Assembly (NCBI GenBank): GCA_021773645.1
Contig: JAJFJU010000002.1
Coordinates: 62,001 to 126,000, forward strand
DNA from: Gammaproteobacteria bacterium
Lineage (GTDB): Bacteria; Pseudomonadota; Gammaproteobacteria; HK1
Length of the DNA stretch: 64,000 bases
Direction: 5' to 3'
Positions 1 to 64,000 of this stretch are shown one piece after another (the first letter of the stretch is position 1; each line of letters opens with the position of its first letter). The translations under genes were made by a program, and so were the position numbers. A model generated the notes under the pieces. The model was given only the letters and a program-made list of their open reading frames with translations. It had not been told where the DNA came from and searched no databases.

Positions 1-600
1 TACCATGCCGTTGAAGGTTGGCCGGGTACTGCGCCGGTACTGCGACAACTCTGGTCCTTGGCAGAAGCGCACACGCCCAAGCAGCAAGTGGCTGATTACA
101 CCCAGGCAATCATGGATCTGGGCGCCACGCTATGCACTCGGCACAAGCCCCGCTGTGAGCTTTGTCCCTTGGGTGTCACTTGCCTTGCTCGGGTCGAGGG
201 GCGAACGCAGGAGCTACCGGCCTCGCGTCCGCGCCGAAAATTACCACTACGCAACAAGGCCTTTCTCTTCTTGCGCCGGAAGGATGGTGCCATCTTCCTG
301 CAGCGACGCCCGCCAACCGGGATCTGGGGCGGGCTCTGGAGCGTGCCGGAGTGTTCCTCAGCGTCGGAGGCAGAAGATTGGTGCCTGGAGCAGACAGGTC
401 ATATTCCCGCCGCAGTGCATCACCTGGAGCCGGTATTGCACACCTTTACCCATTTTAAATTAGAGATAGCTCCGATACTGATGGAGCTTGGCTCCGTATC
501 ACGAGTGATGGAAGGCAAAGGTGCTCTTTGGTATAAACACGGACAAATGCACGCACTCGGTCTGCCGACCCCGGTGGCCCGCTTGCTTGCCAAACTTTAG
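1..600 (+). CDS. mutY: A/G-specific adenine glycosylase, C-terminal part (5' end outside window)
   Basis: The frame is open from base 1, so only about the last 199 codons are present. MutY removes adenine mispaired with 8-oxoguanine in base excision repair. The [4Fe-4S] cysteine pattern C-x6-C-x2-C-x5-C of MutY/Nth glycosylases is visible at about 133-183. It is followed by the C-terminal NUDIX-like 8-oxoG recognition domain, with the segment GIWGGLWSVPE near 325-357 and a conserved TFTHFKL stretch. The catalytic HhH domain lies upstream of the window. yggX follows 11 bp downstream, the usual gammaproteobacterial arrangement. Confidence 0.97.
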   Translation, partial: YHAVEGWPGTAPVLRQLWSLAEAHTPKQQVADYTQAIMDLGATLCTRHKPRCELCPLGVTCLARVEGRTQELPASRPRRKLPLRNKAFLFLRRKDGAIFLQRRPPTGIWGGLWSVPECSSASEAEDWCLEQTGHIPAAVHHLEPVLHTFTHFKLEIAPILMELGSVSRVMEGKGALWYKHGQMHALGLPTPVARLLAKL

Positions 601-611
601 GAAAAATCCTT

Positions 612-884
612 ATGACTCGAACCGTACAGTGTGTCTTGCTCCAGCGAGAGGCCCCGGGCCTTAAAATGCAGCCTTATCCGGGGGAATTGGGGCTACGTAT
701 TTTCGAGAACGTGTCGAGTGAGGCCTGGCAGCAGTGGATGAGCCGCCAGACCCTGCTGATTAATGAATATCGCATCAATCCCTTGGACCCGAAATCGCGT
801 AAATTTATCGAGGATGAAATGGTATCTTTCCTCTTTGGTGGAAATTCTAGTCCGCCCCCAGACTTTATTGCGCCGGATACGTGA
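612..884 (+). CDS. yggX: Fe(2+)-trafficking protein YggX
   Basis: A 90-residue protein of full family length. YggX protects Fe-S clusters from oxidative damage and has been proposed to traffic iron in the cytoplasm. The conserved N-terminal cysteine (Cys7), the YPGELG motif and the WQQWMSRQTLLINEYRIN block typical of the family are all present. It lies 11 bp after mutY with a weak purine-rich site (agga) ahead of the ATG, so the two are probably co-transcribed. MutY is itself an Fe-S enzyme, which is the usual rationale for this pairing. Confidence 0.96.
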   Translation: MTRTVQCVLLQREAPGLKMQPYPGELGLRIFENVSSEAWQQWMSRQTLLINEYRINPLDPKSRKFIEDEMVSFLFGGNSSPPPDFIAPDT

Positions 885-891
885 GTTTTCC

Positions 892-920
892 TTGACTCTA
901 CGGGGCGTGATCGCTTTAAT
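892..920 (+). promoter_or_regulatory. Predicted sigma-70 promoter of tRNA-Phe
   Basis: TTGACT at 892-897 and TTTAAT at 915-920 are separated by 17 bp, with one mismatch each to the -35 and -10 consensus. The likely start site falls a few bases before the tRNA at 935. Confidence 0.6.
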
Positions 921-934
921 ACCGCCTCTCCAAT

Positions 935-1010
935 GGCCAGGTAGCTCAGTCGGTAGAGCAGTGGATTGAAAATCCACGTGTCGGTGGTTCGATTCCGCCC
1001 CTGGCCACCA
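935..1010 (+). tRNA. tRNA-Phe (GAA)
   Basis: A 76-nt cloverleaf with encoded CCA. The acceptor arms GGCCAGG and CCTGGCC pair. The D-loop contains AGTCGGTAGAGC. The anticodon stem GTGGA/TCCAC encloses loop TTGAAAA with GAA at 968-970, and the T-arm has GGTTCGATTCC. The 3' part from 963 is duplicated at 18127, so this gene is the attachment site of the neighbouring integrated element, which regenerates the tRNA 3' end. Confidence 0.98.
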
Positions 1011-1011
1011 T
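963..1011 (+). repeat. attL, 49-bp direct repeat inside tRNA-Phe
   Basis: Identical to 18127-18175. It covers the anticodon arm to the CCA end of the tRNA plus one extra T. Identity stops at 962 on the left and 1012 on the right. Confidence 0.93.
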
Positions 1012-1054
1012 AAAAACAACGAGTTAAGGGCGTCTCTTAGGTTTTTGTTATTTG

Positions 1055-1075
1055 GTGTAGACGCTATGTAGACAG
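1055..1075 (+). promoter_or_regulatory. Candidate integrase arm-type site, left
   Basis: A 21-bp sequence containing TGTAGAC twice (1056-1062 and 1067-1073) on the same strand, 11 bp apart. A copy matching at 20 of 21 positions lies at 17989-18009 near the other end of the element. It sits just upstream of the GTG start at 1090. Its role as an integrase or excisionase binding site is inferred from position and repetition. Confidence 0.6.
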
Positions 1076-1089
1076 GCGGAGGGATTCGC

Positions 1090-2214
1090 GTGGTAGCGGT
1101 CGGTAGGGCAGCAACCTCTTGTCTGGGGCGTGCATTTCGCTCCATCGCCTTCTTATTGTCCGTGTCAGGGTTTCTGGCTGTAGTCCCCAGTTATCCAGCG
1201 CACGCCGCGGTAATCGACTATTCCATCGTCGACCTTGGCGCCCTTCCTTCAAATTTCAGTCCGTTCTTCACACCCAATGTGGTGAACTTCTCTGGCCAAG
1301 CTGTGGGTAGCGGTGGCGTCGCCCAAGCCGGGGGAGTTGTATCGAGCATTCTCCATGAAGTTCGTGCCATCAATGACGCTGGATTGGCTGTCGGGAGACA
1401 GCTGGTCTTTGACTCAGGCACGGGGAAAGACATCCCTCATGCATTCGTATGGAGCGCTGATTCCGGCATACAGACAATTGGTCCGGCAAACAGTGAGGCA
1501 TGGAACATCAACGCCCAGGGGTTGGTTGTTGGCGATTTTCTGGCTGGCGACGGAAGCCGTAGGGGTGCTCTATGGGTTCCAAGTAGTACGGGCTATGATT
1601 TCTTTGAACTCAGCGGGACTGGGCCAACAAGAGCGCGAGGCGTTAGTGCATCGGGCATCGTTACTGGCCTCACCGGGAGCGGGACCAGTGTGCGTGCATT
1701 TACTTGGGATCTGAATGGCGATCAGCAGGTTCACACCATCGCCAGCCCAAACGCGACACACGGATTTGCCGTCAACGATTCAGGCCAGGTCAGCGGCCGT
1801 TACAGCAAGGGTTCAGATTGGCAAGCATTCTTCTGGGATCCCGTGCTCGGGTTTTCTGATATCGGCCCCTCCCCCTCTGAAGGCAGAGCCATCAATAATG
1901 CAGGCCAGGCAGTTGGTTTCTTTGACCCCATCGGAGAAGGAGATCGCCCCATCTATCATGATCTCGTCGGAAACGAGGCCGTTTTCGAGACGCTGGGTAG
2001 TCTTGCGAGGGCACTTACCATCAATGAATTGGGCCAGGTGGCTGGAATCGCGCTCTCAGGGAGTGATTGGCATGTAGTGCGCTGGGATCCGGATGGGCTT
2101 GATTTGGGCATTTCCGAGCCTCCTTCACTGTGGTTGATGGGGGCCGCCATATTGCTACTGGTCGGGGTGCGCAACAGGGCTGGAGCAACGCGCCTGACAC
2201 ACAGGGCTGGATAA
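1090..2214 (+). CDS. HAF-repeat secreted protein with PEP-CTERM-like tail
   Basis: A 374-residue protein with an N-terminal signal peptide (hydrophobic core about residues 18-34, ending near PAHA). The body is a series of degenerate repeats of the type (A/W)xINxxGxVxG followed by AFxWD, the pattern of the extracellular HAF-repeat family. I count at least six between residues about 90 and 330. The C-terminus has EPPSLWLMG, a hydrophobic helix and Arg residues. This resembles a PEP-CTERM sorting tail, but it reads EPP rather than PEP and continues about 12 residues further than usual. The GTG start is supported by GGAGGG about 7 bp upstream. It is the first cargo gene inside attL. Function is unknown; export and surface attachment are inferred. 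Confidence 0.7.
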   Translation: MVAVGRAATSCLGRAFRSIAFLLSVSGFLAVVPSYPAHAAVIDYSIVDLGALPSNFSPFFTPNVVNFSGQAVGSGGVAQAGGVVSSILHEVRAINDAGLAVGRQLVFDSGTGKDIPHAFVWSADSGIQTIGPANSEAWNINAQGLVVGDFLAGDGSRRGALWVPSSTGYDFFELSGTGPTRARGVSASGIVTGLTGSGTSVRAFTWDLNGDQQVHTIASPNATHGFAVNDSGQVSGRYSKGSDWQAFFWDPVLGFSDIGPSPSEGRAINNAGQAVGFFDPIGEGDRPIYHDLVGNEAVFETLGSLARALTINELGQVAGIALSGSDWHVVRWDPDGLDLGISEPPSLWLMGAAILLLVGVRNRAGATRLTHRAG

Positions 2215-2217
2215 CAG

Positions 2218-2967
2218 ATGGCTGACTGGCGAACGGAACCCGCGACCGACGCACAACGAGATCTCCTCACGGAGAAAGGCGTTGCGAATCTCCCCCTAGG
2301 GCTTACCAAAGGTGAGGCCTCGGACCTCATACAAAGCACTCTTCCCATTGAGAAACACGTCTTCGAGATACTCAAGTTTTTTAGGGTTTCCGGGGCGGCC
2401 AAGATGTCATTAGCAGATGGGCGCGAGGCTATAGAGGACCTCTTTCAAAATCCTGAGAAGAAAAAACAGTGGGAGAACCGTCCAGCTACCAAGGATCAAA
2501 AAGAGATCTACAAGTTCTTCGCGTTATCCACCCCTCCCGCGCTTACCTGCCAAGACGCGGCCACAATAATAAATGAACTCTTCAAGGATGAGACTAAGGA
2601 AGCCGCCTGGGATGCACGCGAGGAAGTTAAAGAAGAACGGGGATACTGGTTCGAATCCACGCGGGAAGAGATGAATTGTTACTGTGAAGAATTTGAATGT
2701 AAGAAAATCGGCAAACGATTATTTCGCGAGATCGTCGAGGCCATGGAAGAACGTGGCCTATCGCTTGAGGAAATAGAAAGCAACCAAGAGCGATTTTTCA
2801 CTATCGCCCTGGACGCGAACCCATCGCTTCGGCGGGCATCCAGATCAGGTGCAGGCCGTCAACCAACACCAGAGGCAAGGCACGAATCAGGCGGTGAGAG
2901 CACCAGTATTCCATTCTGGATCTGGCTTGTTATTGGTGTCGTAATTCTTGCCTGGCTTGGGGCGTAA
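2218..2967 (+). CDS. Three-repeat protein with C-terminal membrane anchor, unknown function
   Basis: A 249-residue protein starting 3 bp after the HAF gene stop. The N-terminal half holds three related helical units, at about residues 5-40, 45-90 and 90-140. Units 1 and 3 begin with PAT-x2-Q, and all three have a later acidic helix of the form xxAxxLI or EAIEDLF; the second and third end in KKxxW or KEAAWDAR. A charged region with NCYCEEFECKK follows, then a Gly/Ser/Arg linker and a single hydrophobic helix at the extreme C-terminus (IPFWIWLVIGVVILAWLG). The soluble part would face the cytoplasm if it is tail-anchored. No named domain was recognised. Confidence 0.65.
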   Translation: MADWRTEPATDAQRDLLTEKGVANLPLGLTKGEASDLIQSTLPIEKHVFEILKFFRVSGAAKMSLADGREAIEDLFQNPEKKKQWENRPATKDQKEIYKFFALSTPPALTCQDAATIINELFKDETKEAAWDAREEVKEERGYWFESTREEMNCYCEEFECKKIGKRLFREIVEAMEERGLSLEEIESNQERFFTIALDANPSLRRASRSGAGRQPTPEARHESGGESTSIPFWIWLVIGVVILAWLGA

Positions 2968-3150
2968 TTGTGGATGAAGAAAGGTGGATCGGGTTTGTAT
3001 GGAAGGCAACGCCCAGCGCCATGCGCTGACTGAATCCTTGGACATACCGACCTAAGAATCATAGTCGCCTTGCTTCCGTGCGAGGGGCGCTGCCAGAACC
3101 GAGTGTAACTTGCGAACAGAAAACACACCAACGGGTGATCGAAGCAGACC

Positions 3151-4161
3151 ATGAAGCGTTGCGATAGAAAGCGTCGTTTGTATCTACTCCGTATTTCCTA
3201 TAACCGGGAGAAGAGACGCTGCCGTAAGCTACGACCACCGGGCGGACCGCCGACGGGGTACTATCAAATCCATGCTCCACGCTCTGTAGGGGTTGCCGAT
3301 TTAGAAAATCGACGCGCTTTACTCTTATTCCTGCAGAACCTGAGAGAACATGCAGTAAAGCTGCCGGCTCATATCTTGATTGATTTCTCGGGGACTGAGC
3401 AAATGTATGCAGATGGCGCTCTGTTATTAACGGCGGAACTGAGTCGCCTTCTCCATATAGGCTCATTAGATTTGACGCTCCGTTGCCTGCCTTCGCACGA
3501 TACTCGTGTATCTCAAGTTCTCAAGCAGATTGGTGTGTATGAGCTATTACGGTATCGCGGAAAGATAGAGCCAAAGCTAGAGGATGTTATTCATTGGTGC
3601 GTAGCTCAGGGCACTGGGGCCTTGGGAGAGAGATCTGACGATATCTTGGGCCGCTATCACGGCGTAATTCCTGAAAAGCTGAGCGCTGGGCTTTACACGG
3701 GGATTACTGAAGCGATGACCAATACGCGCCATCATGCCTATTTATCGCCTAGGGCCGATGGTCTTGGGAAGTTATCGAGGGGGCAGGAGTGGTGGATGTT
3801 TTCACAGGAACGACTTGGCCGACTGCATGTCGTTTTTTGCGACCTGGGAATTGGCATCCCCAACTCGTTGCCACAAACTAAACCAAGGTTATGGAAGGAA
3901 ATAGTTAGACTTGGGCGTTCGGATGACGGGGCTACCATTGCCGAAGCGGTTAAGGAAAGCCGGACCAGGACGGGAAACCCCTACCAGGGGAAAGGTCTCG
4001 GACAGTTGGTCTCAGTTGTTGAGGAAACCGAAGGCGGTTTTATCCAGATCCACAGCAACCACGGGTGCTACACTTACAGGAAAGGTAGACCCACCATAGT
4101 GAACTACCGTGAATCTATCCTTGGCACACTTATATCCTGGTCGCTCCCAATCAAACGATGA
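3151..4161 (+). CDS. STAS-like / GHKL-ATPase fusion protein
   Basis: A 336-residue protein. Residues about 50-150 have the alternating strand-helix pattern of a STAS-like domain (HILIDFSGTEQMYADGALLL). The C-terminal half is a GHKL (histidine-kinase-type) ATPase: N-box E187-x3-N191-x2-H194, G1 box D231-x-G-x-G, G2 box GKGLG from residue 280, and a terminal GT-x-ISWSLP strand. No dimerisation/phosphoacceptor domain is visible, so it resembles anti-sigma-type or switch ATPases rather than a sensor kinase. The DUF4325 gene begins 4 bp downstream, a combination seen in other genomes. The basic N-terminal 35 residues are unlike the rest, so the true start could be further inside. The biological role is not established here. 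Confidence 0.75.
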   Translation: MKRCDRKRRLYLLRISYNREKRRCRKLRPPGGPPTGYYQIHAPRSVGVADLENRRALLLFLQNLREHAVKLPAHILIDFSGTEQMYADGALLLTAELSRLLHIGSLDLTLRCLPSHDTRVSQVLKQIGVYELLRYRGKIEPKLEDVIHWCVAQGTGALGERSDDILGRYHGVIPEKLSAGLYTGITEAMTNTRHHAYLSPRADGLGKLSRGQEWWMFSQERLGRLHVVFCDLGIGIPNSLPQTKPRLWKEIVRLGRSDDGATIAEAVKESRTRTGNPYQGKGLGQLVSVVEETEGGFIQIHSNHGCYTYRKGRPTIVNYRESILGTLISWSLPIKR

Positions 4162-4165
4162 AAAC

Positions 4166-4489
4166 ATGATGATGGCTCGCAGGAAAATACATCTTGCAGA
4201 AGATTTTTCTCGATATCCGGCTGGACGGGTGAAAACAGATGGCCCCTATAGCGGTGAGCGTTTCAGGGTTGAGTTCCTTGAGCCTGTACTCAAGGAGGAT
4301 GGATGTGCCGACATATACTTGGATGGCGCTCGTGGTTATGGCTCCTCTTTCCTTGAAGAAGCTTTTGGGGGCTTGGTCCGGCAGGGGTATTCAGTTGAGC
4401 AAGTATTAAAAGCTTTCACGATTCATGCCACAGACAAAAGCCTTAAATTCGAGATCCGGGACTACATAAACCACGGTGGAGAGGAGTAA
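4166..4489 (+). CDS. DUF4325 (STAS-like) protein
   Basis: About 107 residues. The block DIYLDGARGYGSSFLEEAFG followed by GLVRQG matches the DUF4325/STAS-like family, in which a strand carrying Asp-Gly-Ala leads into a helix beginning at GSSFLEE. Three consecutive ATG codons (4166, 4169, 4172) can serve as start, just after the ATPase gene stop at 4161. An upstream ATG at 4109 would overlap the ATPase by 50 bp and is less likely. By analogy with SpoIIAA/SpoIIAB-like pairs it probably partners the preceding GHKL ATPase; that is inference. Confidence 0.8.
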   Translation: MMMARRKIHLAEDFSRYPAGRVKTDGPYSGERFRVEFLEPVLKEDGCADIYLDGARGYGSSFLEEAFGGLVRQGYSVEQVLKAFTIHATDKSLKFEIRDYINHGGEE

Positions 4490-4490
4490 T

Positions 4491-4940
4491 TTGACTGATC
4501 TTTCCGCTGAATGGGTTGGGCAGATCGTGTCGTGGTTACTGATTATCCTTGGCTGGAGCCTTATTAATCGCCATCAGAACGATAGGGAAACCCGCAAAGA
4601 AATTCATGAGCGCTTGGACCATTTAAAGAAGACCGTCAAAAACCTGGAAACCCGGGCAATCACCTATCACCTTGAAGAAAATCCCGCCCCTTTAACCTCG
4701 CTAAAAATCAAGTCTACGCTTGAATTATTGTGGTCGGAGATTGCACCATTGAAACTTATTGATTCAGACGATCTCGGTGAATTGATCTTCTATCTTCGCC
4801 GCGACATTACCCTGTGCAATTTTGATGCAGAGAGCCATATCCCATTATCTCCTGATTCGAGACAGTTACAGGAAATTGGAGCTTCCTCACAGAGACTCCT
4901 TACGAAATTGGATACCGCCTTCATTTCCCGTTTCCACTAA
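4491..4940 (+). CDS. Membrane protein, third gene of the GHKL-DUF4325 cassette
   Basis: About 149 residues from a TTG at 4491 preceded by GAGAGGAG with good spacing. A GTG at 4476 would overlap the previous gene and has no ribosome site. One N-terminal transmembrane helix (IVSWLLIILGWSLI) is followed by a charged, probably coiled-coil segment (about residues 30-55) and a cytoplasmic helical domain. No family was recognised. Its tight linkage to the two upstream genes suggests a three-gene unit in which this protein places the ATPase/STAS-like pair at the membrane. Confidence 0.7.
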   Translation: MTDLSAEWVGQIVSWLLIILGWSLINRHQNDRETRKEIHERLDHLKKTVKNLETRAITYHLEENPAPLTSLKIKSTLELLWSEIAPLKLIDSDDLGELIFYLRRDITLCNFDAESHIPLSPDSRQLQEIGASSQRLLTKLDTAFISRFH

Positions 4941-5121
4941 CACTTAGTTAAACCAATTAACCCCGCCCCAGCCCACTCAACGGGTTTTTTGTGGGCCTGA
5001 GAGGCGGCTATATTGAGGTTTTGACGAGCCAGGTGCAGGATGCGGAAAGAATCTGAACAGTGATGGCAGCGAACGGCTACAGCCTGGGGGTATTGGGGGG
5101 GGCGCCTACAGGGAGAGCGCA

Positions 5122-5436
5122 ATGAAATGGATTGTCGCCTGGTTATTGTTGTCGGCCGTGGCTTATTACGGGTGGCTCAAAGAAGACGTGGATCAGAAGC
5201 AGGCCTATTGCGACCACGTCCTGGCCGAAGCGGCAGTGTCGTCTGCCGCGAACAAGAAATTCGGCTGGCCCCTGGAGCTCTCAGACTCGGAGTACGCAAA
5301 GCGCAGCGCCTGGGTGAACGAGAAATTTGCCGAGCTGGAGCAGAAGTTCTCCGCCGAGCAACGGTGGCCACTCGATGAGGTTAATGACGAGGGGATAGCC
5401 AAAGGCTGGCCGGTCAAGTGCAATCCCGGCGGTTAA
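5122..5436 (+). CDS. Small exported or membrane-anchored protein, unknown
   Basis: A 104-residue protein. An N-terminal hydrophobic segment (residues 3-18) acts as signal peptide or anchor. The remainder is hydrophilic, with two cysteines (about residues 30 and 100) that could form a disulphide in the periplasm. The purine-rich GGGAGAGCGCA sits ahead of the ATG. No family was recognised. It stands alone between the GHKL cassette and the two-gene module in the cargo arm. Confidence 0.55.
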   Translation: MKWIVAWLLLSAVAYYGWLKEDVDQKQAYCDHVLAEAAVSSAANKKFGWPLELSDSEYAKRSAWVNEKFAELEQKFSAEQRWPLDEVNDEGIAKGWPVKCNPGG

Positions 5437-5542
5437 CGTCGTGCGTGACCTACAACAAGTGTGGCCATCGGCTTACAAAGATGTGGTGTTTTGCCAAAGG
5501 ATCGAGAGGCGTTTTTAACCAGGGAAATACAGGGAGAGGGTG

Positions 5543-6508
5543 ATGTCAGACTCAATCAATAGAACGCTACGGCTCAAGTCTATTCACTACGCAAGCGGCC
5601 GGCGCAAAGACTTCGAGGCAAGCCCCATTGAGGTCATGCTGACGACGATATTTGGCAAGGCTGGGTCGGTATTGGAGCGGCACCATCCCCCGACTCCTAT
5701 TCTTGAGTCGGATGAATGGCATTGCTTTGCCCATCGCAAGGGCCGGAGAAATGGTGCCTTTGAGTTCGAGTACTGTACCTATCGTCCGGGCAATATCCCT
5801 CAACAGATGACGCTTGATCTGGGTACTGAGGATATCGCTTTGGAAGCACGCCCCATTGTTGACCCGGTTACCGGGGAGCTTTTGGAGCTGGTTTCAGCGG
5901 TGCAGATATTGGCGATAGGGCAGATACTGTTGGTGGAGTCGGTCAAAGGGAACGGTGGCGTGCAAGTACTAAGCCGTTATTTGACCCAGATGATTCGACG
6001 CTATGTAGACAAAACACATCCCCGGCTTTATTTAACAGATATCGGTACGCACAGTCTTCGCGAGGCTCTGGTCCGTGGCGGCGGGGCTGTCAGCGTGGTT
6101 GCGAACATGGTGCATGTCGCTCGGCCCAACAAAGCTATTTTCGGTTCACGACTTTCAACGGCCCGCCAAGGCATTCGCAATACGGAGCTTTTCCGTGCCG
6201 AGTGGCGCAGCAAGGGCGGGCTCAATGATGATGACGTTCTTAAGGCGTTCGAGGAATCTGAGTCTGAGGTTGGCATCCAGGATGCTATTATCTATCTTAA
6301 GAACGGAAATCGCCTGAAGGATTTGGATCATTACGTGGTAAAAAAGGCGGTTAAGGTTCGTGATATCGGGCACCGCAACCCAGCTCGTGGAGAGGTGCGG
6401 TACGAGCTTCGACAATATCGAGAAGAACTCAGTTCTGTACAGGATGGTCATAGGGTGATTAACGAGCATGGAATGATCGTTATGCGACACCGCGAGGTAG
6501 ATGAGTGA
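5543..6508 (+). CDS. Soluble first gene of a RexAB-like two-gene module, unknown family
   Basis: A 321-residue soluble protein with no signal peptide or membrane segment. It begins with a beta-rich N-terminal half and has a central helix-forming segment after ILAIGQILLVESVKGNGG. The C-terminal third is charged (RDIGHRNPARGEVRYELRQY). ATG 5543 is preceded by GGGAGAGGG; an in-frame GTG at 5540 is the alternative. Its stop overlaps the start of the membrane protein gene (GTGA), so the two are translationally coupled. A soluble protein of about 300 residues followed by a small four-helix membrane protein is the layout of phage lambda rexA-rexB. I see no convincing sequence match, so the comparison is only architectural. 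Confidence 0.7.
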   Translation: MSDSINRTLRLKSIHYASGRRKDFEASPIEVMLTTIFGKAGSVLERHHPPTPILESDEWHCFAHRKGRRNGAFEFEYCTYRPGNIPQQMTLDLGTEDIALEARPIVDPVTGELLELVSAVQILAIGQILLVESVKGNGGVQVLSRYLTQMIRRYVDKTHPRLYLTDIGTHSLREALVRGGGAVSVVANMVHVARPNKAIFGSRLSTARQGIRNTELFRAEWRSKGGLNDDDVLKAFEESESEVGIQDAIIYLKNGNRLKDLDHYVVKKAVKVRDIGHRNPARGEVRYELRQYREELSSVQDGHRVINEHGMIVMRHREVDE

Positions 6509-7116
6509 TTGCATGGACACATAGATATTTCCCTGACGATTGGCTGGCGGCAAGTGATTCTGCTAGCCATCTAAAAGGCGAGATTCTGCGTACGCCTTCG
6601 GCACGGCCCCGGCACTGGATAGGCGCCGGGGTGCCGCTTGCGGTGGGGCTCCTTATTGGGTTGTTGATAATGGATTCTGCGGGCGCGGCATATGTCCAGG
6701 GAGTGCTCACATTGGCGAGTGTGCTCGCCGGGTTTGTCATCACCCTCATGCTCTTTACCGGCCGGGTCACCGGGACGGAAATCCTGGACTATGAAACCAC
6801 GCTGGAGTACGTGGGCAAGATCCGCTATCTGCTGGGATCTCAGATTTTTAGCATGGGTGTGTTTGGAAGCATTGCCGTATTCGCGCTGGCGTGGCTCGTG
6901 GTGGTTGACCCACAAACACCGGGGCTTTGGGGCGAGGTTATCATTCTACTGATGACCGGGTTGCTCGGCCTGGGCCTTGTGCGTGCCGTTTTGCTTCCTT
7001 TCCAGATCTATGAGATCCACAACTTCAGTCTCGACGCGCTGGTAGAGGCAAAGATTCAGGCCACGAACGAGACCGTGTCCAAACTACATGAGTCGGGACG
7101 CCGCGCCAGCGGCTAG
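6505..7116 (+). CDS. Four-helix membrane protein, partner of the upstream soluble gene
   Basis: A 203-residue protein starting at GTG 6505, overlapping the upstream stop by 4 bp. Four hydrophobic helices are visible at about residues 38-57, 66-85, 112-133 and 141-160. N- and C-terminal soluble tails flank them; the C-terminal tail (about 40 residues) is helical and charged. The topology fits an inner-membrane effector or channel controlled by the soluble partner, as in RexB-type abortive systems. That is inference, and no family was recognised. Confidence 0.7.
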   Translation: MIAWTHRYFPDDWLAASDSASHLKGEILRTPSARPRHWIGAGVPLAVGLLIGLLIMDSAGAAYVQGVLTLASVLAGFVITLMLFTGRVTGTEILDYETTLEYVGKIRYLLGSQIFSMGVFGSIAVFALAWLVVVDPQTPGLWGEVIILLMTGLLGLGLVRAVLLPFQIYEIHNFSLDALVEAKIQATNETVSKLHESGRRASG

Positions 7117-7266
7117 GCCCCCGTCGTGGGGTTGTATGCCCACCCACCTCACAGCCCCTGTAAGCCCACAAATCTCTTAATCCTGGGCCATAGTCGTGCC
7201 CGGGGCTGAGTGGTCATCTGTACGCCAGCATCAACCTGGCGAGAGGGGCTTACCCATCGCCTTGAG

Positions 7267-7479
7267 CTATAGCCCCAGTGCCCGCTGATAGAAACGCGTC
7301 AACAGTCTACTAACACGATCTCTGTCACTCCTAGAAAGGCGCCGCATCTTCTCTAGGATCTCCTTACAATCCTCGTCCTCGGCAGCCGACCGAACCGTTG
7401 GCTCACTCTTGGGCATATGGTTCAAAGCGGCTTCCTCATTAGGGCTCGGGAATTTGATGACTGCGGGCTTACCACTCAT
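7267..7479 (-). CDS. Small hypothetical protein (70 aa)
   Basis: A hydrophilic 70-residue protein whose ATG overlaps the stop of the upstream 109-aa gene (ATGA), which indicates translational coupling. The C-terminal half is a predicted amphipathic helix rich in Arg (RRLSRSDRDRVSRLLTRFYQ). No family was recognised. Confidence 0.5.
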   Translation of the reverse strand: MSGKPAVIKFPSPNEEAALNHMPKSEPTVRSAAEDEDCKEILEKMRRLSRSDRDRVSRLLTRFYQRALGL

Positions 7480-7805
7480 TTCTTAACCTCCGCTTCCTTG
7501 GCGGCATTGCCCTCCAACTCTTCAATGCGTTCGGCCGATGGGTGATGTAAAACCGCTTCGGCTTGTTCGATCAATCCATCGACGCACCAGAGGGCGTTCA
7601 TAACGTCTTCGTGTCTGATAGAGAAACCCATCTTAAGGTCCGCGCCATCGCCTTCAAGTAGAAGCACGACTGACCTTGCCCTGACTAAGAGCGCATTCAA
7701 TACGCTGGTATTAACCTCTCTTGGCGCTTCATCGGGAATGCGGAAATACTCTTCAGGGGAACTGGCCTCGGCCAGGTTTTCAGCTGTGGGATGAGAAATA
7801 GACAT
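7476..7805 (-). CDS. Small hypothetical protein (about 109 aa), DUF3077/DUF6124-like at best
   Basis: The ATG at 7805 is chosen because AAGGAG lies 7 bp upstream on the minus strand; a longer frame to 7847 lacks such a site. The protein has a central helical part (SVLNALLVRARSVVLLLEGD then MNALWCVDGLIEQAEAVL). This vaguely recalls small Pseudomonas proteins of the DUF3077/DUF6124 type, but I cannot assign it firmly. It forms a two-gene unit with the 70-aa gene, transcribed toward the cargo arm. Confidence 0.55.
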   Translation of the reverse strand: MSISHPTAENLAEASSPEEYFRIPDEAPREVNTSVLNALLVRARSVVLLLEGDGADLKMGFSIRHEDVMNALWCVDGLIEQAEAVLHHPSAERIEELEGNAAKEAEVKK

Positions 7806-8097
7806 GGTGGTACTCCTTGCGTCGGTTGTAGGAACCGCCACCACCAAAGGTGGCAGGCCGTACAGGTTAGTAGTACCGCACCAAGGAGCGGCCGCCCGAA
7901 GGCGCCTATACGGCCCGCCATAAATCGCAGACGATAAAAAACGCGCTCAGGGTAGGCACGTTTGGTGTGCCTTGGTTTCGGGCTACTAATCCCGATCCCG
8001 GATTGTGCCGAGACGTTTGCAGAGTAGGTGAGGGAAGCAGGGGCGTCAAGGTTGCTTTAAGCTCTAGCGATAAAGGCATGTGCATAAGGAATTAATA

Positions 8098-8406
8098 ATG
8101 CGCCAAGCACTGAAAAATTACGCGATGACAGGTTTCATTTTCGGGGCTGGGATGGCCGCAATTAGGGCGTTATTCGACGGCAACATACCGCTCGTTTCTG
8201 CCCTGGTAATAACGCTCTTGTTTGGCGTTGGCGGAGCTGTTGTTGCCACACTCTCTGGTGGGGCGGTCGAACTTGAGCGGGCATGGAGAAGGAAGAGTGG
8301 GCGCGAGGAAATACCAACCCCCACGCCATTTATAAAACTGCTTGCTGCAGCAACAATTATCACCGCCGCGGGGTTCGGGGTCGTGTTCCTGACGTTTGCT
8401 CCGTAA
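8098..8406 (+). CDS. Small membrane protein, unknown
   Basis: About 102 residues from the ATG at 8098, which has AAGGA 7 bp upstream; the GTG at 8080 would place the ribosome site inside the gene. Three hydrophobic helices are seen, at about residues 8-25, 33-55 and 80-100, with a basic loop RAWRRKSGRE between the second and third. The 3' end overlaps the convergent ejection-like gene by 47 bp. No family was recognised. A role as small phage or cargo membrane protein is possible but unsupported. Confidence 0.5.
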   Translation: MRQALKNYAMTGFIFGAGMAAIRALFDGNIPLVSALVITLLFGVGGAVVATLSGGAVELERAWRRKSGREEIPTPTPFIKLLAAATIITAAGFGVVFLTFAP

Positions 8407-10366
8407 CTGTCTCCGGTAGCCTATCCTCCGGGCTCTCTATGAAGTCCGCTGCCGTTGCTACTCCCGAGCGCAGCATCAGCATGCTAACGACGTTGATCGC
8501 GGCTTCTGAGTTCTTTGGTAGTTTCCGTAATTCCGGCAACACTCGCATGGCATCCGGGCTGGTTATTATCTGTGCCATCTTTTCCTTGAAATCCTCGCTC
8601 CGCATATTGATCCAGAAATCCCGCAATCGGGTAGTTCGGGCAATAATGGGCGAAGCCTTGCGCTGAAACGCCTTCTCTCCCTGCTGGGCAAAATGGGTGA
8701 CGGACTGCCCACCGGAAGCGCGGGAAGTGGCTTGCAACACATCAAGCAGATTGGCAAAACTACGAAAGCGCTCTTCGCCCATGGCAGCCTTAATGTTGGC
8801 CTTCAGCCTGGGGGTTCCAAACACTGCCTTGCGGAAGTTTCCAGCGGCATTGGAAGCGGCCCCCACGGCGGATTCCTGGGATGATCGCTCCCACGCCAAC
8901 CTCAGGTACTGGTTCAGCCCTTCTTCCCAGGCTTTTGGATCGGCCTTCTCAATCACACGTCGGGCAAAGGCAAGTTCTCCAGATCGGACATCGGGCGAGA
9001 ATATACGGCTGACAGCGCTCCGGGCTTTTTCGTTCTTGATTTTTGACACCATACCCACCAGGCTGTTTTTCACCTGGTCGACAGCAGGGCTTAGCTCGGC
9101 AAAGGTTTTGTTCGCTGCCGCGAAGTCCGGGCTGGCTTCGTTTAACTGCTGAAGCAGCCGCTCCTTAATCAGAGTCAGATTACGGCGTGAGGTATTCCCT
9201 ACGGCGCTATCTCCCGTCTTGCTTAGCATTTCATCGATAGACAGCTTGGCCTGCTGAAGCCCCGCTACGGTTTTATCGGGGGCTTTCGTCTTGCCCGTAT
9301 TAAACAGAGTCACGCGCACTCTTTTCAGCGCTGAGCGGATCGGGCCTTTGGCAGACGCCAGCATGTCATCCACCAGGGCGATAACGGGCTTGGCATCCAC
9401 TGTAACGCCGCTTTGCCTTGCGGCATCGAAGAGGGGGGCCGCTGCCTCGCTACGCACGTCCTTGGCGGCCTGGAGGCCCGCTGAGGCGGCTTTCTGTAGA
9501 TTGTCGCCCACTACGTCCAGCGGGGCAGTTCCGGGGATGTGACGCTCGATGGCTTCAGGGATCTGTTTGGTTGCCCGGTTTTCAAGGAAATCACCCATGA
9601 CATCCCCGGCCGGGCCGTGCGTTTTGCTCAAGGCTAATTGATCGCCTTTCAGGCTGGCCAGGTTGGTGGCCTCTGCCGGGGTTAGATTGATGTTTTCCCG
9701 CTTGGCAATGGCCATCAGGCGCTCGGCCTTTGCAGTGTCCACCTTTGCGATATCCGAAGCTACACGCCGCTGAACCACGTTCTTGGAAAGCAAACTGCCC
9801 AGCTTGAATCCCACAGCATTTACAGCCCCTTCGCCTGCAATATCCGCAACATTTCCGCCCATTGTCTGAGGTTCATCCAGTAGTGCGTTGGCGGCTACTT
9901 TTCGGAGCGCTTCGCCTCCAGCTCCTCCGAGCCCTGCCCCCAAGGCTCCAGTCGGCACGCCAATTCCCAAAGCCCCGGCAATCGGGAGTCCACTCTCCCC
10001 TACAAACTTTCCAACGTCTGAGGCAATTCCTGATTCCTCCCGAAACAGATTGCCATCTGCACCCATGTACACAATATCGCCATTCACTACCCCGAAGCGT
10101 TTAATCGCCTCCTCCGGAGGCATGGTGGGGAAGCGCTTGGCCGCAAAGTGCCTTATCTGGGTATCGGTATCATCTGCCAAGTTGGCGGCGGCAGAGCTGA
10201 AGAATCCAGCAGGGTTAGGCGAGTCGAATACCTCCCGCGGAGCATCAAGCCCTTGAGGCCGTCCGGTAGTGGTTTCAAAGGCACCGGTAGCGCTCCCAAG
10301 ATCGGGCCTTTGGGCGGCTGATATGGTGCGCTCTGATTGCCGTGCTACTCGTTCCCAGTCTGTCAT
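8360..10366 (-). CDS. Large phage virion/DNA-ejection-like protein
   Basis: A 668-residue Ala/Gly-rich protein. A glycine-alanine hydrophobic stretch at about residues 145-170 (GLPIAGALGIGVPTGALGAG) resembles the membrane-active segments of podovirus internal ejection proteins. It is followed by long helical, charged regions (about 195-580). It overlaps the upstream 423-aa gene by 4 bp, so the two are co-translated. In podoviruses such proteins sit inside the capsid and are injected to form a conduit for DNA. No enzyme motif was seen. The assignment rests on composition and pairing rather than a specific motif; a different structural role is possible. Confidence 0.55.
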   Translation of the reverse strand: MTDWERVARQSERTISAAQRPDLGSATGAFETTTGRPQGLDAPREVFDSPNPAGFFSSAAANLADDTDTQIRHFAAKRFPTMPPEEAIKRFGVVNGDIVYMGADGNLFREESGIASDVGKFVGESGLPIAGALGIGVPTGALGAGLGGAGGEALRKVAANALLDEPQTMGGNVADIAGEGAVNAVGFKLGSLLSKNVVQRRVASDIAKVDTAKAERLMAIAKRENINLTPAEATNLASLKGDQLALSKTHGPAGDVMGDFLENRATKQIPEAIERHIPGTAPLDVVGDNLQKAASAGLQAAKDVRSEAAAPLFDAARQSGVTVDAKPVIALVDDMLASAKGPIRSALKRVRVTLFNTGKTKAPDKTVAGLQQAKLSIDEMLSKTGDSAVGNTSRRNLTLIKERLLQQLNEASPDFAAANKTFAELSPAVDQVKNSLVGMVSKIKNEKARSAVSRIFSPDVRSGELAFARRVIEKADPKAWEEGLNQYLRLAWERSSQESAVGAASNAAGNFRKAVFGTPRLKANIKAAMGEERFRSFANLLDVLQATSRASGGQSVTHFAQQGEKAFQRKASPIIARTTRLRDFWINMRSEDFKEKMAQIITSPDAMRVLPELRKLPKNSEAAINVVSMLMLRSGVATAADFIESPEDRLPETVTEQTSGTRPRTPRR

Positions 10367-11634
10367 TGCAGATACCCCTCGCTGCGCAATATCTCCAGCG
10401 TCTGCTCTTCGGAATACCCCATGCCAGATAACGTATCGCCTCGCTCCTGAAGGTTGGGGATGCTATCCAGGGGAGTGACTTGAATGAACTCTTGGAAGGC
10501 CTCCTGGTTCGTCTCTGGATCAATCCCCACTTTTAGAGCTGCCGCCAGTCGTGCGTTCAGCCTGCGATACAGCGAACGGGCAAAATCCACCTTGGCTTCG
10601 AACGCCTGCGGCGCATCTTCATCAGAGAAGGTGATGCTCTTGATCTCGGCCATCTCCTTTTCACCGCCCGCCACGCCCGTGGCCCACTTACGGAAGGTCA
10701 AAAATTCCCGACCAACAGCGCTCAGGAAGGCTTGTCTGCGCTGTGAAAACTCGTCTCTCTTGGCGGGGTCCAGCTTGTTCATCACGTCCGCCACTGTGTT
10801 CGAGATCCCGCCCTTGAAAGACAAGAACTCCGGCTCGTACAAATCTTCGATTTGGCTTAATGAATCAAGGGCCTGTTGCCTTTGAACAAATGATCGGGTG
10901 AAGGCTGTTTTTGCACCCTTGGGCAGATCGCCAGTGAACACGCTCACGCTGCTCGCTCCCGACTTGGCCAGGTCTTGTTTCTGAGTAAAGGCCTCTGGTG
11001 ACAGCAGATTGGGATCGGGTCTTACCGCCTCGGGGAACGCCCGTTCACCACTGTCCACAAAACGATTGAAGCCACCCGCATCCTTCACTATTTTGCGATC
11101 ACCCCCTATCTTCTCGATGGTTGCCTGTGCAGCTGGGCTGGTTTGGATTTGTTGCCCCGTGCCTTTGTCGAGCACCAGCCCGCCAGAAGTCTGCGTGAAA
11201 GATTCTAGGGGTTGCTCTCCGGCTACCCGCAAGAACATATTTGCAAGACCACGATCACCATCTTGAAACGCCCCCACCGCATCATTCTTTCGGAACTGAT
11301 CGGCAATGCTGCCAATCCCGCCCGTGACCGCGGTTGCGTTGCCACCACCCGCCTGAATCATCCCGGCAATAGCAGCGGATGTTTCCGGGGTAATCTGTGG
11401 GAAAACACCCGAGCCCTGGATTGAATTTTCAAGCCCCCTGTTGGCGTCGAGTTTGATTTGTCCGAGATCAGCATCAATCCCGGTCTTTCGAGCCTGGGTA
11501 TGCAACAGGCGCTCTTTAGCCAGCCGTTGAAGTTCGCTTTCCTGCGCGTTCTGCTTGGCTGCGCGGCCACCGCCGGCGAAAGCTTGCGCCAGCTCGCCGA
11601 GCCCCCGATTTAAGCTCTGAATTCCGCTTTTCAT
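10363..11634 (-). CDS. Phage internal/ejection-like protein
   Basis: A 423-residue protein. The N-terminal GIQSLNRGLGELAQAFAGGG and the Gln/Ala/Arg-rich helical segment after it are typical in style of phage internal or injected structural proteins. A central domain (about 235-350) and a C-terminal segment with the helical motif MGYSEEQTLEILRSEGYL follow. The stop overlaps the start of the 668-aa gene (ATGA). It lies 27 bp after the 118-aa gene. No catalytic residues were recognised. Confidence 0.55.
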   Translation of the reverse strand: MKSGIQSLNRGLGELAQAFAGGGRAAKQNAQESELQRLAKERLLHTQARKTGIDADLGQIKLDANRGLENSIQGSGVFPQITPETSAAIAGMIQAGGGNATAVTGGIGSIADQFRKNDAVGAFQDGDRGLANMFLRVAGEQPLESFTQTSGGLVLDKGTGQQIQTSPAAQATIEKIGGDRKIVKDAGGFNRFVDSGERAFPEAVRPDPNLLSPEAFTQKQDLAKSGASSVSVFTGDLPKGAKTAFTRSFVQRQQALDSLSQIEDLYEPEFLSFKGGISNTVADVMNKLDPAKRDEFSQRRQAFLSAVGREFLTFRKWATGVAGGEKEMAEIKSITFSDEDAPQAFEAKVDFARSLYRRLNARLAAALKVGIDPETNQEAFQEFIQVTPLDSIPNLQERGDTLSGMGYSEEQTLEILRSEGYLQ

Positions 11635-11661
11635 ATCGTATTACCTCTCGTTGCCGGCCCG

Positions 11662-12018
11662 TCAATGAAGCATTACTTCTTCGGCCCGTTTGCCATCCTT
11701 TTGTTCGTCGTCTGTCCCCAGTGTTGTTGCAAGCACCTGTGCGATCTCATCGAGACGGCCTTCCAGGTATTCACATGTTCTCGCAGTTTCCAGGGTGGTC
11801 ATCGTGATACTGGCCACATCTCGAAATACGCTGTGGCGTTGTTCCTCGTCAGTGAAGGTCACTGTGGTCAAGAAGGTGCGCGAAATGCATTCCATGGAGG
11901 AGCGAACCAGGCGTAGACGCGTCTCCATCAATGCGTGATGCCCCGCGATAGCCTGAAGCGCACCGGTTGCCTGTTGAAGCTTCAGAATATCGCCTGGCCC
12001 TAGAATTGAAGTGCTCAA
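11662..12018 (-). CDS. Phage-type hypothetical protein (118 aa)
   Basis: An all-helical 118-residue protein with an acidic C-terminal half (LEGRLDEIAQVLATTLGTDD). It lies between the small-terminase-like gene and the two ejection-like genes, on the same strand, so it probably belongs to the packaging/structural block. No family was recognised. Confidence 0.5.
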   Translation of the reverse strand: MSTSILGPGDILKLQQATGALQAIAGHHALMETRLRLVRSSMECISRTFLTTVTFTDEEQRHSVFRDVASITMTTLETARTCEYLEGRLDEIAQVLATTLGTDDEQKDGKRAEEVMLH

Positions 12019-12081
12019 CAGCTCAGTTCCACGGTTAGATCCACGGCATCACGAAGCGCAAGAAAGGTCTTTACCTTGTAC

Positions 12082-12600
12082 TCAATCATCCTTCTCGCCC
12101 CGCGTGCGCTTATATTTCGCCGCCTTTTTAGTCCATTCCTCGACGCTCTTGCATTTCTCGGGCATACGAATGACGCCTGGCATGGCATCACCCTGCAAGT
12201 TGTGATCCTGTTGGTCGCGCCACAAATCGCGTTGGCGGTTCTTGAGCCAGAAGATGCAAGCAGTCGTGTCTGGGGGGTAATGCTTGGTCGTCGCCGCCCG
12301 CGTAATGTCGCCGTCCTTGCCGCAGAAAATCTTTTCCTCGGGGTGGGAATACCCCAGCGCTCTGCCAAACAATGACTCCGCTACTTTTTCGTCCGCTTCA
12401 CGTTTCCCGGCCTTTAGGGCCCCAAGAAACTCGGGGTGCCCGTTCTTCCAGTTATCGATAGTCGTCGTGGTTACGCTGAACAATCCCGCCAGGTCTTCAT
12501 CGATGGCGCCCAGCAAACACATGAGCCGGGCCTGCTCCGCAAACTCCTTGCGATAGGCTGACGGACGGCCCCGTTTGGTCTTTGTCTTGTGCTCAATCAC
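12082..12600 (-). CDS. Terminase-small-subunit-like HTH protein (second type)
   Basis: A 172-residue protein starting at GTG 12600, overlapping the upstream TerS stop by 4 bp. The N-terminus begins with the basic GRPSAYRKEF patch. A helix-turn-helix follows (DLAGLFSVTTTTIDNWKNGH), then a helical region and a conserved KHYPPDTTACIFWLKNR block. This combination is common in phage proteins annotated as terminase small subunit or DNA-packaging HTH proteins. TerS recognises the packaging site and loads TerL. No TerL gene is present in the element, so a helper enzyme would be needed. Confidence 0.65.
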   Translation of the reverse strand: MIEHKTKTKRGRPSAYRKEFAEQARLMCLLGAIDEDLAGLFSVTTTTIDNWKNGHPEFLGALKAGKREADEKVAESLFGRALGYSHPEEKIFCGKDGDITRAATTKHYPPDTTACIFWLKNRQRDLWRDQQDHNLQGDAMPGVIRMPEKCKSVEEWTKKAAKYKRTRGEKDD

Positions 12601-13070
12601 GTGCTTTTCCGCGCCTGTTTTTCTGCCTTCACTTCCTCAGCCCATGCCTCGACGCTCTTTGATTGCTCTGGTAGCACCACTACGCCCATAAACCCATCAG
12701 CATTCGCTCCAAAATCTCCCTTGCCGGAATAGTGCCCGGCCGCCTTCCCACGCAGCTCCTCGGCCTTGATGGCAGCAGTAAATTCTCCTCGTTCCTCCGC
12801 GCCATCACGCAACTTAGCCAGCTGAGTAAAATGTTGTTCCAAGGTACATTGCGCCGCCTCCACTACCGGGGCACGCAGAGCCTCAATCTGTGCCGTGATC
12901 TTGCCGTTCCCCATCAGCTCATGAGCCTTACGGCTGATCGTCTCTGGCTTCATGTTTTCCGCGTTGTACGCTTGCCGATAGGCTTCGCTGGCATTGCCGG
13001 TTTCGAGGTATGCAAGGATAAAGTCTCCCTGCTTGGCTGTTAGCTTTATCGTGGGAGATTGAGTAGCCAT
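12597..13070 (-). CDS. Terminase small subunit (Terminase_2-like)
   Basis: About 157 residues from the ATG at 13070, which overlaps the dnaB stop (TGATG). The longer frame upstream reads into dnaB and is rejected. The motif LTAKQGDFILAYLETGNASE followed by AYRQAYNAENM is the conserved N-terminal HTH of the Terminase_2 family, which binds the phage pac or cos site. The C-terminal sequence ends in a Lys/Glu-rich helix. The adjacent gene encodes a second, different TerS-like protein. Confidence 0.85.
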   Translation of the reverse strand: MATQSPTIKLTAKQGDFILAYLETGNASEAYRQAYNAENMKPETISRKAHELMGNGKITAQIEALRAPVVEAAQCTLEQHFTQLAKLRDGAEERGEFTAAIKAEELRGKAAGHYSGKGDFGANADGFMGVVVLPEQSKSVEAWAEEVKAEKQARKST

Positions 13071-14431
13071 CAGGCGGCAAAGCCTCGATGCTTGGCGAAT
13101 GGCTGGGGTTGCCGTTCTGGAGTCGGTGGGATGGTGGAACGAAAGCGCACATGCTCTGCATCGAAAGCGAGCCACACTTTGCCGATGGGGCCGTTACGCT
13201 GCTTGCTGATGATGAGCTCCGCATAGCCTGGGTAGGCGCTTGGGCTTTTGTACACTTCATCCCGATAAAGAAACATGATCAGATCTGCATCCTGCTCAAT
13301 ATCTCCACTATCACGCAGATCTGACATTACCGGGCGCTTATCGGGGCGGTTCTCCAGGCTGCGGTTAAGCTGGGACAGGGCGAGCACCGGCACCTTTAAT
13401 TCCTTCGCCATGGCCTTCAAATTGTGGGATATGTCACCTACCATCTGGGTGCGGTTGTCTCCGGTACCAGTGGCGAGCTGCAGGTAGTCCACCACCACCA
13501 ACGAAAGGGCATGTTTGCGGTGCACCTTGCGTGCCCTGGAGCGCATCTCCAGCGCCGTGAGCCCAGCGGTTTCATCAATTACGATGGGGGTATCGTGGAG
13601 CCTAGCCGTTGCTTTGGTAATGGCTTCCCAATCCTCGTCTAAGAGCTCACCGGTACGGATCTGCTGGAATGGGATGTCCGCGGCATTTGAGATCAGCCGG
13701 TTGGTCAATTGCTCCCGTGACATTTCCAAGCTAAACACCAGCACTGCACCAGTCTCGGCAACGTCGGTGGCCATGTTCATGGCGAGTGCGGTTTTCCCCA
13801 TGCTTGGGCGTCCGGCAAGAATGCAGAGATCGCCGGGGTGGAGCCCTGCGGTTTTCTTATCGAGATCAAGGAAGCCGGTCGAGATTCCGGGGAGCCCACC
13901 ATGGGATCTTTCATCCAGGTCTTGCAGGCAGTCAGGGAGAATATCGGCCAATGTGGTTGGTCCTTCTCCGTCCTTTTCATACTCCACACCACAAACGAGG
14001 CTTTGCACCTTGTCCAGCATTTCCCTTGTGTCGCCGCCTTCAACAATGATTGCCTGCGCCTTCATCGTTGCGTTTAACAGCCGCCGTTGCGTTGCCCTGC
14101 CTCTGACGATGTTGGCGTAGGCCACGATGTTCGAGCATCCGGCAGTGTTCCTGGCAAGGTCGCCAAGGTAGACAAGCACTTCACCGTCCACCGCCAGCGA
14201 TTTACGTTCACGCAGTTCGTCCGAGAGCGTGAGAATATCCATTGGCCGCCCAGCGCTGGTCATTTCCAGCATATGCCGGTAGACCGTGATGTGTTCTTTC
14301 CGGAAGAAATCTTCAGGACGGGCAATGCCAAGTACATCATCGAGCGATGATGGGTTGAACAGAATGCCGCCGATAACGCCTTGCTCGGCTTCGATGCTGT
14401 GCGGGATAGGCTTAAGCTGAACGTCGTTCAT
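13070..14431 (-). CDS. Replicative DNA helicase, DnaB family
   Basis: A 453-residue DnaB-type hexameric 5'-3' helicase. It has the N-terminal DnaB domain (residues about 10-110), Walker A AGRPSMGKT at 206-214, Walker B VVVDYLQL, and the SQLNRSLENRP and DLRDSGDIEQDAD motifs. ATG 14431 has GAGGGG at good spacing; an upstream in-frame start at 14443 is less likely. The gene overlaps its upstream neighbour by 20 bp and its downstream TerS by 1 bp. It differs from the host helicase in being embedded in the element, so it probably drives autonomous replication after excision. Confidence 0.95.
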   Translation of the reverse strand: MNDVQLKPIPHSIEAEQGVIGGILFNPSSLDDVLGIARPEDFFRKEHITVYRHMLEMTSAGRPMDILTLSDELRERKSLAVDGEVLVYLGDLARNTAGCSNIVAYANIVRGRATQRRLLNATMKAQAIIVEGGDTREMLDKVQSLVCGVEYEKDGEGPTTLADILPDCLQDLDERSHGGLPGISTGFLDLDKKTAGLHPGDLCILAGRPSMGKTALAMNMATDVAETGAVLVFSLEMSREQLTNRLISNAADIPFQQIRTGELLDEDWEAITKATARLHDTPIVIDETAGLTALEMRSRARKVHRKHALSLVVVDYLQLATGTGDNRTQMVGDISHNLKAMAKELKVPVLALSQLNRSLENRPDKRPVMSDLRDSGDIEQDADLIMFLYRDEVYKSPSAYPGYAELIISKQRNGPIGKVWLAFDAEHVRFRSTIPPTPERQPQPFAKHRGFAA

Positions 14432-15287
14432 ATTGCCCCTCAATCACTTTTGCGAAGTTCTCAGTTTTTAGCAGCCACGGAAGGTTTGCTGTCCAGTCAC
14501 GGTTATTCTCACCGTTGAGATGTGGGCACTTTCCGACGTAGGTGAAAAATTTCTTCCACCTGGCAATGGTTGTGAATTGGATCATCTCGCCTTCGACCTC
14601 GTATTTGTCTTTCATGCGAGCATTGAGAGCAGCGTTTCGTGCCTTGCTCCATGCGCGTACTCGGGGAAGGTCTGGTAAGAGCTCGTGATAGCAGTCGATC
14701 ACTTCCTCGTGTGACGGTCGGCTAGCGGCTTTGTTGCTAACGACAATGCTTTTATCTTTTACTTGGTTCTGGTTCTGGTTCTGGTTCTGGTTAGGCGCGA
14801 TTTGCGTTACATCGGGGGGTAATGTCACGGGGTCTTGTGTGACATTCGCCGTTTCGTCACGGTTTTCGCGTGACATTGCGGGAGTTGTCACGTTTTCGGT
14901 ATTTTTTGCTCTATGCCGCCGTTGGCGTTCTGCATCCTTCTTTCTACGGTCTTCCCTGGTTCCTTTTTCCCGGTACTTTTCGACGTTCACCACTAGCCAC
15001 CCGCGGTTTCCGGCATGCCATTCAACTTCCGTCACAGGGACAATTCTTCTGCCTTCGTAATCCGGAGAATCGCTGTATGGATCGGGGAATCCCAGCCGGG
15101 AGATCGCATGCTCAACAACCTCCAATGGAGTCCCTGTTCTCATGGCTAGCGTGGGTGGCGTGTAGTCAACGATCCCGTCTTCGTTGGCAAGGATCACCAT
15201 ATCCATGAAAACGAGGCGAACTAGGTGGCCTTCGGCAATGATCGTGGAAGCGTAGATGGCCTCAAATATCTTTCCGTAGACGGCCAT
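14412..15287 (-). CDS. Phage-type replication protein, DnaB partner candidate
   Basis: About 291 residues from ATG 15287, preceded by AGGAGGGGAA; the longer frame to 15353 lacks support. The N-terminal domain (residues 1-120, MAVYGKIFEAIYASTIIAEG) resembles the winged-helix part of phage replication initiators. A basic linker (RRKKDAERQRRHRAKN), a variable region with an alternating Gln-Asn tract of ten residues and a C-terminal domain (about 200-285, RWKKFFTYVGKCPHL) follow. The gene overlaps dnaB, so I infer an origin-binding or helicase-loading role like lambda O/P. The repeat tract lies at about 14764-14792. Confidence 0.65.
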   Translation of the reverse strand: MAVYGKIFEAIYASTIIAEGHLVRLVFMDMVILANEDGIVDYTPPTLAMRTGTPLEVVEHAISRLGFPDPYSDSPDYEGRRIVPVTEVEWHAGNRGWLVVNVEKYREKGTREDRRKKDAERQRRHRAKNTENVTTPAMSRENRDETANVTQDPVTLPPDVTQIAPNQNQNQNQNQVKDKSIVVSNKAASRPSHEEVIDCYHELLPDLPRVRAWSKARNAALNARMKDKYEVEGEMIQFTTIARWKKFFTYVGKCPHLNGENNRDWTANLPWLLKTENFAKVIEGQYERRSA

Positions 15288-15525
15288 TTCCCCTCCTGTG
15301 GAGACCCATTTCCCTTTCCATTTTCCGCACTTGACGAGGGGAGCGAGCCGCAATTTCCATCTCCATATCCCAGAGAGCCGCTCGCCTAGCCCGAGGGCGC
15401 TGGGCAGTTGTGAGGCGGTCGAGATGCATGGATATGCGTTGCTCTCGCTCCTCGTCCTGATGAACCTGCAGTGTCGGGAAGGGTGTCACCTTGGGGCACT
15501 CGATATTTACGGGAATGCGTTCCAT
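15262..15525 (-). CDS. Small basic phage-type protein (87 aa)
   Basis: An 87-residue Arg-rich protein whose C-terminal half is helical and charged (RRAALWDMEMEIAARSPRQV). It lies between the AlpA-like gene (8 bp upstream) and the replication gene (overlap of 26 bp). No clear ribosome site precedes the ATG at 15525, so translation would depend on coupling. No family was recognised. Confidence 0.45.
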   Translation of the reverse strand: MERIPVNIECPKVTPFPTLQVHQDEEREQRISMHLDRLTTAQRPRARRAALWDMEMEIAARSPRQVRKMEREMGLHRRGNGRLRKDI

Positions 15526-15533
15526 GGCTAGGT

Positions 15534-15758
15534 CTATGCTGCTGCCGACTCATGGGGAATATTAAGCACCTCCTGGGTGGTGCTCGTGCGAAGTCCATAA
15601 GACTCGAACCACTTGGAAAGCTCGTCTTCGGGATAGCGAACGCTGTGCCCAATCTTTCGATATGGAGGGCCACCGCCTGCCCAACGTTTGCGCTGGAACC
15701 AGTACACGCTGTAGCCACAGATTTCAGCAGCCTGTTTTTCAGTAAGTAACCTGACCAT
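15534..15758 (-). CDS. AlpA/excisionase-like HTH protein
   Basis: A 74-residue protein with the AlpA/MerR-like winged-helix pattern. It has LLTEKQAAEICGYSVYWFQR as helix-turn-helix, the GGGPPYRKIGHSVRYPEDEL wing and terminal helix. Proteins of this type act as excisionases or activators of integrase in P4-like elements and satellites. It is the first gene downstream of the repeat-rich region 15821-15981 and faces the replication genes. It probably controls the element by binding there. Confidence 0.85.
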   Translation of the reverse strand: MVRLLTEKQAAEICGYSVYWFQRKRWAGGGPPYRKIGHSVRYPEDELSKWFESYGLRTSTTQEVLNIPHESAAA

Positions 15759-15820
15759 TTGAGCCTCCCTTTATGAAACTGTTGGAGGGAAGCCTGCCAG
15801 AGAGAGAAAGCCTCTCGATA

Positions 15821-15981
15821 CCCCCCTTATGCCGGTATAGGTAGGGTGATGCCGGCATAAGGGGGGTGGTTAAGGTTGCTGCACAGGAGGGGAAACAGGC
15901 GGAAATCAGTTAGTTGCTGTTTAAACAGCCGAAGGAAAAAATATTTTCACATGACCCCGACCGATGCCGGCATAGGGGGGG
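15821..15981. promoter_or_regulatory. Operator/iteron-like repeat region ahead of the AlpA-like gene
   Basis: CCCCCCTTATGCCGG at 15821-15835 and its exact reverse complement at 15852-15866 form a 15-bp inverted repeat. A third copy of the right arm, slightly changed, occurs at about 15963-15981 (GATGCCGGCATA then a G-run and TGGTT). A 14-bp perfect palindrome GCTGTTTAAACAGC lies between them at 15916-15929. The region separates the AlpA-like gene from the 242-aa gene. It could be an operator, an origin of replication, or both. Confidence 0.65.
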
Positions 15982-15990
15982 TGGTTTTGG

Positions 15991-16719
15991 CTAGGAAGGC
16001 GGTTTTCGGTACTCGCTGGTACCCCTTACGAGTTCGGGTTTTCCGATATCGCGTGCGGCTTCAGTAAGCGCCTTTCTCAATCCATCCCTTGGGAGAGTAC
16101 GGTAAGCAATTTGTTTGGCTAGATCGGCAGCCATTTCCGCATGATTCAGGGGGCTGCCCTCCCGCCATAGCGCTTGGGCTTCTTCTCGCGCCTGTTTATA
16201 CAATTTACGGTTACTCCCCCAGCGTTTATCTGTCCCGAGTTTCGATCTCTTCCTCTTCTTCATCGAGCTAGCAGATACTGCTTCAGAGTCCTCGTGCGCA
16301 GTTGTTTGCGGGGCAGCTACAGCAGCTTTAACCTGGAGCCCTTGAGCCTCCTCCAAGCATTTAAGATGCGGGTGACTTAGAAAAGCGTTCTTCCTAGTGA
16401 CATGCATCGGTTGCCCTGAGGTGATGCTATCAAGATCCACAATATTGTCGTCACTCAGGGGTTTTCCAGGGTCGACCAGGCCGTAATGAACGCTTACCTC
16501 TCCATCTATCAGGAGACGTTCCACCTCGAAAGGACGGAGAAACCCTATGATTGACCGCCCATCAGGCTGCACAAGGCTGTCTCGTGAAACGGCCAAAGTG
16601 ATTCCGTGACGCTGCACCGCCTCAAGAACCACTTTCACTGCTATCGGCTGTCCGAGTGTATCCGACCACCTTGAAGCAACCTCTTCAAGGGACCAGCGTT
16701 CTTGCTTGGGGATACTCAT
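15991..16719 (-). CDS. Integrase-adjacent hypothetical protein (242 aa)
   Basis: About 242 residues from ATG 16719, with TAAGGAG 3 bp upstream; the longer frame to 16773 overlaps the integrase. The N-terminal ERWSLEEVASRWS could form a short DNA-binding helix pair. A middle region (about 40-125) is followed by a basic linker (KKRKRSKLGTDKRW) and a helical C-terminus. Proteins of this general layout occur next to P4-type integrases, but I know no function. It is separated from integrase by 7 bp and is co-transcribed with it. Confidence 0.6.
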   Translation of the reverse strand: MSIPKQERWSLEEVASRWSDTLGQPIAVKVVLEAVQRHGITLAVSRDSLVQPDGRSIIGFLRPFEVERLLIDGEVSVHYGLVDPGKPLSDDNIVDLDSITSGQPMHVTRKNAFLSHPHLKCLEEAQGLQVKAAVAAPQTTAHEDSEAVSASSMKKRKRSKLGTDKRWGSNRKLYKQAREEAQALWREGSPLNHAEMAADLAKQIAYRTLPRDGLRKALTEAARDIGKPELVRGTSEYRKPPS

Positions 16720-16726
16720 GCGCTCC

Positions 16727-18001
16727 TTAGGCCTTGAATGCCTCACTCCCTGCATCCAGTTCGACGACATCACCTCGGGGCTTCACACCCATGGCCGATA
16801 ACAGGTAGTCGGTAATAAGTTGCATTGGGCGCCGGAGGCGTTCGACATCGGCAACGATGTATCCAGCGGTAACGTCAGCCGTCATTTTGTGATTCAGAAG
16901 CCGCTTGAGTGCGTAGGCTGGGATATCGAGACTCTCGGCCACGGTGGCAAATGTTCGACGCAAGTCGTGGAGCGTGAACGGAACACCAGACAGTTCCGCG
17001 GCCTTCACCCGCTGCCTGCGCGCGTTAACGAGATGGCCTGTGATTCCTCCACCTGGAAACACAAATACACTATCTGATACTTCCTGGCGGCGGCACAGCA
17101 GCTCATACAGGAAGTCTGGTAGGGGGAGCACGTGGCTGTCACGATTCTTGGTGTCCTCAATGGTGAGTGTTTGGGCCTGCAAGTCACAATCTATCCAGCG
17201 TAGTCGCGCCGCCTCCTCGCGGCGGAGGCCTGTAAATAAGAGGAATACAAGATAGTCTTGAACGACCGCGGCATTCCCTCCTTCAAGCGCCATAACACCC
17301 TGATACCAAGCCTTGAGTTGGTGAGCCTTGATGACTGTCTGCCGGCGCTCAACGCGATACCAGGCCTTTGTTCTTGTCAGTCGCATGACAGGGTTTTCAG
17401 GTAGTAGGGATCGGCCCTCTGCATCCTCGTACTTGTCTTGGGCAAAATTGAGCACTGCCCGAAGTACCCTCATTCCTTGATTGGCTTGGGCTCCCCCGTG
17501 AGCCTCTCCAAGTTGGACGTGGCGGCGATCAACCATGTCCTTGGTGATCTCGGCTATGGGTTTACTCTGCCAGTCTCCAAAATGGACTCGCATGGATCGT
17601 TGATAGCCGTATACCGTGCGAGGTTTTAAGGCTTTGCGGGTTTTCAGGTAAGCAGAGAAGGCCTGAGCCAGGGTTGTTGAACGGGCCTTGTCCGTTCTTT
17701 TCTCGGCGACGGGATCGTGCCCATCGGCAATCTTGCCCAAGATAGATTGCGCGCTATTCCGAGCTTCTTCGCAGGTGTGTTCTCCATATCTGGAGATCTT
17801 GATGCGCCGTACTTTTCCCTTGATGCGTTTTTCGACAATGAATGTTTTGGCTCCGCCTGCAGTTACCCGTAGGGCGAAGCCCTTTAGTTCAGTGTCGCGG
17901 ACAAAAGACTGGCCTTTAGCCGGCGGAGTGAGGCGATCGACCACTCCTTTGGTCAGCTTGCGGCGGATATTTCCAGGTGGAATTGAGCGTGTAGACGCCA
18001 T
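16727..18001 (-). CDS. Tyrosine integrase, P4 family
   Basis: A 424-residue site-specific recombinase. An N-terminal arm-binding domain (residues 15-100, GFALRVTAGGAKTFIVEKR) precedes the core-binding domain (about 108-205) and the catalytic domain. The catalytic residues are R260 in FTGLRREEAARL, H345 and R348 in LHDLRRT, H371 and Y381 in AGYIVAD. The start codon at 18001 lies inside a candidate arm site (17989-18009), so the integrase may repress its own gene. The adjacent attR and the duplicated tRNA-Phe end show the target. Confidence 0.97.
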   Translation of the reverse strand: MASTRSIPPGNIRRKLTKGVVDRLTPPAKGQSFVRDTELKGFALRVTAGGAKTFIVEKRIKGKVRRIKISRYGEHTCEEARNSAQSILGKIADGHDPVAEKRTDKARSTTLAQAFSAYLKTRKALKPRTVYGYQRSMRVHFGDWQSKPIAEITKDMVDRRHVQLGEAHGGAQANQGMRVLRAVLNFAQDKYEDAEGRSLLPENPVMRLTRTKAWYRVERRQTVIKAHQLKAWYQGVMALEGGNAAVVQDYLVFLLFTGLRREEAARLRWIDCDLQAQTLTIEDTKNRDSHVLPLPDFLYELLCRRQEVSDSVFVFPGGGITGHLVNARRQRVKAAELSGVPFTLHDLRRTFATVAESLDIPAYALKRLLNHKMTADVTAGYIVADVERLRRPMQLITDYLLSAMGVKPRGDVVELDAGSEAFKA

Positions 18002-18009
18002 GTAGACAG
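17989..18009 (+). promoter_or_regulatory. Candidate integrase arm-type site, right
   Basis: Matches 1055-1075 at 20 of 21 positions and contains TGTAGAC twice (17990-17996, 18001-18007). It overlaps the integrase start codon. It lies about 120 bp inside attR, while the left copy lies about 45 bp inside attL. Confidence 0.6.
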
Positions 18010-18126
18010 TAATGCTCCAATAGATTCCAAAAGTATGGCAGGCATTATAACTCGTAACCTTCTGTTACGGCACGTATTTTCAAAGTGTTTCCAAATGGGT
18101 GTCAATGGATAAAAAGGTGCTATTTA

Positions 18127-18175
18127 GGATTGAAAATCCACGTGTCGGTGGTTCGATTCCGCCCCTGGCCACCAT
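18127..18175 (+). repeat. attR, 49-bp direct repeat of the tRNA-Phe 3' end
   Basis: Identical to 963-1011 and marks the right end of the integrated element. The acceptor 5' half and D-arm are absent, so this is not a second tRNA gene. Confidence 0.93.
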
Positions 18176-18440
18176 TATTTTTCCTCTCTTTGTAATGCCT
18201 TGGGCCATCGCTTGCGTGGTGTTTACTGTGGTCTGGCGGAATCTCACCACCTTTCGGGGTTGGTTCACACCGTCCTTGGTGTGCACCTTGCGGGCGCTAC
18301 GTCTCCCATTTCGTTCCCGCCCAATCGGTCGATTTGATCCTTAAAGCCATTTCTTAATAACCCACTATACTGTTCCGGGTGTATCGGTGTTATCGGAATC
18401 GCCGGTTTGACTCATTTGTTGTGATTTGCAGGTATGACCT

Positions 18441-19211
18441 ATGCAAATTGGATTGCCCACCATTGGATTCAAACAGCCGTCCGGGATAGCGGGGGCTAAC
18501 AAGATCGCTCCGGCTGATGCTGAGTCGGCCGGTGCCGGCGTGGTTCCTGCCTCTCGGCCGGAAGCGGTTCAGCGGGTCAACCAAACATCGGCCAGTGCAA
18601 ATGCAAACCCCACCAGTGATAGCACTGACCTGCAAGCCCACAGTGAAGCAGGTGGCACGGCCCCCGACCCGGCCGGCCTGGAGCTGGCTGCTGATGAGCA
18701 GCGGATGGTGCAGCAGTTACAGGCGCGGGATCGGCAGGTGCGCGGCCATGAGCAGGCCCATCTTTCTGCCTCGGGTGGGCTGGCCAATGGCGGTCCGAGT
18801 TTTAGCTTTACCACGGGTCCGGATGGCCGGCGCTATGCGGTAGGGGGCGAGGTTCGAATAGATACATCCGGGGTGCCCGGCGATCCTGAGGCAACCATCC
18901 GTAAGGCCCAACGGATACGTCAGGCTGCTTTGGCGCCTGCGAATCCATCCGCGCAGGACCAACAGGTCGCTTCCCAAGCGAGCGCCATGGAACAGCTGGC
19001 ACGGGCCGAATTGGCACAGCAGCGTATTGAGCAAAGTCAGGAAGGGGTGGGAGTGGTCTCCAGTGAGCAGGATGGAGTGAGTGCTCGCACCGATACCCCT
19101 GAAACTCAGGCGCAGCGCGCTACCGAGGCGGCACAGGGCCAGCTGCGCCAATCGATTGAGGTAACCGAAATCGGCATGGATGCGGGTGCAAGCGTGGATA
19201 CCTTTGTCTGA
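18441..19211 (+). CDS. SprA-related putative metalloprotease
   Basis: A 256-residue protein. A low-complexity Ala/Ser/Asn N-terminal half is followed by the SprA-related family core. This comprises RDRQVRGHEQAHLSASGG with the HEQAH zinc-binding-like motif (about residue 100), then GPDGRRYAVGGEVRID, then DPEATIRKAQRIRQAALAPA. The family is widespread in proteobacteria with no experimentally settled function. No signal peptide is evident. It is the first chromosomal gene beyond attR. Confidence 0.85.
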   Translation: MQIGLPTIGFKQPSGIAGANKIAPADAESAGAGVVPASRPEAVQRVNQTSASANANPTSDSTDLQAHSEAGGTAPDPAGLELAADEQRMVQQLQARDRQVRGHEQAHLSASGGLANGGPSFSFTTGPDGRRYAVGGEVRIDTSGVPGDPEATIRKAQRIRQAALAPANPSAQDQQVASQASAMEQLARAELAQQRIEQSQEGVGVVSSEQDGVSARTDTPETQAQRATEAAQGQLRQSIEVTEIGMDAGASVDTFV

Positions 19212-19273
19212 TACCGCTGATAGGGGCACAACCAACCGGGATACCACGCGGCGAGATTAGTGGTGGGGTGTTC

Positions 19274-19924
19274 ATGTCTGCACTCATTGATATAAAAGAC
19301 GGCTCGCTCAAGGTTGCACGGCATACGGGCTTACTATGCCTGAATATCATTGCGGCACTGTCGTATCTGATGAGCTGGCTGCTCTTTCTGGCAGCCTTGC
19401 TGACGCTGTCCTTGGCACCGAATGATCTGATCAACAGCGCGAAATATGCGGGCCTGTGCGTGATCACCTTCGCCATTGCGATACCACTCCGGCGTTTTAC
19501 CCGGAGAATGCAGAAAAAGGATTTGGAGGTGCGCCGCAGATCTGTCGCCTACGGACGCTGGGCAGTTTTGATCCTGGCAACTGCCTTCGTGCTCTTCATA
19601 AAATTCACTTTCTTCCCTACAGATTTGCGTCATCTGGCAGCCGAACGGCGTGCGGTCATTACTCAGCAATTACGCCCCGCTGTAACCCGCTATCGACAAG
19701 AACAAGGCCATTACCCGCGAGTCCTGAGCGATCTTATCCCCGGTTATTTGCCCATATTGCCCCCGGCGCTGGATAACACCCGTTTCCCAAAGCGGGCCTA
19801 CCAGATCAGCTATTTTATCGCCCGAAACAAGGATTCAGCCGGTATTCGCTACCGGGATTGTCTGGGGCCCGATTGCGGTGCCAGCATCGATCTCAAAACT
19901 GGCAAGTACGTGCACGACATGTAG
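19274..19924 (+). CDS. Membrane protein with C-terminal pilin-like segment, unknown
   Basis: About 216 residues from ATG 19274 (a GTG at 19268 is the alternative). Two hydrophobic helices lie at about residues 20-48 and 58-74, a basic cytoplasmic loop (RRFTRRMQKKDLEVRRR) follows, and a third helix lies at about 92-114. A periplasmic domain of about 100 residues follows. Its YRQEQGHYPRVLSDLIPGYL resembles the helix and loop found after the transmembrane segment in type II pseudopilins. No family was recognised. Confidence 0.65.
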   Translation: MSALIDIKDGSLKVARHTGLLCLNIIAALSYLMSWLLFLAALLTLSLAPNDLINSAKYAGLCVITFAIAIPLRRFTRRMQKKDLEVRRRSVAYGRWAVLILATAFVLFIKFTFFPTDLRHLAAERRAVITQQLRPAVTRYRQEQGHYPRVLSDLIPGYLPILPPALDNTRFPKRAYQISYFIARNKDSAGIRYRDCLGPDCGASIDLKTGKYVHDM

Positions 19925-19933
19925 CATTAAAGT

Positions 19934-20836
19934 TTAAGGCTTGGCTATCCCGACCTTCATGTGGCGGCTCAGCGATACGATGGAGATGACTGCGCCGGCG
20001 AACAGGAAATATTCCAGGCTCAGGGGCTCATCCAATAGCAGAGCGGCACCGAGCAGTCCCAGGAAGGGCATCAGCAATTGCAGTTGGCTTACCCGTGAAA
20101 TTCCCGCTAGTGCCAGCCCTTGATACCAGGCAAAGAAACCGAACAACTGGCTGATGAGCGCGACATAAGCAAAACTCAAGTAGGCGGACAATGGCACTGC
20201 GGCAGTCGGTAGCTCTGCAAACAGTACGACGATTAGTAGGGCAACGGGTGCCGCCAGCACCACCCCCCAGCAGATGACTCGCCAGCCACCGATCTCCCGT
20301 GCCAAACGTCCACCTTCGGCATAGCCCAGTCCGGCAAGCAGCGCGGCTAACAGCAAACTTATGCTGCCTGCGGGTAGTTGGCCATCACCCTGTCTGAGGG
20401 CAAAGCTGGCGACCAACAGCGCGCCGATAAATGCAGTGAACCAGAATCCCCACGAAGGGCGTTCATTGCTAATAAACCGGGAAACCACCGCGGTCACCAG
20501 CGGCAATATGGCGATGAGCACGCTACCCGCCGAGGCAGAAAGTTCACGCATGCTAAGCGCTGAAAAAAGGGGAAATCCCAAGCCTACGCCGAGCACTACC
20601 GCAGCCAGACTGCGCCATTGCCGGTGGTTTAGCCGTGGTGAACCGTAAAGGACAAGGAACAGGGCCGCCGGCAGGGCTGCGACGCACACTCTTCCCAGGC
20701 CGACGAGGGTGGGATCCAGGTGAGTGAGCGCAATTCGGGTGGCTACCAGGGTCTGGCTAAAACCCAGCATGCCGATAAAGCCCAGCAACAATCCCCGGGT
20801 CTCTCGATTGCCTAGCAGAGTGATCAGTTTGCTCAT
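19934..20836 (-). CDS. EamA/DMT-family transporter
   Basis: A 300-residue inner-membrane protein with about ten hydrophobic helices in two repeated five-helix EamA units. The conserved segment FSALSMRELSASAGSVLIAI in the first half and FFAWYQGLALAGISRVSQLQ in the second are typical of drug/metabolite exporters. It is divergent from a MocR-type regulator across 158 bp, a common arrangement in which the regulator controls the exporter. The substrate is unknown. Confidence 0.93.
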   Translation of the reverse strand: MSKLITLLGNRETRGLLLGFIGMLGFSQTLVATRIALTHLDPTLVGLGRVCVAALPAALFLVLYGSPRLNHRQWRSLAAVVLGVGLGFPLFSALSMRELSASAGSVLIAILPLVTAVVSRFISNERPSWGFWFTAFIGALLVASFALRQGDGQLPAGSISLLLAALLAGLGYAEGGRLAREIGGWRVICWGVVLAAPVALLIVVLFAELPTAAVPLSAYLSFAYVALISQLFGFFAWYQGLALAGISRVSQLQLLMPFLGLLGAALLLDEPLSLEYFLFAGAVISIVSLSRHMKVGIAKP

Positions 20837-20928
20837 ATCCGTCTCGATTGCAGAAAGTGGTGATTGACGGACATCAGGCTATCGGGAATAGTGTTAGCGA
20901 TACAGATGTAATAACGTGAATATATATA

Positions 20929-20960
20929 CATAACAGATGCCTCATAAGCTCTCTGTTATG
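20929..20960. promoter_or_regulatory. Inverted repeat in the EamA-MocR intergenic region
   Basis: CATAACAG at 20929-20936 and its reverse complement CTGTTATG at 20953-20960, with a 16-bp spacer. It sits 35 bp before the MocR start and is a possible operator for the divergent pair. Confidence 0.35.
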
Positions 20961-20994
20961 CCTTTATATCGTGCTAACTGTTCTGGTGTTTGGT

Positions 20995-22410
20995 ATGCCT
21001 GAAAAACTATATGTAAAAATCGCCAACGGAATTCGGGGGCAGATAGGCCAGGGCCTATACCATCCGGGGGACCGATTGCCTTCAGTTCGTCATCAATGCC
21101 GGCAGCTCGGTGTCAGTGCCTCCACGGTGCTGCAGGCCTATGGGTTATTGCAGGACAATCGGCTGATTGAGGCACGCCCGAAATCCGGCTACTTTGTCAG
21201 CCTGCCCACCCAAGTTCCCTTGCCGCCAGCCATGTCTCGGCCGGCTCCTACCCCCAGCGAAGTGACGGTGAGTGACCTGGTGATGGAGGTGGTGCAGGCG
21301 ATCGAAGCGCCACGAATGGTCCAGTTTGGTGCGGCCTTACCCAATACTGAGGCCCCTGCCATCCGTCGCCTGCACCAGATGCTTGCCCAGGCCGCGCGAA
21401 GCCCACGTAATCGTACGACGAGATATGCCTTTCCGCCGGGTGACCCAAAGCTGCGCCTGCAGATTGCCCGTCGCGCTGTGGATTCAGGCTGTGCAATCAG
21501 TCCTGACAATATCGTCATAACCAACGGTTGCCAGGAGGCATTGGTATTGTGTTTGCGTGCCGTTGCCGAGCCCGGTGACACCATCGCCATCGAGTCGCCC
21601 AGCTTTTACGGTGTGTTACAGGCGATCGAGTCCCTGGGTATGAAGGCGCTGGAGATTCCGACTCACCCGGAGACCGGAATTAGTCTGGAGGCCCTGCAAC
21701 TGGCCATGGAGCAGTGGCCCATCAAGGCCTGCCTGCTGACGCCGGCCTATAGCAACCCATTGGGATATTGCATGCCGGATATACAAAAAGCAGCGCTGGT
21801 TCGATTGTTGGAGAAATATGATCTTCCCCTTATTGAGGACGATATTTACGGGGAGCTTGGCTACGGCCCGTCACGACCGCGGACGATTAAATCCTGGGAC
21901 AGGGATGGACGGGTGCTGCTGTGTTCTTCCATTTCTAAAACCCTGGAACCCGGCTTGCGGATAGGCTGGACTAGCCCGGGCCGATATTTTCGGACAATAG
22001 AGCATCTGAAGCTCGTATCCAGCATGGCGACTGCTACCCTCCCGCAGATAGCGGTGGCGGATTATCTGGAAAATGGCGGTTACGATCGCCATCTAAGAGC
22101 CATGCGCAGCCTGTATCGCCAAAATCGGGATATTTGTATAGCTCTGATTAGTCGCTATTTTCCCGAGGGAACGCGAGTCACCCATCCGCAAGGCGGATTT
22201 TTGGCGTGGGTTGAATTACCTGATCAGGCCGATGCGATGAAACTCTACCGCCTGGCCATGGAGCAGGGTATTAGCATCACTCCCGGGCCTGTGTTTTCTC
22301 CCAAAGGGAAATACCGGAATCACATTCGGATTAACTACGCTCAGGCGTGGAATACAGAACGAGAACAAGCGATTGAGAAACTGGGAAAGTTGCTTCACGG
22401 GACACGTTAA
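20995..22410 (+). CDS. MocR/PdxR-family transcriptional regulator (GntR-aminotransferase fusion)
   Basis: About 471 residues. The N-terminal GntR winged helix (residues 1-75) has GDRLPSVRHQCRQLGVSAST as recognition region. The C-terminal fold-type I aminotransferase domain (about 110-465) has TNGCQEALVLCLRA, TPAYSNPLGY and the PLP lysine region SSISKTLEPGLRIGW. ATG 20995 is chosen because the domain starts there (MPEKLYVKIANGIRGQ); an upstream start at 20971 adds eight non-conserved residues. Such proteins use PLP as a ligand-sensing cofactor. It probably regulates the divergent exporter. Confidence 0.94.
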   Translation: MPEKLYVKIANGIRGQIGQGLYHPGDRLPSVRHQCRQLGVSASTVLQAYGLLQDNRLIEARPKSGYFVSLPTQVPLPPAMSRPAPTPSEVTVSDLVMEVVQAIEAPRMVQFGAALPNTEAPAIRRLHQMLAQAARSPRNRTTRYAFPPGDPKLRLQIARRAVDSGCAISPDNIVITNGCQEALVLCLRAVAEPGDTIAIESPSFYGVLQAIESLGMKALEIPTHPETGISLEALQLAMEQWPIKACLLTPAYSNPLGYCMPDIQKAALVRLLEKYDLPLIEDDIYGELGYGPSRPRTIKSWDRDGRVLLCSSISKTLEPGLRIGWTSPGRYFRTIEHLKLVSSMATATLPQIAVADYLENGGYDRHLRAMRSLYRQNRDICIALISRYFPEGTRVTHPQGGFLAWVELPDQADAMKLYRLAMEQGISITPGPVFSPKGKYRNHIRINYAQAWNTEREQAIEKLGKLLHGTR

Positions 22411-22496
22411 CTAACCTGGTATTGAGCGTGATTCTTTAGTGAACGAATATGTGCTCATCCATGTCCATAGAGCGGGTTATAAAAAGGAGCTAGGTG

Positions 22497-23408
22497 ATGC
22501 GTTTTCATCGATTGACGGGTTGTCTCTATTTCATCGTTGCTGCTGTAGTTGAATGTCCTACCGTTTATGCACAGGACTTTGACAAGGTTCAGATAAGCTC
22601 GGAGCAGGTGTCAGAGCATATCTACATGCTTCAAGGTCGTGGCGGAAATATCGGCGTCTCGGTTGGCGAGGATGGGGTGTTTCTGATCGATGACCAATTT
22701 GCGCCGTTGACAGAAAAAATCCGCGCATCGATTTCGAAAATTAGTGATAAGACCATTCGCTTTGTCATCAATACTCACTGGCACTTTGACCATGTGGGTG
22801 GCAATGAGCATATGGGTGAAGCGGGGACGGTTATCGTGGCTCACGAAAACGTCCGCCGGCGCATGAGTACAGACCAGACGATCGCTTTCTTCAAAAAGAT
22901 AGTGCCAGCCGCTGCAAAAGTAGCCCTGCCTGTGATCACTTTCACCCAAGATATCAATCTTCATCTAAACGGTGACGAGGCGCATATCTTTCACGTACAG
23001 AACGCGCATACGGACGGAGACGCGGTCGTATTCTTCAAAAAAGAGAATGTAATCCATGCGGGGGACATTTATTTCGCCGGATTTTATCCATTCATTGATG
23101 TGTCATCCGATGGCTCGGTAGAGGGTGTGATTAAAGCGGCAAAACATATTCTTTCAATGATCAATGATGACACCAAGGTCATCCCTGGGCATGGCCCGCT
23201 ATCCAATAAAGCGGAGCTCACTGTCTATGTAGAGATGCTGGAGGCAATGCGCGACCGGGTGAGAAACTATATTTCCGAGGGCAAGACCTTAACGGAAATT
23301 CAGGCGTTGGCTCCCTCAAAAGACTTCGATGCTGAGTGGGCTGATGGATTCCTGACCGCGAATCAGTTCGTTCAGATTCTGTACGAGGATTTATCCAGGA
23401 AAAAATAG
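22497..23408 (+). CDS. Exported metallo-beta-lactamase-fold hydrolase
   Basis: About 303 residues with a signal peptide ending near VYAQ. The zinc motif THWHFDHVGG (about residue 95) is followed by further ligands in QNAHTDGDAV, HAGDIYF and PGHGP, the pattern of MBL-fold hydrolases. The overall sequence resembles the periplasmic group that includes subclass B3-like and cyclase-like enzymes rather than a proven carbapenemase. ATG 22497 has AAAAAGGAG at good spacing. The substrate is unknown. Confidence 0.9.
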   Translation: MRFHRLTGCLYFIVAAVVECPTVYAQDFDKVQISSEQVSEHIYMLQGRGGNIGVSVGEDGVFLIDDQFAPLTEKIRASISKISDKTIRFVINTHWHFDHVGGNEHMGEAGTVIVAHENVRRRMSTDQTIAFFKKIVPAAAKVALPVITFTQDINLHLNGDEAHIFHVQNAHTDGDAVVFFKKENVIHAGDIYFAGFYPFIDVSSDGSVEGVIKAAKHILSMINDDTKVIPGHGPLSNKAELTVYVEMLEAMRDRVRNYISEGKTLTEIQALAPSKDFDAEWADGFLTANQFVQILYEDLSRKK

Positions 23409-23525
23409 TGCTGTCAGCAATGAATGGGACACAAGCTGCAATACTAAAACCTGCTGACACCATGTTGTTAGCAGGCCTATCATAGACTCTCATCTGCATT
23501 CAACACACCAATTAGGAGTGAAGCG

Positions 23526-23918
23526 ATGAACGATGCAATGAAGCAGCACGGGGCATTTAGCTGGAATGAATTGATGACTACCGACGTGGCTGGCGCAAAG
23601 ATTTTCTATGGTGAATTACTGGGCTGGGACATGGAGGATATGCAGCTCAATATGAGTTATACGGTGGGCAAGGCGGGCGATGTACAAACGAGCGGCATTA
23701 TGGCCATTCCGCCAGAGCTTGATGGCATGGCACCCCAGTGGGGCGGCTACGTCACGGTCGACAATATCGATGCATCTGCTCTGAGGGCTCAGGAGTTGGG
23801 CGGTAAATTACTGGTCCCACCAACGGATATTCCAAAGATTGGCCGCTTTTGTGTGATCCAAGATCCCCAGGGGGCAACACTCTCTCTGATCACCTATGTG
23901 GATATGCCGGGCGGGTGA
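23526..23918 (+). CDS. VOC-superfamily (glyoxalase/bleomycin-resistance-like) protein
   Basis: A 130-residue single-domain protein. GAFSWNELMTTDVAGAKIFY and GELLGWDMEDM form the first beta-alpha-beta unit; the second unit contains GRFCVIQDPQGATLSLI. Metal-binding positions are not all evident. The GAGTGAAGCG segment upstream is a modest ribosome site. The next gene, tag, starts 29 bp later. Confidence 0.9.
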   Translation: MNDAMKQHGAFSWNELMTTDVAGAKIFYGELLGWDMEDMQLNMSYTVGKAGDVQTSGIMAIPPELDGMAPQWGGYVTVDNIDASALRAQELGGKLLVPPTDIPKIGRFCVIQDPQGATLSLITYVDMPGG

Positions 23919-23947
23919 CCTTACGTCGTATGAAACTGAGGGAATAA

Positions 23948-24535
23948 ATGACTGTTAAGCGATGTGTATGGGTTGATGATGCCAGTGTGCTATACCGCAC
24001 TTATCACGATAAGGAATGGGGTGTTCCGGTTTATGACGATCGGCATCTGTTCGAGATGCTGATTTTGGAGGGCGCACAGGCGGGACTAAGTTGGTATACG
24101 ATCCTGAAAAAGCGTGAGAATTACCGGCGTCTTTTCGACCATTTCGATGCGGAGAAGATTGTCCGCTACAATGAGAAAAAAGTAGCCGCGCTGCTGGCAG
24201 ATGCAGGCATCGTACGTAACCGGTTGAAGGTCAACGCCACCATTGTGAATGCCCGTTCCTTTCTAGCACTACGAGACGAGGGTTATCGTTTCAGTGACTA
24301 TTTGTGGCAGTTTGTGGGCGGAGAACCGACTATCAATAGGTGGGAAACATTGGCTGATATTCCCGTGTCTACACCGGAATCTGTGGCCATGAGCAAGGCG
24401 CTGAAAAAGCGTGGTTTCAAATTCGTTGGCCCCACCATTTGTTATGCCTTCATGCAAGCCGTGGGCATGGTGAATGACCATACGATGGATTGCTTTCGCC
24501 ACGCTGAGGTGAATGGGCTGATTAAGGGTTCTTAG
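23948..24535 (+). CDS. tag: DNA-3-methyladenine glycosylase I
   Basis: A 195-residue protein of full Tag length. It excises 3-methyladenine from alkylated DNA. Conserved blocks are CVWVDD (zinc-binding Cys at residue 6), YHDKEWGVP, EGAQAGLSWYTILKKRE, the long helical central part, and the zinc-binding C-terminal NDHTMDCFRH. Confidence 0.97.
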   Translation: MTVKRCVWVDDASVLYRTYHDKEWGVPVYDDRHLFEMLILEGAQAGLSWYTILKKRENYRRLFDHFDAEKIVRYNEKKVAALLADAGIVRNRLKVNATIVNARSFLALRDEGYRFSDYLWQFVGGEPTINRWETLADIPVSTPESVAMSKALKKRGFKFVGPTICYAFMQAVGMVNDHTMDCFRHAEVNGLIKGS

Positions 24536-24555
24536 ACGGCCTCTGCTTGCGAAAC

Positions 24556-25461
24556 TCAGGATGTCATGCCCATCTGGCCAGAAAAGAGCGCCCGATCTTT
24601 GATGATGGCCTCACCCAGCCAGCCCACAAAGGTGCGGATTCGGGTGGTCTGACGAAGGTCGGGGTGGGTCAGTAGCCAGAGGCCGGTTTCCAGTTCTTTA
24701 ATTGGACCCAGCACCCGTATTAGTCCCGCATCCCGGTCTGCCAGTACGCAAGGTAGCACCGCCAGTCCAAAGCCTGTCCGGGCAGCCGACCATTGGGTTA
24801 CAAAACTGTCTGCCTGCATGGCGGTGGTATCCGCAGCACGTGCCTGTATCCAGCGGTTGGCCGGGACGCCCGCAAGACTGCTGTCGCCAGCAATCAGCGT
24901 ATGGGCCTTAAGATCTGCCTCATCACGGGGTGGATCACGATCTTCTAGATAAGCGGGCGCTCCATAGACCGCCCAAGCACTGCGGGCCAGCTCCCGCCCA
25001 ATCAGATGTCCCGGCGGATCGTTGGTGGGTCGCAGGGCGATATCTGCCTCACGTTTAGAGAGATCAAAAAACAGGTTTGAACACAGCAGTTCGATACGCA
25101 CCCGTGGGTAACGTTGATGGAAGCGGAGTAGATTAGGCTGTAGATAATTTTGTGCCAGAGCATCCGTGGTAGCTAGGCGAATCTCCCCCGCGAGTTGGTG
25201 ATCCTGCCCGAGCATTTTGCGTTCCAGGGCATCGATTTCATTGTGTACACGCTCTACCCCTGAATCCATGGACTCACCCGCGGTGGTCAGCACATAGCGT
25301 CCCTGTAGGCGATCAAAGAGGCGCACCCCGAGGCTGGTTTCTAGTGCATTCAAGCGCCGGAAGACCGTGGAGTGGTTAACATGAAGCTCGCGTGCCGCCC
25401 CGGAGAGGCTGCCGGTGCGGGCGATGGCACCAAAAAAACGAAGATCTTCCCAGCTGGTCAT
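24556..25461 (-). CDS. LysR-family transcriptional regulator
   Basis: A 301-residue regulator. The N-terminal winged HTH (residues 3-62) contains LRFFGAIARTGSLSGAAREL and NHSTVFRRLNALETSLGVRL, followed by the periplasmic-binding-protein-like effector domain (about 90-290). It is divergent from the pirin gene, with an AT-rich 122-bp spacer, so it probably regulates pirin and the following nitroreductase. Confidence 0.95.
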   Translation of the reverse strand: MTSWEDLRFFGAIARTGSLSGAARELHVNHSTVFRRLNALETSLGVRLFDRLQGRYVLTTAGESMDSGVERVHNEIDALERKMLGQDHQLAGEIRLATTDALAQNYLQPNLLRFHQRYPRVRIELLCSNLFFDLSKREADIALRPTNDPPGHLIGRELARSAWAVYGAPAYLEDRDPPRDEADLKAHTLIAGDSSLAGVPANRWIQARAADTTAMQADSFVTQWSAARTGFGLAVLPCVLADRDAGLIRVLGPIKELETGLWLLTHPDLRQTTRIRTFVGWLGEAIIKDRALFSGQMGMTS

Positions 25462-25583
25462 GTTTGCAATTATGCAATTGTATTATGCGTAATTATAGAA
25501 TTGTTTTGTAATTAAGCAAAATATAGGCTGTGTGCCATGTTTTGAAAGGTATTTAGCGATGCTGGATACGGGAGGAGGGTGTG
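25462..25583. promoter_or_regulatory. AT-rich LysR/pirin divergent promoter region
   Basis: Contains a tandem 8-bp repeat (TGCAATTA then TGCAATTG) just upstream of the LysR start, and further AATT-containing segments. It is the likely LysR binding region. GGAGGAGGG at its right end is the pirin ribosome site. Confidence 0.4.
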
Positions 25584-26477
25584 ATGTCGGAGACCAAGGT
25601 GAATGAGCGGTTATCAGCTTTGCGGTCGGTGAGTCAGGTGGTGACCGCACAATCATTGTTGGAGGGCGGCGGATTTCCGGTGCGCCGCCCTTTTCCCACG
25701 GCGTCTCTGTCATTGATCGACCCCTTCTTATTGCTGGACCACCTAGGCCCCGTTGATTGGGCGCGAGGGGAGGCTATAGGTGCGCCGGATCATCCCCATC
25801 GTGGCTTTGAAACCGTGACCTATCTGCTGGCGGGGCGGATGCAGCATCGGGATTCCGCCGGTAACCAAGGTAATCTGGAGCCAGGAGACGTGCAGTGGAT
25901 GACCGCCGGCTCTGGTGTGGTTCATTCAGAGTTACCGCATCCGGAGTTTCTCGCCAGCGGTGGCGTGCTGCATGGCTTTCAGATTTGGGTCAATTTGCCG
26001 GCTGAGAAAAAGATGATGACCCCCCGTTACCAGGACATTCCCAGCGCCCGAATACCGACCTCACGCAGTGCCAATGACAAGGTGCAGGTCAAGGTGATCG
26101 CCGGTGAGGCCCTGGGGAGCAAGGCGGTGATCGATACGGTTGTTCCCATCACTTATCTGCACTTTACGATCCAGCCGGGCGGTCGCCATGTGCAGGAGCT
26201 GCATGACGACCAGAATGCTTTCATCTATGTATTCGGCGGTGAGTTGCTGGCTGGTGCTGAGGAAACCATTGTGGTTGAAGGACAAGCAGCATTGTTTGGG
26301 AGTGGTTCAGGCGTGCCGCTTGCAGTGCATGGAGATGCTGAGGGGCCAGTAGAGGTGTTATTGCTAGCCGGATCGCCACTAAATGAGCCGGTAGCGCGGC
26401 GCGGGCCATTTGTGATGAATAGCGAAGAAGAAATCGATCAGGCCTTTACGGATTATCGCCACGGCCTGCTAGGTTAA
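25584..26477 (+). CDS. Pirin-family protein
   Basis: About 297 residues of bicupin fold. The N-terminal cupin has the pirin motif DHPHRGFETVTYLLAGRMQH with the metal-binding histidines, then GDVQWMTAGSGVVHSE. The C-terminal cupin begins near residue 175. Pirins often show quercetinase activity or act as redox-sensing cofactors; the activity here is undefined. ATG 25584 follows GGAGGAGGG. Confidence 0.95.
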   Translation: MSETKVNERLSALRSVSQVVTAQSLLEGGGFPVRRPFPTASLSLIDPFLLLDHLGPVDWARGEAIGAPDHPHRGFETVTYLLAGRMQHRDSAGNQGNLEPGDVQWMTAGSGVVHSELPHPEFLASGGVLHGFQIWVNLPAEKKMMTPRYQDIPSARIPTSRSANDKVQVKVIAGEALGSKAVIDTVVPITYLHFTIQPGGRHVQELHDDQNAFIYVFGGELLAGAEETIVVEGQAALFGSGSGVPLAVHGDAEGPVEVLLLAGSPLNEPVARRGPFVMNSEEEIDQAFTDYRHGLLG

Positions 26478-26505
26478 CCTGGAGTCCTGATTGTGAAAGG
26501 AGAAT

Positions 26506-27114
26506 ATGTCCATGAATAAGCAAGCCGAGACCCGTTATCCCATCCATGATTTATTGGCAACACGCTGGAGTCCGCGCGCGTTTGATGATCGTGCGGTGGC
26601 TCTTGAAACCCTGGGATCGCTATTTGAGGCAGCCCGCTGGGCGGCTTCTTGTTTCAACGAACAGCCGTGGCGCTTCATCGTTGCCACTCGCGAGCAGCCT
26701 GAGGAATTTGACCGCATACTCGGTTGCCTGGTGGAGCCCAATCAGGCCTGGGCAAAGCAGGCACCGGTGCTGGTTCTGGGTGTGGCGAAGAAAAGCTTTG
26801 CCCACAATGGCAATTCAAACGCCCATGCGTGGCACGATCTGGGGCTCGCGACGGCCGGACTAACCGTACAGGCTAGTGCCCTGGAGCTCTATATACACGC
26901 CATGGCCGGCATCTTGCCGGAGGAGGCGCGAGCGCGATACCAGATCCCAGAGGATTACGATGTGGTGACGGCTTTTGCCATTGGCTATATCGGTGATGCG
27001 GACCGTTTGCCAGAGGCGGCTAAGGAGCAGGAATTGGCTCCACGTGAACGCCGCTCTTTGGCCGAGCAGGTGTTTTCTAGTGGTTGGGAGAACCCGGCAG
27101 ATTTCTCCAAATAG
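26506..27114 (+). CDS. Nitroreductase-family flavoprotein
   Basis: A 202-residue protein. RWSPRAFDD and ARWAASCFNEQPWRFIVATR near the N-terminus are the FMN-binding signature of the nitroreductase family. AWHDLGLATAGLTVQASALE is the central helix, and AIGYIGDAD is the C-terminal strand. The AAAGGAG ribosome site lies close to the ATG; a second ATG lies six bases later. It follows pirin by 28 bp, so it is probably in the same operon. Confidence 0.93.
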   Translation: MSMNKQAETRYPIHDLLATRWSPRAFDDRAVALETLGSLFEAARWAASCFNEQPWRFIVATREQPEEFDRILGCLVEPNQAWAKQAPVLVLGVAKKSFAHNGNSNAHAWHDLGLATAGLTVQASALELYIHAMAGILPEEARARYQIPEDYDVVTAFAIGYIGDADRLPEAAKEQELAPRERRSLAEQVFSSGWENPADFSK

Positions 27115-27155
27115 GTGGGGATCCGGGGCGCTATTATCTTCAGGGGTCATTGGTC

Positions 27156-27407
27156 GTGAGCGAGTGGTTTGTTTATGTATTGCGTTGTGTCGACGATAGC
27201 CTCTACACCGGTATAGCCACCGACCTGACGCGCCGCCTTGCGGAGCATAACGGCGAGTTGCCCGGAGGTGCGCGCTATACTCGCGGTCGACGGCCGGTAA
27301 GTTTGCTTCACTCCGAGCAAGTCGCTTCCCGGGCTGAAGCCTGTCGTCGGGAGATGGCGATCAAAGGGCTGAAAAAAGCGGAGAAGGAGTTACTCGTTAG
27401 CAGCTGA
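27156..27407 (+). CDS. GIY-YIG nuclease-superfamily protein (YhbQ-like)
   Basis: About 83 residues starting at GTG 27156 (MSEWFVYVLRC). The GIY-YIG core has WFVYVLRCVDDSLYTGIATD, the Arg of LTRRLAEHN, GGARYTRGRRP, and the Glu-containing helix SRAEACRREMAIKGL. This is the usual size of the UPF0213/YhbQ type. An earlier in-frame start at 27084 would overlap the nitroreductase gene. The 3' end overlaps the convergent peptidase gene by 18 bp. Confidence 0.93.
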   Translation: MSEWFVYVLRCVDDSLYTGIATDLTRRLAEHNGELPGGARYTRGRRPVSLLHSEQVASRAEACRREMAIKGLKKAEKELLVSS

Positions 27408-28133
27408 TGTGATCAAGCTGTCGTGCTGCGGGTGTGGCTGATCGAGGGCATGCCGGTGTATACGCCACTCCGGCATGAAATCGTCCATCAGCGAGTAGAA
27501 GCGCGTGTTGTGATAGCGTTCCAGTAGATGTGTCATTTCGTGCATCAACACATATTCCAGCGACATGATGGGCCGTTTGATCAGTTCCAGATTCAGCCAG
27601 ATACGGCGCGCAGCGATGTTGCAACTGCCCCACCGGGTTTTCATCCTTTTGATCCGGCATTCAGCTATCCGTACATCGACAACCGGCTCCCACCTAGCGA
27701 TCAATTCTGGCAACAGCACCTGCATCTGTTGGCGATACCAGGCCTGCAACAGGGCCGCCCGTCGGTTGGTGTCGGCGGAGCCACGAGTGTGAAGTTCCAG
27801 AGCTGAGTCGCCCTGTAAGTGGACACCGCGACGACTACTGTTTTCTCGTATGTCGAGGTGATAGCGGCGGCCAAGAAACCAGTGAGCTTCACCGGGAAGC
27901 ATCGTTGGTTCCCCCTGTTGAGGATGACCCATGAGTCGTACGCGCTGGCGCTGAATCCACTCAAGACGCGAACTCACCATCTGGCGTACGGTGGCCTCAT
28001 CCGTCCGTAACGGTGCCGCCAGCCGTACCCGTCCGTCCGGCGGATAAACCCGGAGATTGATGTGCTTGATGCGCTTTCGCACGACTTCCACCGGGATGCC
28101 GTCGACCTCGATAAAATGTGTGCTTTGAGTCAT
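27390..28133 (-). CDS. YgjP-like zinc metallopeptidase-fold protein
   Basis: A 247-residue protein. The family blocks are KRIKHINLRVYPPDGRVRLA near the N-terminus, MKTRWGSCN, and the zinc motif HEMTHLLERYHNTRFY. The E. coli YgjP homologue is known as a UTP pyrophosphatase; other members are annotated as SprT-like or DUF45 peptidases. The YyaL-like gene lies 34 bp upstream on the same strand. Confidence 0.93.
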   Translation of the reverse strand: MTQSTHFIEVDGIPVEVVRKRIKHINLRVYPPDGRVRLAAPLRTDEATVRQMVSSRLEWIQRQRVRLMGHPQQGEPTMLPGEAHWFLGRRYHLDIRENSSRRGVHLQGDSALELHTRGSADTNRRAALLQAWYRQQMQVLLPELIARWEPVVDVRIAECRIKRMKTRWGSCNIAARRIWLNLELIKRPIMSLEYVLMHEMTHLLERYHNTRFYSLMDDFMPEWRIHRHALDQPHPQHDSLITSAANE

Positions 28134-28167
28134 GTGGATTATGGTTTCCGTAGCGCCCGTCGGCTGC

Positions 28168-30210
<2,043 letters not shown>

Positions 30211-30298
30211 ATGCGGGTTAACTGAATGAATAAGATGCACCGTACGTGATATCTGGCAAGATCCAAAATGATCTTGTTGTTTCTGGAGGGTTAGATAG

Positions 30299-30337
30299 CC
30301 TCTCGTTATATAACGCATTGCGTTATATAACGAGAGG
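30299..30337. promoter_or_regulatory. 39-bp palindromic operator of higBA
   Basis: Arms of 19 bp (30299-30317 and 30319-30337) are exact reverse complements around a single T. Each arm contains a smaller palindrome CGTTATATAACG, so two HigA dimers could bind side by side. It ends 15 bp before the higB start and likely covers the promoter. Confidence 0.75.
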
Positions 30338-30352
30338 CGTTATGGTTGCTGC

Positions 30353-30634
30353 ATGATCAAAAGCTTCCAGGGAAAGGAAACCAAAAAGATCTGGGTGGGA
30401 CAGCGCTCCCGGCGACTACCGCCGGCTATCCAGCAGATCGCACGCCGCAAGCTTCGCATGTTGAACAATGCGCGTACTTTGGATGACCTGCGGATTCCAC
30501 CAGCCAACCGGTTGGAGCGTTTAAAAGGAGATCGCACCGGCCAGTACAGCATCCGCATCAACGACCAATGGCGGGTTTGTTTCGTGTGGAAGCGGGGTGA
30601 TGCACTCAATGTTGAAATTGTGGATTACCACTGA
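30353..30634 (+). CDS. higB: HigB-type toxin (RelE superfamily)
   Basis: A 93-residue protein. The RelE-like fold has FQGKETKKIW at the N-terminus, ARRKLRMLNNARTLDDLRIP, PANRLERLKGDRTGQYSIRI and NDQWRVCFVW, ending in VEIVDYH. These are the conserved blocks of HigB ribosome-dependent mRNA endonucleases. The antitoxin gene starts 12 bp downstream, the toxin-first order typical of higBA. Confidence 0.95.
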   Translation: MIKSFQGKETKKIWVGQRSRRLPPAIQQIARRKLRMLNNARTLDDLRIPPANRLERLKGDRTGQYSIRINDQWRVCFVWKRGDALNVEIVDYH

Positions 30635-30646
30635 AGGTAAACGAAA

Positions 30647-30940
30647 ATGGCAAAGCTGAAAAATATTCATCCGGGTGAGATCCTGCTGGAAGAATTCCTG
30701 ATTCCCCTGGAAATTAGCCAGAATAGGGTGGCGCGCGACATCGGCGTTCCACCACGACGAATCAACGAGATCGTTCATGGCAAACGTGCGGTTACAGCAG
30801 ATACCGCCCTGCGCCTAGCGCGTTACTTCGGAACCTCCGAGGCATTCTGGATGGGACTTCAGGCTGACTATGAGCTAGAGGCGGCGCGCGATCGACTTGG
30901 AGACCGATTGCAGCAAGAGGTTCGTACGCACGCTGCTTGA
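30647..30940 (+). CDS. higA: HigA-type antitoxin
   Basis: A 97-residue protein. IHPGEILLEEFLIPLEISQN is the conserved N-terminus; the HTH follows with RVARDIGVPPRRINEIVHGK and RYFGTSEAFWMGLQADYELE. It would neutralise HigB and repress the operon through the palindrome at 30299-30337. Confidence 0.95.
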   Translation: MAKLKNIHPGEILLEEFLIPLEISQNRVARDIGVPPRRINEIVHGKRAVTADTALRLARYFGTSEAFWMGLQADYELEAARDRLGDRLQQEVRTHAA

Positions 30941-31333
30941 GGAAAACCCAATATTACTCTGGCAAGAAGCTTAGGATATTCCTTGGCAACTCAACCCCCG
31001 TCATACTCGCGAATGCGGGTATCCAGGGTGCGAAGGCAGTGTAAATTAGCTTTCTGGGAGCTAACAATACGCCCCATGTTGATCAACATGGAGAAGCTTT
31101 TTCCCCAGCTTGCCGAGCTGAATTCCCGCTGCTGCTACAATGCGAGAACGGAGTCTGGATCTTTACTACCAAAGGGCCATTTATAGCAACGGATTGGTTG
31201 GTAGCCTATGCCACAATGCGGGAACTGGCCCTCAAGCCTCGTTTTGAGTTCGCAGAGGAAAAGGCGTAGCAATCAGCTTTGGCGGATGTAATAAACACGC
31301 CGCTTAGCATAGCGTTGGCTTACAGGAAATGTG
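30941..31333. other. Intergenic stretch with a probable gene remnant
   Basis: No intact gene is convincing. One frame reads MEKLFPQLAEL from 31089. A second frame continues as ENGVWIFTTKGPFIATDWLV, then AYATMRELALKPRFEFAEEK, to a stop at 31267-31269. This looks like a frameshifted 3' gene fragment. Confidence 0.4.
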
Positions 31334-32149
31334 ATGACCAAAAAGCAGAAAAGAAAGTGTTTTGTTGTAACGCCCATAGGAAAAGATGGGACGAATGTCC
31401 GTTGATCTGCTGATGGGTTAATTGACTCAGTAATTGAGCCAGTTTGTAAATCCTTAGAGCTTGAGATGTATGTTGCGCATAGGATTGATACTCCTGGGTC
31501 AATTACAGGACAGGTTATCGAGCACCTCCTGAATGATGATCTGGTTATTGCAAATCTAACCACGCTGAACCCAAATGTAATGTATGAGCTAGCAGTAAGA
31601 CATTCAGCAAGATCACCAGTGGTATCCCTTGCTGAGGATGGAACAGGGTTACCTTTCGATATTTCAGATGAGCGAACAATTTTCTATGTTGATGATATGG
31701 CTGGGGCTAAAAAATTAGTACCTGCTCTTGAAAAAATGGCTGTTGAGGCTCTGGCTGATACAGAGCCAGATAATCCTGTTTATCGGGCCGCAAAAAACAA
31801 AGTAATGAAAGACCTTCAGCCTCAGGGTGATTTTCAGTCATATATTCTTGAACGTATGGATAGATTCGAATCGATACTTCAGAACCAGAATTCTACTGTT
31901 TCACGCAACAGAAGGATAAATCGAGTTCCAGCTTACCGGGTAAAAGGTGTGTTTAAAGACGTGGTATCAGAAGAAGAAAAAGAGAAAATTATTGCCGAAA
32001 TATATGAAGTCAGTGGTGTGTCTGAGTTTGAGCATGATAGTGACGCAATAACAGCTAAAGCACTCTCTAGAAGAGAATATGTAAGGGCAAGGAAGTTTAT
32101 GGAAAATAGCTTTGTCATCAAGGAAGTAATTGTGGATAGAGACAGCTAA
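31334..32149 (+). pseudogene. Nucleotide-binding (deoxyribosyltransferase/TIR-like) protein gene with in-frame TGA
   Basis: Reading from ATG 31334 gives MTKKQKRKCFVVTPIGKDGT, the first strand and glycine turn of a family with nucleoside 2-deoxyribosyltransferase/TIR-like folds. Codon 24 is TGA at 31403-31405. After the stop the same frame continues with ADGLIDSVIEPV, LLNDDLVIANLTTLNPNVMY, VVSLAEDGTGLPFDI and ERTIFYVDDMAG, all typical of the family, to 32149. The arginine-before-SADGL position suggests CGA mutated to TGA. Reinitiation at ATG 31466 would lose the nucleotide-binding N-terminus. The gene is AT-richer than its neighbours. Related proteins are sometimes found with defence genes. 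Confidence 0.75.
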
Positions 32150-32278
32150 CAAGCCACATGCATGCGGATCGTAGGGTCTACCTTCGTATTCGCAGAATTT
32201 GTTGAGGTTAGCTCAGCGGGCCGGGAGGATTCCGGATGGGAAGCCCGCCATTGATATCTTGCTGTTTTGTCCTATGAT

Positions 32279-32301
32279 GGGATATACCAGCAGTATGTCC
32301 C
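32279..32301. promoter_or_regulatory. Imperfect inverted repeat ahead of vapB
   Basis: GGGATATAC at 32279-32287 and GTATGTCCC at 32293-32301 pair with one mismatch and a 5-bp spacer. It lies 12 bp before the vapB start; a plausible VapBC autoregulatory operator. Confidence 0.4.
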
Positions 32302-32313
32302 ACGGAGGGCGTC

Positions 32314-32544
32314 ATGGAACAAGCGAGTGTTTTTAAGACCAACAAAAGTCAGGCGGTACGTTTACCCAAGCCGGTTGCCTTACCTGATAGCGTAAAGCGG
32401 GTTGATATTATCGTCCTGGGTCGGGCTCGTTTAATCACTCCCGCGGGTGAGGCCTGGGATAGTTGGTTTGATGGTCATGCTGTGTCCGATGATTTTATGG
32501 AGCAGCGAGAACAACCGGAGGACCAAGCCAGGGAGGCATTTTAA
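32314..32544 (+). CDS. vapB: VapB-type antitoxin (AbrB fold)
   Basis: A 76-residue protein. The swapped-hairpin AbrB N-terminus has ASVFKTNKSQAVRLPKPVAL. The C-terminal part has the toxin-wrapping region WDSWFDGHAVSDDFM and EQREQP. The stop overlaps the vapC ATG (TAATG), so the pair is coupled. Confidence 0.93.
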   Translation: MEQASVFKTNKSQAVRLPKPVALPDSVKRVDIIVLGRARLITPAGEAWDSWFDGHAVSDDFMEQREQPEDQAREAF

Positions 32545-32942
32545 TGTTTCGGTTTATGCTGGATACAAACATCGTGATTTATACGATGAAGAACAAGCCG
32601 GCTAAAGTACGACAAGCCTTCACTGCACACTACGGCATGCTATGTATTTCTTCCATAACCTTGATGGAATTAGTCTATGGAGCTGAGAAATCATCAGCCC
32701 CGGAGAAAAATCTTGAGATCCTGGAAGGGTTTGCGGCGCGCTTGGAGGTGCTGTCATATGACGAGAAAGCCGCGAATCACACCGGCCAATTGAGAGCGGA
32801 ACTGGCGAAGATGGGGCAGCCGATAGGCCCTTATGATCAGATGATTGCGGGACACGCTCGTTCCCAAGGTTTAATTCTGGTCACCAATAACATAAAAGAA
32901 TTTGAGCGAGTGCCTGGCATCAGACTGGAAAACTGGGCATAG
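32544..32942 (+). CDS. vapC: VapC-type PIN-domain toxin
   Basis: A 132-residue PIN ribonuclease. Acidic residues at the expected positions: Asp in FMLDTNIVIYTMK, Glu in ISSITLMELVYGAEKS, Asp in PIGPYDQMIAGHARSQGLIL, and the terminal TNNIKEFERVPG. The family cleaves tRNA or rRNA. Convergent with the ABC-exporter operon, which ends 18 bp away. Confidence 0.95.
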   Translation: MFRFMLDTNIVIYTMKNKPAKVRQAFTAHYGMLCISSITLMELVYGAEKSSAPEKNLEILEGFAARLEVLSYDEKAANHTGQLRAELAKMGQPIGPYDQMIAGHARSQGLILVTNNIKEFERVPGIRLENWA

Positions 32943-32959
32943 GTGTCTTGCTTGCCGGG

Positions 32960-34159
32960 TCACTCCGCGCGTAGCGCCTCCAGCGGCTGCAATGCAGAGG
33001 CACGGCAGGCCGGGAGGACGCCGGATATGAGGCCCACCACCATGGCCAGCACGAGGGCCAGCAGGGCGTAGCCGGGGGAGAGGTAGACGGGTAGGGCCGG
33101 GGCGAGCAGTTTGAGCACGCCGGTGATGCCTAGTGCAAGGCCGACACCGGCGAGGCCACCGAGTATCGCGAGCAGTAGTGCCTCCAGCAGGAATAACGCA
33201 AGCACCTGGCGGCGCCGAGCGCCGATGGCGCGGAGCAGGCCAATTTCTGCGGTGCGCTCGCGCACCGAGATGGTCATGATGGTCAGAATTCCCACCCCAC
33301 CCACAAACAGCGACACCCCACCGAGGGCACCCACGGCGAAGGTCAGCACGTCTAGCACGGAGCCGAGTATATCCAGCATCTGCTGTTGGGTGACGATGGT
33401 GAAATCCTCAAAGCCGTGGCGATCTACCAGGCGCTGGTGGACTTGTTTGACCAGCACATCCACGTTCGCGTTTTCACCATAGAGCAAGTCGATTTCCATC
33501 AGGCTTTCGCGATTGAACAATGCCAGCGCCTTGGCGGTGGGCAGGTATACGGCATCATCCAGATCGAAGCCGAGGAACTGGCCCTTGGGGGCCATCACTC
33601 CAACTACGCGATAGCGATCGCCGCCGACGCGGATACGCTGGCCGAGGGCCGACCGATCACCGAATAGTTCTGTGTACAGAGTTTTTCCAAGCACCGCATA
33701 GGCGCGTGGCGTACGGGGATCGTCGCGGGGCAGAAAACGTCCGGTTGCGACTTTCATGCTCCACACTGCCGGCATTTTTGAACCGACTCCGAGCACCATG
33801 GCGCGCCGCGAACGACCGGCGGATTCCACCGGGGCATTTCCCTGTACCACGGGCACCGCGGCTATTACGCCGGGTAGTCGCCCCAGTGCGGCGGCGTCGT
33901 TAAGACTTAAGGGGCGGACATTGCTGATGGTGGCCGCTGAGATCCCCATGGTTTCGGTTTTTCCCGGCACCACTGCAATGAGATTAGTACCGAACTGGGT
34001 GAACTCGGCGAGCACAAAGCGGTGGATCCCCTCACCGATGGAGGTAAGCAGCACCACCGCGGCAATGCCCACTGCAATACCCAGTGCGGTGAGTGCAGAG
34101 CGAAATCGATGGCCGAGGATGGCATCACCGGCGAATGCGATGAGATCCTGGTTACGCAT
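32960..34159 (-). CDS. MacB-like ABC transporter permease (last gene of operon)
   Basis: A 399-residue FtsX/MacB-type permease. It has an N-terminal helix (GHRFRSALTALGIAVGIAAV), a large periplasmic MacB_PCD domain (about 40-240) and three C-terminal helices, with the coupling segment SVRERTAEIGLLRAIGARRR. It follows the other permease without a gap. The two permeases differ in sequence and probably form a heterodimer. Confidence 0.95.
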   Translation of the reverse strand: MRNQDLIAFAGDAILGHRFRSALTALGIAVGIAAVVLLTSIGEGIHRFVLAEFTQFGTNLIAVVPGKTETMGISAATISNVRPLSLNDAAALGRLPGVIAAVPVVQGNAPVESAGRSRRAMVLGVGSKMPAVWSMKVATGRFLPRDDPRTPRAYAVLGKTLYTELFGDRSALGQRIRVGGDRYRVVGVMAPKGQFLGFDLDDAVYLPTAKALALFNRESLMEIDLLYGENANVDVLVKQVHQRLVDRHGFEDFTIVTQQQMLDILGSVLDVLTFAVGALGGVSLFVGGVGILTIMTISVRERTAEIGLLRAIGARRRQVLALFLLEALLLAILGGLAGVGLALGITGVLKLLAPALPVYLSPGYALLALVLAMVVGLISGVLPACRASALQPLEALRAE

Positions 34160-35365
34160 TTATCTTCCTGCTAAGGAAGCCACGGGGTCGAGCGCCGCTG
34201 CCCGTCGTGCGGGCAGTACGCCGAAGATGAGGCCGACGGATAGCGCGGTGCCCACCGCCGCAAATACGACCCACGATGGTGGCGTCATGGGCAATGCCGG
34301 ATAGATTTTGCCCACCACCCAGGCGGCACCCGTGCCAAGCCCCAGGCCGATGGCGGCACCAGCAAGGGAAAGCAGCCCTGCCTCGGTGAGAAACAGCAGC
34401 AAGATGCCACGTTCAGTGGCACCCAGCGCCTTCAAAAGACCGATCTCAGAAGTGCGTTGGGACACTGCTACCAGCATCACGTTCATGATCAGGATGCCCG
34501 CCACCGCCAAACTGATGGCGGCGATGCCGCCGACGGTGAGAGTCAGGGCGGTGAAGATGCGATTGAAGGTGGCGATGACTGCATCCTGGGTGATCACGGT
34601 GACGTCATCCTCACCCTCGTGGCGGTCGCGGATGGCGCGGGAGATGGCCGTTTTGGCGGTAGGGATATAGGCCGCGGTACGTGCCTCGGCACGAATGCGA
34701 AACAGCGATGGCGAGTTAAACAGGGTCTGGGCCGAGGCCACCGGGATCACCACGACGTCCTGCAGGTCCACGCCAATGGAGCGGCCCTCGGTACCCAAGG
34801 TGCCGATGACTCGAAAACGGCGGTCACCGATGCGTAGCCACTGGCCAAGCGCCGACTGGCTGCCGAATAGCTCTTTACGCAGACGGGCGCCAAGTACACA
34901 AACCGGGGCCGAGCGGTGCAGGTCCATGGTGGGCAGAAAGCGACCCTGAGCCATATGCAGTTGGCGAACCGCAAGAAAGTTGGCGGTGCTCCCCAGCACC
35001 ATGCTTTCACGCTCGCGGCTTTTCCAAGAGACCTGCGCAGAGCCCACGGCTATGGGCGCGACTTGGCGAATCTGGCGGATGCGCTTGAGTGACAGGGCAT
35101 CATCAAGGGTGAGATCACGCGGGGTTTCACCGAACAATGGCGGGGTGCCGCCAACGGTTTCCGAACGCCCCGGAAGTACGATAAGTAAATGGGTGCCAAG
35201 GGCAGAGAACTCGCCGGTTACGTAGCGGCGCGCGCCTTCGCCCAGAGTGGTAAGCAGGATCACGCTAGCCACGCCGATAGCCATGGCGAGCAATAGCAGC
35301 AGGCTGCGGGCGTGGTAGCCAACAATGCTGCTGGCGGTGTACCCGAGGATGTCGGTGGCGCGCAT
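34160..35365 (-). CDS. MacB-like ABC transporter permease (third gene of operon)
   Basis: A 401-residue permease with the same layout as its downstream partner: N-terminal helix SLLLLLAMAIGVASVILLTT, periplasmic core with YVTGEFSALGTHLLIVLPGR, and three C-terminal helices with SQRTSEIGLLKALGATERGI. The start overlaps the ATPase stop by one base. Confidence 0.95.
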   Translation of the reverse strand: MRATDILGYTASSIVGYHARSLLLLLAMAIGVASVILLTTLGEGARRYVTGEFSALGTHLLIVLPGRSETVGGTPPLFGETPRDLTLDDALSLKRIRQIRQVAPIAVGSAQVSWKSRERESMVLGSTANFLAVRQLHMAQGRFLPTMDLHRSAPVCVLGARLRKELFGSQSALGQWLRIGDRRFRVIGTLGTEGRSIGVDLQDVVVIPVASAQTLFNSPSLFRIRAEARTAAYIPTAKTAISRAIRDRHEGEDDVTVITQDAVIATFNRIFTALTLTVGGIAAISLAVAGILIMNVMLVAVSQRTSEIGLLKALGATERGILLLFLTEAGLLSLAGAAIGLGLGTGAAWVVGKIYPALPMTPPSWVVFAAVGTALSVGLIFGVLPARRAAALDPVASLAGR

Positions 35366-36048
35366 TATCCTGGCCCGCTACGGCGGTCCTCGGCAACAGC
35401 GCCATCGACGATGCGTACCTGGCGCCCGGCACGGTTGGCAAGTTCCGGGTCGTGGGTGACCATCAGCAGAGTGAGCCCGTTGCGATTGAGCTCTTCGAGG
35501 ATATGCACCACCTCGTTACCGGCGCTGCGATCGAGATTGCCGGTGGGTTCGTCGGCGAGCAGGATAGCCGGCCTGGTGACCATGGCACGGGCGATGGCAA
35601 CGCGCTGGCGTTGGCCGCCGGATAACTGGTCCGGCCGGTGATCGGCGCGATCGGCAAGATCGAAAGAATCCAGTGCAGCACTTACCCGCTCTCGCCGCTC
35701 GGGAACCGCCATGCCTGCCAGGGTGAGTGGCAGTTCCACATTGGCCGCTGCGCTGAGCCGCGGCACCAGATGGAAGAATTGAAACACGAAACCAATGGTC
35801 TCCCGGCGTATCCGTGCCAGTTCATCGTCATCCAGATGGGTAACATCGCGGCGATCCAGCTTGTAGCCGCCCTGCGAAAGCCGATCCAGCAGGCCGATGA
35901 TGTGGAGCAAGGTAGATTTTCCGGAACCGGAAGGTCCGGTAATGGCGAGGTATTCGCCCTGTGCCACTTCGAGATCTACGCCATTGAGGGCATGTACCGT
36001 TTGGGTGCCCATGGCGTAGTCGCGGTATGCGCCGCGGAGGTGGATCAC
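35365..36048 (-). CDS. ABC transporter ATP-binding protein, MacB/LolD type
   Basis: A 227-residue ATPase. Walker A GPSGSGKSTLLHIIG near residue 38, Q-loop FVFQFFHLVP, ABC signature LSGGQRQRVAIARAM, Walker B ILLADEPTG, and the His switch THD. It energises the two permeases. The gene overlaps the adaptor stop by 4 bp. Confidence 0.97.
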   Translation of the reverse strand: MIHLRGAYRDYAMGTQTVHALNGVDLEVAQGEYLAITGPSGSGKSTLLHIIGLLDRLSQGGYKLDRRDVTHLDDDELARIRRETIGFVFQFFHLVPRLSAAANVELPLTLAGMAVPERRERVSAALDSFDLADRADHRPDQLSGGQRQRVAIARAMVTRPAILLADEPTGNLDRSAGNEVVHILEELNRNGLTLLMVTHDPELANRAGRQVRIVDGAVAEDRRSGPG

Positions 36049-37202
36049 GGTATTGTCGTCGTAGTCTCCGGAGTCACCAACGCCCCGGTTTCCACGCCTT
36101 CACGGCCTACCGAGGTAATCACCTGCTCCCCTTGCTGTAGGCCATCCATCACCTCGGTGAAGCGCCAGTTGGCGAGCCCCGGCTTGAAGCGACGTTCCTC
36201 CAGCGTGCCTGTAGCTGCTTGATACACCAGCACGCGGTTGCCTTCGAGAATCGCTTCGGTGGGAATGCGTAATACTTGCTCACGGTGATCGAGCACCACC
36301 TTGATATCGGCGCTGTAGCCAGGAATCAGGCCGGCGCCATCCCTTGGATTTCCAAACTCTACCTCGATCTCCACCGTACGCGCCTGCTTTTCCACGTCTA
36401 GCACATAGGGCGCGATACGCCGTACCCGGGCGCCGCAAATGGGTTTTGGAAAGGCATCCAGCGAGACACAGGCGGGCATGCCGAGACGAATCGCCGGCGC
36501 ATCCACTTCATCGATAGGGGCAGTGATGTACAGGCATTGGTCGTCGATGAGATCCACCGCAGGCGGAGTGGGAATACCCGGCGGCGAGGGGGTGACGAAT
36601 TCACCCAGTTCGGCATTGACCTCGGCGACCACCCCGGCGAAAGGTGCCTTGAGGATGGTGCGTTCCAGTGCCGCCTGAGCGGCTCCCACCTGTGCCTGAC
36701 GTACCTGCAGGGTGGCACGCGCGCCTTCACAGGCCGCCCGACGGGCCTTGGCATCCGTGCTTGCCCGATCGCGCTGCTCCTCGGAAACCAGTTTCTGTTT
36801 TGCCAGCCGTTCCATACGCCGCGCTTCACGCTTGGCCACATCGGCGCGCAGACAGGCCTCTTTTTCACCCGCACGCGCCGTTGCCACTTCACTTTGCGCC
36901 AGATGCAGATTGGCGTTGAGATCCTCGTTCCAGATCACCATCAGCAGTTGACCGGCGCGGACACGATCGCCTTCCTTCACCGGAAGATTCGCGACCTGGC
37001 CGCCTGTGGCGGGGGAGAGATGAGAACGGCGACAGGCCTTCACCGTGCCGGCTCGGGTATTAGCGGTCGTAGCCTCCACCGTGCCGCGCTCTACCGGCGC
37101 GAGATTCACTGGGATGGGTTTGGGCTGGGAGGCATGCCACAGTCCCCAGCCAGCGGCCGTGAGAACCAGCAGTGTGAGCAGGATTTTCAGCAGCGTCTTC
37201 AA
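36045..37202 (-). CDS. Periplasmic adaptor (membrane fusion) protein, MacA-like
   Basis: A 385-residue HlyD/RND-type adaptor with an N-terminal anchor (LLKILLTLLVLTAAGWGLWH). The lipoyl half-motifs follow, then a helical hairpin (about 95-185) rich in Ala/Arg/Glu, and beta-barrel and membrane-proximal domains. It is the first gene of a four-gene exporter operon: adaptor, ATPase, two permeases. The exported substrate is unknown; an outer-membrane channel is not encoded here. Confidence 0.95.
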   Translation of the reverse strand: MKTLLKILLTLLVLTAAGWGLWHASQPKPIPVNLAPVERGTVEATTANTRAGTVKACRRSHLSPATGGQVANLPVKEGDRVRAGQLLMVIWNEDLNANLHLAQSEVATARAGEKEACLRADVAKREARRMERLAKQKLVSEEQRDRASTDAKARRAACEGARATLQVRQAQVGAAQAALERTILKAPFAGVVAEVNAELGEFVTPSPPGIPTPPAVDLIDDQCLYITAPIDEVDAPAIRLGMPACVSLDAFPKPICGARVRRIAPYVLDVEKQARTVEIEVEFGNPRDGAGLIPGYSADIKVVLDHREQVLRIPTEAILEGNRVLVYQAATGTLEERRFKPGLANWRFTEVMDGLQQGEQVITSVGREGVETGALVTPETTTTIP

Positions 37203-37303
37203 TCCAGAGCCCCTATGCGGATGAACATTCCCAGTCTAGCAGGCTGTTGAAAAAGGCTCATACGGCACCACTCTGCTCTTTGGCATGGATGTTGAGGAGT
37301 GGC

Positions 37304-37379
37304 CCTTGTGCTTTGCTACATAAGGCACACCTGGTCAAGCGTCGCTCTCGCACGTCCTTGTGCTTCACGACATAAGGCC
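37304..37379. repeat. Two imperfect 24-bp direct repeats upstream of the exporter operon
   Basis: Copies at 37304-37327 and 37356-37379 agree at 20 of 24 positions (both begin CCTTGTGCTT and contain ACATAAGGC). A stretch GCAGGCTGTTGAAAAA nearby, at about 37240-37256, resembles debris often seen at insertion-sequence edges. The gap otherwise holds no gene. Confidence 0.4.
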
Positions 37380-37393
37380 ATCCATGGCCAAAG

Positions 37394-37741
37394 CTATTTC
37401 TTCTTTTTTTTCTTTCCCTTCTTCGATTTCTTGTCGGAAGATTTCTTTATCCCGGTAGACTTTTTGCCTTTGCCTTTGCCTTTGCCTTTGCCTTTGCCAC
37501 TTTTCTTGGACTTCTTTTTGTCCTTTGCCTTAGTCTTCGGTTTGCTCTGACTGGCACCCTGCGTGAGCGCACGTTGTGCGTCCCTGATCAGGCGAGAGGC
37601 GCGAAGCTCCCCAAAGCCAGGGATTTCTACGAGCGTTTTTACAGGGGTGTTGGCCAACGCTTCAGCGGTCGTAATTCCATGTTTTTCTAGCACTTTGGCT
37701 GTGAAGGCAAGGACGCCACGGACATCGGTAATTTGGGTCAT
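37394..37741 (-). CDS. Helix-hairpin-helix protein with lysine-rich tail
   Basis: A 115-residue protein. Residues 1-65 form an HhH-type domain (TLVEIPGFGELRASRLIRDA), a fold that binds DNA backbones. Residues 66-115 are almost entirely Lys, Ser and Gly, including five Gly-Lys steps encoded by a TTGCCT hexanucleotide repeat at about 37465-37498. The tail resembles histone-H1-like or nucleoid-associated C-termini. DNA or RNA compaction is a plausible role but not shown. Confidence 0.75.
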   Translation of the reverse strand: MTQITDVRGVLAFTAKVLEKHGITTAEALANTPVKTLVEIPGFGELRASRLIRDAQRALTQGASQSKPKTKAKDKKKSKKSGKGKGKGKGKGKKSTGIKKSSDKKSKKGKKKKKK

Positions 37742-38124
37742 TATCGCTATTCTCTCGCTTTATGCAGGGCCAGTGAACGCCGGGTGATATTTTCCTGGGT
37801 CATGCCTCCTCCCTGCGCGGGACGCACTCGATCCTTTCGGCCAAAGTTTCGGTCGAACAGAGCCTAAAAAGAGTATAGACAGTGGTTCTTAAGAATGCCG
37901 GAAATTTGGGGCGCTTGAACAGGCCGTATATCCTGGCAGGTGAAGGGTGGTTTTATTGAGGCCTAGCGAGGGCACCACTACAATTCTTTCTTCGTTTGTG
38001 GTGGATTTCCCCTTACTTGGCTCGCTCGCGGTGTTCTCTAGCGCGTTTTGCACAGGTTGATTGTCTGGATGGGGTGCAGGGCCACCCTGAAACCCGATTT
38101 TCAAAATCTCTATAGGCTAAATAT
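37742..38124. other. Intergenic region without a supported gene
   Basis: 383 bp between the HhH gene start and the end of the M48 peptidase gene. A minus-strand frame at 37889-38104 has no ribosome site or family features and I do not accept it. Nothing else was recognised. Confidence 0.5.
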
Positions 38125-39243
38125 TCAAGGGTTGTCTAGTGATTCCTCTTTTTCAGTGTTGCTCTCCACGGTCGGCTGTTTTTTCTCGGGAGTTAGCGGC
38201 AGATTGGCCGCGATTTTTTGTTTAATTTCCACAATGGTTTTCTCAATACCGATGAAGCGTTCTGGAGTAGTGGGATGGGAACTCCGTAGATCGATTGCCT
38301 TTGGATTCTGGATTGCCATACGGCGCCAGAAGGTGGCGACATTACTAATGTCATAGCTTGATAGTGCCATCAAATAAAGACCCACGTAGTCGGCCTCTTG
38401 CTCGAACTGTACTGAGTATTTCATTGCCCCCGCGCGAGCGCCCAAATCGGAAAACTGGCCCTGGGTGTTGACACCTGCAGCTGCAGCGGCAATATCCACC
38501 AGCAGGCCGAGCAAGCCACCAGCCAGGGCATTCTGCTTTTTCGCCGCAATATGCTTGCCGGCGTTGTGGGCAAGTTCGTGGGCGATGACCAGCGCCGCTT
38601 CCTCGTCGCTTTTGAAAAAATCCATCATTCCGCTATGGATGACAATACGTTTGCCATCTGCGTAGGCATTGCGGCTCTCATCGCGTGCAAGTGCTAGTTC
38701 AAAGTCGCAGGCAGGGGTTGGTGTCACATGGATGGTAATGTCCTGCTCACCACGTCGAAGCAGCAGCTCGATTGGTGTCCCGGGCTTTTCCAGCTCCCGC
38801 TGTTTTTTTTCAAATGCGGCGACCGATTCTTTTCCTAACGGTATGGACCAGCCACCTATGGCGACGGGGATATCACCCTCCCTGACACCGGCAACTGCAG
38901 CGGGAGAGTCGGGTACCACGTAGGCTATTTGCACCAGATCTGATAGCTGGTAACTGGACTGAAGCACTTCATGCCACTCGGTTTTGAACTCGTGCCTGCT
39001 CCAGACGAAGAGACCGAGTGCGGGGGCGGTTTTTTCTCCGCAGAGTGATACCCCCTTGTATAAAAGAGGGTAGCCTACCTGGTAGAGCCGCTTGACCTGG
39101 CCTATCCATGCCTCAATGGCCAGCATGCGCTGCTTCTTGGCCTCGATCTCGGCCGCTACCGAGTTGACCTCGGGCGTTTGCATTTGTGGCGCAGCACACG
39201 CTGTGAGCAATAGCACCAGATAGATACCCAGACCGTATCGCAT
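38125..39243 (-). CDS. M48-family metallopeptidase lipoprotein with PDZ domain
   Basis: A 372-residue protein. Lipobox LTAC at residues 13-16 marks a lipoprotein. A PDZ domain lies at about 105-170 (VVPDSPAAVAGVREGDIPVA). The zinc site HELAHNAGKH and third ligand in FEQEADYVG are the M48 signature. A hydrophobic Gly/Ala helix follows the zinc site. The order PDZ before protease is not the usual BepA/LoiP layout. It probably acts in periplasmic quality control. Confidence 0.93.
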   Translation of the reverse strand: MRYGLGIYLVLLLTACAAPQMQTPEVNSVAAEIEAKKQRMLAIEAWIGQVKRLYQVGYPLLYKGVSLCGEKTAPALGLFVWSRHEFKTEWHEVLQSSYQLSDLVQIAYVVPDSPAAVAGVREGDIPVAIGGWSIPLGKESVAAFEKKQRELEKPGTPIELLLRRGEQDITIHVTPTPACDFELALARDESRNAYADGKRIVIHSGMMDFFKSDEEAALVIAHELAHNAGKHIAAKKQNALAGGLLGLLVDIAAAAAGVNTQGQFSDLGARAGAMKYSVQFEQEADYVGLYLMALSSYDISNVATFWRRMAIQNPKAIDLRSSHPTTPERFIGIEKTIVEIKQKIAANLPLTPEKKQPTVESNTEKEESLDNP

Positions 39244-39391
39244 AGCTCTCTCCCTAAGCCTTGACCAATCAGGAATTTACAGACGAGAAGTATGGGTAAT
39301 GATTCTTTACGTTGCCAGAAACCCAAGCCACCAGAATAAGTTTTCCTCCACGAGACAGCCCCGGTTTTTTTGAAGCCTAGCCAAGGTATGC

Positions 39392-40831
39392 CTACAGGCC
39401 TTTCGAATGCAACACCACGAGTTTTTCGAATTGCATATCGTGCAGAGTGTGGGCAATTCCACCGACACCAAGGCCGGATTGTTTGAGGCCGGCGAAGGGC
39501 ATCCAGTCTACCCGGAAGGCGGTGTGATCGTTGATCATCACGGTAGCCGCATTGAGCTGGCTGCTGAGTTCCATAGCGGTGTCGATGTCGCGTGTGAAGA
39601 CCGAAGCCTGGAAGGCAAATTCCAGGCTGTTGGCGCGGCGGATGGCATCAGAGCGATCACTATAGGGGTAGACATTGACGACCGGTCCGAAGATCTCCTG
39701 ACAGCTTAGTTTGCTGTCTGCCGGCGGGTCATAAACCACGGTGCAGGCATAGCAGGAATCCGACAGTGCCTTGCCGCCTGATAATACTTCGGCGCCAGCA
39801 TTGGTGGCCTCGGTTACCCACTGGTCTACGCGCGCCACCTCTGTGTTGCGAATCAGCGGGCCAACTTCAGTTTTGGCATCAGTGGGGTCACCTACCTTCA
39901 TCTTTTCTGCATATGCAGCCAGCCGTTTAGCGACTCTCCGGGCAATGCTTTCATGGGCAAAGATACGCTGGACGGAAACACAGACCTGGCCGGCGTGGTA
40001 GAAGCCGCCCTTGGCCAGCAGCGGAATGGCGGCATCGAGATCCGCGTCGGCCTCAATGATGACGGGCGCTACGCCACCGTGTTCCAGGGCACAGCGGACC
40101 CCGGGTGCGAGCTTCGAGCGCAACATCCAGCCGACCCGTGCGGAGCCGATAAAGGCAAAGAATCCCAGGCGGGAATCACTGGCAAGTTTCCCAGCCACTT
40201 CCACGTCATTAACGATGGCTACCTGGCACCAAGCCTCGGGTAGATCTGCTTCATGTAACAGTTGCACGAAGCGGATGCAGCTAAGTGGTGTGCCTTCGGC
40301 AGGTTTGACGATCACCGGACAGCCTGCGGCAATGGCCGGGGCCACCTGATGGACGATGAGGTTCAGCGGATGATTGAAAGCACTGAAGGCCATGACCACG
40401 CCGATGGGTTCGTGGCGGGTGTAAGCAAGGCGATGGCTGGAGGCGGCGTTCAGCCCCATGGGGATCATATTGCCGCTTTGACCACGCAGGGTCTGATTGC
40501 AAAGCCGTACACCGTCGATAGCACGCGCGACTTCTATGCGGGCGTCCAGCAATGGTTTGCCACCCTCGCGGGCGATCATCACCGCCAGTTCCTCGGCCTC
40601 TAGTTCCATCAATGAGGCGGTCTTTTCCAGCACCTCGCCACGTTGAGAAATGGAGAGCCACTGTGCCCGATCACTGTGTAGGGCATGGGCAGTTTTCAGG
40701 GCCTGTTCGGCGGCCGCGGCATTGGTAGTTTCCACTTGGGCGATGAGCACGCCATCGTAGGGCTGATGGACTTCCAATGTCGTTTTTCCCGCTTTGGCGC
40801 CGGGGATCATCAGGGGATAGAGCGTGGTCAT
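39392..40831 (-). CDS. NAD(P)-dependent aldehyde dehydrogenase
   Basis: A 479-residue ALDH-superfamily enzyme. The nucleotide-binding region has FSAFNHPLNLIVHQVAPAIA and VIVKPAEGTPLSC, the general base Glu in ALEHGGVAPVI, and the nucleophile Cys in GQVCVSVQRI. Overall it resembles the lactaldehyde/phosphonoacetaldehyde-dehydrogenase branch. It lies 9 bp after the acetolactate-synthase-like gene, probably in one operon. The aldehyde oxidised is unknown. Confidence 0.93.
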   Translation of the reverse strand: MTTLYPLMIPGAKAGKTTLEVHQPYDGVLIAQVETTNAAAAEQALKTAHALHSDRAQWLSISQRGEVLEKTASLMELEAEELAVMIAREGGKPLLDARIEVARAIDGVRLCNQTLRGQSGNMIPMGLNAASSHRLAYTRHEPIGVVMAFSAFNHPLNLIVHQVAPAIAAGCPVIVKPAEGTPLSCIRFVQLLHEADLPEAWCQVAIVNDVEVAGKLASDSRLGFFAFIGSARVGWMLRSKLAPGVRCALEHGGVAPVIIEADADLDAAIPLLAKGGFYHAGQVCVSVQRIFAHESIARRVAKRLAAYAEKMKVGDPTDAKTEVGPLIRNTEVARVDQWVTEATNAGAEVLSGGKALSDSCYACTVVYDPPADSKLSCQEIFGPVVNVYPYSDRSDAIRRANSLEFAFQASVFTRDIDTAMELSSQLNAATVMINDHTAFRVDWMPFAGLKQSGLGVGGIAHTLHDMQFEKLVVLHSKGL

Positions 40832-40840
40832 ACCGTACTC

Positions 40841-42478
40841 CTAGATCGGGCTAACCAATTCGCCCAGCTTCTTGGTTAATTTCATGTTCTCAGCATAGTC
40901 CACGGGGCAGTCGATGACGACGACGGTATCGTCTTCGATGGCCTGTTTTAATGTGGGAGCCAGTTCCTCGGCACTGCTAATACGATAGCCCTTGGCACCG
41001 AAACTCTCGGCATATTTAACGAAGTCTGGGTTGGTGAAATCGATGTTGCTGGTGCGGCCAAACTGGTTGCGCTGCTTCCATTCGATTAGGCCATAGGCAT
41101 CGTCGTGCCAGATCAGGATGATGATGGCGGTGCCAATACGCATGGCGGTTTCGATTTCCTGCGAGTTCATCAGGAAGCCTGCATCGCCAGTAACGGCAAC
41201 CACGGTGCGGTCCGGGTACACCAGCTTGCCAGCAACGGCACCGGGCACGGCGATACCCATGGCGGCATAGCCGTTGGAGATGATGCAGGTGTTGGGGCAT
41301 TCCTCCTGGTACATACGCGCCAACCACATTTTGTGTGCGCCGACGTCGCAGATCACCACATCTTCAGGCTCCAGTACTGCGCGCAGATCCGACAGGATCT
41401 TCTGGGGCTTCACCGGGAAGCCGGTGTCGGTGGCATAGGAGGCGACCTCTTCGAGGATCACATCGCGGAGCTTGGTGGCTGGGTTTTCTTCCTTTGGAGC
41501 CAGGTCTGCAGAGATTTGCTCCAGGCTGTGGCTGATGTCGCCGACGATGCCGGCTTTGAGGATGTAGCATTCATCCACCTCGGCGGGGGAGGCATCGATA
41601 TGGACGATGTGTTTGTCCTTATCGGCATTCCACAGATGCGGGTGATATTCCACCATGTCGTAACCGACGCAGAGGATGAGATCCGACCGTTCGATACCGC
41701 AGGAGACATGGTCCCGGGCCTGCAGGCCGACCGCGCCTACGAACAGCGGATGGGCGGCCGGTAGTAGCCCTTTGGCCATAAAGGTGGTGGCTACTGGAAT
41801 ATTCAGTTTCTCGGCAAAACGAACCAGCTGATCGCAGGCCTTGCTGCGGATGATGCCGTTGCCGGCAATGATGATGGGGAAGCGCGCGGCGGCAATCAGT
41901 TTGGCTACCTGCGCTACCTTGGCGGCAGGCGGTTCTGAGGCGGTGGCCTGTTGTACCAGCAACGGGGCGCTGCCAGAGGCGGCCTCCATTTCGGCAATAT
42001 TTTCGGGAAAGTCGATGAAGCTGCAACCAGGTTTTTCTGCCTCGGCGACCTTGAAGGCTTTGCGTACAATCTCCGGGATATTTTCCGGCTCCAGAATCTG
42101 GGTGCTGTACTTACTGATGGGGCGGAACATGCTCACCAGATCTACTACCTGATGGCTTTCCTTGTGCAGACGGGTGGTGGCCGCCTGACCGGCGATAGCG
42201 ACGATGGGTGCGCGGTCCATATTGGCATCGGCAACGCCGGTAATGAGATTGGTGGCACCTGGCCCCAGAGTAGCGAGACAGACCCCGGCCTTGCCGGTGA
42301 GGCGGCCATAGACATCGGCCATGAAGGCGGCACCCAATTCCAGGCGGGTGAGGACAAAACGGATATCCGAGTCGAGTAGGGCATCCATGACATCAAGATT
42401 TTCCTCTCCGGGAATCCCGAAGATGTACTCCACGCCTTCATTCTCCAGGCATTTCACAAACAGTTCAGCACCTTTCAT
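40841..42478 (-). CDS. Acetolactate synthase large-subunit-like ThDP enzyme
   Basis: A 545-residue three-domain ThDP enzyme. The catalytic Glu lies in RLELGAAFMADVYGRLTG. A central Rossmann-like domain (about 190-330) and the PP domain follow, with ThDP/Mg motif VTGDAGFLMNSQEI. The single-subunit form without an adjacent regulatory gene and the C-terminus CPVDYAENMKLTKKLGEL suggest the catabolic AlsS-type branch. Pairing with an aldehyde dehydrogenase suggests a catabolic pathway, not valine biosynthesis. Confidence 0.9.
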   Translation of the reverse strand: MKGAELFVKCLENEGVEYIFGIPGEENLDVMDALLDSDIRFVLTRLELGAAFMADVYGRLTGKAGVCLATLGPGATNLITGVADANMDRAPIVAIAGQAATTRLHKESHQVVDLVSMFRPISKYSTQILEPENIPEIVRKAFKVAEAEKPGCSFIDFPENIAEMEAASGSAPLLVQQATASEPPAAKVAQVAKLIAAARFPIIIAGNGIIRSKACDQLVRFAEKLNIPVATTFMAKGLLPAAHPLFVGAVGLQARDHVSCGIERSDLILCVGYDMVEYHPHLWNADKDKHIVHIDASPAEVDECYILKAGIVGDISHSLEQISADLAPKEENPATKLRDVILEEVASYATDTGFPVKPQKILSDLRAVLEPEDVVICDVGAHKMWLARMYQEECPNTCIISNGYAAMGIAVPGAVAGKLVYPDRTVVAVTGDAGFLMNSQEIETAMRIGTAIIILIWHDDAYGLIEWKQRNQFGRTSNIDFTNPDFVKYAESFGAKGYRISSAEELAPTLKQAIEDDTVVVIDCPVDYAENMKLTKKLGELVSPI

Positions 42479-42734
42479 CGCTTATTCTCCCTGCGGCTTG
42501 GCCGTGTTGATTATGGAACGTCTGATCTATTCGTGAACTCGTATCTTGCGCCCAAAATATCCATCTTTATCGTTGCTGCCCTTCGCAATAGAACGACTCA
42601 CGTGCGAACAGCACCTCAAGCTGAACCTTTTGAATCACAATCTACTTCGCTCAGAATAAATCAGACGTTCCTTAACTCAAACACCTTAGCGGCCGCACAT
42701 ATAAATAATGAAGTTAGCGTTTTATGATGACCCT

Positions 42735-43622
42735 ATGAACAAGATCGATGTGCTTTGTGTGGGTCATGCCTCCTATGACATTAGCCTGGCTGCAGGCCAC
42801 CATCCGGCGGCTGATGAAAAGATGTCGGCCGAGGCGATGGCCTGCTGTGGTGGCGGGCCGGCGGCCAATGCTGCGGTGGCGGTGGCGCGTCTGGGTGGCA
42901 GCAGTGCCCTGGCCGCGTATTTGGACAATGGGGCGTTTGGGGAACTGCATGTGGGGGAATTGCAGCGGGAGGGGGTCGATACCCGGCTGATAGTTCGTGG
43001 CAACAGCGCCTCTCCGGTTTCGGTTAGCGTTGCCAAGCCCGATGGCACTCGCTTTCTCATTAACCATAAGGCAGAGATGGACGTGTTGTCTGGCGATGCA
43101 GTCGATTTTTCTAGCCTTAGACCACGTGTCATATTGGCCGATGGCCATGAGCCAGCACTTTCCATGGCTGCGCTTGAGGCTTATCCCGATGCGCCGACGG
43201 TGCTGGATGCGGGTTCCGTGCGTTCAGGTACCGAATTGCTGTGTGGGCAAGTCGATTATCTGGTCTCATCATTACGTTTTGCGTGTGATTACAGTGCTTG
43301 CTCGGAACCGGAAGAGGCGCTCGATGTGCTTGCCGAACGTGCTCCCGTGGTGGTGATTACGCTGGGGGATCAAGGTCTGCTCTGGGCGCGTAACGGAGGG
43401 TGGGGCCGACTGCCGGCCTTTGATGTGCAGACGGTGGACAGTACGGGTGCCGGGGATGCCTTTCACGGGGGCTTTGCCCACGGATTGGTTCGGGGTATGG
43501 ATTGGTTGCCGTTGTTGCGCTACGCCTCGGCGGTGGCGGCGCTGAGTTGTACTCGCCTCGGCGCTCGGCCGGGGTTGCCCACAGCGGCCGAGGTGGCCTC
43601 CTTTATGGAGTTGGGGGCCTAA
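42735..43622 (+). CDS. PfkB-family carbohydrate kinase
   Basis: About 295 residues. MNKIDVLCVGHASYDISLAA begins the ribokinase fold; CCGGGPAANAAVAVARLGG is the N-terminal PfkB signature, and DSTGAGDAFHGGFAHGL carries the catalytic Asp and anion hole. A start at 42708 is also in frame, but the family begins at 42735. It is divergent from the acetolactate-synthase-like gene. The sugar is unknown. Confidence 0.92.
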   Translation: MNKIDVLCVGHASYDISLAAGHHPAADEKMSAEAMACCGGGPAANAAVAVARLGGSSALAAYLDNGAFGELHVGELQREGVDTRLIVRGNSASPVSVSVAKPDGTRFLINHKAEMDVLSGDAVDFSSLRPRVILADGHEPALSMAALEAYPDAPTVLDAGSVRSGTELLCGQVDYLVSSLRFACDYSACSEPEEALDVLAERAPVVVITLGDQGLLWARNGGWGRLPAFDVQTVDSTGAGDAFHGGFAHGLVRGMDWLPLLRYASAVAALSCTRLGARPGLPTAAEVASFMELGA

Positions 43623-43634
43623 ATCAGACTGGCT

Positions 43635-45032
43635 CTATATGAAGAAGTCCAGATCATCATCTTCTTCTTTCTTGGTAGCTGCCGGGGTGCTTTCGACCGG
43701 GGCAGTAGCCTCAGTGGGGGCGGCGCTCTCATCGTCCTGTATGGTGAAATCGTCTACCGCCATGGTGGAGGCAGCTACCGATGCGATGGTGCTTGCCTCT
43801 ATAGCCTCTGGCACCTCAGTAGGCTGAGGCGGTTCGCTAACGGGCTGTGCAGTAAATTGAAAATTCTGCACCAGGGATTGTAAGTCAACCGAAAGACCGG
43901 TCAGTTCACCGCTGGCACTGGCAGTTTGTTTGGCACTCTGGGTAGTGGCGGCGAGGGATCCGCCGATGTTTGCAAGATTCCCGCCCAACTCGCCAATCAT
44001 GTCATTCTGGCCGTTGAGTGCATCGACAATACGCTGATTCATCTCAGTAATTTCATGCACTCCATTGACGATCGCATCCAGGGATTGCCCTGCCTGGGTT
44101 GTCTGTTCAACGCTGGCAGCAGCCTGTTCTCGGCTGCTGCTCATGGCGCTAACCGCCTCATTGGCACCGCGTTGCAAGCTCTCGATCATCTGTTGAATTT
44201 CATGGGTGGAGTCGTGGGTTCTGCTGGCCAGATTGCGCACCTCATCGGCGACTACTGCAAAGCCCCGCCCCATTTCGCCGGCGCGGGCGGCCTCAATGGC
44301 GGCATTGAGCGCTAGCAAGTTTGTTTGCTCCGAGACATCACGAATGACATCCAGAATTTTACCGATGTGTTTAACATCTTCTTCGACCTTGTTAATGATG
44401 TCCGATGAACGTTGTACCTCAGTGGCTAGGCTGTTCATTGAAGACACCGCCTGATCGACAACATGACGCCCGGCATTAGCTTCTTCCGCCGTGGTGTTGG
44501 CTGTTTGCACGGCATTGGATGATTCCATCCCCACCGATAATCCAGTGCCAGCTACGCGTTCAATGGCCCGAGAAATATGCTCAATTTCGGTTTGCTGCTG
44601 TTGAATGTGTTCGTATGACTCATGGCTTATGAGTGAGGCCCGTTCGGCGGCTGATGATAACTGACCGCTGTAGTTGTCGACGTTGCTCACCAGGTTCTCG
44701 ATCCCGTCTATGGCGGTATTAAAGCCGCCTGCGATGTGAGCGCCACCTTGAGATTCCAGACGGCTAACCAGATCTCCCTTACTGAAATTCTCCATTGCCG
44801 TGTTCATATCAGCAAATGAGCGTTGTACGGAATAGTTGGTGATGATGCTGAGGAATATCACGCCTGCGATAGCGATCAACATGCAGACAAGTAGAACGGA
44901 GCCACTAGACTCGGTTTTTGGCGCAGTACTGTATTGATAGAGTTGAACCAGGGTGAGTAGTCCGGCAATGGTGGCAAGTAATACCAGCCCGGTAAACTTC
45001 TGCTTTAGATTGAAGCGATCAAAAATATGCAT
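43635..45032 (-). CDS. Methyl-accepting chemotaxis protein without a periplasmic sensor
   Basis: A 465-residue MCP. Two N-terminal transmembrane helices (about 13-33 and 43-63) have only a few residues between them, so no ligand-binding periplasmic domain exists. A short HAMP-like linker is followed by the coiled-coil signalling domain, with hairpin tip [20 protein letters not shown] and [18 protein letters not shown]. The C-terminal tail is Ala/Pro/Thr-rich and ends [11 protein letters not shown] bacteriohemerythrin gene lies upstream on the same strand. Confidence 0.95.
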
Positions 45033-45084
45033 AGTGAAGCGCCTTGGCTGTATTTATTCGTACCACGCGTATGAGAGCGGAGGA

Positions 45085-45123
45085 AGGATGGCTGCGTCGT
45101 ATAATCTGGAGCTCAGCCATCCT
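45085..45123. repeat. Inverted repeat between MCP and bacteriohemerythrin genes
   Basis: AGGATGGCTG at 45085-45094 and CAGCCATCCT at 45114-45123 are perfect 10-bp arms with a 19-bp spacer. No T-run follows on either strand, so it is not a typical terminator; it could be an attenuator or mRNA-stability hairpin between the two genes. Confidence 0.4.
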
Positions 45124-45179
45124 CCTAATTTCCTCGGACTATTCATCCTAAACTGTGATGTTTAAGGATCGGTTTAAGT

Positions 45180-45587
45180 TTAGCTGACACCTTCGCTGGT
45201 AAGGAAGGCGACATATTTTTTATCAGTCCCCTGAATGTGATTTGTCAGCCAGCTTTTCAGGAAGGCCATTAACTCCATGCTAATCATGAAGTTTCCAGCA
45301 TCCATTTTGGCCTTTAGATCGCCAACCTGTTTGAGTAGGTCTGCATGTTCCTTTTTATGCGCAGCGGTTTCTGGATAGTTATATTTGGCAAAGAGATCTT
45401 CCTCGAATTGAAAGTGCTTGGTGGTATAAGCGGCTAAGCCGTTGAAAATTTTCCCGAGCATTTCCTTGCCTTCGCCCGCTGCAAGTGCGTCGTTTAAAGC
45501 GTTAATCATATTTACTAGCTTTTTGTGCTGCTCATCAATGGAATTAATGCCAACACTCAGTTGCGGACCCCATGTAATAAGACTCAT
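45180..45587 (-). CDS. Bacteriohemerythrin
   Basis: About 135 residues from ATG 45587, preceded by GAAGGGG. The diiron-binding pattern is complete: His in NSIDEQHKKLVNMINALND, the HFQFEEDLF segment, HKKEHADLL, and the final HIQGTDKKY. The protein reversibly binds oxygen at a non-haem diiron site. A second paralogue lies at 47366. Confidence 0.95.
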   Translation of the reverse strand: MSLITWGPQLSVGINSIDEQHKKLVNMINALNDALAAGEGKEMLGKIFNGLAAYTTKHFQFEEDLFAKYNYPETAAHKKEHADLLKQVGDLKAKMDAGNFMISMELMAFLKSWLTNHIQGTDKKYVAFLTSEGVS

Positions 45588-45803
45588 TCTCAATCCCCTT
45601 CAGGTTTTATGTCTGTCATTAATATCAATAAAAACAATCGTTTAAAATCCATCTGTCTTTGTGTGCGGCCATTAATCCCGCGCACTGTGTAAGGGTATCG
45701 ACCATGTAAATATTTACTTAAGAGATATTTTATGCCTGGTCTTAAATGGCTCTATAAAGGATGAGTAATATCCTTGTTAATCTTTGCCTTGGAGTGATGC
45801 TGG

Positions 45804-46469
45804 ATGACTAATCAAACATTAGCGCTGGACGACGCACTGTATGCCTATCTATTGGATAGCTCGCTACAGGAACCGAATATTCTTCGTGCCCTGCGGGAGG
45901 AGACCGAGCGTGATGCCATGTCGATGATGCGCATCGCCCCGGAGCAGGGTCAGTTCATGGCGTTGTTGGTGCGTCTAATCGGGGCGCGCCGAGTATTGGA
46001 AATTGGTACCTATACCGGCTATAGCGCGTTGTGGATGGCGCTTTCCCAGCCTATGGATGGCGAATTGATCGCCTGTGATATCAGCACAGAATGGACTGCG
46101 GTGGCGCAGCGATTCTGGCAGAAGGCCGGTGTGGCTAAGCAGGTGCAGCTTGAATTGCGGCCAGCCATAGAGACCTTGGATAAGTTATTGGATGAGGGGC
46201 AGGCAGAAAGTTTTGATCTCGCCTTCATAGATGCCGACAAACCGAACTATGAGGCCTATTTTGAGCGTTGCCTGCGGCTGCTGCGCCCCCGTGGAGTGAT
46301 TCTGGTAGACAATGTCCTATGGGATGGTCGGGTTGCCGACCCGATGGAGACAGATGAGAGTACGGTAGCAATTCGTGCCTTCAATGAGGCGCGAGCCAGC
46401 GACTCACGCATCTGGCTTTCCATGTTGCCCGTGGGTGATGGTTTGACGCTGGCAATGAAGCGAGATTGA
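45804..46469 (+). CDS. SAM-dependent O-methyltransferase (caffeoyl-CoA type)
   Basis: A 221-residue class I methyltransferase. It has motif [41 protein letters not shown] with the metal-binding acidic residues, and [15 protein letters not shown]. Substrate unknown; related bacterial enzymes methylate catechol-like hydroxyls. ttcA follows after 25 bp. Confidence 0.93.
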
Positions 46470-46494
46470 GTGGGACGATAGGCAGGATACGAAG

Positions 46495-47304
46495 ATGGAA
46501 GCGCTACACCACAAAGCAAAATACCGGACCAATAAACTGCATAAGCGCTTGCGGCGACTGGTGGGTCAGGCTATTGAGGACTATCGGATGATCGGTCCGG
46601 GGGATCGGGTGATGGTCTGCCTTTCCGGTGGCAAGGATAGCTACACTTTGCTTGATATCCTGCTGCATTTACAACGCCACGCACCGGTGGATTTCGACAT
46701 CATTGCAGTACATCTGGACCAGAAGCAGCCGGGCTATCCTGGGCATGTGCTGCCAGAGTATCTAGATGACGTGGGGGTTGAGTACCGCATTGCCGAGCAG
46801 GATACCTACCGTGTGGTGCAGCGCGTGATCCCGGAGGGAAAAACCACTTGTTCGCTGTGCTCGCGCCTGCGCCGAGGCGCGCTCTACCGGCTGGCAACGG
46901 AGGTTGGAGCTACTCGTATCGCTCTTGGCCACCACCGTGAGGACATACTAGAGACCTTTTTCCTCAATCTGTTTCATGGCGGCACCCTTTCGGCGATGCC
47001 GGCAAAGTTACGCAATGACACAGGTGATCATGTGGTGATTCGTCCGCTAGCCTATTGTCGTGAGCAAGATATTGCCCGTTATGCGGCGGAGCAGGACTTC
47101 CCCATCATTGACTGCAATCTATGCGGCTCTCAATCACGGCTCCAGCGTCAGGTGATTAAGGAAATGATGCGGTGTTGGGATCACGAGTACCCCGGTCGGC
47201 TGGAGAGTATGTTCCGGGCCTTGCAGCAAGTTCGGCCCTCGCAATTGCTCGATCAGGCGTTATTTCCCTTTGCCGAGCTAGAGCAAACACTCCCATCAGA
47301 ATAG
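46495..47304 (+). CDS. ttcA: tRNA 2-thiocytidine(32) synthetase TtcA
   Basis: A 269-residue PP-loop ATPase that thiolates cytidine 32 of certain tRNAs. SGGKDS is at residues 44-49, the first CxxC at Cys119/Cys122 and the second at Cys207/Cys210, which bind the Fe-S cluster. [19 protein letters not shown] is the family's central block. Confidence 0.97.
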
Positions 47305-47365
47305 TTAGCGTGGGTGCATCTATACTCACTCGCAAGTATCACGATAACCATATAGAGGATGTTCG

Positions 47366-47896
47366 ATGACCATTCAGTGGAACGATGCCATGAGCGTCGG
47401 GAATGCCGACATAGATAACGAGCACAAACAGCTTATCAAGCTGATTAACCAAGCTGAGGTGGCGCTGGAAGAGCGGGAGAACCACGATGCCTTGTTAGCT
47501 GTGCTGGGTGAGTTGGTGAAATATACCCGCTACCATTTTGACCGCGAGGAAATCATTCAGCTGAATATCAAGTATCCCGATTATGTGGAGCACAAGCTGG
47601 AGCATCAGGAGCTGGTTGAAAATCTAGAGGAATTTATGCGCCACTTCGAGGTGGCCAGCGAAAAAAATGATGAGCCTGCTTCAGAAGCGGTGGCTCCCGG
47701 GGGAGAGCCCGAGTCAGCGTCCGGCAGCGCCGCTACCCCTGATGTTGAGTTGGCCAATGGTGTAGGTGAGCCGGAAGTTAAAAGCCTGGCGGAAAGAAAT
47801 ACCGAGGAATTGATGGGCTTGTTGCGCCATTGGATTATCGATCATGTGCTGACCACCGATCGAAAAATGAAACCCTATCTGAAAGTACTTCGGTAA
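47366..47896 (+). CDS. Bacteriohemerythrin with an acidic insertion
   Basis: A 176-residue hemerythrin. Ligand motifs are NADIDNEHKQLIKLI, RYHFDREEIIQL, HKLEHQELV and the final HVLTTDRKM. Between the third and fourth helices (about residues 95-140) there is an insertion rich in Glu, Ala, Pro, Ser and Gly, absent from typical members of about 135 residues. The Asp/His ligands are retained, so oxygen binding is likely. The insert may be a flexible docking loop. Confidence 0.93.
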   Translation: MTIQWNDAMSVGNADIDNEHKQLIKLINQAEVALEERENHDALLAVLGELVKYTRYHFDREEIIQLNIKYPDYVEHKLEHQELVENLEEFMRHFEVASEKNDEPASEAVAPGGEPESASGSAATPDVELANGVGEPEVKSLAERNTEELMGLLRHWIIDHVLTTDRKMKPYLKVLR

Positions 47897-47950
47897 ATTC
47901 TATTTCGCCAAACCTTGTGTTCCAGTTTTCCCCTAGCCTGGAGAGTTCCC

Positions 47951-48229
47951 ATGTATTACCTGCTTTTTTATGAAACGGTTGCGGACTATGCCGAAAAGCG
48001 GGATTTATACCGTGCACCTCATCGCGCTCACGGGAAAACCGCCTATGAGCGTGGAGAGCTGGTGATGGCGGGAGCGTTGGCGGATCCGGTGGATGGGGTG
48101 GTGCTGGTGTTCAAGGGCGATGACGAGCAGGTGGCAGAGCAGTTTGCGCGGGATGATCCCTATGTGCAGAACGGGCTGATTACGAAGTGGCACGTACGGC
48201 CCTGGAGTGTGGTTTTGGGTGGGGTGTAG
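47951..48229 (+). CDS. YciI-family protein
   Basis: About 92 residues from ATG 47951. It has the YciI-like core MYYLLFYETVADYAEKR, RAPHRAHGKTAYERGELVMA, GALADPVDGVVLVF and DDPYVQNGLITKWHVRPW, with the conserved His and Asp. A ferredoxin-like fold; function poorly known. Confidence 0.93.
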   Translation: MYYLLFYETVADYAEKRDLYRAPHRAHGKTAYERGELVMAGALADPVDGVVLVFKGDDEQVAEQFARDDPYVQNGLITKWHVRPWSVVLGGV

Positions 48230-48271
48230 ACAGAATATAATGGGGCATTATTTCCCCGAAGGATTTTTTTG

Positions 48272-48877
48272 ATGGCCCTGTATCTCGTTCGCCACGGCGA
48301 AACCGAATGGAACCGACAGCAACGGCTGCAAACAGTGAGTGATATCCCGCTTAATGAGCGTGGGCGTGCCCAGGCAGCATGTATACGGAATGAATTGGCG
48401 GCTCGAAAGGTGCATTTTGCGCTTGCACGTAGCAGCCCTTTGTCCCGGGCCGTGGAGACAGCAAAGGCTATAGTGGCTGGGAAGTCGGTTCCCATGCGTG
48501 GCGATGCAGCCTTTCTGGAACTGTCTGTAGGCGATTACGAGGGAAAGTACGAGGCGGATTTGCGCGCCTCTATGGGAGCTGCCTATGACGATTGGCGGGC
48601 GCTGGAGCACACGGTGGCGGCACCTGGTGGTGAAAACATTTTCATGGCGGCACCGCGTGTGCGCCGTGCATTGCTCGACCTGAAAGCCCTGGCCATTGGC
48701 GGTGATGTGCTGATCGTCGGGCATCAGGCGGTGAACATGACGATTATGGCGGTGATATCTGGCTGCTTTGATGTTTCGAGCCTGGCCTCTCGGCGCCAAC
48801 GCAATGACGAGATCTATGTCTGGGACATGGCCCGTGGCCGCTTGCTGGATCGTTTACAGATCAACGTCGCGGACTAA
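48272..48877 (+). CDS. Histidine phosphatase-family protein (GpmB-like)
   Basis: About 201 residues. The catalytic motif LVRHGETEWN at the N-terminus, ARSSPLSRAVETA, the acceptor Glu in ELSVGDYEGKYE, and the second His in VLIVGHQAVN. Substrate undetermined. The HAD phosphatase gene starts 4 bp after its stop. Confidence 0.94.
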   Translation: MALYLVRHGETEWNRQQRLQTVSDIPLNERGRAQAACIRNELAARKVHFALARSSPLSRAVETAKAIVAGKSVPMRGDAAFLELSVGDYEGKYEADLRASMGAAYDDWRALEHTVAAPGGENIFMAAPRVRRALLDLKALAIGGDVLIVGHQAVNMTIMAVISGCFDVSSLASRRQRNDEIYVWDMARGRLLDRLQINVAD

Positions 48878-48881
48878 AGCG

Positions 48882-49565
48882 ATGCCGATACGCTGCATTA
48901 CCTTCGACCTGGACGACACTCTGTGGGACTGTGCGGCGGTGATGGATGGTGCCGAGGCGGGTTTTTATGCCTGGCTTGATGAGCACCTGCCGAAGGTGGT
49001 GGCCGGGCATACGTCTGAGTCGCTCATCGCCCAGCGCCGTGACTTTTGTGAGCGTCATCCGGAGTTAAGCCATGATTTCACCCGCTTGCGTAAAGGCTGG
49101 TTGGCGGAGGTGGTGGCGACACACGGTTATGCCCTGGAGCTGGTAGAGATTGGATTTCGCGCCTTCTGGAAGATGCGTAACGACGTGCAGCTATTGGTCG
49201 GAGTGGCTGAAATGCTGGCGGATCTGCAAAGGGATTATCGCCTCGGGGTGATCAGCAATGGCAATGCTGATGTACACCATATAGGCATTGGTCATCACTT
49301 CGAATTTGTAGTCCACGCTGCTACCGCCGGCGTACTCAAGCCCGATCCATTGATTTTTCAACATGCGGTCGAGGCCGCTGGCGTGTCGGTTGAGGAAATT
49401 GTCCATGTCGGCGATGACCCGGTGCGTGACGTGGCGGGCGCTGCGGCGGTAGGCATGCATACGGTGTGGGTGAATCACCAGCGTGTGGTCTGGCCGGGCG
49501 GTCCCATGGCGGACGCGGAGATTTCGCAACTCTCGCAGTTAAAAGAGGTGCTACAGGCATGGTGA
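48882..49565 (+). CDS. HAD-superfamily hydrolase (YigB-like)
   Basis: About 227 residues from ATG 48882. Motif I FDLDDTLWD, motif II GVISNGN, Lys in GVLKPDPLIF, motif IV HVGDDPVRDVAGAAAVGM. A C1-type cap. Resembles phosphatases acting on FMN or small phosphates, but the substrate is unknown. Overlaps the next gene start (ATGGTGATG). Confidence 0.93.
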   Translation: MPIRCITFDLDDTLWDCAAVMDGAEAGFYAWLDEHLPKVVAGHTSESLIAQRRDFCERHPELSHDFTRLRKGWLAEVVATHGYALELVEIGFRAFWKMRNDVQLLVGVAEMLADLQRDYRLGVISNGNADVHHIGIGHHFEFVVHAATAGVLKPDPLIFQHAVEAAGVSVEEIVHVGDDPVRDVAGAAAVGMHTVWVNHQRVVWPGGPMADAEISQLSQLKEVLQAW

Positions 49566-50563
49566 TGAAGGCGGTATTGGTACATAAAGCCGGCGGGCCA
49601 GAGCAACTCTACGTGGGTGAGGTATCGCGGCCAGTGCCAGGTGAAGGGCAGGTATTAATTCGGGTGATGGCGACCTCCGTGAACGGGGCGGACTTGGTAC
49701 AGCGAGCGGGACGCTATCCAGCACCACTTGGGGAATCAGAGATCCTCGGACTGGAGGCGGCCGGAGTTATTGCCGTCTTGGGGCCGGGCGTTTCCGGTTG
49801 GCAGGTCGGGGATGCCGTGATGTCTCTGGTGGCGGGTGGTGGCTACGCGGAGTACGCCTTGGCCTGGGCGGAACATTTGTTGCCCAAACCAGAAAATTTC
49901 AGCTTTCTCGAGGCGGCGTGCATCGCCGAGGTTTATCTGACTGCTTATCTGAATCTATTTCTGCTTGGTGAGTTGAGGGACGGTGAGTGTGTTTTGGTGC
50001 ACGGTGGCGGTGGTGGCGTGAATACCGCGGCTATCCAGCTATGCCAAGAATTGGTGCCTGACGCCCGGCTGATGGTGACGGCCTCACCAAAGAAGGTGGG
50101 GCGGGTGCGGAAGTTGGGGGTGCACCATGTGGTGAACTATCGGGAGGTTGAGTTTGCCGAAGCCGCGAAGGAATTTACCCAAAGGCGGGGGCTGGATCTC
50201 ATCCTTGACCATATTGGTGCCGATTATCTCGATGCCAATATGCGCGCCCTAGGAGTTGGGGGGCGGCTCGTGGTGATCGGTATTAGCAGCGGTCCGCGGG
50301 CGGAATTGAATATGGGGCGCATGATGGTCAAACGCCAGCGCATTATCGGCTCGGTGCTGCGTTCGCGCTCGGTGGCCGAAAAGGCGGAACTCATTGCCAG
50401 TTTTTGTGCCGCGGTGATGCCGGCATTAGAGGCTGGGCGAATCGTGCCTCGGATTCACGCGGTGTTTCCACTGGAACTCGCGGGGGAGGCGCATCGGGCG
50501 ATGGCGGCGGGCGCGCACTTCGGCAAGTTGGTCCTGAAGGTGGTTAGTGATCATGTAGAATGA
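49559..50563 (+). CDS. Zinc-independent quinone oxidoreductase (MDR family)
   Basis: About 334 residues from ATG 49559 (or 49565). It has the GroES-like N-terminus (MKAVLVHKAGGPEQLYVGEV), NGADLVQRAGRYP, the central HGGGGGVNTAAIQLCQEL nucleotide-binding turn and DLILDHIGADYL. No structural zinc cysteines, consistent with NADPH:quinone reductase of the QOR/PIG3 type. The start codons overlap the HAD stop. Confidence 0.93.
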   Translation: MVMKAVLVHKAGGPEQLYVGEVSRPVPGEGQVLIRVMATSVNGADLVQRAGRYPAPLGESEILGLEAAGVIAVLGPGVSGWQVGDAVMSLVAGGGYAEYALAWAEHLLPKPENFSFLEAACIAEVYLTAYLNLFLLGELRDGECVLVHGGGGGVNTAAIQLCQELVPDARLMVTASPKKVGRVRKLGVHHVVNYREVEFAEAAKEFTQRRGLDLILDHIGADYLDANMRALGVGGRLVVIGISSGPRAELNMGRMMVKRQRIIGSVLRSRSVAEKAELIASFCAAVMPALEAGRIVPRIHAVFPLELAGEAHRAMAAGAHFGKLVLKVVSDHVE

Positions 50564-50648
50564 CAGCCTTTATATTGCGGTGGGCATGGGGTTCGTTGCC
50601 CTTTCAATGATAAAAACTGGGGTGTCCCAGGAATGCTGGAGAGCCGAA

Positions 50649-52307
50649 ATGGATTACCGTGAAGGGCTTGAACAAAAGCTTGGGCTTAATAATGTCTCTT
50701 ATCAGTACAACTTGCCCAAGGAGGAGCTGTTCGACGAGGCGATTAAACACGATCGCGGCCGAGTAAAAAAAGGCGGCCCTGACGATGCGCAGAAGGCCTT
50801 TGCTACCAAACTGGGTGTTGATGGCCCGCTGATCTATTACGGTGATCCCAGCTGCACGGGCCGCCCGGTACACGACACCTTTATGGTGGCCTGGCCCGAG
50901 GTGGAAGGTGATATCTGGTGGAAGGACAATCTTAAAAAATTCGACCCGACAAAGTATGAGGGGCTGCTAGAACGCGTTGTCAAACATGTAAATGAGCGGG
51001 AAACGCGCCTTTATGTTCAGGACGTGTTCGCCGGCGCGGACCCCGAGTATGCCGTGCCTTATCGTTTTGTCGGTGAGTTTGCGACCCACGCCATGTTCGC
51101 CCACAACATGTTTCCCAAGGACGTGGAAGGTATAGAGAACGCGGAAGACAAGCGTTGGACCATGCTCAACGTGCCCTCTTTCCACTGTGATCCGGAACGG
51201 GATGGCAGCTATTCCAAACGCGCGGTGATCATTGATACTCGTAATCAGATTTGTCTAGTGGTGGGGCGCGCCGATTACTGTGGCGTGGTCAAAAAGTGCA
51301 TGTTCACGGTGTTGAATTATCTGCTTCCGGAGCAGAATTTCCTGTCCATGCATTGCTCTGGCAATGTCGGCAAGGCCGGCGATGCAGCCATCATGTTCGG
51401 GCTTTCCGGCACTGGTAAGACCACATTGTCCGCGGATCCTGATCGCAACCTGGTGGGAGACGATGAACTGGGTTGGACCGAAGTCGGTATCTCCAACTTC
51501 GAGGACGGTTGTTACGCCAAACTCATCGATCTCGACAAAGAAGCGGAGCCTGTCATTGCGGCGGCGCTTTCCATGAAGGGCACCATCATCGAAAACGTGC
51601 CGCCGCTGCCTGGTAAGGATCTCGCCGATACTGATCCGCAGGAATTTGATCTGACGGATAACTCAATCACTGAGAACACCCGTTTTTCCTATCCGCTTTC
51701 CTGTAATCCTAATGTCGCAGAGGGCTCCAGGGGGGATCATCCTGAGACTATCGTGCTGCTCACCGCCGATGCCTTTGGTACGTTGCCTCCGGTTTCGGTG
51801 CTGGATAGCAATGACGTGATGTATCACTTTGCCCAAGGCTTCACCTCCCGCCTGGCGGGCACGGAGGTGGGCGTGACCTCTCCAGAGGCCACCTTCAGCT
51901 CCTGTTTTGGTGCGCCTTTTATGGCGCGTCGCCCAGCGGTGTACGCCAAGCTGCTGCAGGAAAAGATGGAAAAGCACGATGCGCGCTGCATCCTGCTAAA
52001 CACTGGTTGGAGCGGTGGTGCGGCGGGTGATGTGCCGCGGATTTCCCTGAAAAATACCCGCGCTATGCTCAATGCTGCGCTGCGTGGAGATCTACATGCC
52101 GAGGGTATGGAGTACAGCGTGCATCCAATCTTTAAGCTGAGTATTCCCAAGAGCTGCCCCGGTGTGGATGACGCGATGCTCGACCCGGGAGCAGCTTGGT
52201 CGGATGTTAGGGCCTACCGGGAATCCGCGGAAAAGCTACGCGATATGTTCCGCGCCAACTTTAAAAAGAATAACTTTGCCGATTTTGGCATTGATGAGGC
52301 GATGTGA
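50649..52307 (+). CDS. pckA: Phosphoenolpyruvate carboxykinase (ATP)
   Basis: About 552 residues. Converts oxaloacetate to PEP with ATP, the first step of gluconeogenesis. The kinase P-loop GLSGTGKTTLS is at residues 251-261, the family block MHCSGNVGKAGDAAIMFG precedes it, and SNFEDGCYAKLIDLDKEAEP follows. ATG 50649 is chosen for GGAGA seven bases upstream; the longer frame from 50580 adds non-conserved residues. Confidence 0.97.
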   Translation: MDYREGLEQKLGLNNVSYQYNLPKEELFDEAIKHDRGRVKKGGPDDAQKAFATKLGVDGPLIYYGDPSCTGRPVHDTFMVAWPEVEGDIWWKDNLKKFDPTKYEGLLERVVKHVNERETRLYVQDVFAGADPEYAVPYRFVGEFATHAMFAHNMFPKDVEGIENAEDKRWTMLNVPSFHCDPERDGSYSKRAVIIDTRNQICLVVGRADYCGVVKKCMFTVLNYLLPEQNFLSMHCSGNVGKAGDAAIMFGLSGTGKTTLSADPDRNLVGDDELGWTEVGISNFEDGCYAKLIDLDKEAEPVIAAALSMKGTIIENVPPLPGKDLADTDPQEFDLTDNSITENTRFSYPLSCNPNVAEGSRGDHPETIVLLTADAFGTLPPVSVLDSNDVMYHFAQGFTSRLAGTEVGVTSPEATFSSCFGAPFMARRPAVYAKLLQEKMEKHDARCILLNTGWSGGAAGDVPRISLKNTRAMLNAALRGDLHAEGMEYSVHPIFKLSIPKSCPGVDDAMLDPGAAWSDVRAYRESAEKLRDMFRANFKKNNFADFGIDEAM

Positions 52308-52359
52308 GAGGCTCTCGGGTTTCGCTGCATGCCTTCGCTATCTCAAGGAAACGTCCTAG

Positions 52360-53559
52360 ATGAATATTCATGAATACCAGGCCAAGCAGTTACTGAAGAA
52401 ATTTGGCGTTGCGGTGCCTGCGGGAGGAGTGGCCGAGTCGGCCGACGAGGCGGTGGCGCGGGCACAGGAACTGCCTGGTGATTTATGGGTGGTGAAAACC
52501 CAGATCCATGCGGGTGGACGCGGTGCAGGGCACTTCGCGGGCGATGCCGATGATGCGCCAGGCGGCGTGCGTCTGGCCCGTTCAATGGAAGAGGTGCGCG
52601 GTCACGCCGAGGCCATGTTAGGGCGCACCCTGGTCACTAGACAGACCGGTCCGGCCGGTCGTGAGGTGCGGCGGATCTATGTGGAGGAGGGCTGTGATAT
52701 CGCCCGTGAGCTGTATCTCGGCATGTTGCTGGATCGGGCAACTTCACGCGTTGTTATGATGGCTTCTACGGAAGGCGGCATGGAGATCGAAGAGGTGGCG
52801 GCCAAAACACCGGAGAAGATCCTCAAGGTCTACATCGATCCGGCTACCGGCATGGAACCCTTTCACGCCCGTAAGCTGGCCTTCGGTCTCGGCCTTAAGG
52901 GCAAGCAGGTTTCCTCGGCGGTGAAGTTTATGCTCGGTATGTACCGTGCTTTCACCGGGCTGGATGCCAGCATCGTGGAGATCAATCCGCTGGTGGTGAC
53001 CGCCGGAGATGAATTGCTGGCATTAGACGCGAAGATGAATTTTGATGACAACGCGCTCTATCGTCACCCGGATGTACTCAATCTGCGAGATGAGCACGAA
53101 GAAGACCCGTCGGAACTGGAAGCGGCCCGCTTTGGGCTTAATTACATCAAGCTCGATGGCTCCATTGGCTGCATGGTCAACGGTGCCGGGTTGGCCATGG
53201 CGACCATGGATATCATCAAGCTCTATGGCCGTTCCCCAGCCAATTTTCTCGATGTGGGTGGCGGTGCCGATACCAAGCAGGTCACCGAAGCCTTCAAGCT
53301 CATCAATGCGGATCCCAACGTCAAGGGCATTCTGGTCAACATCTTCGGCGGCATCATGCGTTGCGATGTAATTGCCGAGGGGGTGGTAGCAGCAGCCAAA
53401 GAGGTAGGAATCCACGTGCCGTTGGTGGTGCGTTTGGAAGGCACTAACGTGAAACAAGGAAAAAAGATTTTGGCTGAATCCGGTCTCGATATCCTATCCG
53501 CAGAGGATTTGGGAGATGCCGCGGAAAAGGTTGTGGCGGCAATTGGAGGGAAATCCTGA
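52360..53559 (+). CDS. sucC: Succinyl-CoA synthetase beta subunit
   Basis: A 399-residue ATP-grasp protein. [17 protein letters not shown] is the conserved start, [10 protein letters not shown] and [17 protein letters not shown] are signature blocks, and [13 protein letters not shown] is the CoA-ligase part. Its sequence fits the succinate enzyme, not clearly the malate-CoA ligase type. The stop overlaps the sucD start by one base. Confidence 0.96.
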
Positions 53560-54434
53560 TGGCGGTGCTCGTAGACGAAAACACCAAGGTTATTTGCCAG
53601 GGTTTTACTGGCCAACAGGGCACTTTTCATTCTACCCAAGCCATCGAATATGGCACCCGCATGGTAGGCGGAGTCACCCCCGGTAAGGGTGGTGGCACTC
53701 ATCTCGATTTGCCGCTCTTCAATACCGTGGCAGAGGCAGTGGATACGACGGGCGCCGATGCCTCCGTGATCTATGTGCCACCGCCCTTCGCGGCGGATGC
53801 CATCCTTGAGGCCATCGATGCCGAAGTCCCGCTGGTGGTGTGCATTACCGAAGGTATCCCTGTGTTGGATATGGTGCGGGTTAAACGTGCCCTGCTGGGT
53901 TCCGGCACCCGCCTCATTGGTCCCAACTGCCCCGGCATCATCACCCCCGATGCCTGCAAGATTGGCATCATGCCGGGCCATATTCACCAGCGCGGATCCG
54001 TGGGCGTGGTGTCACGCTCCGGCACCCTCACCTACGAGGCGGTAGCTCAGACCTCGGCGGTGGGGCTTGGCCAGAGCACCTGTATCGGTATTGGCGGCGA
54101 CCCGGTCAATGGCACCAACTTTGTCGATTGTCTGGATCTCTTCCTTGGCGATCCCGAGACTGAGGCGATTATCATGATCGGCGAAATCGGTGGCTCGGCA
54201 GAGGAAGAGGCTGCAGAATTTCTCCAGCAGTCGAAGGTGAAGAAACCGGTAGTGGGTTTCATTGCGGGACTGACCGCGCCGCCTGGACGACGCATGGGTC
54301 ATGCGGGTGCGATTATCTCCGGCGGCAAGGGTGGTGCAGGCGACAAGATCGAGGCCATGAAGAGCGCCGGGATCCACGTCTCCGATTCACCCGCCACGCT
54401 CGGTACCACCCTCAAAGAAGTACTTGGGAGTTAA
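53559..54434 (+). CDS. sucD: Succinyl-CoA synthetase alpha subunit
   Basis: A 291-residue protein. CoA-binding N-terminal domain: [20 protein letters not shown], and the P-loop-like GGVTPGKGG. The phosphorylated active-site His is His248 in [31 protein letters not shown] is the second family block. GGAGGG before the ATG and the TGATG overlap show coupling with sucC. Confidence 0.97.
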
Positions 54435-54436
54435 CA

Positions 54437-54540
54437 GGCTCCACGGCTCGTATTTCAGCGACTCGCCGTAGATACGTCCCTGTAGGCTCAACGGCACTTT
54501 CCTTGGTGCCGATGGTCGTTGAAACACGAGCCGTGGAACC
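54437..54540. repeat. Long inverted repeat, MITE- or REP-like
   Basis: Arms at 54441-54462 and 54515-54536 are complementary at 20 of 22 positions, with near-complementary flanks (26 bp with 3 mismatches). The 52-bp centre contains GCCGTAGATACGTCCCTGTA. It lies between sucD and the formate dehydrogenase genes. A palindromic repeat of this size is typical of dispersed bacterial repeats, possibly also acting as transcript separator. Confidence 0.6.
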
Positions 54541-54575
54541 ATGATGGCTTGGCGTTCCGGTCAACGGGGGCGAAT

Positions 54576-56231
54576 ATGGCGAGGGCCAGAGGCAAACAGC
54601 GCAGACTGCACACCCGTGGGCGTAGCATTGAGCCCACGGCGCTCAAAGATGTGCGGGAACTGCTGGGAGATGCGCCGCTTCAGCGTGATCTGCTGATTGA
54701 ATATCTCCACCGTATTCAGGACCATTACCATCAACTCTCTCGCCCGTATCTCGTGGTCCTCGCGGCCGAGATGCGAATCCCTATGGCGGAGATCTATGAA
54801 GTGGCGAGTTTCTACGCCCACTTTCACATAGACCGCAAAGATCCCTCACTTCCCATCCTGCGGGTATGTACCAGCCTGCCCTGCATGCTCGCCGGCGCCA
54901 ACGAATTGCTTGGGCGGTTGCGCGGCCAATTTTCGGGTCGTGCCCAGGTGTTGCCCGCCTCCTGTATGGGCCGCTGTGACTGCGCCCCGGTGGCCGCTGT
55001 CGATGCTCACTATATCGGCGATGCCAGTCCGCAATTGGTAGCTGCCGCGCTGGACAATGGTGTGGATGAACCGGTTCCGACAGCAACTCGCTACGCGGCG
55101 TATGTGGCGGGAAAGGGTTACCAGTTGTTGCAGAGCTGTCATAAAGGCGAGCGCTCACTAGCGGATATTCTCAAGGAACTGGAGGCTTCGGGTCTGCGTG
55201 GTCTGGGTGGGGCCGGCTTCCCTGCTGCGCGCAAATGGCGGACAGTGGCGGCCAAACCAGGTCCGCGTTACATGGTGATCAATGCCGACGAGGGTGAACC
55301 TGGCACCTTTAAGGATCGTGACTATCTCGCTCGTGATCCCCATTGGGTGCTGGAAGGTGCGCTGCTCGCAGCCTGGGCAGTGGGTGCGGACAAGGTTTAT
55401 ATCTATCTTCGGGATGAATATCCGGAACTCCATCACCTGTTGGCCGAGGAATTGCCTGCAGTCATCGAGGCGAGTCTGGCTCCTGCTGGTGGGGTCGAGG
55501 TGCGGCGCGGTGCCGGCGCCTACATCTGCGGCGAGGAGTCAGCGATGCTGGAGAGCATTGAGGGCAAGCGTGGTCTGCCGCGCCATCGTCCGCCCTTCGT
55601 TGCCGAGCGGGGCCTCTTTGGTCGCCCGACGCTGGTACACAACGTGGAAACACTCTACTGGCTGCGTGAGATTCTGGAGCAGGGCGCGAAGCGTTTCGCC
55701 AGCCAAGGCCTGAACGGTGCTAGCGGGCTGCGTGCCTGGTCGGTTTCTGGGCGAGTGCGTAAGCCAGGGGTGAAGCGGGCACCAGCGGGTATCAGTGCGC
55801 GCCAGCTCATTGACGACTATGCGGGTGGCATGGCCGAGGGACACACCTTCCACGCCTTCCTTCCGGGCGGCGCTTCCGGTGGCATTTTGCCGGCACGTCT
55901 CGCCGATCTGCCACTGGATTTTGGTAGCCTCGATGAATATGGCTGCTTTGTCGGTTCCGGGGCGCTTATCGTGTTAAGCGATCAAGATAATCTCTCCATA
56001 GTGACGCGCAACTTGATGGGCTTTTTCGCCCACGAAAGCTGCGGTCAGTGCACCCCCTGCCGTGTTGGCACAGAAAAAGCTGCCGAACTGCTGCGCACGC
56101 CGGTGGAAAATGAGGGCCTTCTCACCGAATTGGCCGAGGTGATGACCGATGCCTCCATTTGCGGCCTGGGCCAGGCGGCCCCCAATCCTGTGCGTTCCCT
56201 GTATCGCTTCTTTCGGGATGACCTGAAATGA
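54576..56231 (+). CDS. Formate dehydrogenase diaphorase subunit (NuoE-NuoF fusion, FdsGB-like)
   Basis: About 551 residues. N-terminal NuoE/FdsG domain with [2Fe-2S] ligands C-x4-C in VCTSLPCM and C-x3-C in ASCMGRCDCAP. The NuoF/FdsB domain follows with FMN/NADH-binding GGAGFPAARKW, NADEGEPGTFKD and the [4Fe-4S] site ESCGQCTPCRVG plus a later Cys in SICGLGQ. ATG 54576 is chosen because the family begins there; an upstream ATG at 54519 falls inside the inverted repeat. It passes electrons from the catalytic subunit to NAD. Confidence 0.94.
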   Translation: MARARGKQRRLHTRGRSIEPTALKDVRELLGDAPLQRDLLIEYLHRIQDHYHQLSRPYLVVLAAEMRIPMAEIYEVASFYAHFHIDRKDPSLPILRVCTSLPCMLAGANELLGRLRGQFSGRAQVLPASCMGRCDCAPVAAVDAHYIGDASPQLVAAALDNGVDEPVPTATRYAAYVAGKGYQLLQSCHKGERSLADILKELEASGLRGLGGAGFPAARKWRTVAAKPGPRYMVINADEGEPGTFKDRDYLARDPHWVLEGALLAAWAVGADKVYIYLRDEYPELHHLLAEELPAVIEASLAPAGGVEVRRGAGAYICGEESAMLESIEGKRGLPRHRPPFVAERGLFGRPTLVHNVETLYWLREILEQGAKRFASQGLNGASGLRAWSVSGRVRKPGVKRAPAGISARQLIDDYAGGMAEGHTFHAFLPGGASGGILPARLADLPLDFGSLDEYGCFVGSGALIVLSDQDNLSIVTRNLMGFFAHESCGQCTPCRVGTEKAAELLRTPVENEGLLTELAEVMTDASICGLGQAAPNPVRSLYRFFRDDLK

Positions 56232-58978
56232 GCGAGCCAGTTTTATTTTTTCTCGACGATCGCGAGGTAACGGCCGAGCCGGGTGAAAGCCTGTGGGATG
56301 TAGCCCAGCGCGAGGGCACCGAGATCCCGCATCTTTGCCATTCTCCCGAACCCGGTTACCGGCCCGATGGCAACTGCCGTGCCTGCATGGTGGAGGTGGA
56401 GGGTGAGCGGGTCCTTGCCGCGGCCTGTGTACGCCAGCCGGAGGCCGGGATGCGGGTCAGTACTGATTCACCAAGGGTGGAGCAAGCGCGCCGTACCATT
56501 TTCCAATTGTTAGTTGCCGATATGCCGGGACTGGATCAAGCCCACCGTCTTGATACCCCCTTTGCGCATTGGTGCGGTGAACTCGGCGTGTCTACCAGCC
56601 CCTTTCTAGTGCGTAAACTGCCGAAACCCGATCGCAGTCACCCGGCCGTGGCCTGGTTCCCCGATGCCTGTATCCAGTGTCAGATATGCGTTCGCGCCTG
56701 TCGTGAGGTCCAGCACAATGATGTCATTGGCATGGCCTATCGTGGCGGCAGTACTCAGGTGGTTTTCGACCTCGATGATGTGCTGGCGGAGAGTACCTGT
56801 GTGGCCTGTGGCGAGTGTGTTCAGGCCTGCCCCACGGGCGCATTAATGGAGTCGGCACGGGTCAATCGCATGGGCAATGCCTTGTCACCGGCGAAAAAGA
56901 AAGTAGCTAGCATTTGTCCCTATTGCGGGGTGGGCTGCCAGATAGATTTCCTGGTGAATGATGAGCGGATCGTTGCCGTAGAGGGGCGCGATGGCCCTTC
57001 CAATCAGAACCGTTTGTGCGTCAAGGGGCGCTTTGGTTTCGATTATATTCATCATCCGCAACGGCTCACGCGGCCGCTGATACGTCGGGACGATGCCCCC
57101 AAGGCGGGCACCTGCACCGTGGACCCGGCGGATCCCTCCAGTCATTTCCGTGAGGCCAGTTGGGAAGAGGCGCTGGAGGTAGCGGCCAAGGGCTTCAGAA
57201 AGATTCGTGAGCGAGATAGCGGTGAGGCCTTGGCGGGTTTCGGATCTGCCAAGGGCAGCAACGAAGAGGCGTATCTGGTGCAGAAGCTGGTTCGCACCGG
57301 TTTCGGTACGAACAATGTGGATCATTGTACTCGCCTGTGTCACGCCTCCTCGGTCGCGGCATTGTTTGAGGGCATTGGCTCCGGCGCGGTGACCGCACCT
57401 TTCACCACCTGTGCCGAGTCCGATGTCATTATCGTTACCGGTTCCAACACCAGTGCCAATCATCCGGTCGCGGCGACCTTCCTCAAGCAGGCGGCGGCCC
57501 GCGGTGCGACCCTGATCGTCATCGATCCCCGTGGTGTGGATCTGGTGGCCTACGCAGAGCATCGATTGTTGTTCCAGCCCGGCAGCGATGTGGCGTTACT
57601 CAACGCCATGCTGCACGTGATTATTGAGGAGGATCTCTACGATCATGATTTCGTCGAGCATCGCACCGAGGGTTTCGAAGAGCTGGCGCGGCATATCCGT
57701 CCCTATAGGCCCGAGGCTATGGCACCCGTCTGTGGTATCGAGGCAGAAACCATCCGCCGTGTCGCCCGCATCTATGCAGGGGCGAAGGCAGCGGTTATCT
57801 TCTGGGGTATGGGGATCTCCCAGCATGTACACGGTACCGACAACGTGCGCTGCCTCATTGCCCTGGCCACCATTTGTGGTCAGATAGGCCGCCCCGGTAC
57901 TGGCCTGCATCCACTACGTGGCCAGAACAATGTGCAGGGTGCTTCCGATGCCGGCCTTATCCCGATGTTCCTGCCGGATTACCAATCCGTAGAGGATGCC
58001 GGGAAGCGCGCCCGCTATGAAAAGGCCTGGGGCGTGAAACTCCCGGAAAAACGTGGCCTCACCGTGGTGGAAATTATCGACGCGGCCTTCGATGGAAGTA
58101 TCAAGGGTCTGTATGTCATGGGTGAAAATCCAGCCATGTCGGACCCGAATCTGGGACATGCAAGGGAGGGGCTGGCGCGTCTGGAACATCTGGTAGTGCA
58201 GGACTTATTTCTTACTGAAACCGCCTTTCACGCCGACGTGGTGTTGCCGGCTGCAGCCTGGCCGGAAAAAGAAGGGACGGTAACCAACACCAACCGCCAG
58301 GTGCAGATGGGTAGATCGGCGGTGGCGCCACCCGGTGAGGTGCGTCAGGACTGGTGGATCATTCAGGAACTGGCACGCCGTCTGGGGCTCGATTGGAATT
58401 ATCAGGGGCCCGCCGAGGTGTATCGGGAGATGAGTGGTTTGATGGTATCGCTCGACCATATCTCATGGGAGCGCCTGCAGGCCGAGGGGTCGGTAACCTA
58501 TCCGTGTTCCAGTGACGATGAGCCGGGACAGGAGGTGGTGTTCGGAGATCGCTTTCCCACCGCCAGTGGCCGTGCCCGTCTGGTGCCTGCGGACATCATC
58601 CCGCCAGATGAATTGCCCGATGAGAGATACCCCATGATCCTGATTACCGGCCGTCTGCTGGAGCACTGGCACACCGGTGCCATGACCCGGCGCAGCCGTG
58701 CTCTGGATGCCATCGAACCGGAGGCCGCAGTGAGTTTGTCGCCGGGTGATTTGGGGTCGTTGAGGCTAACCGCGGGTGCATCTGTTCGAGTTAAGACTCG
58801 CCGTGGGTACATTGACCTGATGGCGCGTGCTGACCCACGGGTACCCGTGGGCACGTTGTTCATCCCCTTCTGCTTTTTTGAGGCCGCCGCCAACCTGCTC
58901 ACCAATCCGGCGCTCGATCCCTACGGTAAAATCCCGGAGTACAAATTTTGCGCGGCGAGGGTGGAGGGTAGTATCTAG
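56228..58978 (+). CDS. NAD-dependent formate dehydrogenase catalytic subunit (FdsA/FdhF-like)
   Basis: A 916-residue Mo/W-bis-MGD enzyme. N-terminal [2Fe-2S] ferredoxin domain (CHSPEPGYRPDGNCRACMVE), then His/Cys cluster, two ferredoxin clusters (CIQCQICVRAC, CVACGECVQACP) and the [4Fe-4S] CPYCGVGC of the molybdoenzyme core. The metal-ligating residue is Cys371 with His372 (HCTRLCHASSV), a cysteine where some homologues have selenocysteine. It overlaps the diaphorase gene by 4 bp. No accessory chaperone (FdhD) gene is in the window. Confidence 0.95.
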   Translation: MSEPVLFFLDDREVTAEPGESLWDVAQREGTEIPHLCHSPEPGYRPDGNCRACMVEVEGERVLAAACVRQPEAGMRVSTDSPRVEQARRTIFQLLVADMPGLDQAHRLDTPFAHWCGELGVSTSPFLVRKLPKPDRSHPAVAWFPDACIQCQICVRACREVQHNDVIGMAYRGGSTQVVFDLDDVLAESTCVACGECVQACPTGALMESARVNRMGNALSPAKKKVASICPYCGVGCQIDFLVNDERIVAVEGRDGPSNQNRLCVKGRFGFDYIHHPQRLTRPLIRRDDAPKAGTCTVDPADPSSHFREASWEEALEVAAKGFRKIRERDSGEALAGFGSAKGSNEEAYLVQKLVRTGFGTNNVDHCTRLCHASSVAALFEGIGSGAVTAPFTTCAESDVIIVTGSNTSANHPVAATFLKQAAARGATLIVIDPRGVDLVAYAEHRLLFQPGSDVALLNAMLHVIIEEDLYDHDFVEHRTEGFEELARHIRPYRPEAMAPVCGIEAETIRRVARIYAGAKAAVIFWGMGISQHVHGTDNVRCLIALATICGQIGRPGTGLHPLRGQNNVQGASDAGLIPMFLPDYQSVEDAGKRARYEKAWGVKLPEKRGLTVVEIIDAAFDGSIKGLYVMGENPAMSDPNLGHAREGLARLEHLVVQDLFLTETAFHADVVLPAAAWPEKEGTVTNTNRQVQMGRSAVAPPGEVRQDWWIIQELARRLGLDWNYQGPAEVYREMSGLMVSLDHISWERLQAEGSVTYPCSSDDEPGQEVVFGDRFPTASGRARLVPADIIPPDELPDERYPMILITGRLLEHWHTGAMTRRSRALDAIEPEAAVSLSPGDLGSLRLTAGASVRVKTRRGYIDLMARADPRVPVGTLFIPFCFFEAAANLLTNPALDPYGKIPEYKFCAARVEGSI

Positions 58979-59002
58979 CGTTATTCAATAAGGAGTGGCG
59001 AA

Positions 59003-59998
59003 ATGCTAAATGTCGTCCAACTGGGGCTCGGCCCCCTGGGGCAGAAAATCGTCCGTTTTGCCGCGGAACGCAGTGGCATAAGGCTTGTTGCCGCGGTGGA
59101 CTCAGATCCGGCCAAACTGGGTGCCGATCTTGGAACGCTTTGCGGGTTGGAGCCCGTGGGCATTCAGGTCTCTAGTAATTTAGGTAGTGCACTGAAAGGA
59201 AAGAATGCCGACGTTGCCGTAGTGGCCACCGTTTCCAGTATTGAGGTGCTGGAACTGCAGATCGAGGAGGCCGCCAGTCTGGGTCTCAATATTGTTTCCA
59301 CCTGCGAGGAGCTGTCCTATCCCTGGCAGATCCATCCGGCCATCGCTAAGCGTATAGATCGGATCTGCCGGGTGCATGAAGTGGCTTGCGTAGGCACCGG
59401 GATAAACCCGGGATTTTTGATGGACTACCTGCCCTGTGTACTGACCTCTGTCTGCCAGGGGGTAGAGCACATCCGCGTGAGCCGTATCCAGGATGCCTCC
59501 ACTCGGCGGGTCCCTTTCCAGCAGAAGATCGGCGCTGGTCTGACCTTGGCTGAATTTGAGAAAAAGAAGGCTGCGGGGACGCTGCGCCACGTGGGCCTCA
59601 CCGAGTCTGTGCATATGATTGCGCATAGCCTCAACTGGGGGCTGGAGCGGGTAGACGAGAGCCTGGAGCCGGTGATTGCAGAACACACCGTTACATCAGG
59701 CCACACCAAAATTTCCAAAGGACAGGCATGTGGGGTGGCACAAACCGCCCGTGCCTATGTGGGTAATCGGGAGGTCATCGAACTCTATTTCCGCGCCGCC
59801 GTGGGAGAGCCCGAACCAGCCGACACCATCGAAGTAACCGGCCAGCCATCAGTGAAGACTATCGTCCCCGGCGGCGTCAATGGTGATATAGCCACCTGTG
59901 CCATCGCCGTTAATGCGATTCCTGCAATCTGCGTTGCCGGTAGCGGCCTTAAGACTATGTTGGATTTAAGAGTGCCTGGGTGTTTTGGTGGTTCTTGA
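59003..59998 (+). CDS. DapB-like NAD(P)-binding dehydrogenase
   Basis: A 331-residue protein with an N-terminal Rossmann fold (VVQLGLGPLGQKIVRFA, VAAVDSDPAKLGADLG). It is of the dihydrodipicolinate-reductase-like group that includes 2,4-diaminopentanoate dehydrogenase, with CVGTGINPGFLMDYLPCVLT as the family block. The substrate is unknown. AAGGAG precedes the ATG. It lies 24 bp after the formate dehydrogenase gene. Confidence 0.8.
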   Translation: MLNVVQLGLGPLGQKIVRFAAERSGIRLVAAVDSDPAKLGADLGTLCGLEPVGIQVSSNLGSALKGKNADVAVVATVSSIEVLELQIEEAASLGLNIVSTCEELSYPWQIHPAIAKRIDRICRVHEVACVGTGINPGFLMDYLPCVLTSVCQGVEHIRVSRIQDASTRRVPFQQKIGAGLTLAEFEKKKAAGTLRHVGLTESVHMIAHSLNWGLERVDESLEPVIAEHTVTSGHTKISKGQACGVAQTARAYVGNREVIELYFRAAVGEPEPADTIEVTGQPSVKTIVPGGVNGDIATCAIAVNAIPAICVAGSGLKTMLDLRVPGCFGGS

Positions 59999-60039
59999 AC
60001 TGGATAGAGCGGGCTAGTACGGTATCCGCATCAACAACT

Positions 60040-60744
60040 ATGGCTGCTGAGAACGAAATTTTGTCGTACTTTGAAATGTGTCAGCGCGAGGGCACATCGC
60101 TGCAGCGCGGAATGAATTTTCGGCTGCACGGCGGTCATTCAGTAATTCTTATGTCCGTTAGACCAAATGCGCCGTACAAGGATGAGGTGCAAGAAGATGG
60201 TGCTGTGCTTATCTATGAAGGGCACGACCATCCGCGGACCCAGGAAACCCCGAACCCTAAGGCCTTGGACCAGCCCGAGTATTTACCATCTGGCAGCCTT
60301 ACTGAGAACGGGAAATTCCATAATGCCGCGCAGCAATTCAAGATCGCGGAGAATGCGCCAGATCTTGTGCGCGTGTATGAGAAACTGAGGAAAGGAATTT
60401 GGAGTTACAACGGCTATTTTCATCTCGTTGATTCATGGCGAAAAAGTGACGGCACGAGAAATGTATTCAAATTTCGCCTCGAAGCAATTGAGGAAGTTCT
60501 GGATAAAACTGCGGCCGTTGACCCGTCTTTCCAGGCAACGAAACATCGTCGCATTATCCCAACACATATAAAGCTGGCAGTGTGGAAGCGGGATGGAGGT
60601 AAATGTACGAAGTGCGGAGCCAGAGATGAACTGCATTTTGATCACATCTTGCCCTATTCGAAAGGCGGCACCTCGTTAAAAGCAGAGAATGTTCAATTAC
60701 TTTGTGCGCGGCACAATCTTCAAAAGAGTGCTCGCATCGAGTAA
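60040..60744 (+). CDS. Candidate SRA-like/HNH modification-dependent endonuclease
   Basis: About 234 residues. The N-terminal part (about 15-155) has SRA/YDG-like features: RLHGGHSVILMSV, DGAVLIYEGHDHPRTQE, YEKLRKGIWSYNGYFHLVD and FKFRLEA. The C-terminal part is a zinc HNH nuclease: C189-x2-C192, H199, D201-H202 (HFDHILPYSKGG), then LLCARHN. SRA-HNH enzymes cut DNA carrying 5-methyl- or hydroxymethylcytosine. ATG 60040 is chosen as the first start clear of the preceding gene. No partner gene adjoins it. The SRA assignment is moderate, the HNH assignment strong. Confidence 0.75.
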   Translation: MAAENEILSYFEMCQREGTSLQRGMNFRLHGGHSVILMSVRPNAPYKDEVQEDGAVLIYEGHDHPRTQETPNPKALDQPEYLPSGSLTENGKFHNAAQQFKIAENAPDLVRVYEKLRKGIWSYNGYFHLVDSWRKSDGTRNVFKFRLEAIEEVLDKTAAVDPSFQATKHRRIIPTHIKLAVWKRDGGKCTKCGARDELHFDHILPYSKGGTSLKAENVQLLCARHNLQKSARIE

Positions 60745-60822
60745 TCCACCTGAGGCTCTCAACCACACTGACAAGAGTGCAGTGTTTCCTACTCGATGGC
60801 GCTAGCCTGGTTTGAGAAAGGG

Positions 60823-63006
60823 TTAACGGCGAGTGCGCGGCGGCAGACCCGTATGCTGGGTGAGTATCTTCTTCCCTCCAGTGCGGCGCTGGTGGGCGGT
60901 GGCCGAGTTTTTGCGCCGGGGGGCTTGGTAGACGCTGGTTTCTTCGGGCTGTTCTTTGGGGATGAGTTGGTGTTCACCGTCGCCAATGAGATTTGATCGG
61001 CCCATCTTGATCAGTGCGGCGCGCAGCAAGGGCCAGTTGTTTGAATCGTGGTAGCGCAGGAATGCCTTGTGCAGTTTGCGTTGCTCGGGGTCTTTGACGG
61101 ATTCAACCGGGTCACTTTTGTAACTGACTTTTTTGAGCGGGTTTTTCGTGGTGTGGTACATGGCCGTGGCGGTGGACATGGGGGATGGATAGAAGGCTTG
61201 GACCTGATCCGCACGGAAGTCATTTTTTTTCAGCCACAGGGCGAGGTTGAGCATGTCCTCGTCGGTGGTGCCGGGATGGGCCGCGATGAAGTAGGGGATC
61301 AGGTATTGTTTTTTGCCGGCTTCTTCGGTGAATTGTTCAAATAATTTCTTGAACTGGTTATAGCTACCGATGCCCGGTTTCATCATTTTTGATAACGGGC
61401 CATTTTCGGTGTGTTCCGGCGCGATCTTCAGATAGCCGCCGACGTGATGGGTGACCAGCTCCTTGACGTATTCCGGATCTTTGACTGCGAGGTCATAGCG
61501 TAATCCGGAGGCGACCAGCACCTTTTTTACGCCCGGTAAGGCTCTGGTCTCACGGTAAAGTTGTGTCAGTGCCGAGTGGTCGGTGTTGAGGTTTGGGCAG
61601 ATGCCGGGATAGACGCAACTGGGTTTTCGGCAGGCGGCTTCTATCTCACGGCTCTTGCAGGCGATGCGATACATATTAGCGGTGGGGCCGCCGAGATCTG
61701 AGATGACGCCAGTGAAGCCCGGCACCTTGTCGCGAATATCTTTGACTTCGTTGAGGATCGAATCTTGCGAGCGGTTCTGGATAATGCGCCCCTCGTGCTC
61801 GGTGATGGAGCAGAAGGTACAACCGCCGAAACAGCCGCGCATGATATTCACCGAGAAGCGGATCATTTCATAGGCGGGAATTTTTTTATTTTTATAGGAC
61901 GGATGCGGTACGCGTTGGAAGGGCATGGCAAACACGTAGTCCATCTCGTCGGTGCTAAGCGGAATCGGTGGCGGGTTCAACCATACGTCCTTGCCTTCAT
62001 GTTGCTGTACCAATGCCCGCGCATTGCCGGGATTGGTTTCCAGATGTAGCACTCTGCTGGCATGGGCATACAGGGCCCTGTCGTTGCGCACCTTGTCGTA
62101 AGAAGGCAGGCGGATGACGGTCTTTTCCCGCTTTAGTTTCGGTGCCCTTGGATCGACGATCGCATTACCGTTTTCATCCATGCCGAACTGCTGTGCGTTG
62201 CGGCGCTGCTGCTCGCAGTCGGAAATCTCCGGGGTGTTGATATAGGGATTGACGATGCCGTCGATCTTGCCCGGACGGTCGATACGGCTGGAGTCGATCT
62301 CCTGAAACCCTGCCGGGGTGTCGCGGCGGATCAGGGCGGTGCCGCGTACATCGCTGATGCTTGCTATGGCCTCCCCCAGCGACAGACGGTGTGCGATCTC
62401 GGCCAGGGCGCGCTCGGCATTGCCATATAACAGCAGGTCGGCCTGGGCATCCAACAGGATGGAGCGGCGTACCTTGTCTTGCCAATAGTCGTAGTGGGCG
62501 ATGCGCCTTAACGAGGCCTCGATGCCGCCGAGCAGGATCGGCACATCGGGATAGGCCTCCCGGCAACGCTGGCTGTAGACCAGAGAGCTGCGGTCCGGGC
62601 GCGCACCGCCGCGTCCACCCGGGGTGTAGGCATCATCCGAGCGTGGTTTTCGGTCGGCGGTGTAGCGGTTGATCATGGAATCCATGTTGCCGGCGGTGAC
62701 CCCGAAAAACAGATTCGGTTCGCCCAGTGCCATGAACGACTCTTTGGCGTGCCAATCGGGTTGCGCGATGATGCCAACACGAAAGCCCTGGGCCTCCAGC
62801 AGCCGGCCGACGATGGCCATGCCGAAGGAGGGCTGGTCCACGTAGGCATCGCCGGTGACGATGATGACGTCGCAGCTATCCCAGCCGAGCGCATCCATTT
62901 CCGCCCGCGACATGGGCAGGAAATCGGCGGTGCCATAACACTCGGCCCAGTACTTCGGGTAGTCGTAGAGGGCGGTCTTGGCTTTGGGGATGGTAATCGT
63001 GTTCAT
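60823..63006 (-). CDS. YgiQ-family radical SAM protein
   Basis: About 727 residues. The radical SAM cluster motif CFGGCTFC lies in [17 protein letters not shown], with the YgiQ blocks [36 protein letters not shown] and [20 protein letters not shown]. The family has no settled reaction. ATG 63006 matches the conserved N-terminus; ATG 63030 is an alternative eight codons upstream. The C-terminal 60 residues are basic and low-complexity. Confidence 0.96.
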
Positions 63007-63156
63007 GGAGGATACTTCTGGGTTTTTCATTACGTGTCTGCATGGATACAGCCGAGGGCTGAACCGGATGCGTAAGCTTTCGGTAAGTGTTGTTGGGTAG
63101 ATTATGCGCGCGAAGTAGGGAAAAAGCCTAAATGAGGGCGGTTTAGAGGTGAACTT

Positions 63157-63816
63157 GTGAATAAATTCAAGCAATTATTTGCGGTGCTGGCTCTTTTAGC
63201 GCCTTTTCTTCCCCTAATTTCTGATGCTCAAGCGGCCGGTATACCCGACTCCGGGGTACTTTCCTTTACGGTAATGCGCAAGGGAGCGGAGATTGGCACT
63301 CACACCATTCGTTTTAAGCAGCGGGGTGGGGAGCTGGCGGTGGATATTGCCACGGACATTAACGTAAAGATCTTCCTGGGGATTTCGGTTTACCACTTCA
63401 AGCATCAGGGGCAAGAGCGCTGGCGTGATGGTGCCTTGGTGGCACTCGCTTCCACCACCGATGATGACGGTGCCGAGCATCAACTACAGGTGCTATTCGA
63501 TGGTGGTGCGCTGAAGGTCGAAAGTGGTGAACGCCAGCAGCTAAGCGCAGCGGATATCATGCCGGCGAGCCTGTGGAATGTTGAACTGGTAAAGCGTGGT
63601 CTGTTACTTAACACGCTGGATGGTCGTGAGATGAGGATATATGTTGCCGAGCAGGGTCTTGAGTCCATTGAGGTGATGGGGGATACCGTGGAAGCTCGCC
63701 ACTATGTGGTTAGCGGTGGCTTGGAGCGGGAGCTTTGGTACGATGCCAAGGGTGTGCTGGTGCAGTACAAGCTCCGGGGGAATGATGACTCCGAGGTCCT
63801 CTACGTTCTCAATTGA
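63157..63816 (+). CDS. Exported DUF3108-like protein
   Basis: A 219-residue protein starting with GTG at 63157 and a signal peptide ending near ISDAQAA. The beta-rich body includes [20 protein letters not shown] and [20 protein letters not shown], typical of the DUF3108/DUF6134 type of periplasmic protein. Function unknown. A response regulator gene begins 14 bp downstream. Confidence 0.85.
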
Positions 63817-63830
63817 GTATCGAATGAAAT

Positions 63831-64000
63831 ATGCGGATTTTACTGATTGAGGATAACCGGCGACTGAGCGAATTTATTACGCAAGGTCTGAAGCTGGAGG
63901 GGATGGCGGTTGATTGCTTCGGCACGGTCAAGGATGGACTGGCAGCGTTAACCACGGTGAGCTATGACGCGGTGATTCTCGACCTTGGCCTACCCGATGG
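63831..64000 (+). CDS. OmpR-type response regulator, N-terminal part (continues beyond window)
   Basis: The first 56 codons of a receiver domain: MRILLIEDNRRLSEFITQGL with the acidic pair at residues 7-8, and VILDLGLPDG carrying the phosphoacceptor Asp. It starts 14 bp after the DUF3108-like gene. The effector domain and any kinase lie outside. Confidence 0.9.
   Translation, partial: MRILLIEDNRRLSEFITQGLKLEGMAVDCFGTVKDGLAALTTVSYDAVILDLGLPD

Follow-up and report, generated by a model that had tools for sequence, protein, structure and literature searches.

A recurrent operon on mobile elements pairs a STAS-GHKL kinase-like protein and a DUF4325 protein related to VapS with a single-pass membrane protein

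The genes considered here lie on the forward strand of the window, by which we mean the whole 64,000-nucleotide stretch of gammaproteobacterial DNA that was analysed. Gene A (3151..4161, 336 aa) encodes a STAS-GHKL serine-kinase-like protein, gene B (4166..4489, 107 aa) a STAS-like protein of the DUF4325/VapS family, and gene C (4491..4940, 149 aa, TTG start) a single-pass membrane protein that is a putative effector. The positions of the open reading frames bear out the coordinates and the tight spacing reported in a first-pass annotation of the sequence, with exactly 4 bp between A and B and 1 bp between B and C. The start of C is most likely the TTG at 4491, which has an AGGAG motif 4 nt upstream within the 3' end of B; a GTG at 4476 is a possible alternative without a visible ribosome site. 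Promoter and terminator scans of the trio performed no better than on shuffled sequence, and PADLOC and NCBIfam searches of the three genes returned nothing beyond a weak DrmA match to the ATPase-like part of A.

The trio is carried by an integrated element of 17.2 kb (1012..18175). Its left boundary, attL (963..1011, forward strand), is a 49-bp repeat corresponding to the 3' end of a tRNA-Phe gene (935-1010), and a perfect 49-bp copy of it forms attR (18127..18175, forward strand). A phage integrase gene (phrog_1; 16727..18001, reverse strand) adjoins the right repeat, and the element also encodes a DnaB-like phage replicative helicase (13070..14443, reverse strand). In two genomes of the same genus the site is empty: the left and right flanks are joined, and their matches overlap by exactly the 49 repeat bases. 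The trio therefore resides on an inserted element that is absent from these relatives, and the earlier suggestion that it is element cargo is confirmed by the att repeats together with the empty site. Gene A was found neither in 2 other genomes of the genus nor in 14 of the family, and the G+C content of the trio is 49% versus 56% around the element. The first gene inside the element, beside attL (1090-2214), encodes a secreted protein whose sequence is repeat-like and whose tail is PEP-CTERM-like, and the gene just upstream of the trio (2218-2964) a 249-aa protein with a C-terminal membrane tail that belongs to no family. Downstream of the trio, positions 5540-7116 hold an overlapping same-strand pair, encoding a protein of 322 aa and a membrane protein of 203 aa, that has no accepted Pfam or PADLOC match and looks like another cargo module.

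Neither A nor C has an accepted Pfam family. Over its GHKL part the A-family profile matches SpoIIAB and RsbW (E 0.002-0.01), and over its N-terminal STAS part it has a weak match to SpoIIAA (E about 0.03). An AlphaFold model of A (pLDDT 91) comprises a basic N-terminal helix, a beta-alpha STAS-like domain and then a GHKL domain, and Foldseek searches with this model matched the P4 domain of CheA and SpoIIAB. The N box is formed by E187, N191 and H195, the G1 box by D231xG233xG235 and the G2 box by G280xG282; among 65 relatives E187, N191, D231, G280 and G282 never vary and G233 and G235 hardly do, and H195 is likewise invariant or close to it. Further invariant or near-invariant residues in the same relatives are W214, S302, G325, T326 and W330, and residues 214-215 constitute a WW motif. 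Position 279 is Q in the window protein and R in 95% of the family, and residues 1-40 have a family median net charge of +11. In a two-component histidine kinase the GHKL domain would follow a DHp domain with a phosphoacceptor His, whereas in the model of A it follows the STAS-like domain. The first-pass annotation had described A as resembling anti-sigma kinases, with all three boxes and no dimerisation/phosphoacceptor domain, and the conservation, profile matches and model agree with it on each point. Judged from its sequence, A is a predicted protein kinase with a STAS-GHKL architecture and belongs to the SpoIIAB/RsbW type. For retrieving further loci, the A profile of 65 sequences was too diverse for scanning, and a scan of genome contigs with A as a single sequence gave no matches; the B profile did retrieve loci.

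Protein B matches Pfam DUF4325 (PF14213) with an E value of 2.6e-9, and the best PDB match of its profile is VapS (9z7o, E 0.024). Its earlier assignment as a STAS-like DUF4325 protein is upheld. DUF4325 is the only domain that Pfam finds in its 107 residues, with no HTH or winged HTH. A pair of serines, S60/S61, sits in GYGSSFLEEAFGGL, and either residue is a putative phospho-acceptor. Among 144 non-redundant relatives, 143 have Ser at position 61; at position 60, 130 have Ser and 2 have Thr. The FLEEAFGG core of B served as the search pattern, so its own conservation is by construction; the serine pair lies outside that pattern. VapS S48, whose position was derived from the length of the chain and the numbering in the published work, aligns without gaps with S60 of B, and the invariant residue is S61.

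The DUF4325 family as a whole is patchy, occurring in 26 of 299 Pseudomonadota genomes, and several of its members stand in other surroundings. Vibrio phage VH-8 (L012, 3980-4312) has a lone DUF4325 gene without A or C, which could be a phage-borne antitoxin mimic directed against systems of this kind. A Pseudomonas silesiensis plasmid (L006, 4001-4321) carries an orphan DUF4325 gene near an ORF for a Cas3-like helicase, likewise without A or C. A Vibrio parahaemolyticus locus (L009, 4013-4735) has no kinase, and the gene after DUF4325 encodes a small protein that differs from C, has two hydrophobic stretches and may represent another type of effector. Finally, seven loci (L175, L177, L183, L184, L191, L192 and L199) encode a GHKL ATPase and a C-terminal DUF4325 in a single protein, some of them with an N-terminal HTH-like part.

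Protein C has one hydrophobic segment, at residues 7-26 (Kyte-Doolittle 1.55), and its model (88 relatives, pLDDT 96) is all-helical, with a helix spanning residues 4-61 and three more helices packed as a bundle. Thus, the membrane helix described in the first-pass annotation stands, and the coiled coil that it proposed gives way to a helical bundle. A hydrophobic 19-mer (at least 1.2) near the N-terminus is present in 87% of C proteins versus 27% of other ORFs of similar size, and G21 and T107 are conserved in 90%. Across 157 members of the C family, the 15 residues that follow the hydrophobic stretch contain 4.5 Lys/Arg on average, compared with 0.5 before it. This bias predicts an N-out, C-in orientation, and the positive-inside pattern, seen in 96% of the 157 proteins, places the soluble part in the cytoplasm. 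No PIN domain was matched by Pfam among 92 C proteins, and the Pfam, PDB sequence and fold searches found no similarity to known toxins. The ten Pfam families that were matched, including a SAVED-fused 2TM family and phage shock protein B, were rejected as chance because each was matched by one member, and the PDB sequence matches were set aside as coiled-coil artefacts. When the model was compared with solved (PDB) and viral folds, nothing scored below 1e-3; the best fold matches were a viral protein of 159 aa without a name and four-helix bundles of a generic kind.

Scans with the B profile yielded 318 genome loci and 224 viral loci, 542 candidates in all, and the best 80 of each (160) were read. 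Among the 151 DUF4325 loci of this best-160 set that have enough flanking sequence, A, B and C are intact and in order in 136. In the remaining 15, A is broken or missing with B and C intact ten times, C is broken with A and B intact once, and four show neither. Searches that start from the other two proteins lead to the same arrangement. With C alone as the query over 12,566 ORFs, all 85 matches of a single phmmer round, and 158 of 161 after four rounds, lie directly behind B. Retrieval by the A motifs gave 38 viral loci; B is present in all of those with room for it, and C is matched in all with room except two nearly identical ones. The proposal that the trio is a conserved three-gene unit is thus sustained, with the third gene kept in 159 of 171 loci in the C-family search. 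Because the same three genes recur in the same order in about 150 other loci, we consider the trio to be more than a chance juxtaposition.

As for where these loci lie, the first-pass annotation had raised chromosomal metabolic operons as a setting that would speak against its reading; the homologues are found in prophages, plasmids and islands instead. By tblastn, plasmids carrying the trio were found in Vibrio, Acinetobacter, Novosphingobium (where the third gene is unannotated) and Leptospira; the trio also occurs on a Pasteurella prophage plasmid and in the genome of Marinobacter phage AS1 (AS1_41-39). The same three genes occur, unnamed, directly after the CI repressor of Francisella phage KIRK as Fhv_0046-0048 (PMC7924643), where Fhv_0046 was noted to resemble an AS1 protein, Fhv_0047 to be a DUF4325 protein and Fhv_0048 to have a TM helix. 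The KIRK and AS1 genes are the trio described here, and only their annotation had been described previously. In one prophage (L117 and L132, 498-3324) two cassettes that differ in sequence stand tail to tail, B-C on the forward strand and C-B-A on the reverse strand, perhaps representing two antitoxin/effector specificities.

The closest precedent for this arrangement comes from Chambers et al. (EMBO J 2026; PMC13373217), who described an ssDNA-activated STAS-GHKL kinase, CapK, that phosphorylates the STAS protein CapS, together with VapKSC, in which a similar kinase controls the STAS antitoxin VapS, which in turn holds the PIN toxin VapC; phage protection by vapKSC was shown as well. The VapS stretch in PDB 9z7o matches Pfam DUF4325 with 51.6 bits (E 7.9e-14), so B and VapS belong to one family. 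With VapS as the query, neither plasmids nor viral contigs yielded a relative, and VapK references were therefore drawn from two divergent loci of a wider DUF4325 sample, L180 and L182, which are kinase-DUF4325-PIN operons. The A profile aligns with the VapK of L182, a locus that carries both DUF4325 and PIN Pfam matches, over 278 columns covering both domains (hhalign E 2.3e-8, prob 95). Like VapKSC, the trio is a three-gene operon in the order kinase, STAS protein, third gene; its first gene encodes a STAS-GHKL kinase without an HTH, homologous over its full length, and its second a DUF4325 protein with a conserved Ser in the same place. It differs in that the third gene encodes a single-pass membrane four-helix protein rather than the PIN RNase VapC, and in that A has a basic N-terminal extension and the invariant WW motif. 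Because its third gene is not VapC, the trio falls outside VapKSC as that system is defined. A tree of 38 kinases, unrooted and with several long branches, separates the trio kinases from the VapK/PIN group by a well-supported branch (98/93). VapK and CapK contact ssDNA through an aromatic residue of the STAS domain (VapK F54, CapK W68); an alignment of A with two VapK-like rows, neither of them the reference VapK or CapK, showed no clear common aromatic. The WW motif and basic N-terminal helix peculiar to the A family suggest that its signal may differ from that of VapK and CapK.

The likeness to CapK and CapS lies in the pairing of a STAS-GHKL kinase with a STAS substrate that has a conserved Ser, CapK/CapS being an ssDNA-activated kinase system in an immune context. 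SpoIIAB/SpoIIAA and RsbW/RsbV share with the trio a GHKL serine kinase, with the N-box residues E and N, and the STAS fold of the substrate. The trio differs from them in having a membrane protein in place of a sigma factor or PP2C phosphatase and in its location on mobile elements. No cognate sigma factor or phosphatase lies in or beside the trio in the window, and neither is recurrent among the flanking genes shown (one sigma-factor match in 137). The DefensePredictor study (PMC13092281) reports a predicted system with an HATPase, and literature searches, which covered a minority of subscription papers, found no paper naming the trio. The trio is widespread and unnamed in the searchable literature, and the kinase/STAS logic proposed for it has been demonstrated experimentally in VapKSC. 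The first-pass statement that no named system has this trio thus survives for the exact combination in the libraries searched, although it overlooked VapKSC as a close known system.

Taken with this precedent, the data make it somewhat probable, in our view, that the trio is a mobile, often prophage-borne kinase/antitoxin/membrane-effector module built like VapKSC. By that analogy the kinase would be the sensor and the third protein the output. In a resting cell, B would bind the cytoplasmic bundle of C and keep C inactive. Infection or DNA damage would activate A, possibly via ssDNA as in CapK, and the activated kinase would phosphorylate the S60/S61 pair of B. Phosphorylated B would then release C, which would act at the inner membrane to cause growth stop or cell death and might thereby protect the prophage's host population from other phages. 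Against this reading, few clear defence genes flank the genome loci, where PADLOC matches are scattered. The predicted topology of C puts its bundle within reach of B and argues against C as a sensor of the outside. The earlier proposal of a switch that senses infection or stress at the membrane is modified accordingly: with the folded part of C facing the cytoplasm, acting at the membrane is likelier than sensing there. Ten loci have lost A yet keep B and C, which suggests that C stays harmless without A and agrees with a trigger role for A. The overall pattern of breakage (A ten times, C once, and B never in A-retrieved loci with room) is what a model with A as the trigger and B as the restraint on C would predict, although the counts are small, some of the broken genes come from draft assemblies, and the asymmetry between A and C is not significant once gene length is allowed for.

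Alternatively, the trio could be a partner-switching sensor in which C anchors or feeds A and the output of the A-B pair lies elsewhere, in a sigma factor, a regulator or a transport system. The lone TM helix and bundle of C could serve as an anchor or sensor, SpoII and Rsb modules, which share the kinase and STAS folds of the trio, control transcription, and the C model finds its best PDB matches (E 5e-3) in histidine-kinase sensor domains built as helical bundles, QseE and KinB among them. Those domains are periplasmic, however, whereas the C bundle is predicted to be cytoplasmic, and the matches are weak. No fixed fourth gene was found to go with the trio, and in the closest relative studied by experiment the output is encoded by the third gene (PMC13373217). 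We regard this alternative as unlikely.

Plasmid-borne trios adjoin toxin-antitoxin genes of the PemK/MazF, RelE and HepT/MNT types, as might be expected of a conserved, non-defensive addiction module that stabilises plasmids and prophages. Plain addiction needs no kinase trigger, however, and VapKSC protects against a phage (PMC13373217), so that we find this explanation improbable. We are more doubtful still of a prophage life-cycle regulator that would sense host DNA damage or superinfection and control the phage's own repressor or lysis timing. Many trios lie in prophages beside CI repressors; phage repressors are the commonest neighbours in viral contigs, followed by integrases and portal proteins, repressors and integrases also flank the genome loci, and the trio adjoins a repressor in AS1, the Pasteurella prophage plasmid and KIRK. 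A repressor-adjacent position is, however, also usual for phage-encoded defence genes, and the trio is found as well on plasmids without adjoining phage lysogeny genes. The idea that B is a repressor released through phosphorylation by A, as CapKS works with the same kinase and STAS classes (PMC13373217), is exceedingly unlikely. CapS represses a downstream immune operon and carries a winged HTH at its C-terminus, and CapK carries an HTH at its N-terminus; B has no such domain, no immune operon regularly lies downstream, and the next gene is nearly always C.

Returning to the module built like VapKSC, a broader proposal can be made, which we hold tentatively and at rather less than even confidence. 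C may represent the first member of a new family of membrane toxins with a single transmembrane pass, silenced by direct binding of a STAS antitoxin and freed by a serine kinase sensing infection or DNA damage. The trio would then represent an abortive-infection system without a name that is widespread in prophages, both within Pseudomonadota and outside it. Its kinase-STAS pair would be a general trigger to which different effectors can be attached, be they a PIN nuclease, a membrane protein or transcription. As a compact operon, the trio makes this mechanism directly testable with few mutants. More generally, DUF4325, a large Pfam family of "unknown" function, is now tied through VapS to phosphorylation-controlled antitoxins, and a partner kinase and effector are predicted for hundreds of its loci (542 candidates, the best 160 of them read). 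On our reading, the 2026 VapKSC finding is extended from one effector to at least two, which supports a modular trigger/effector design.
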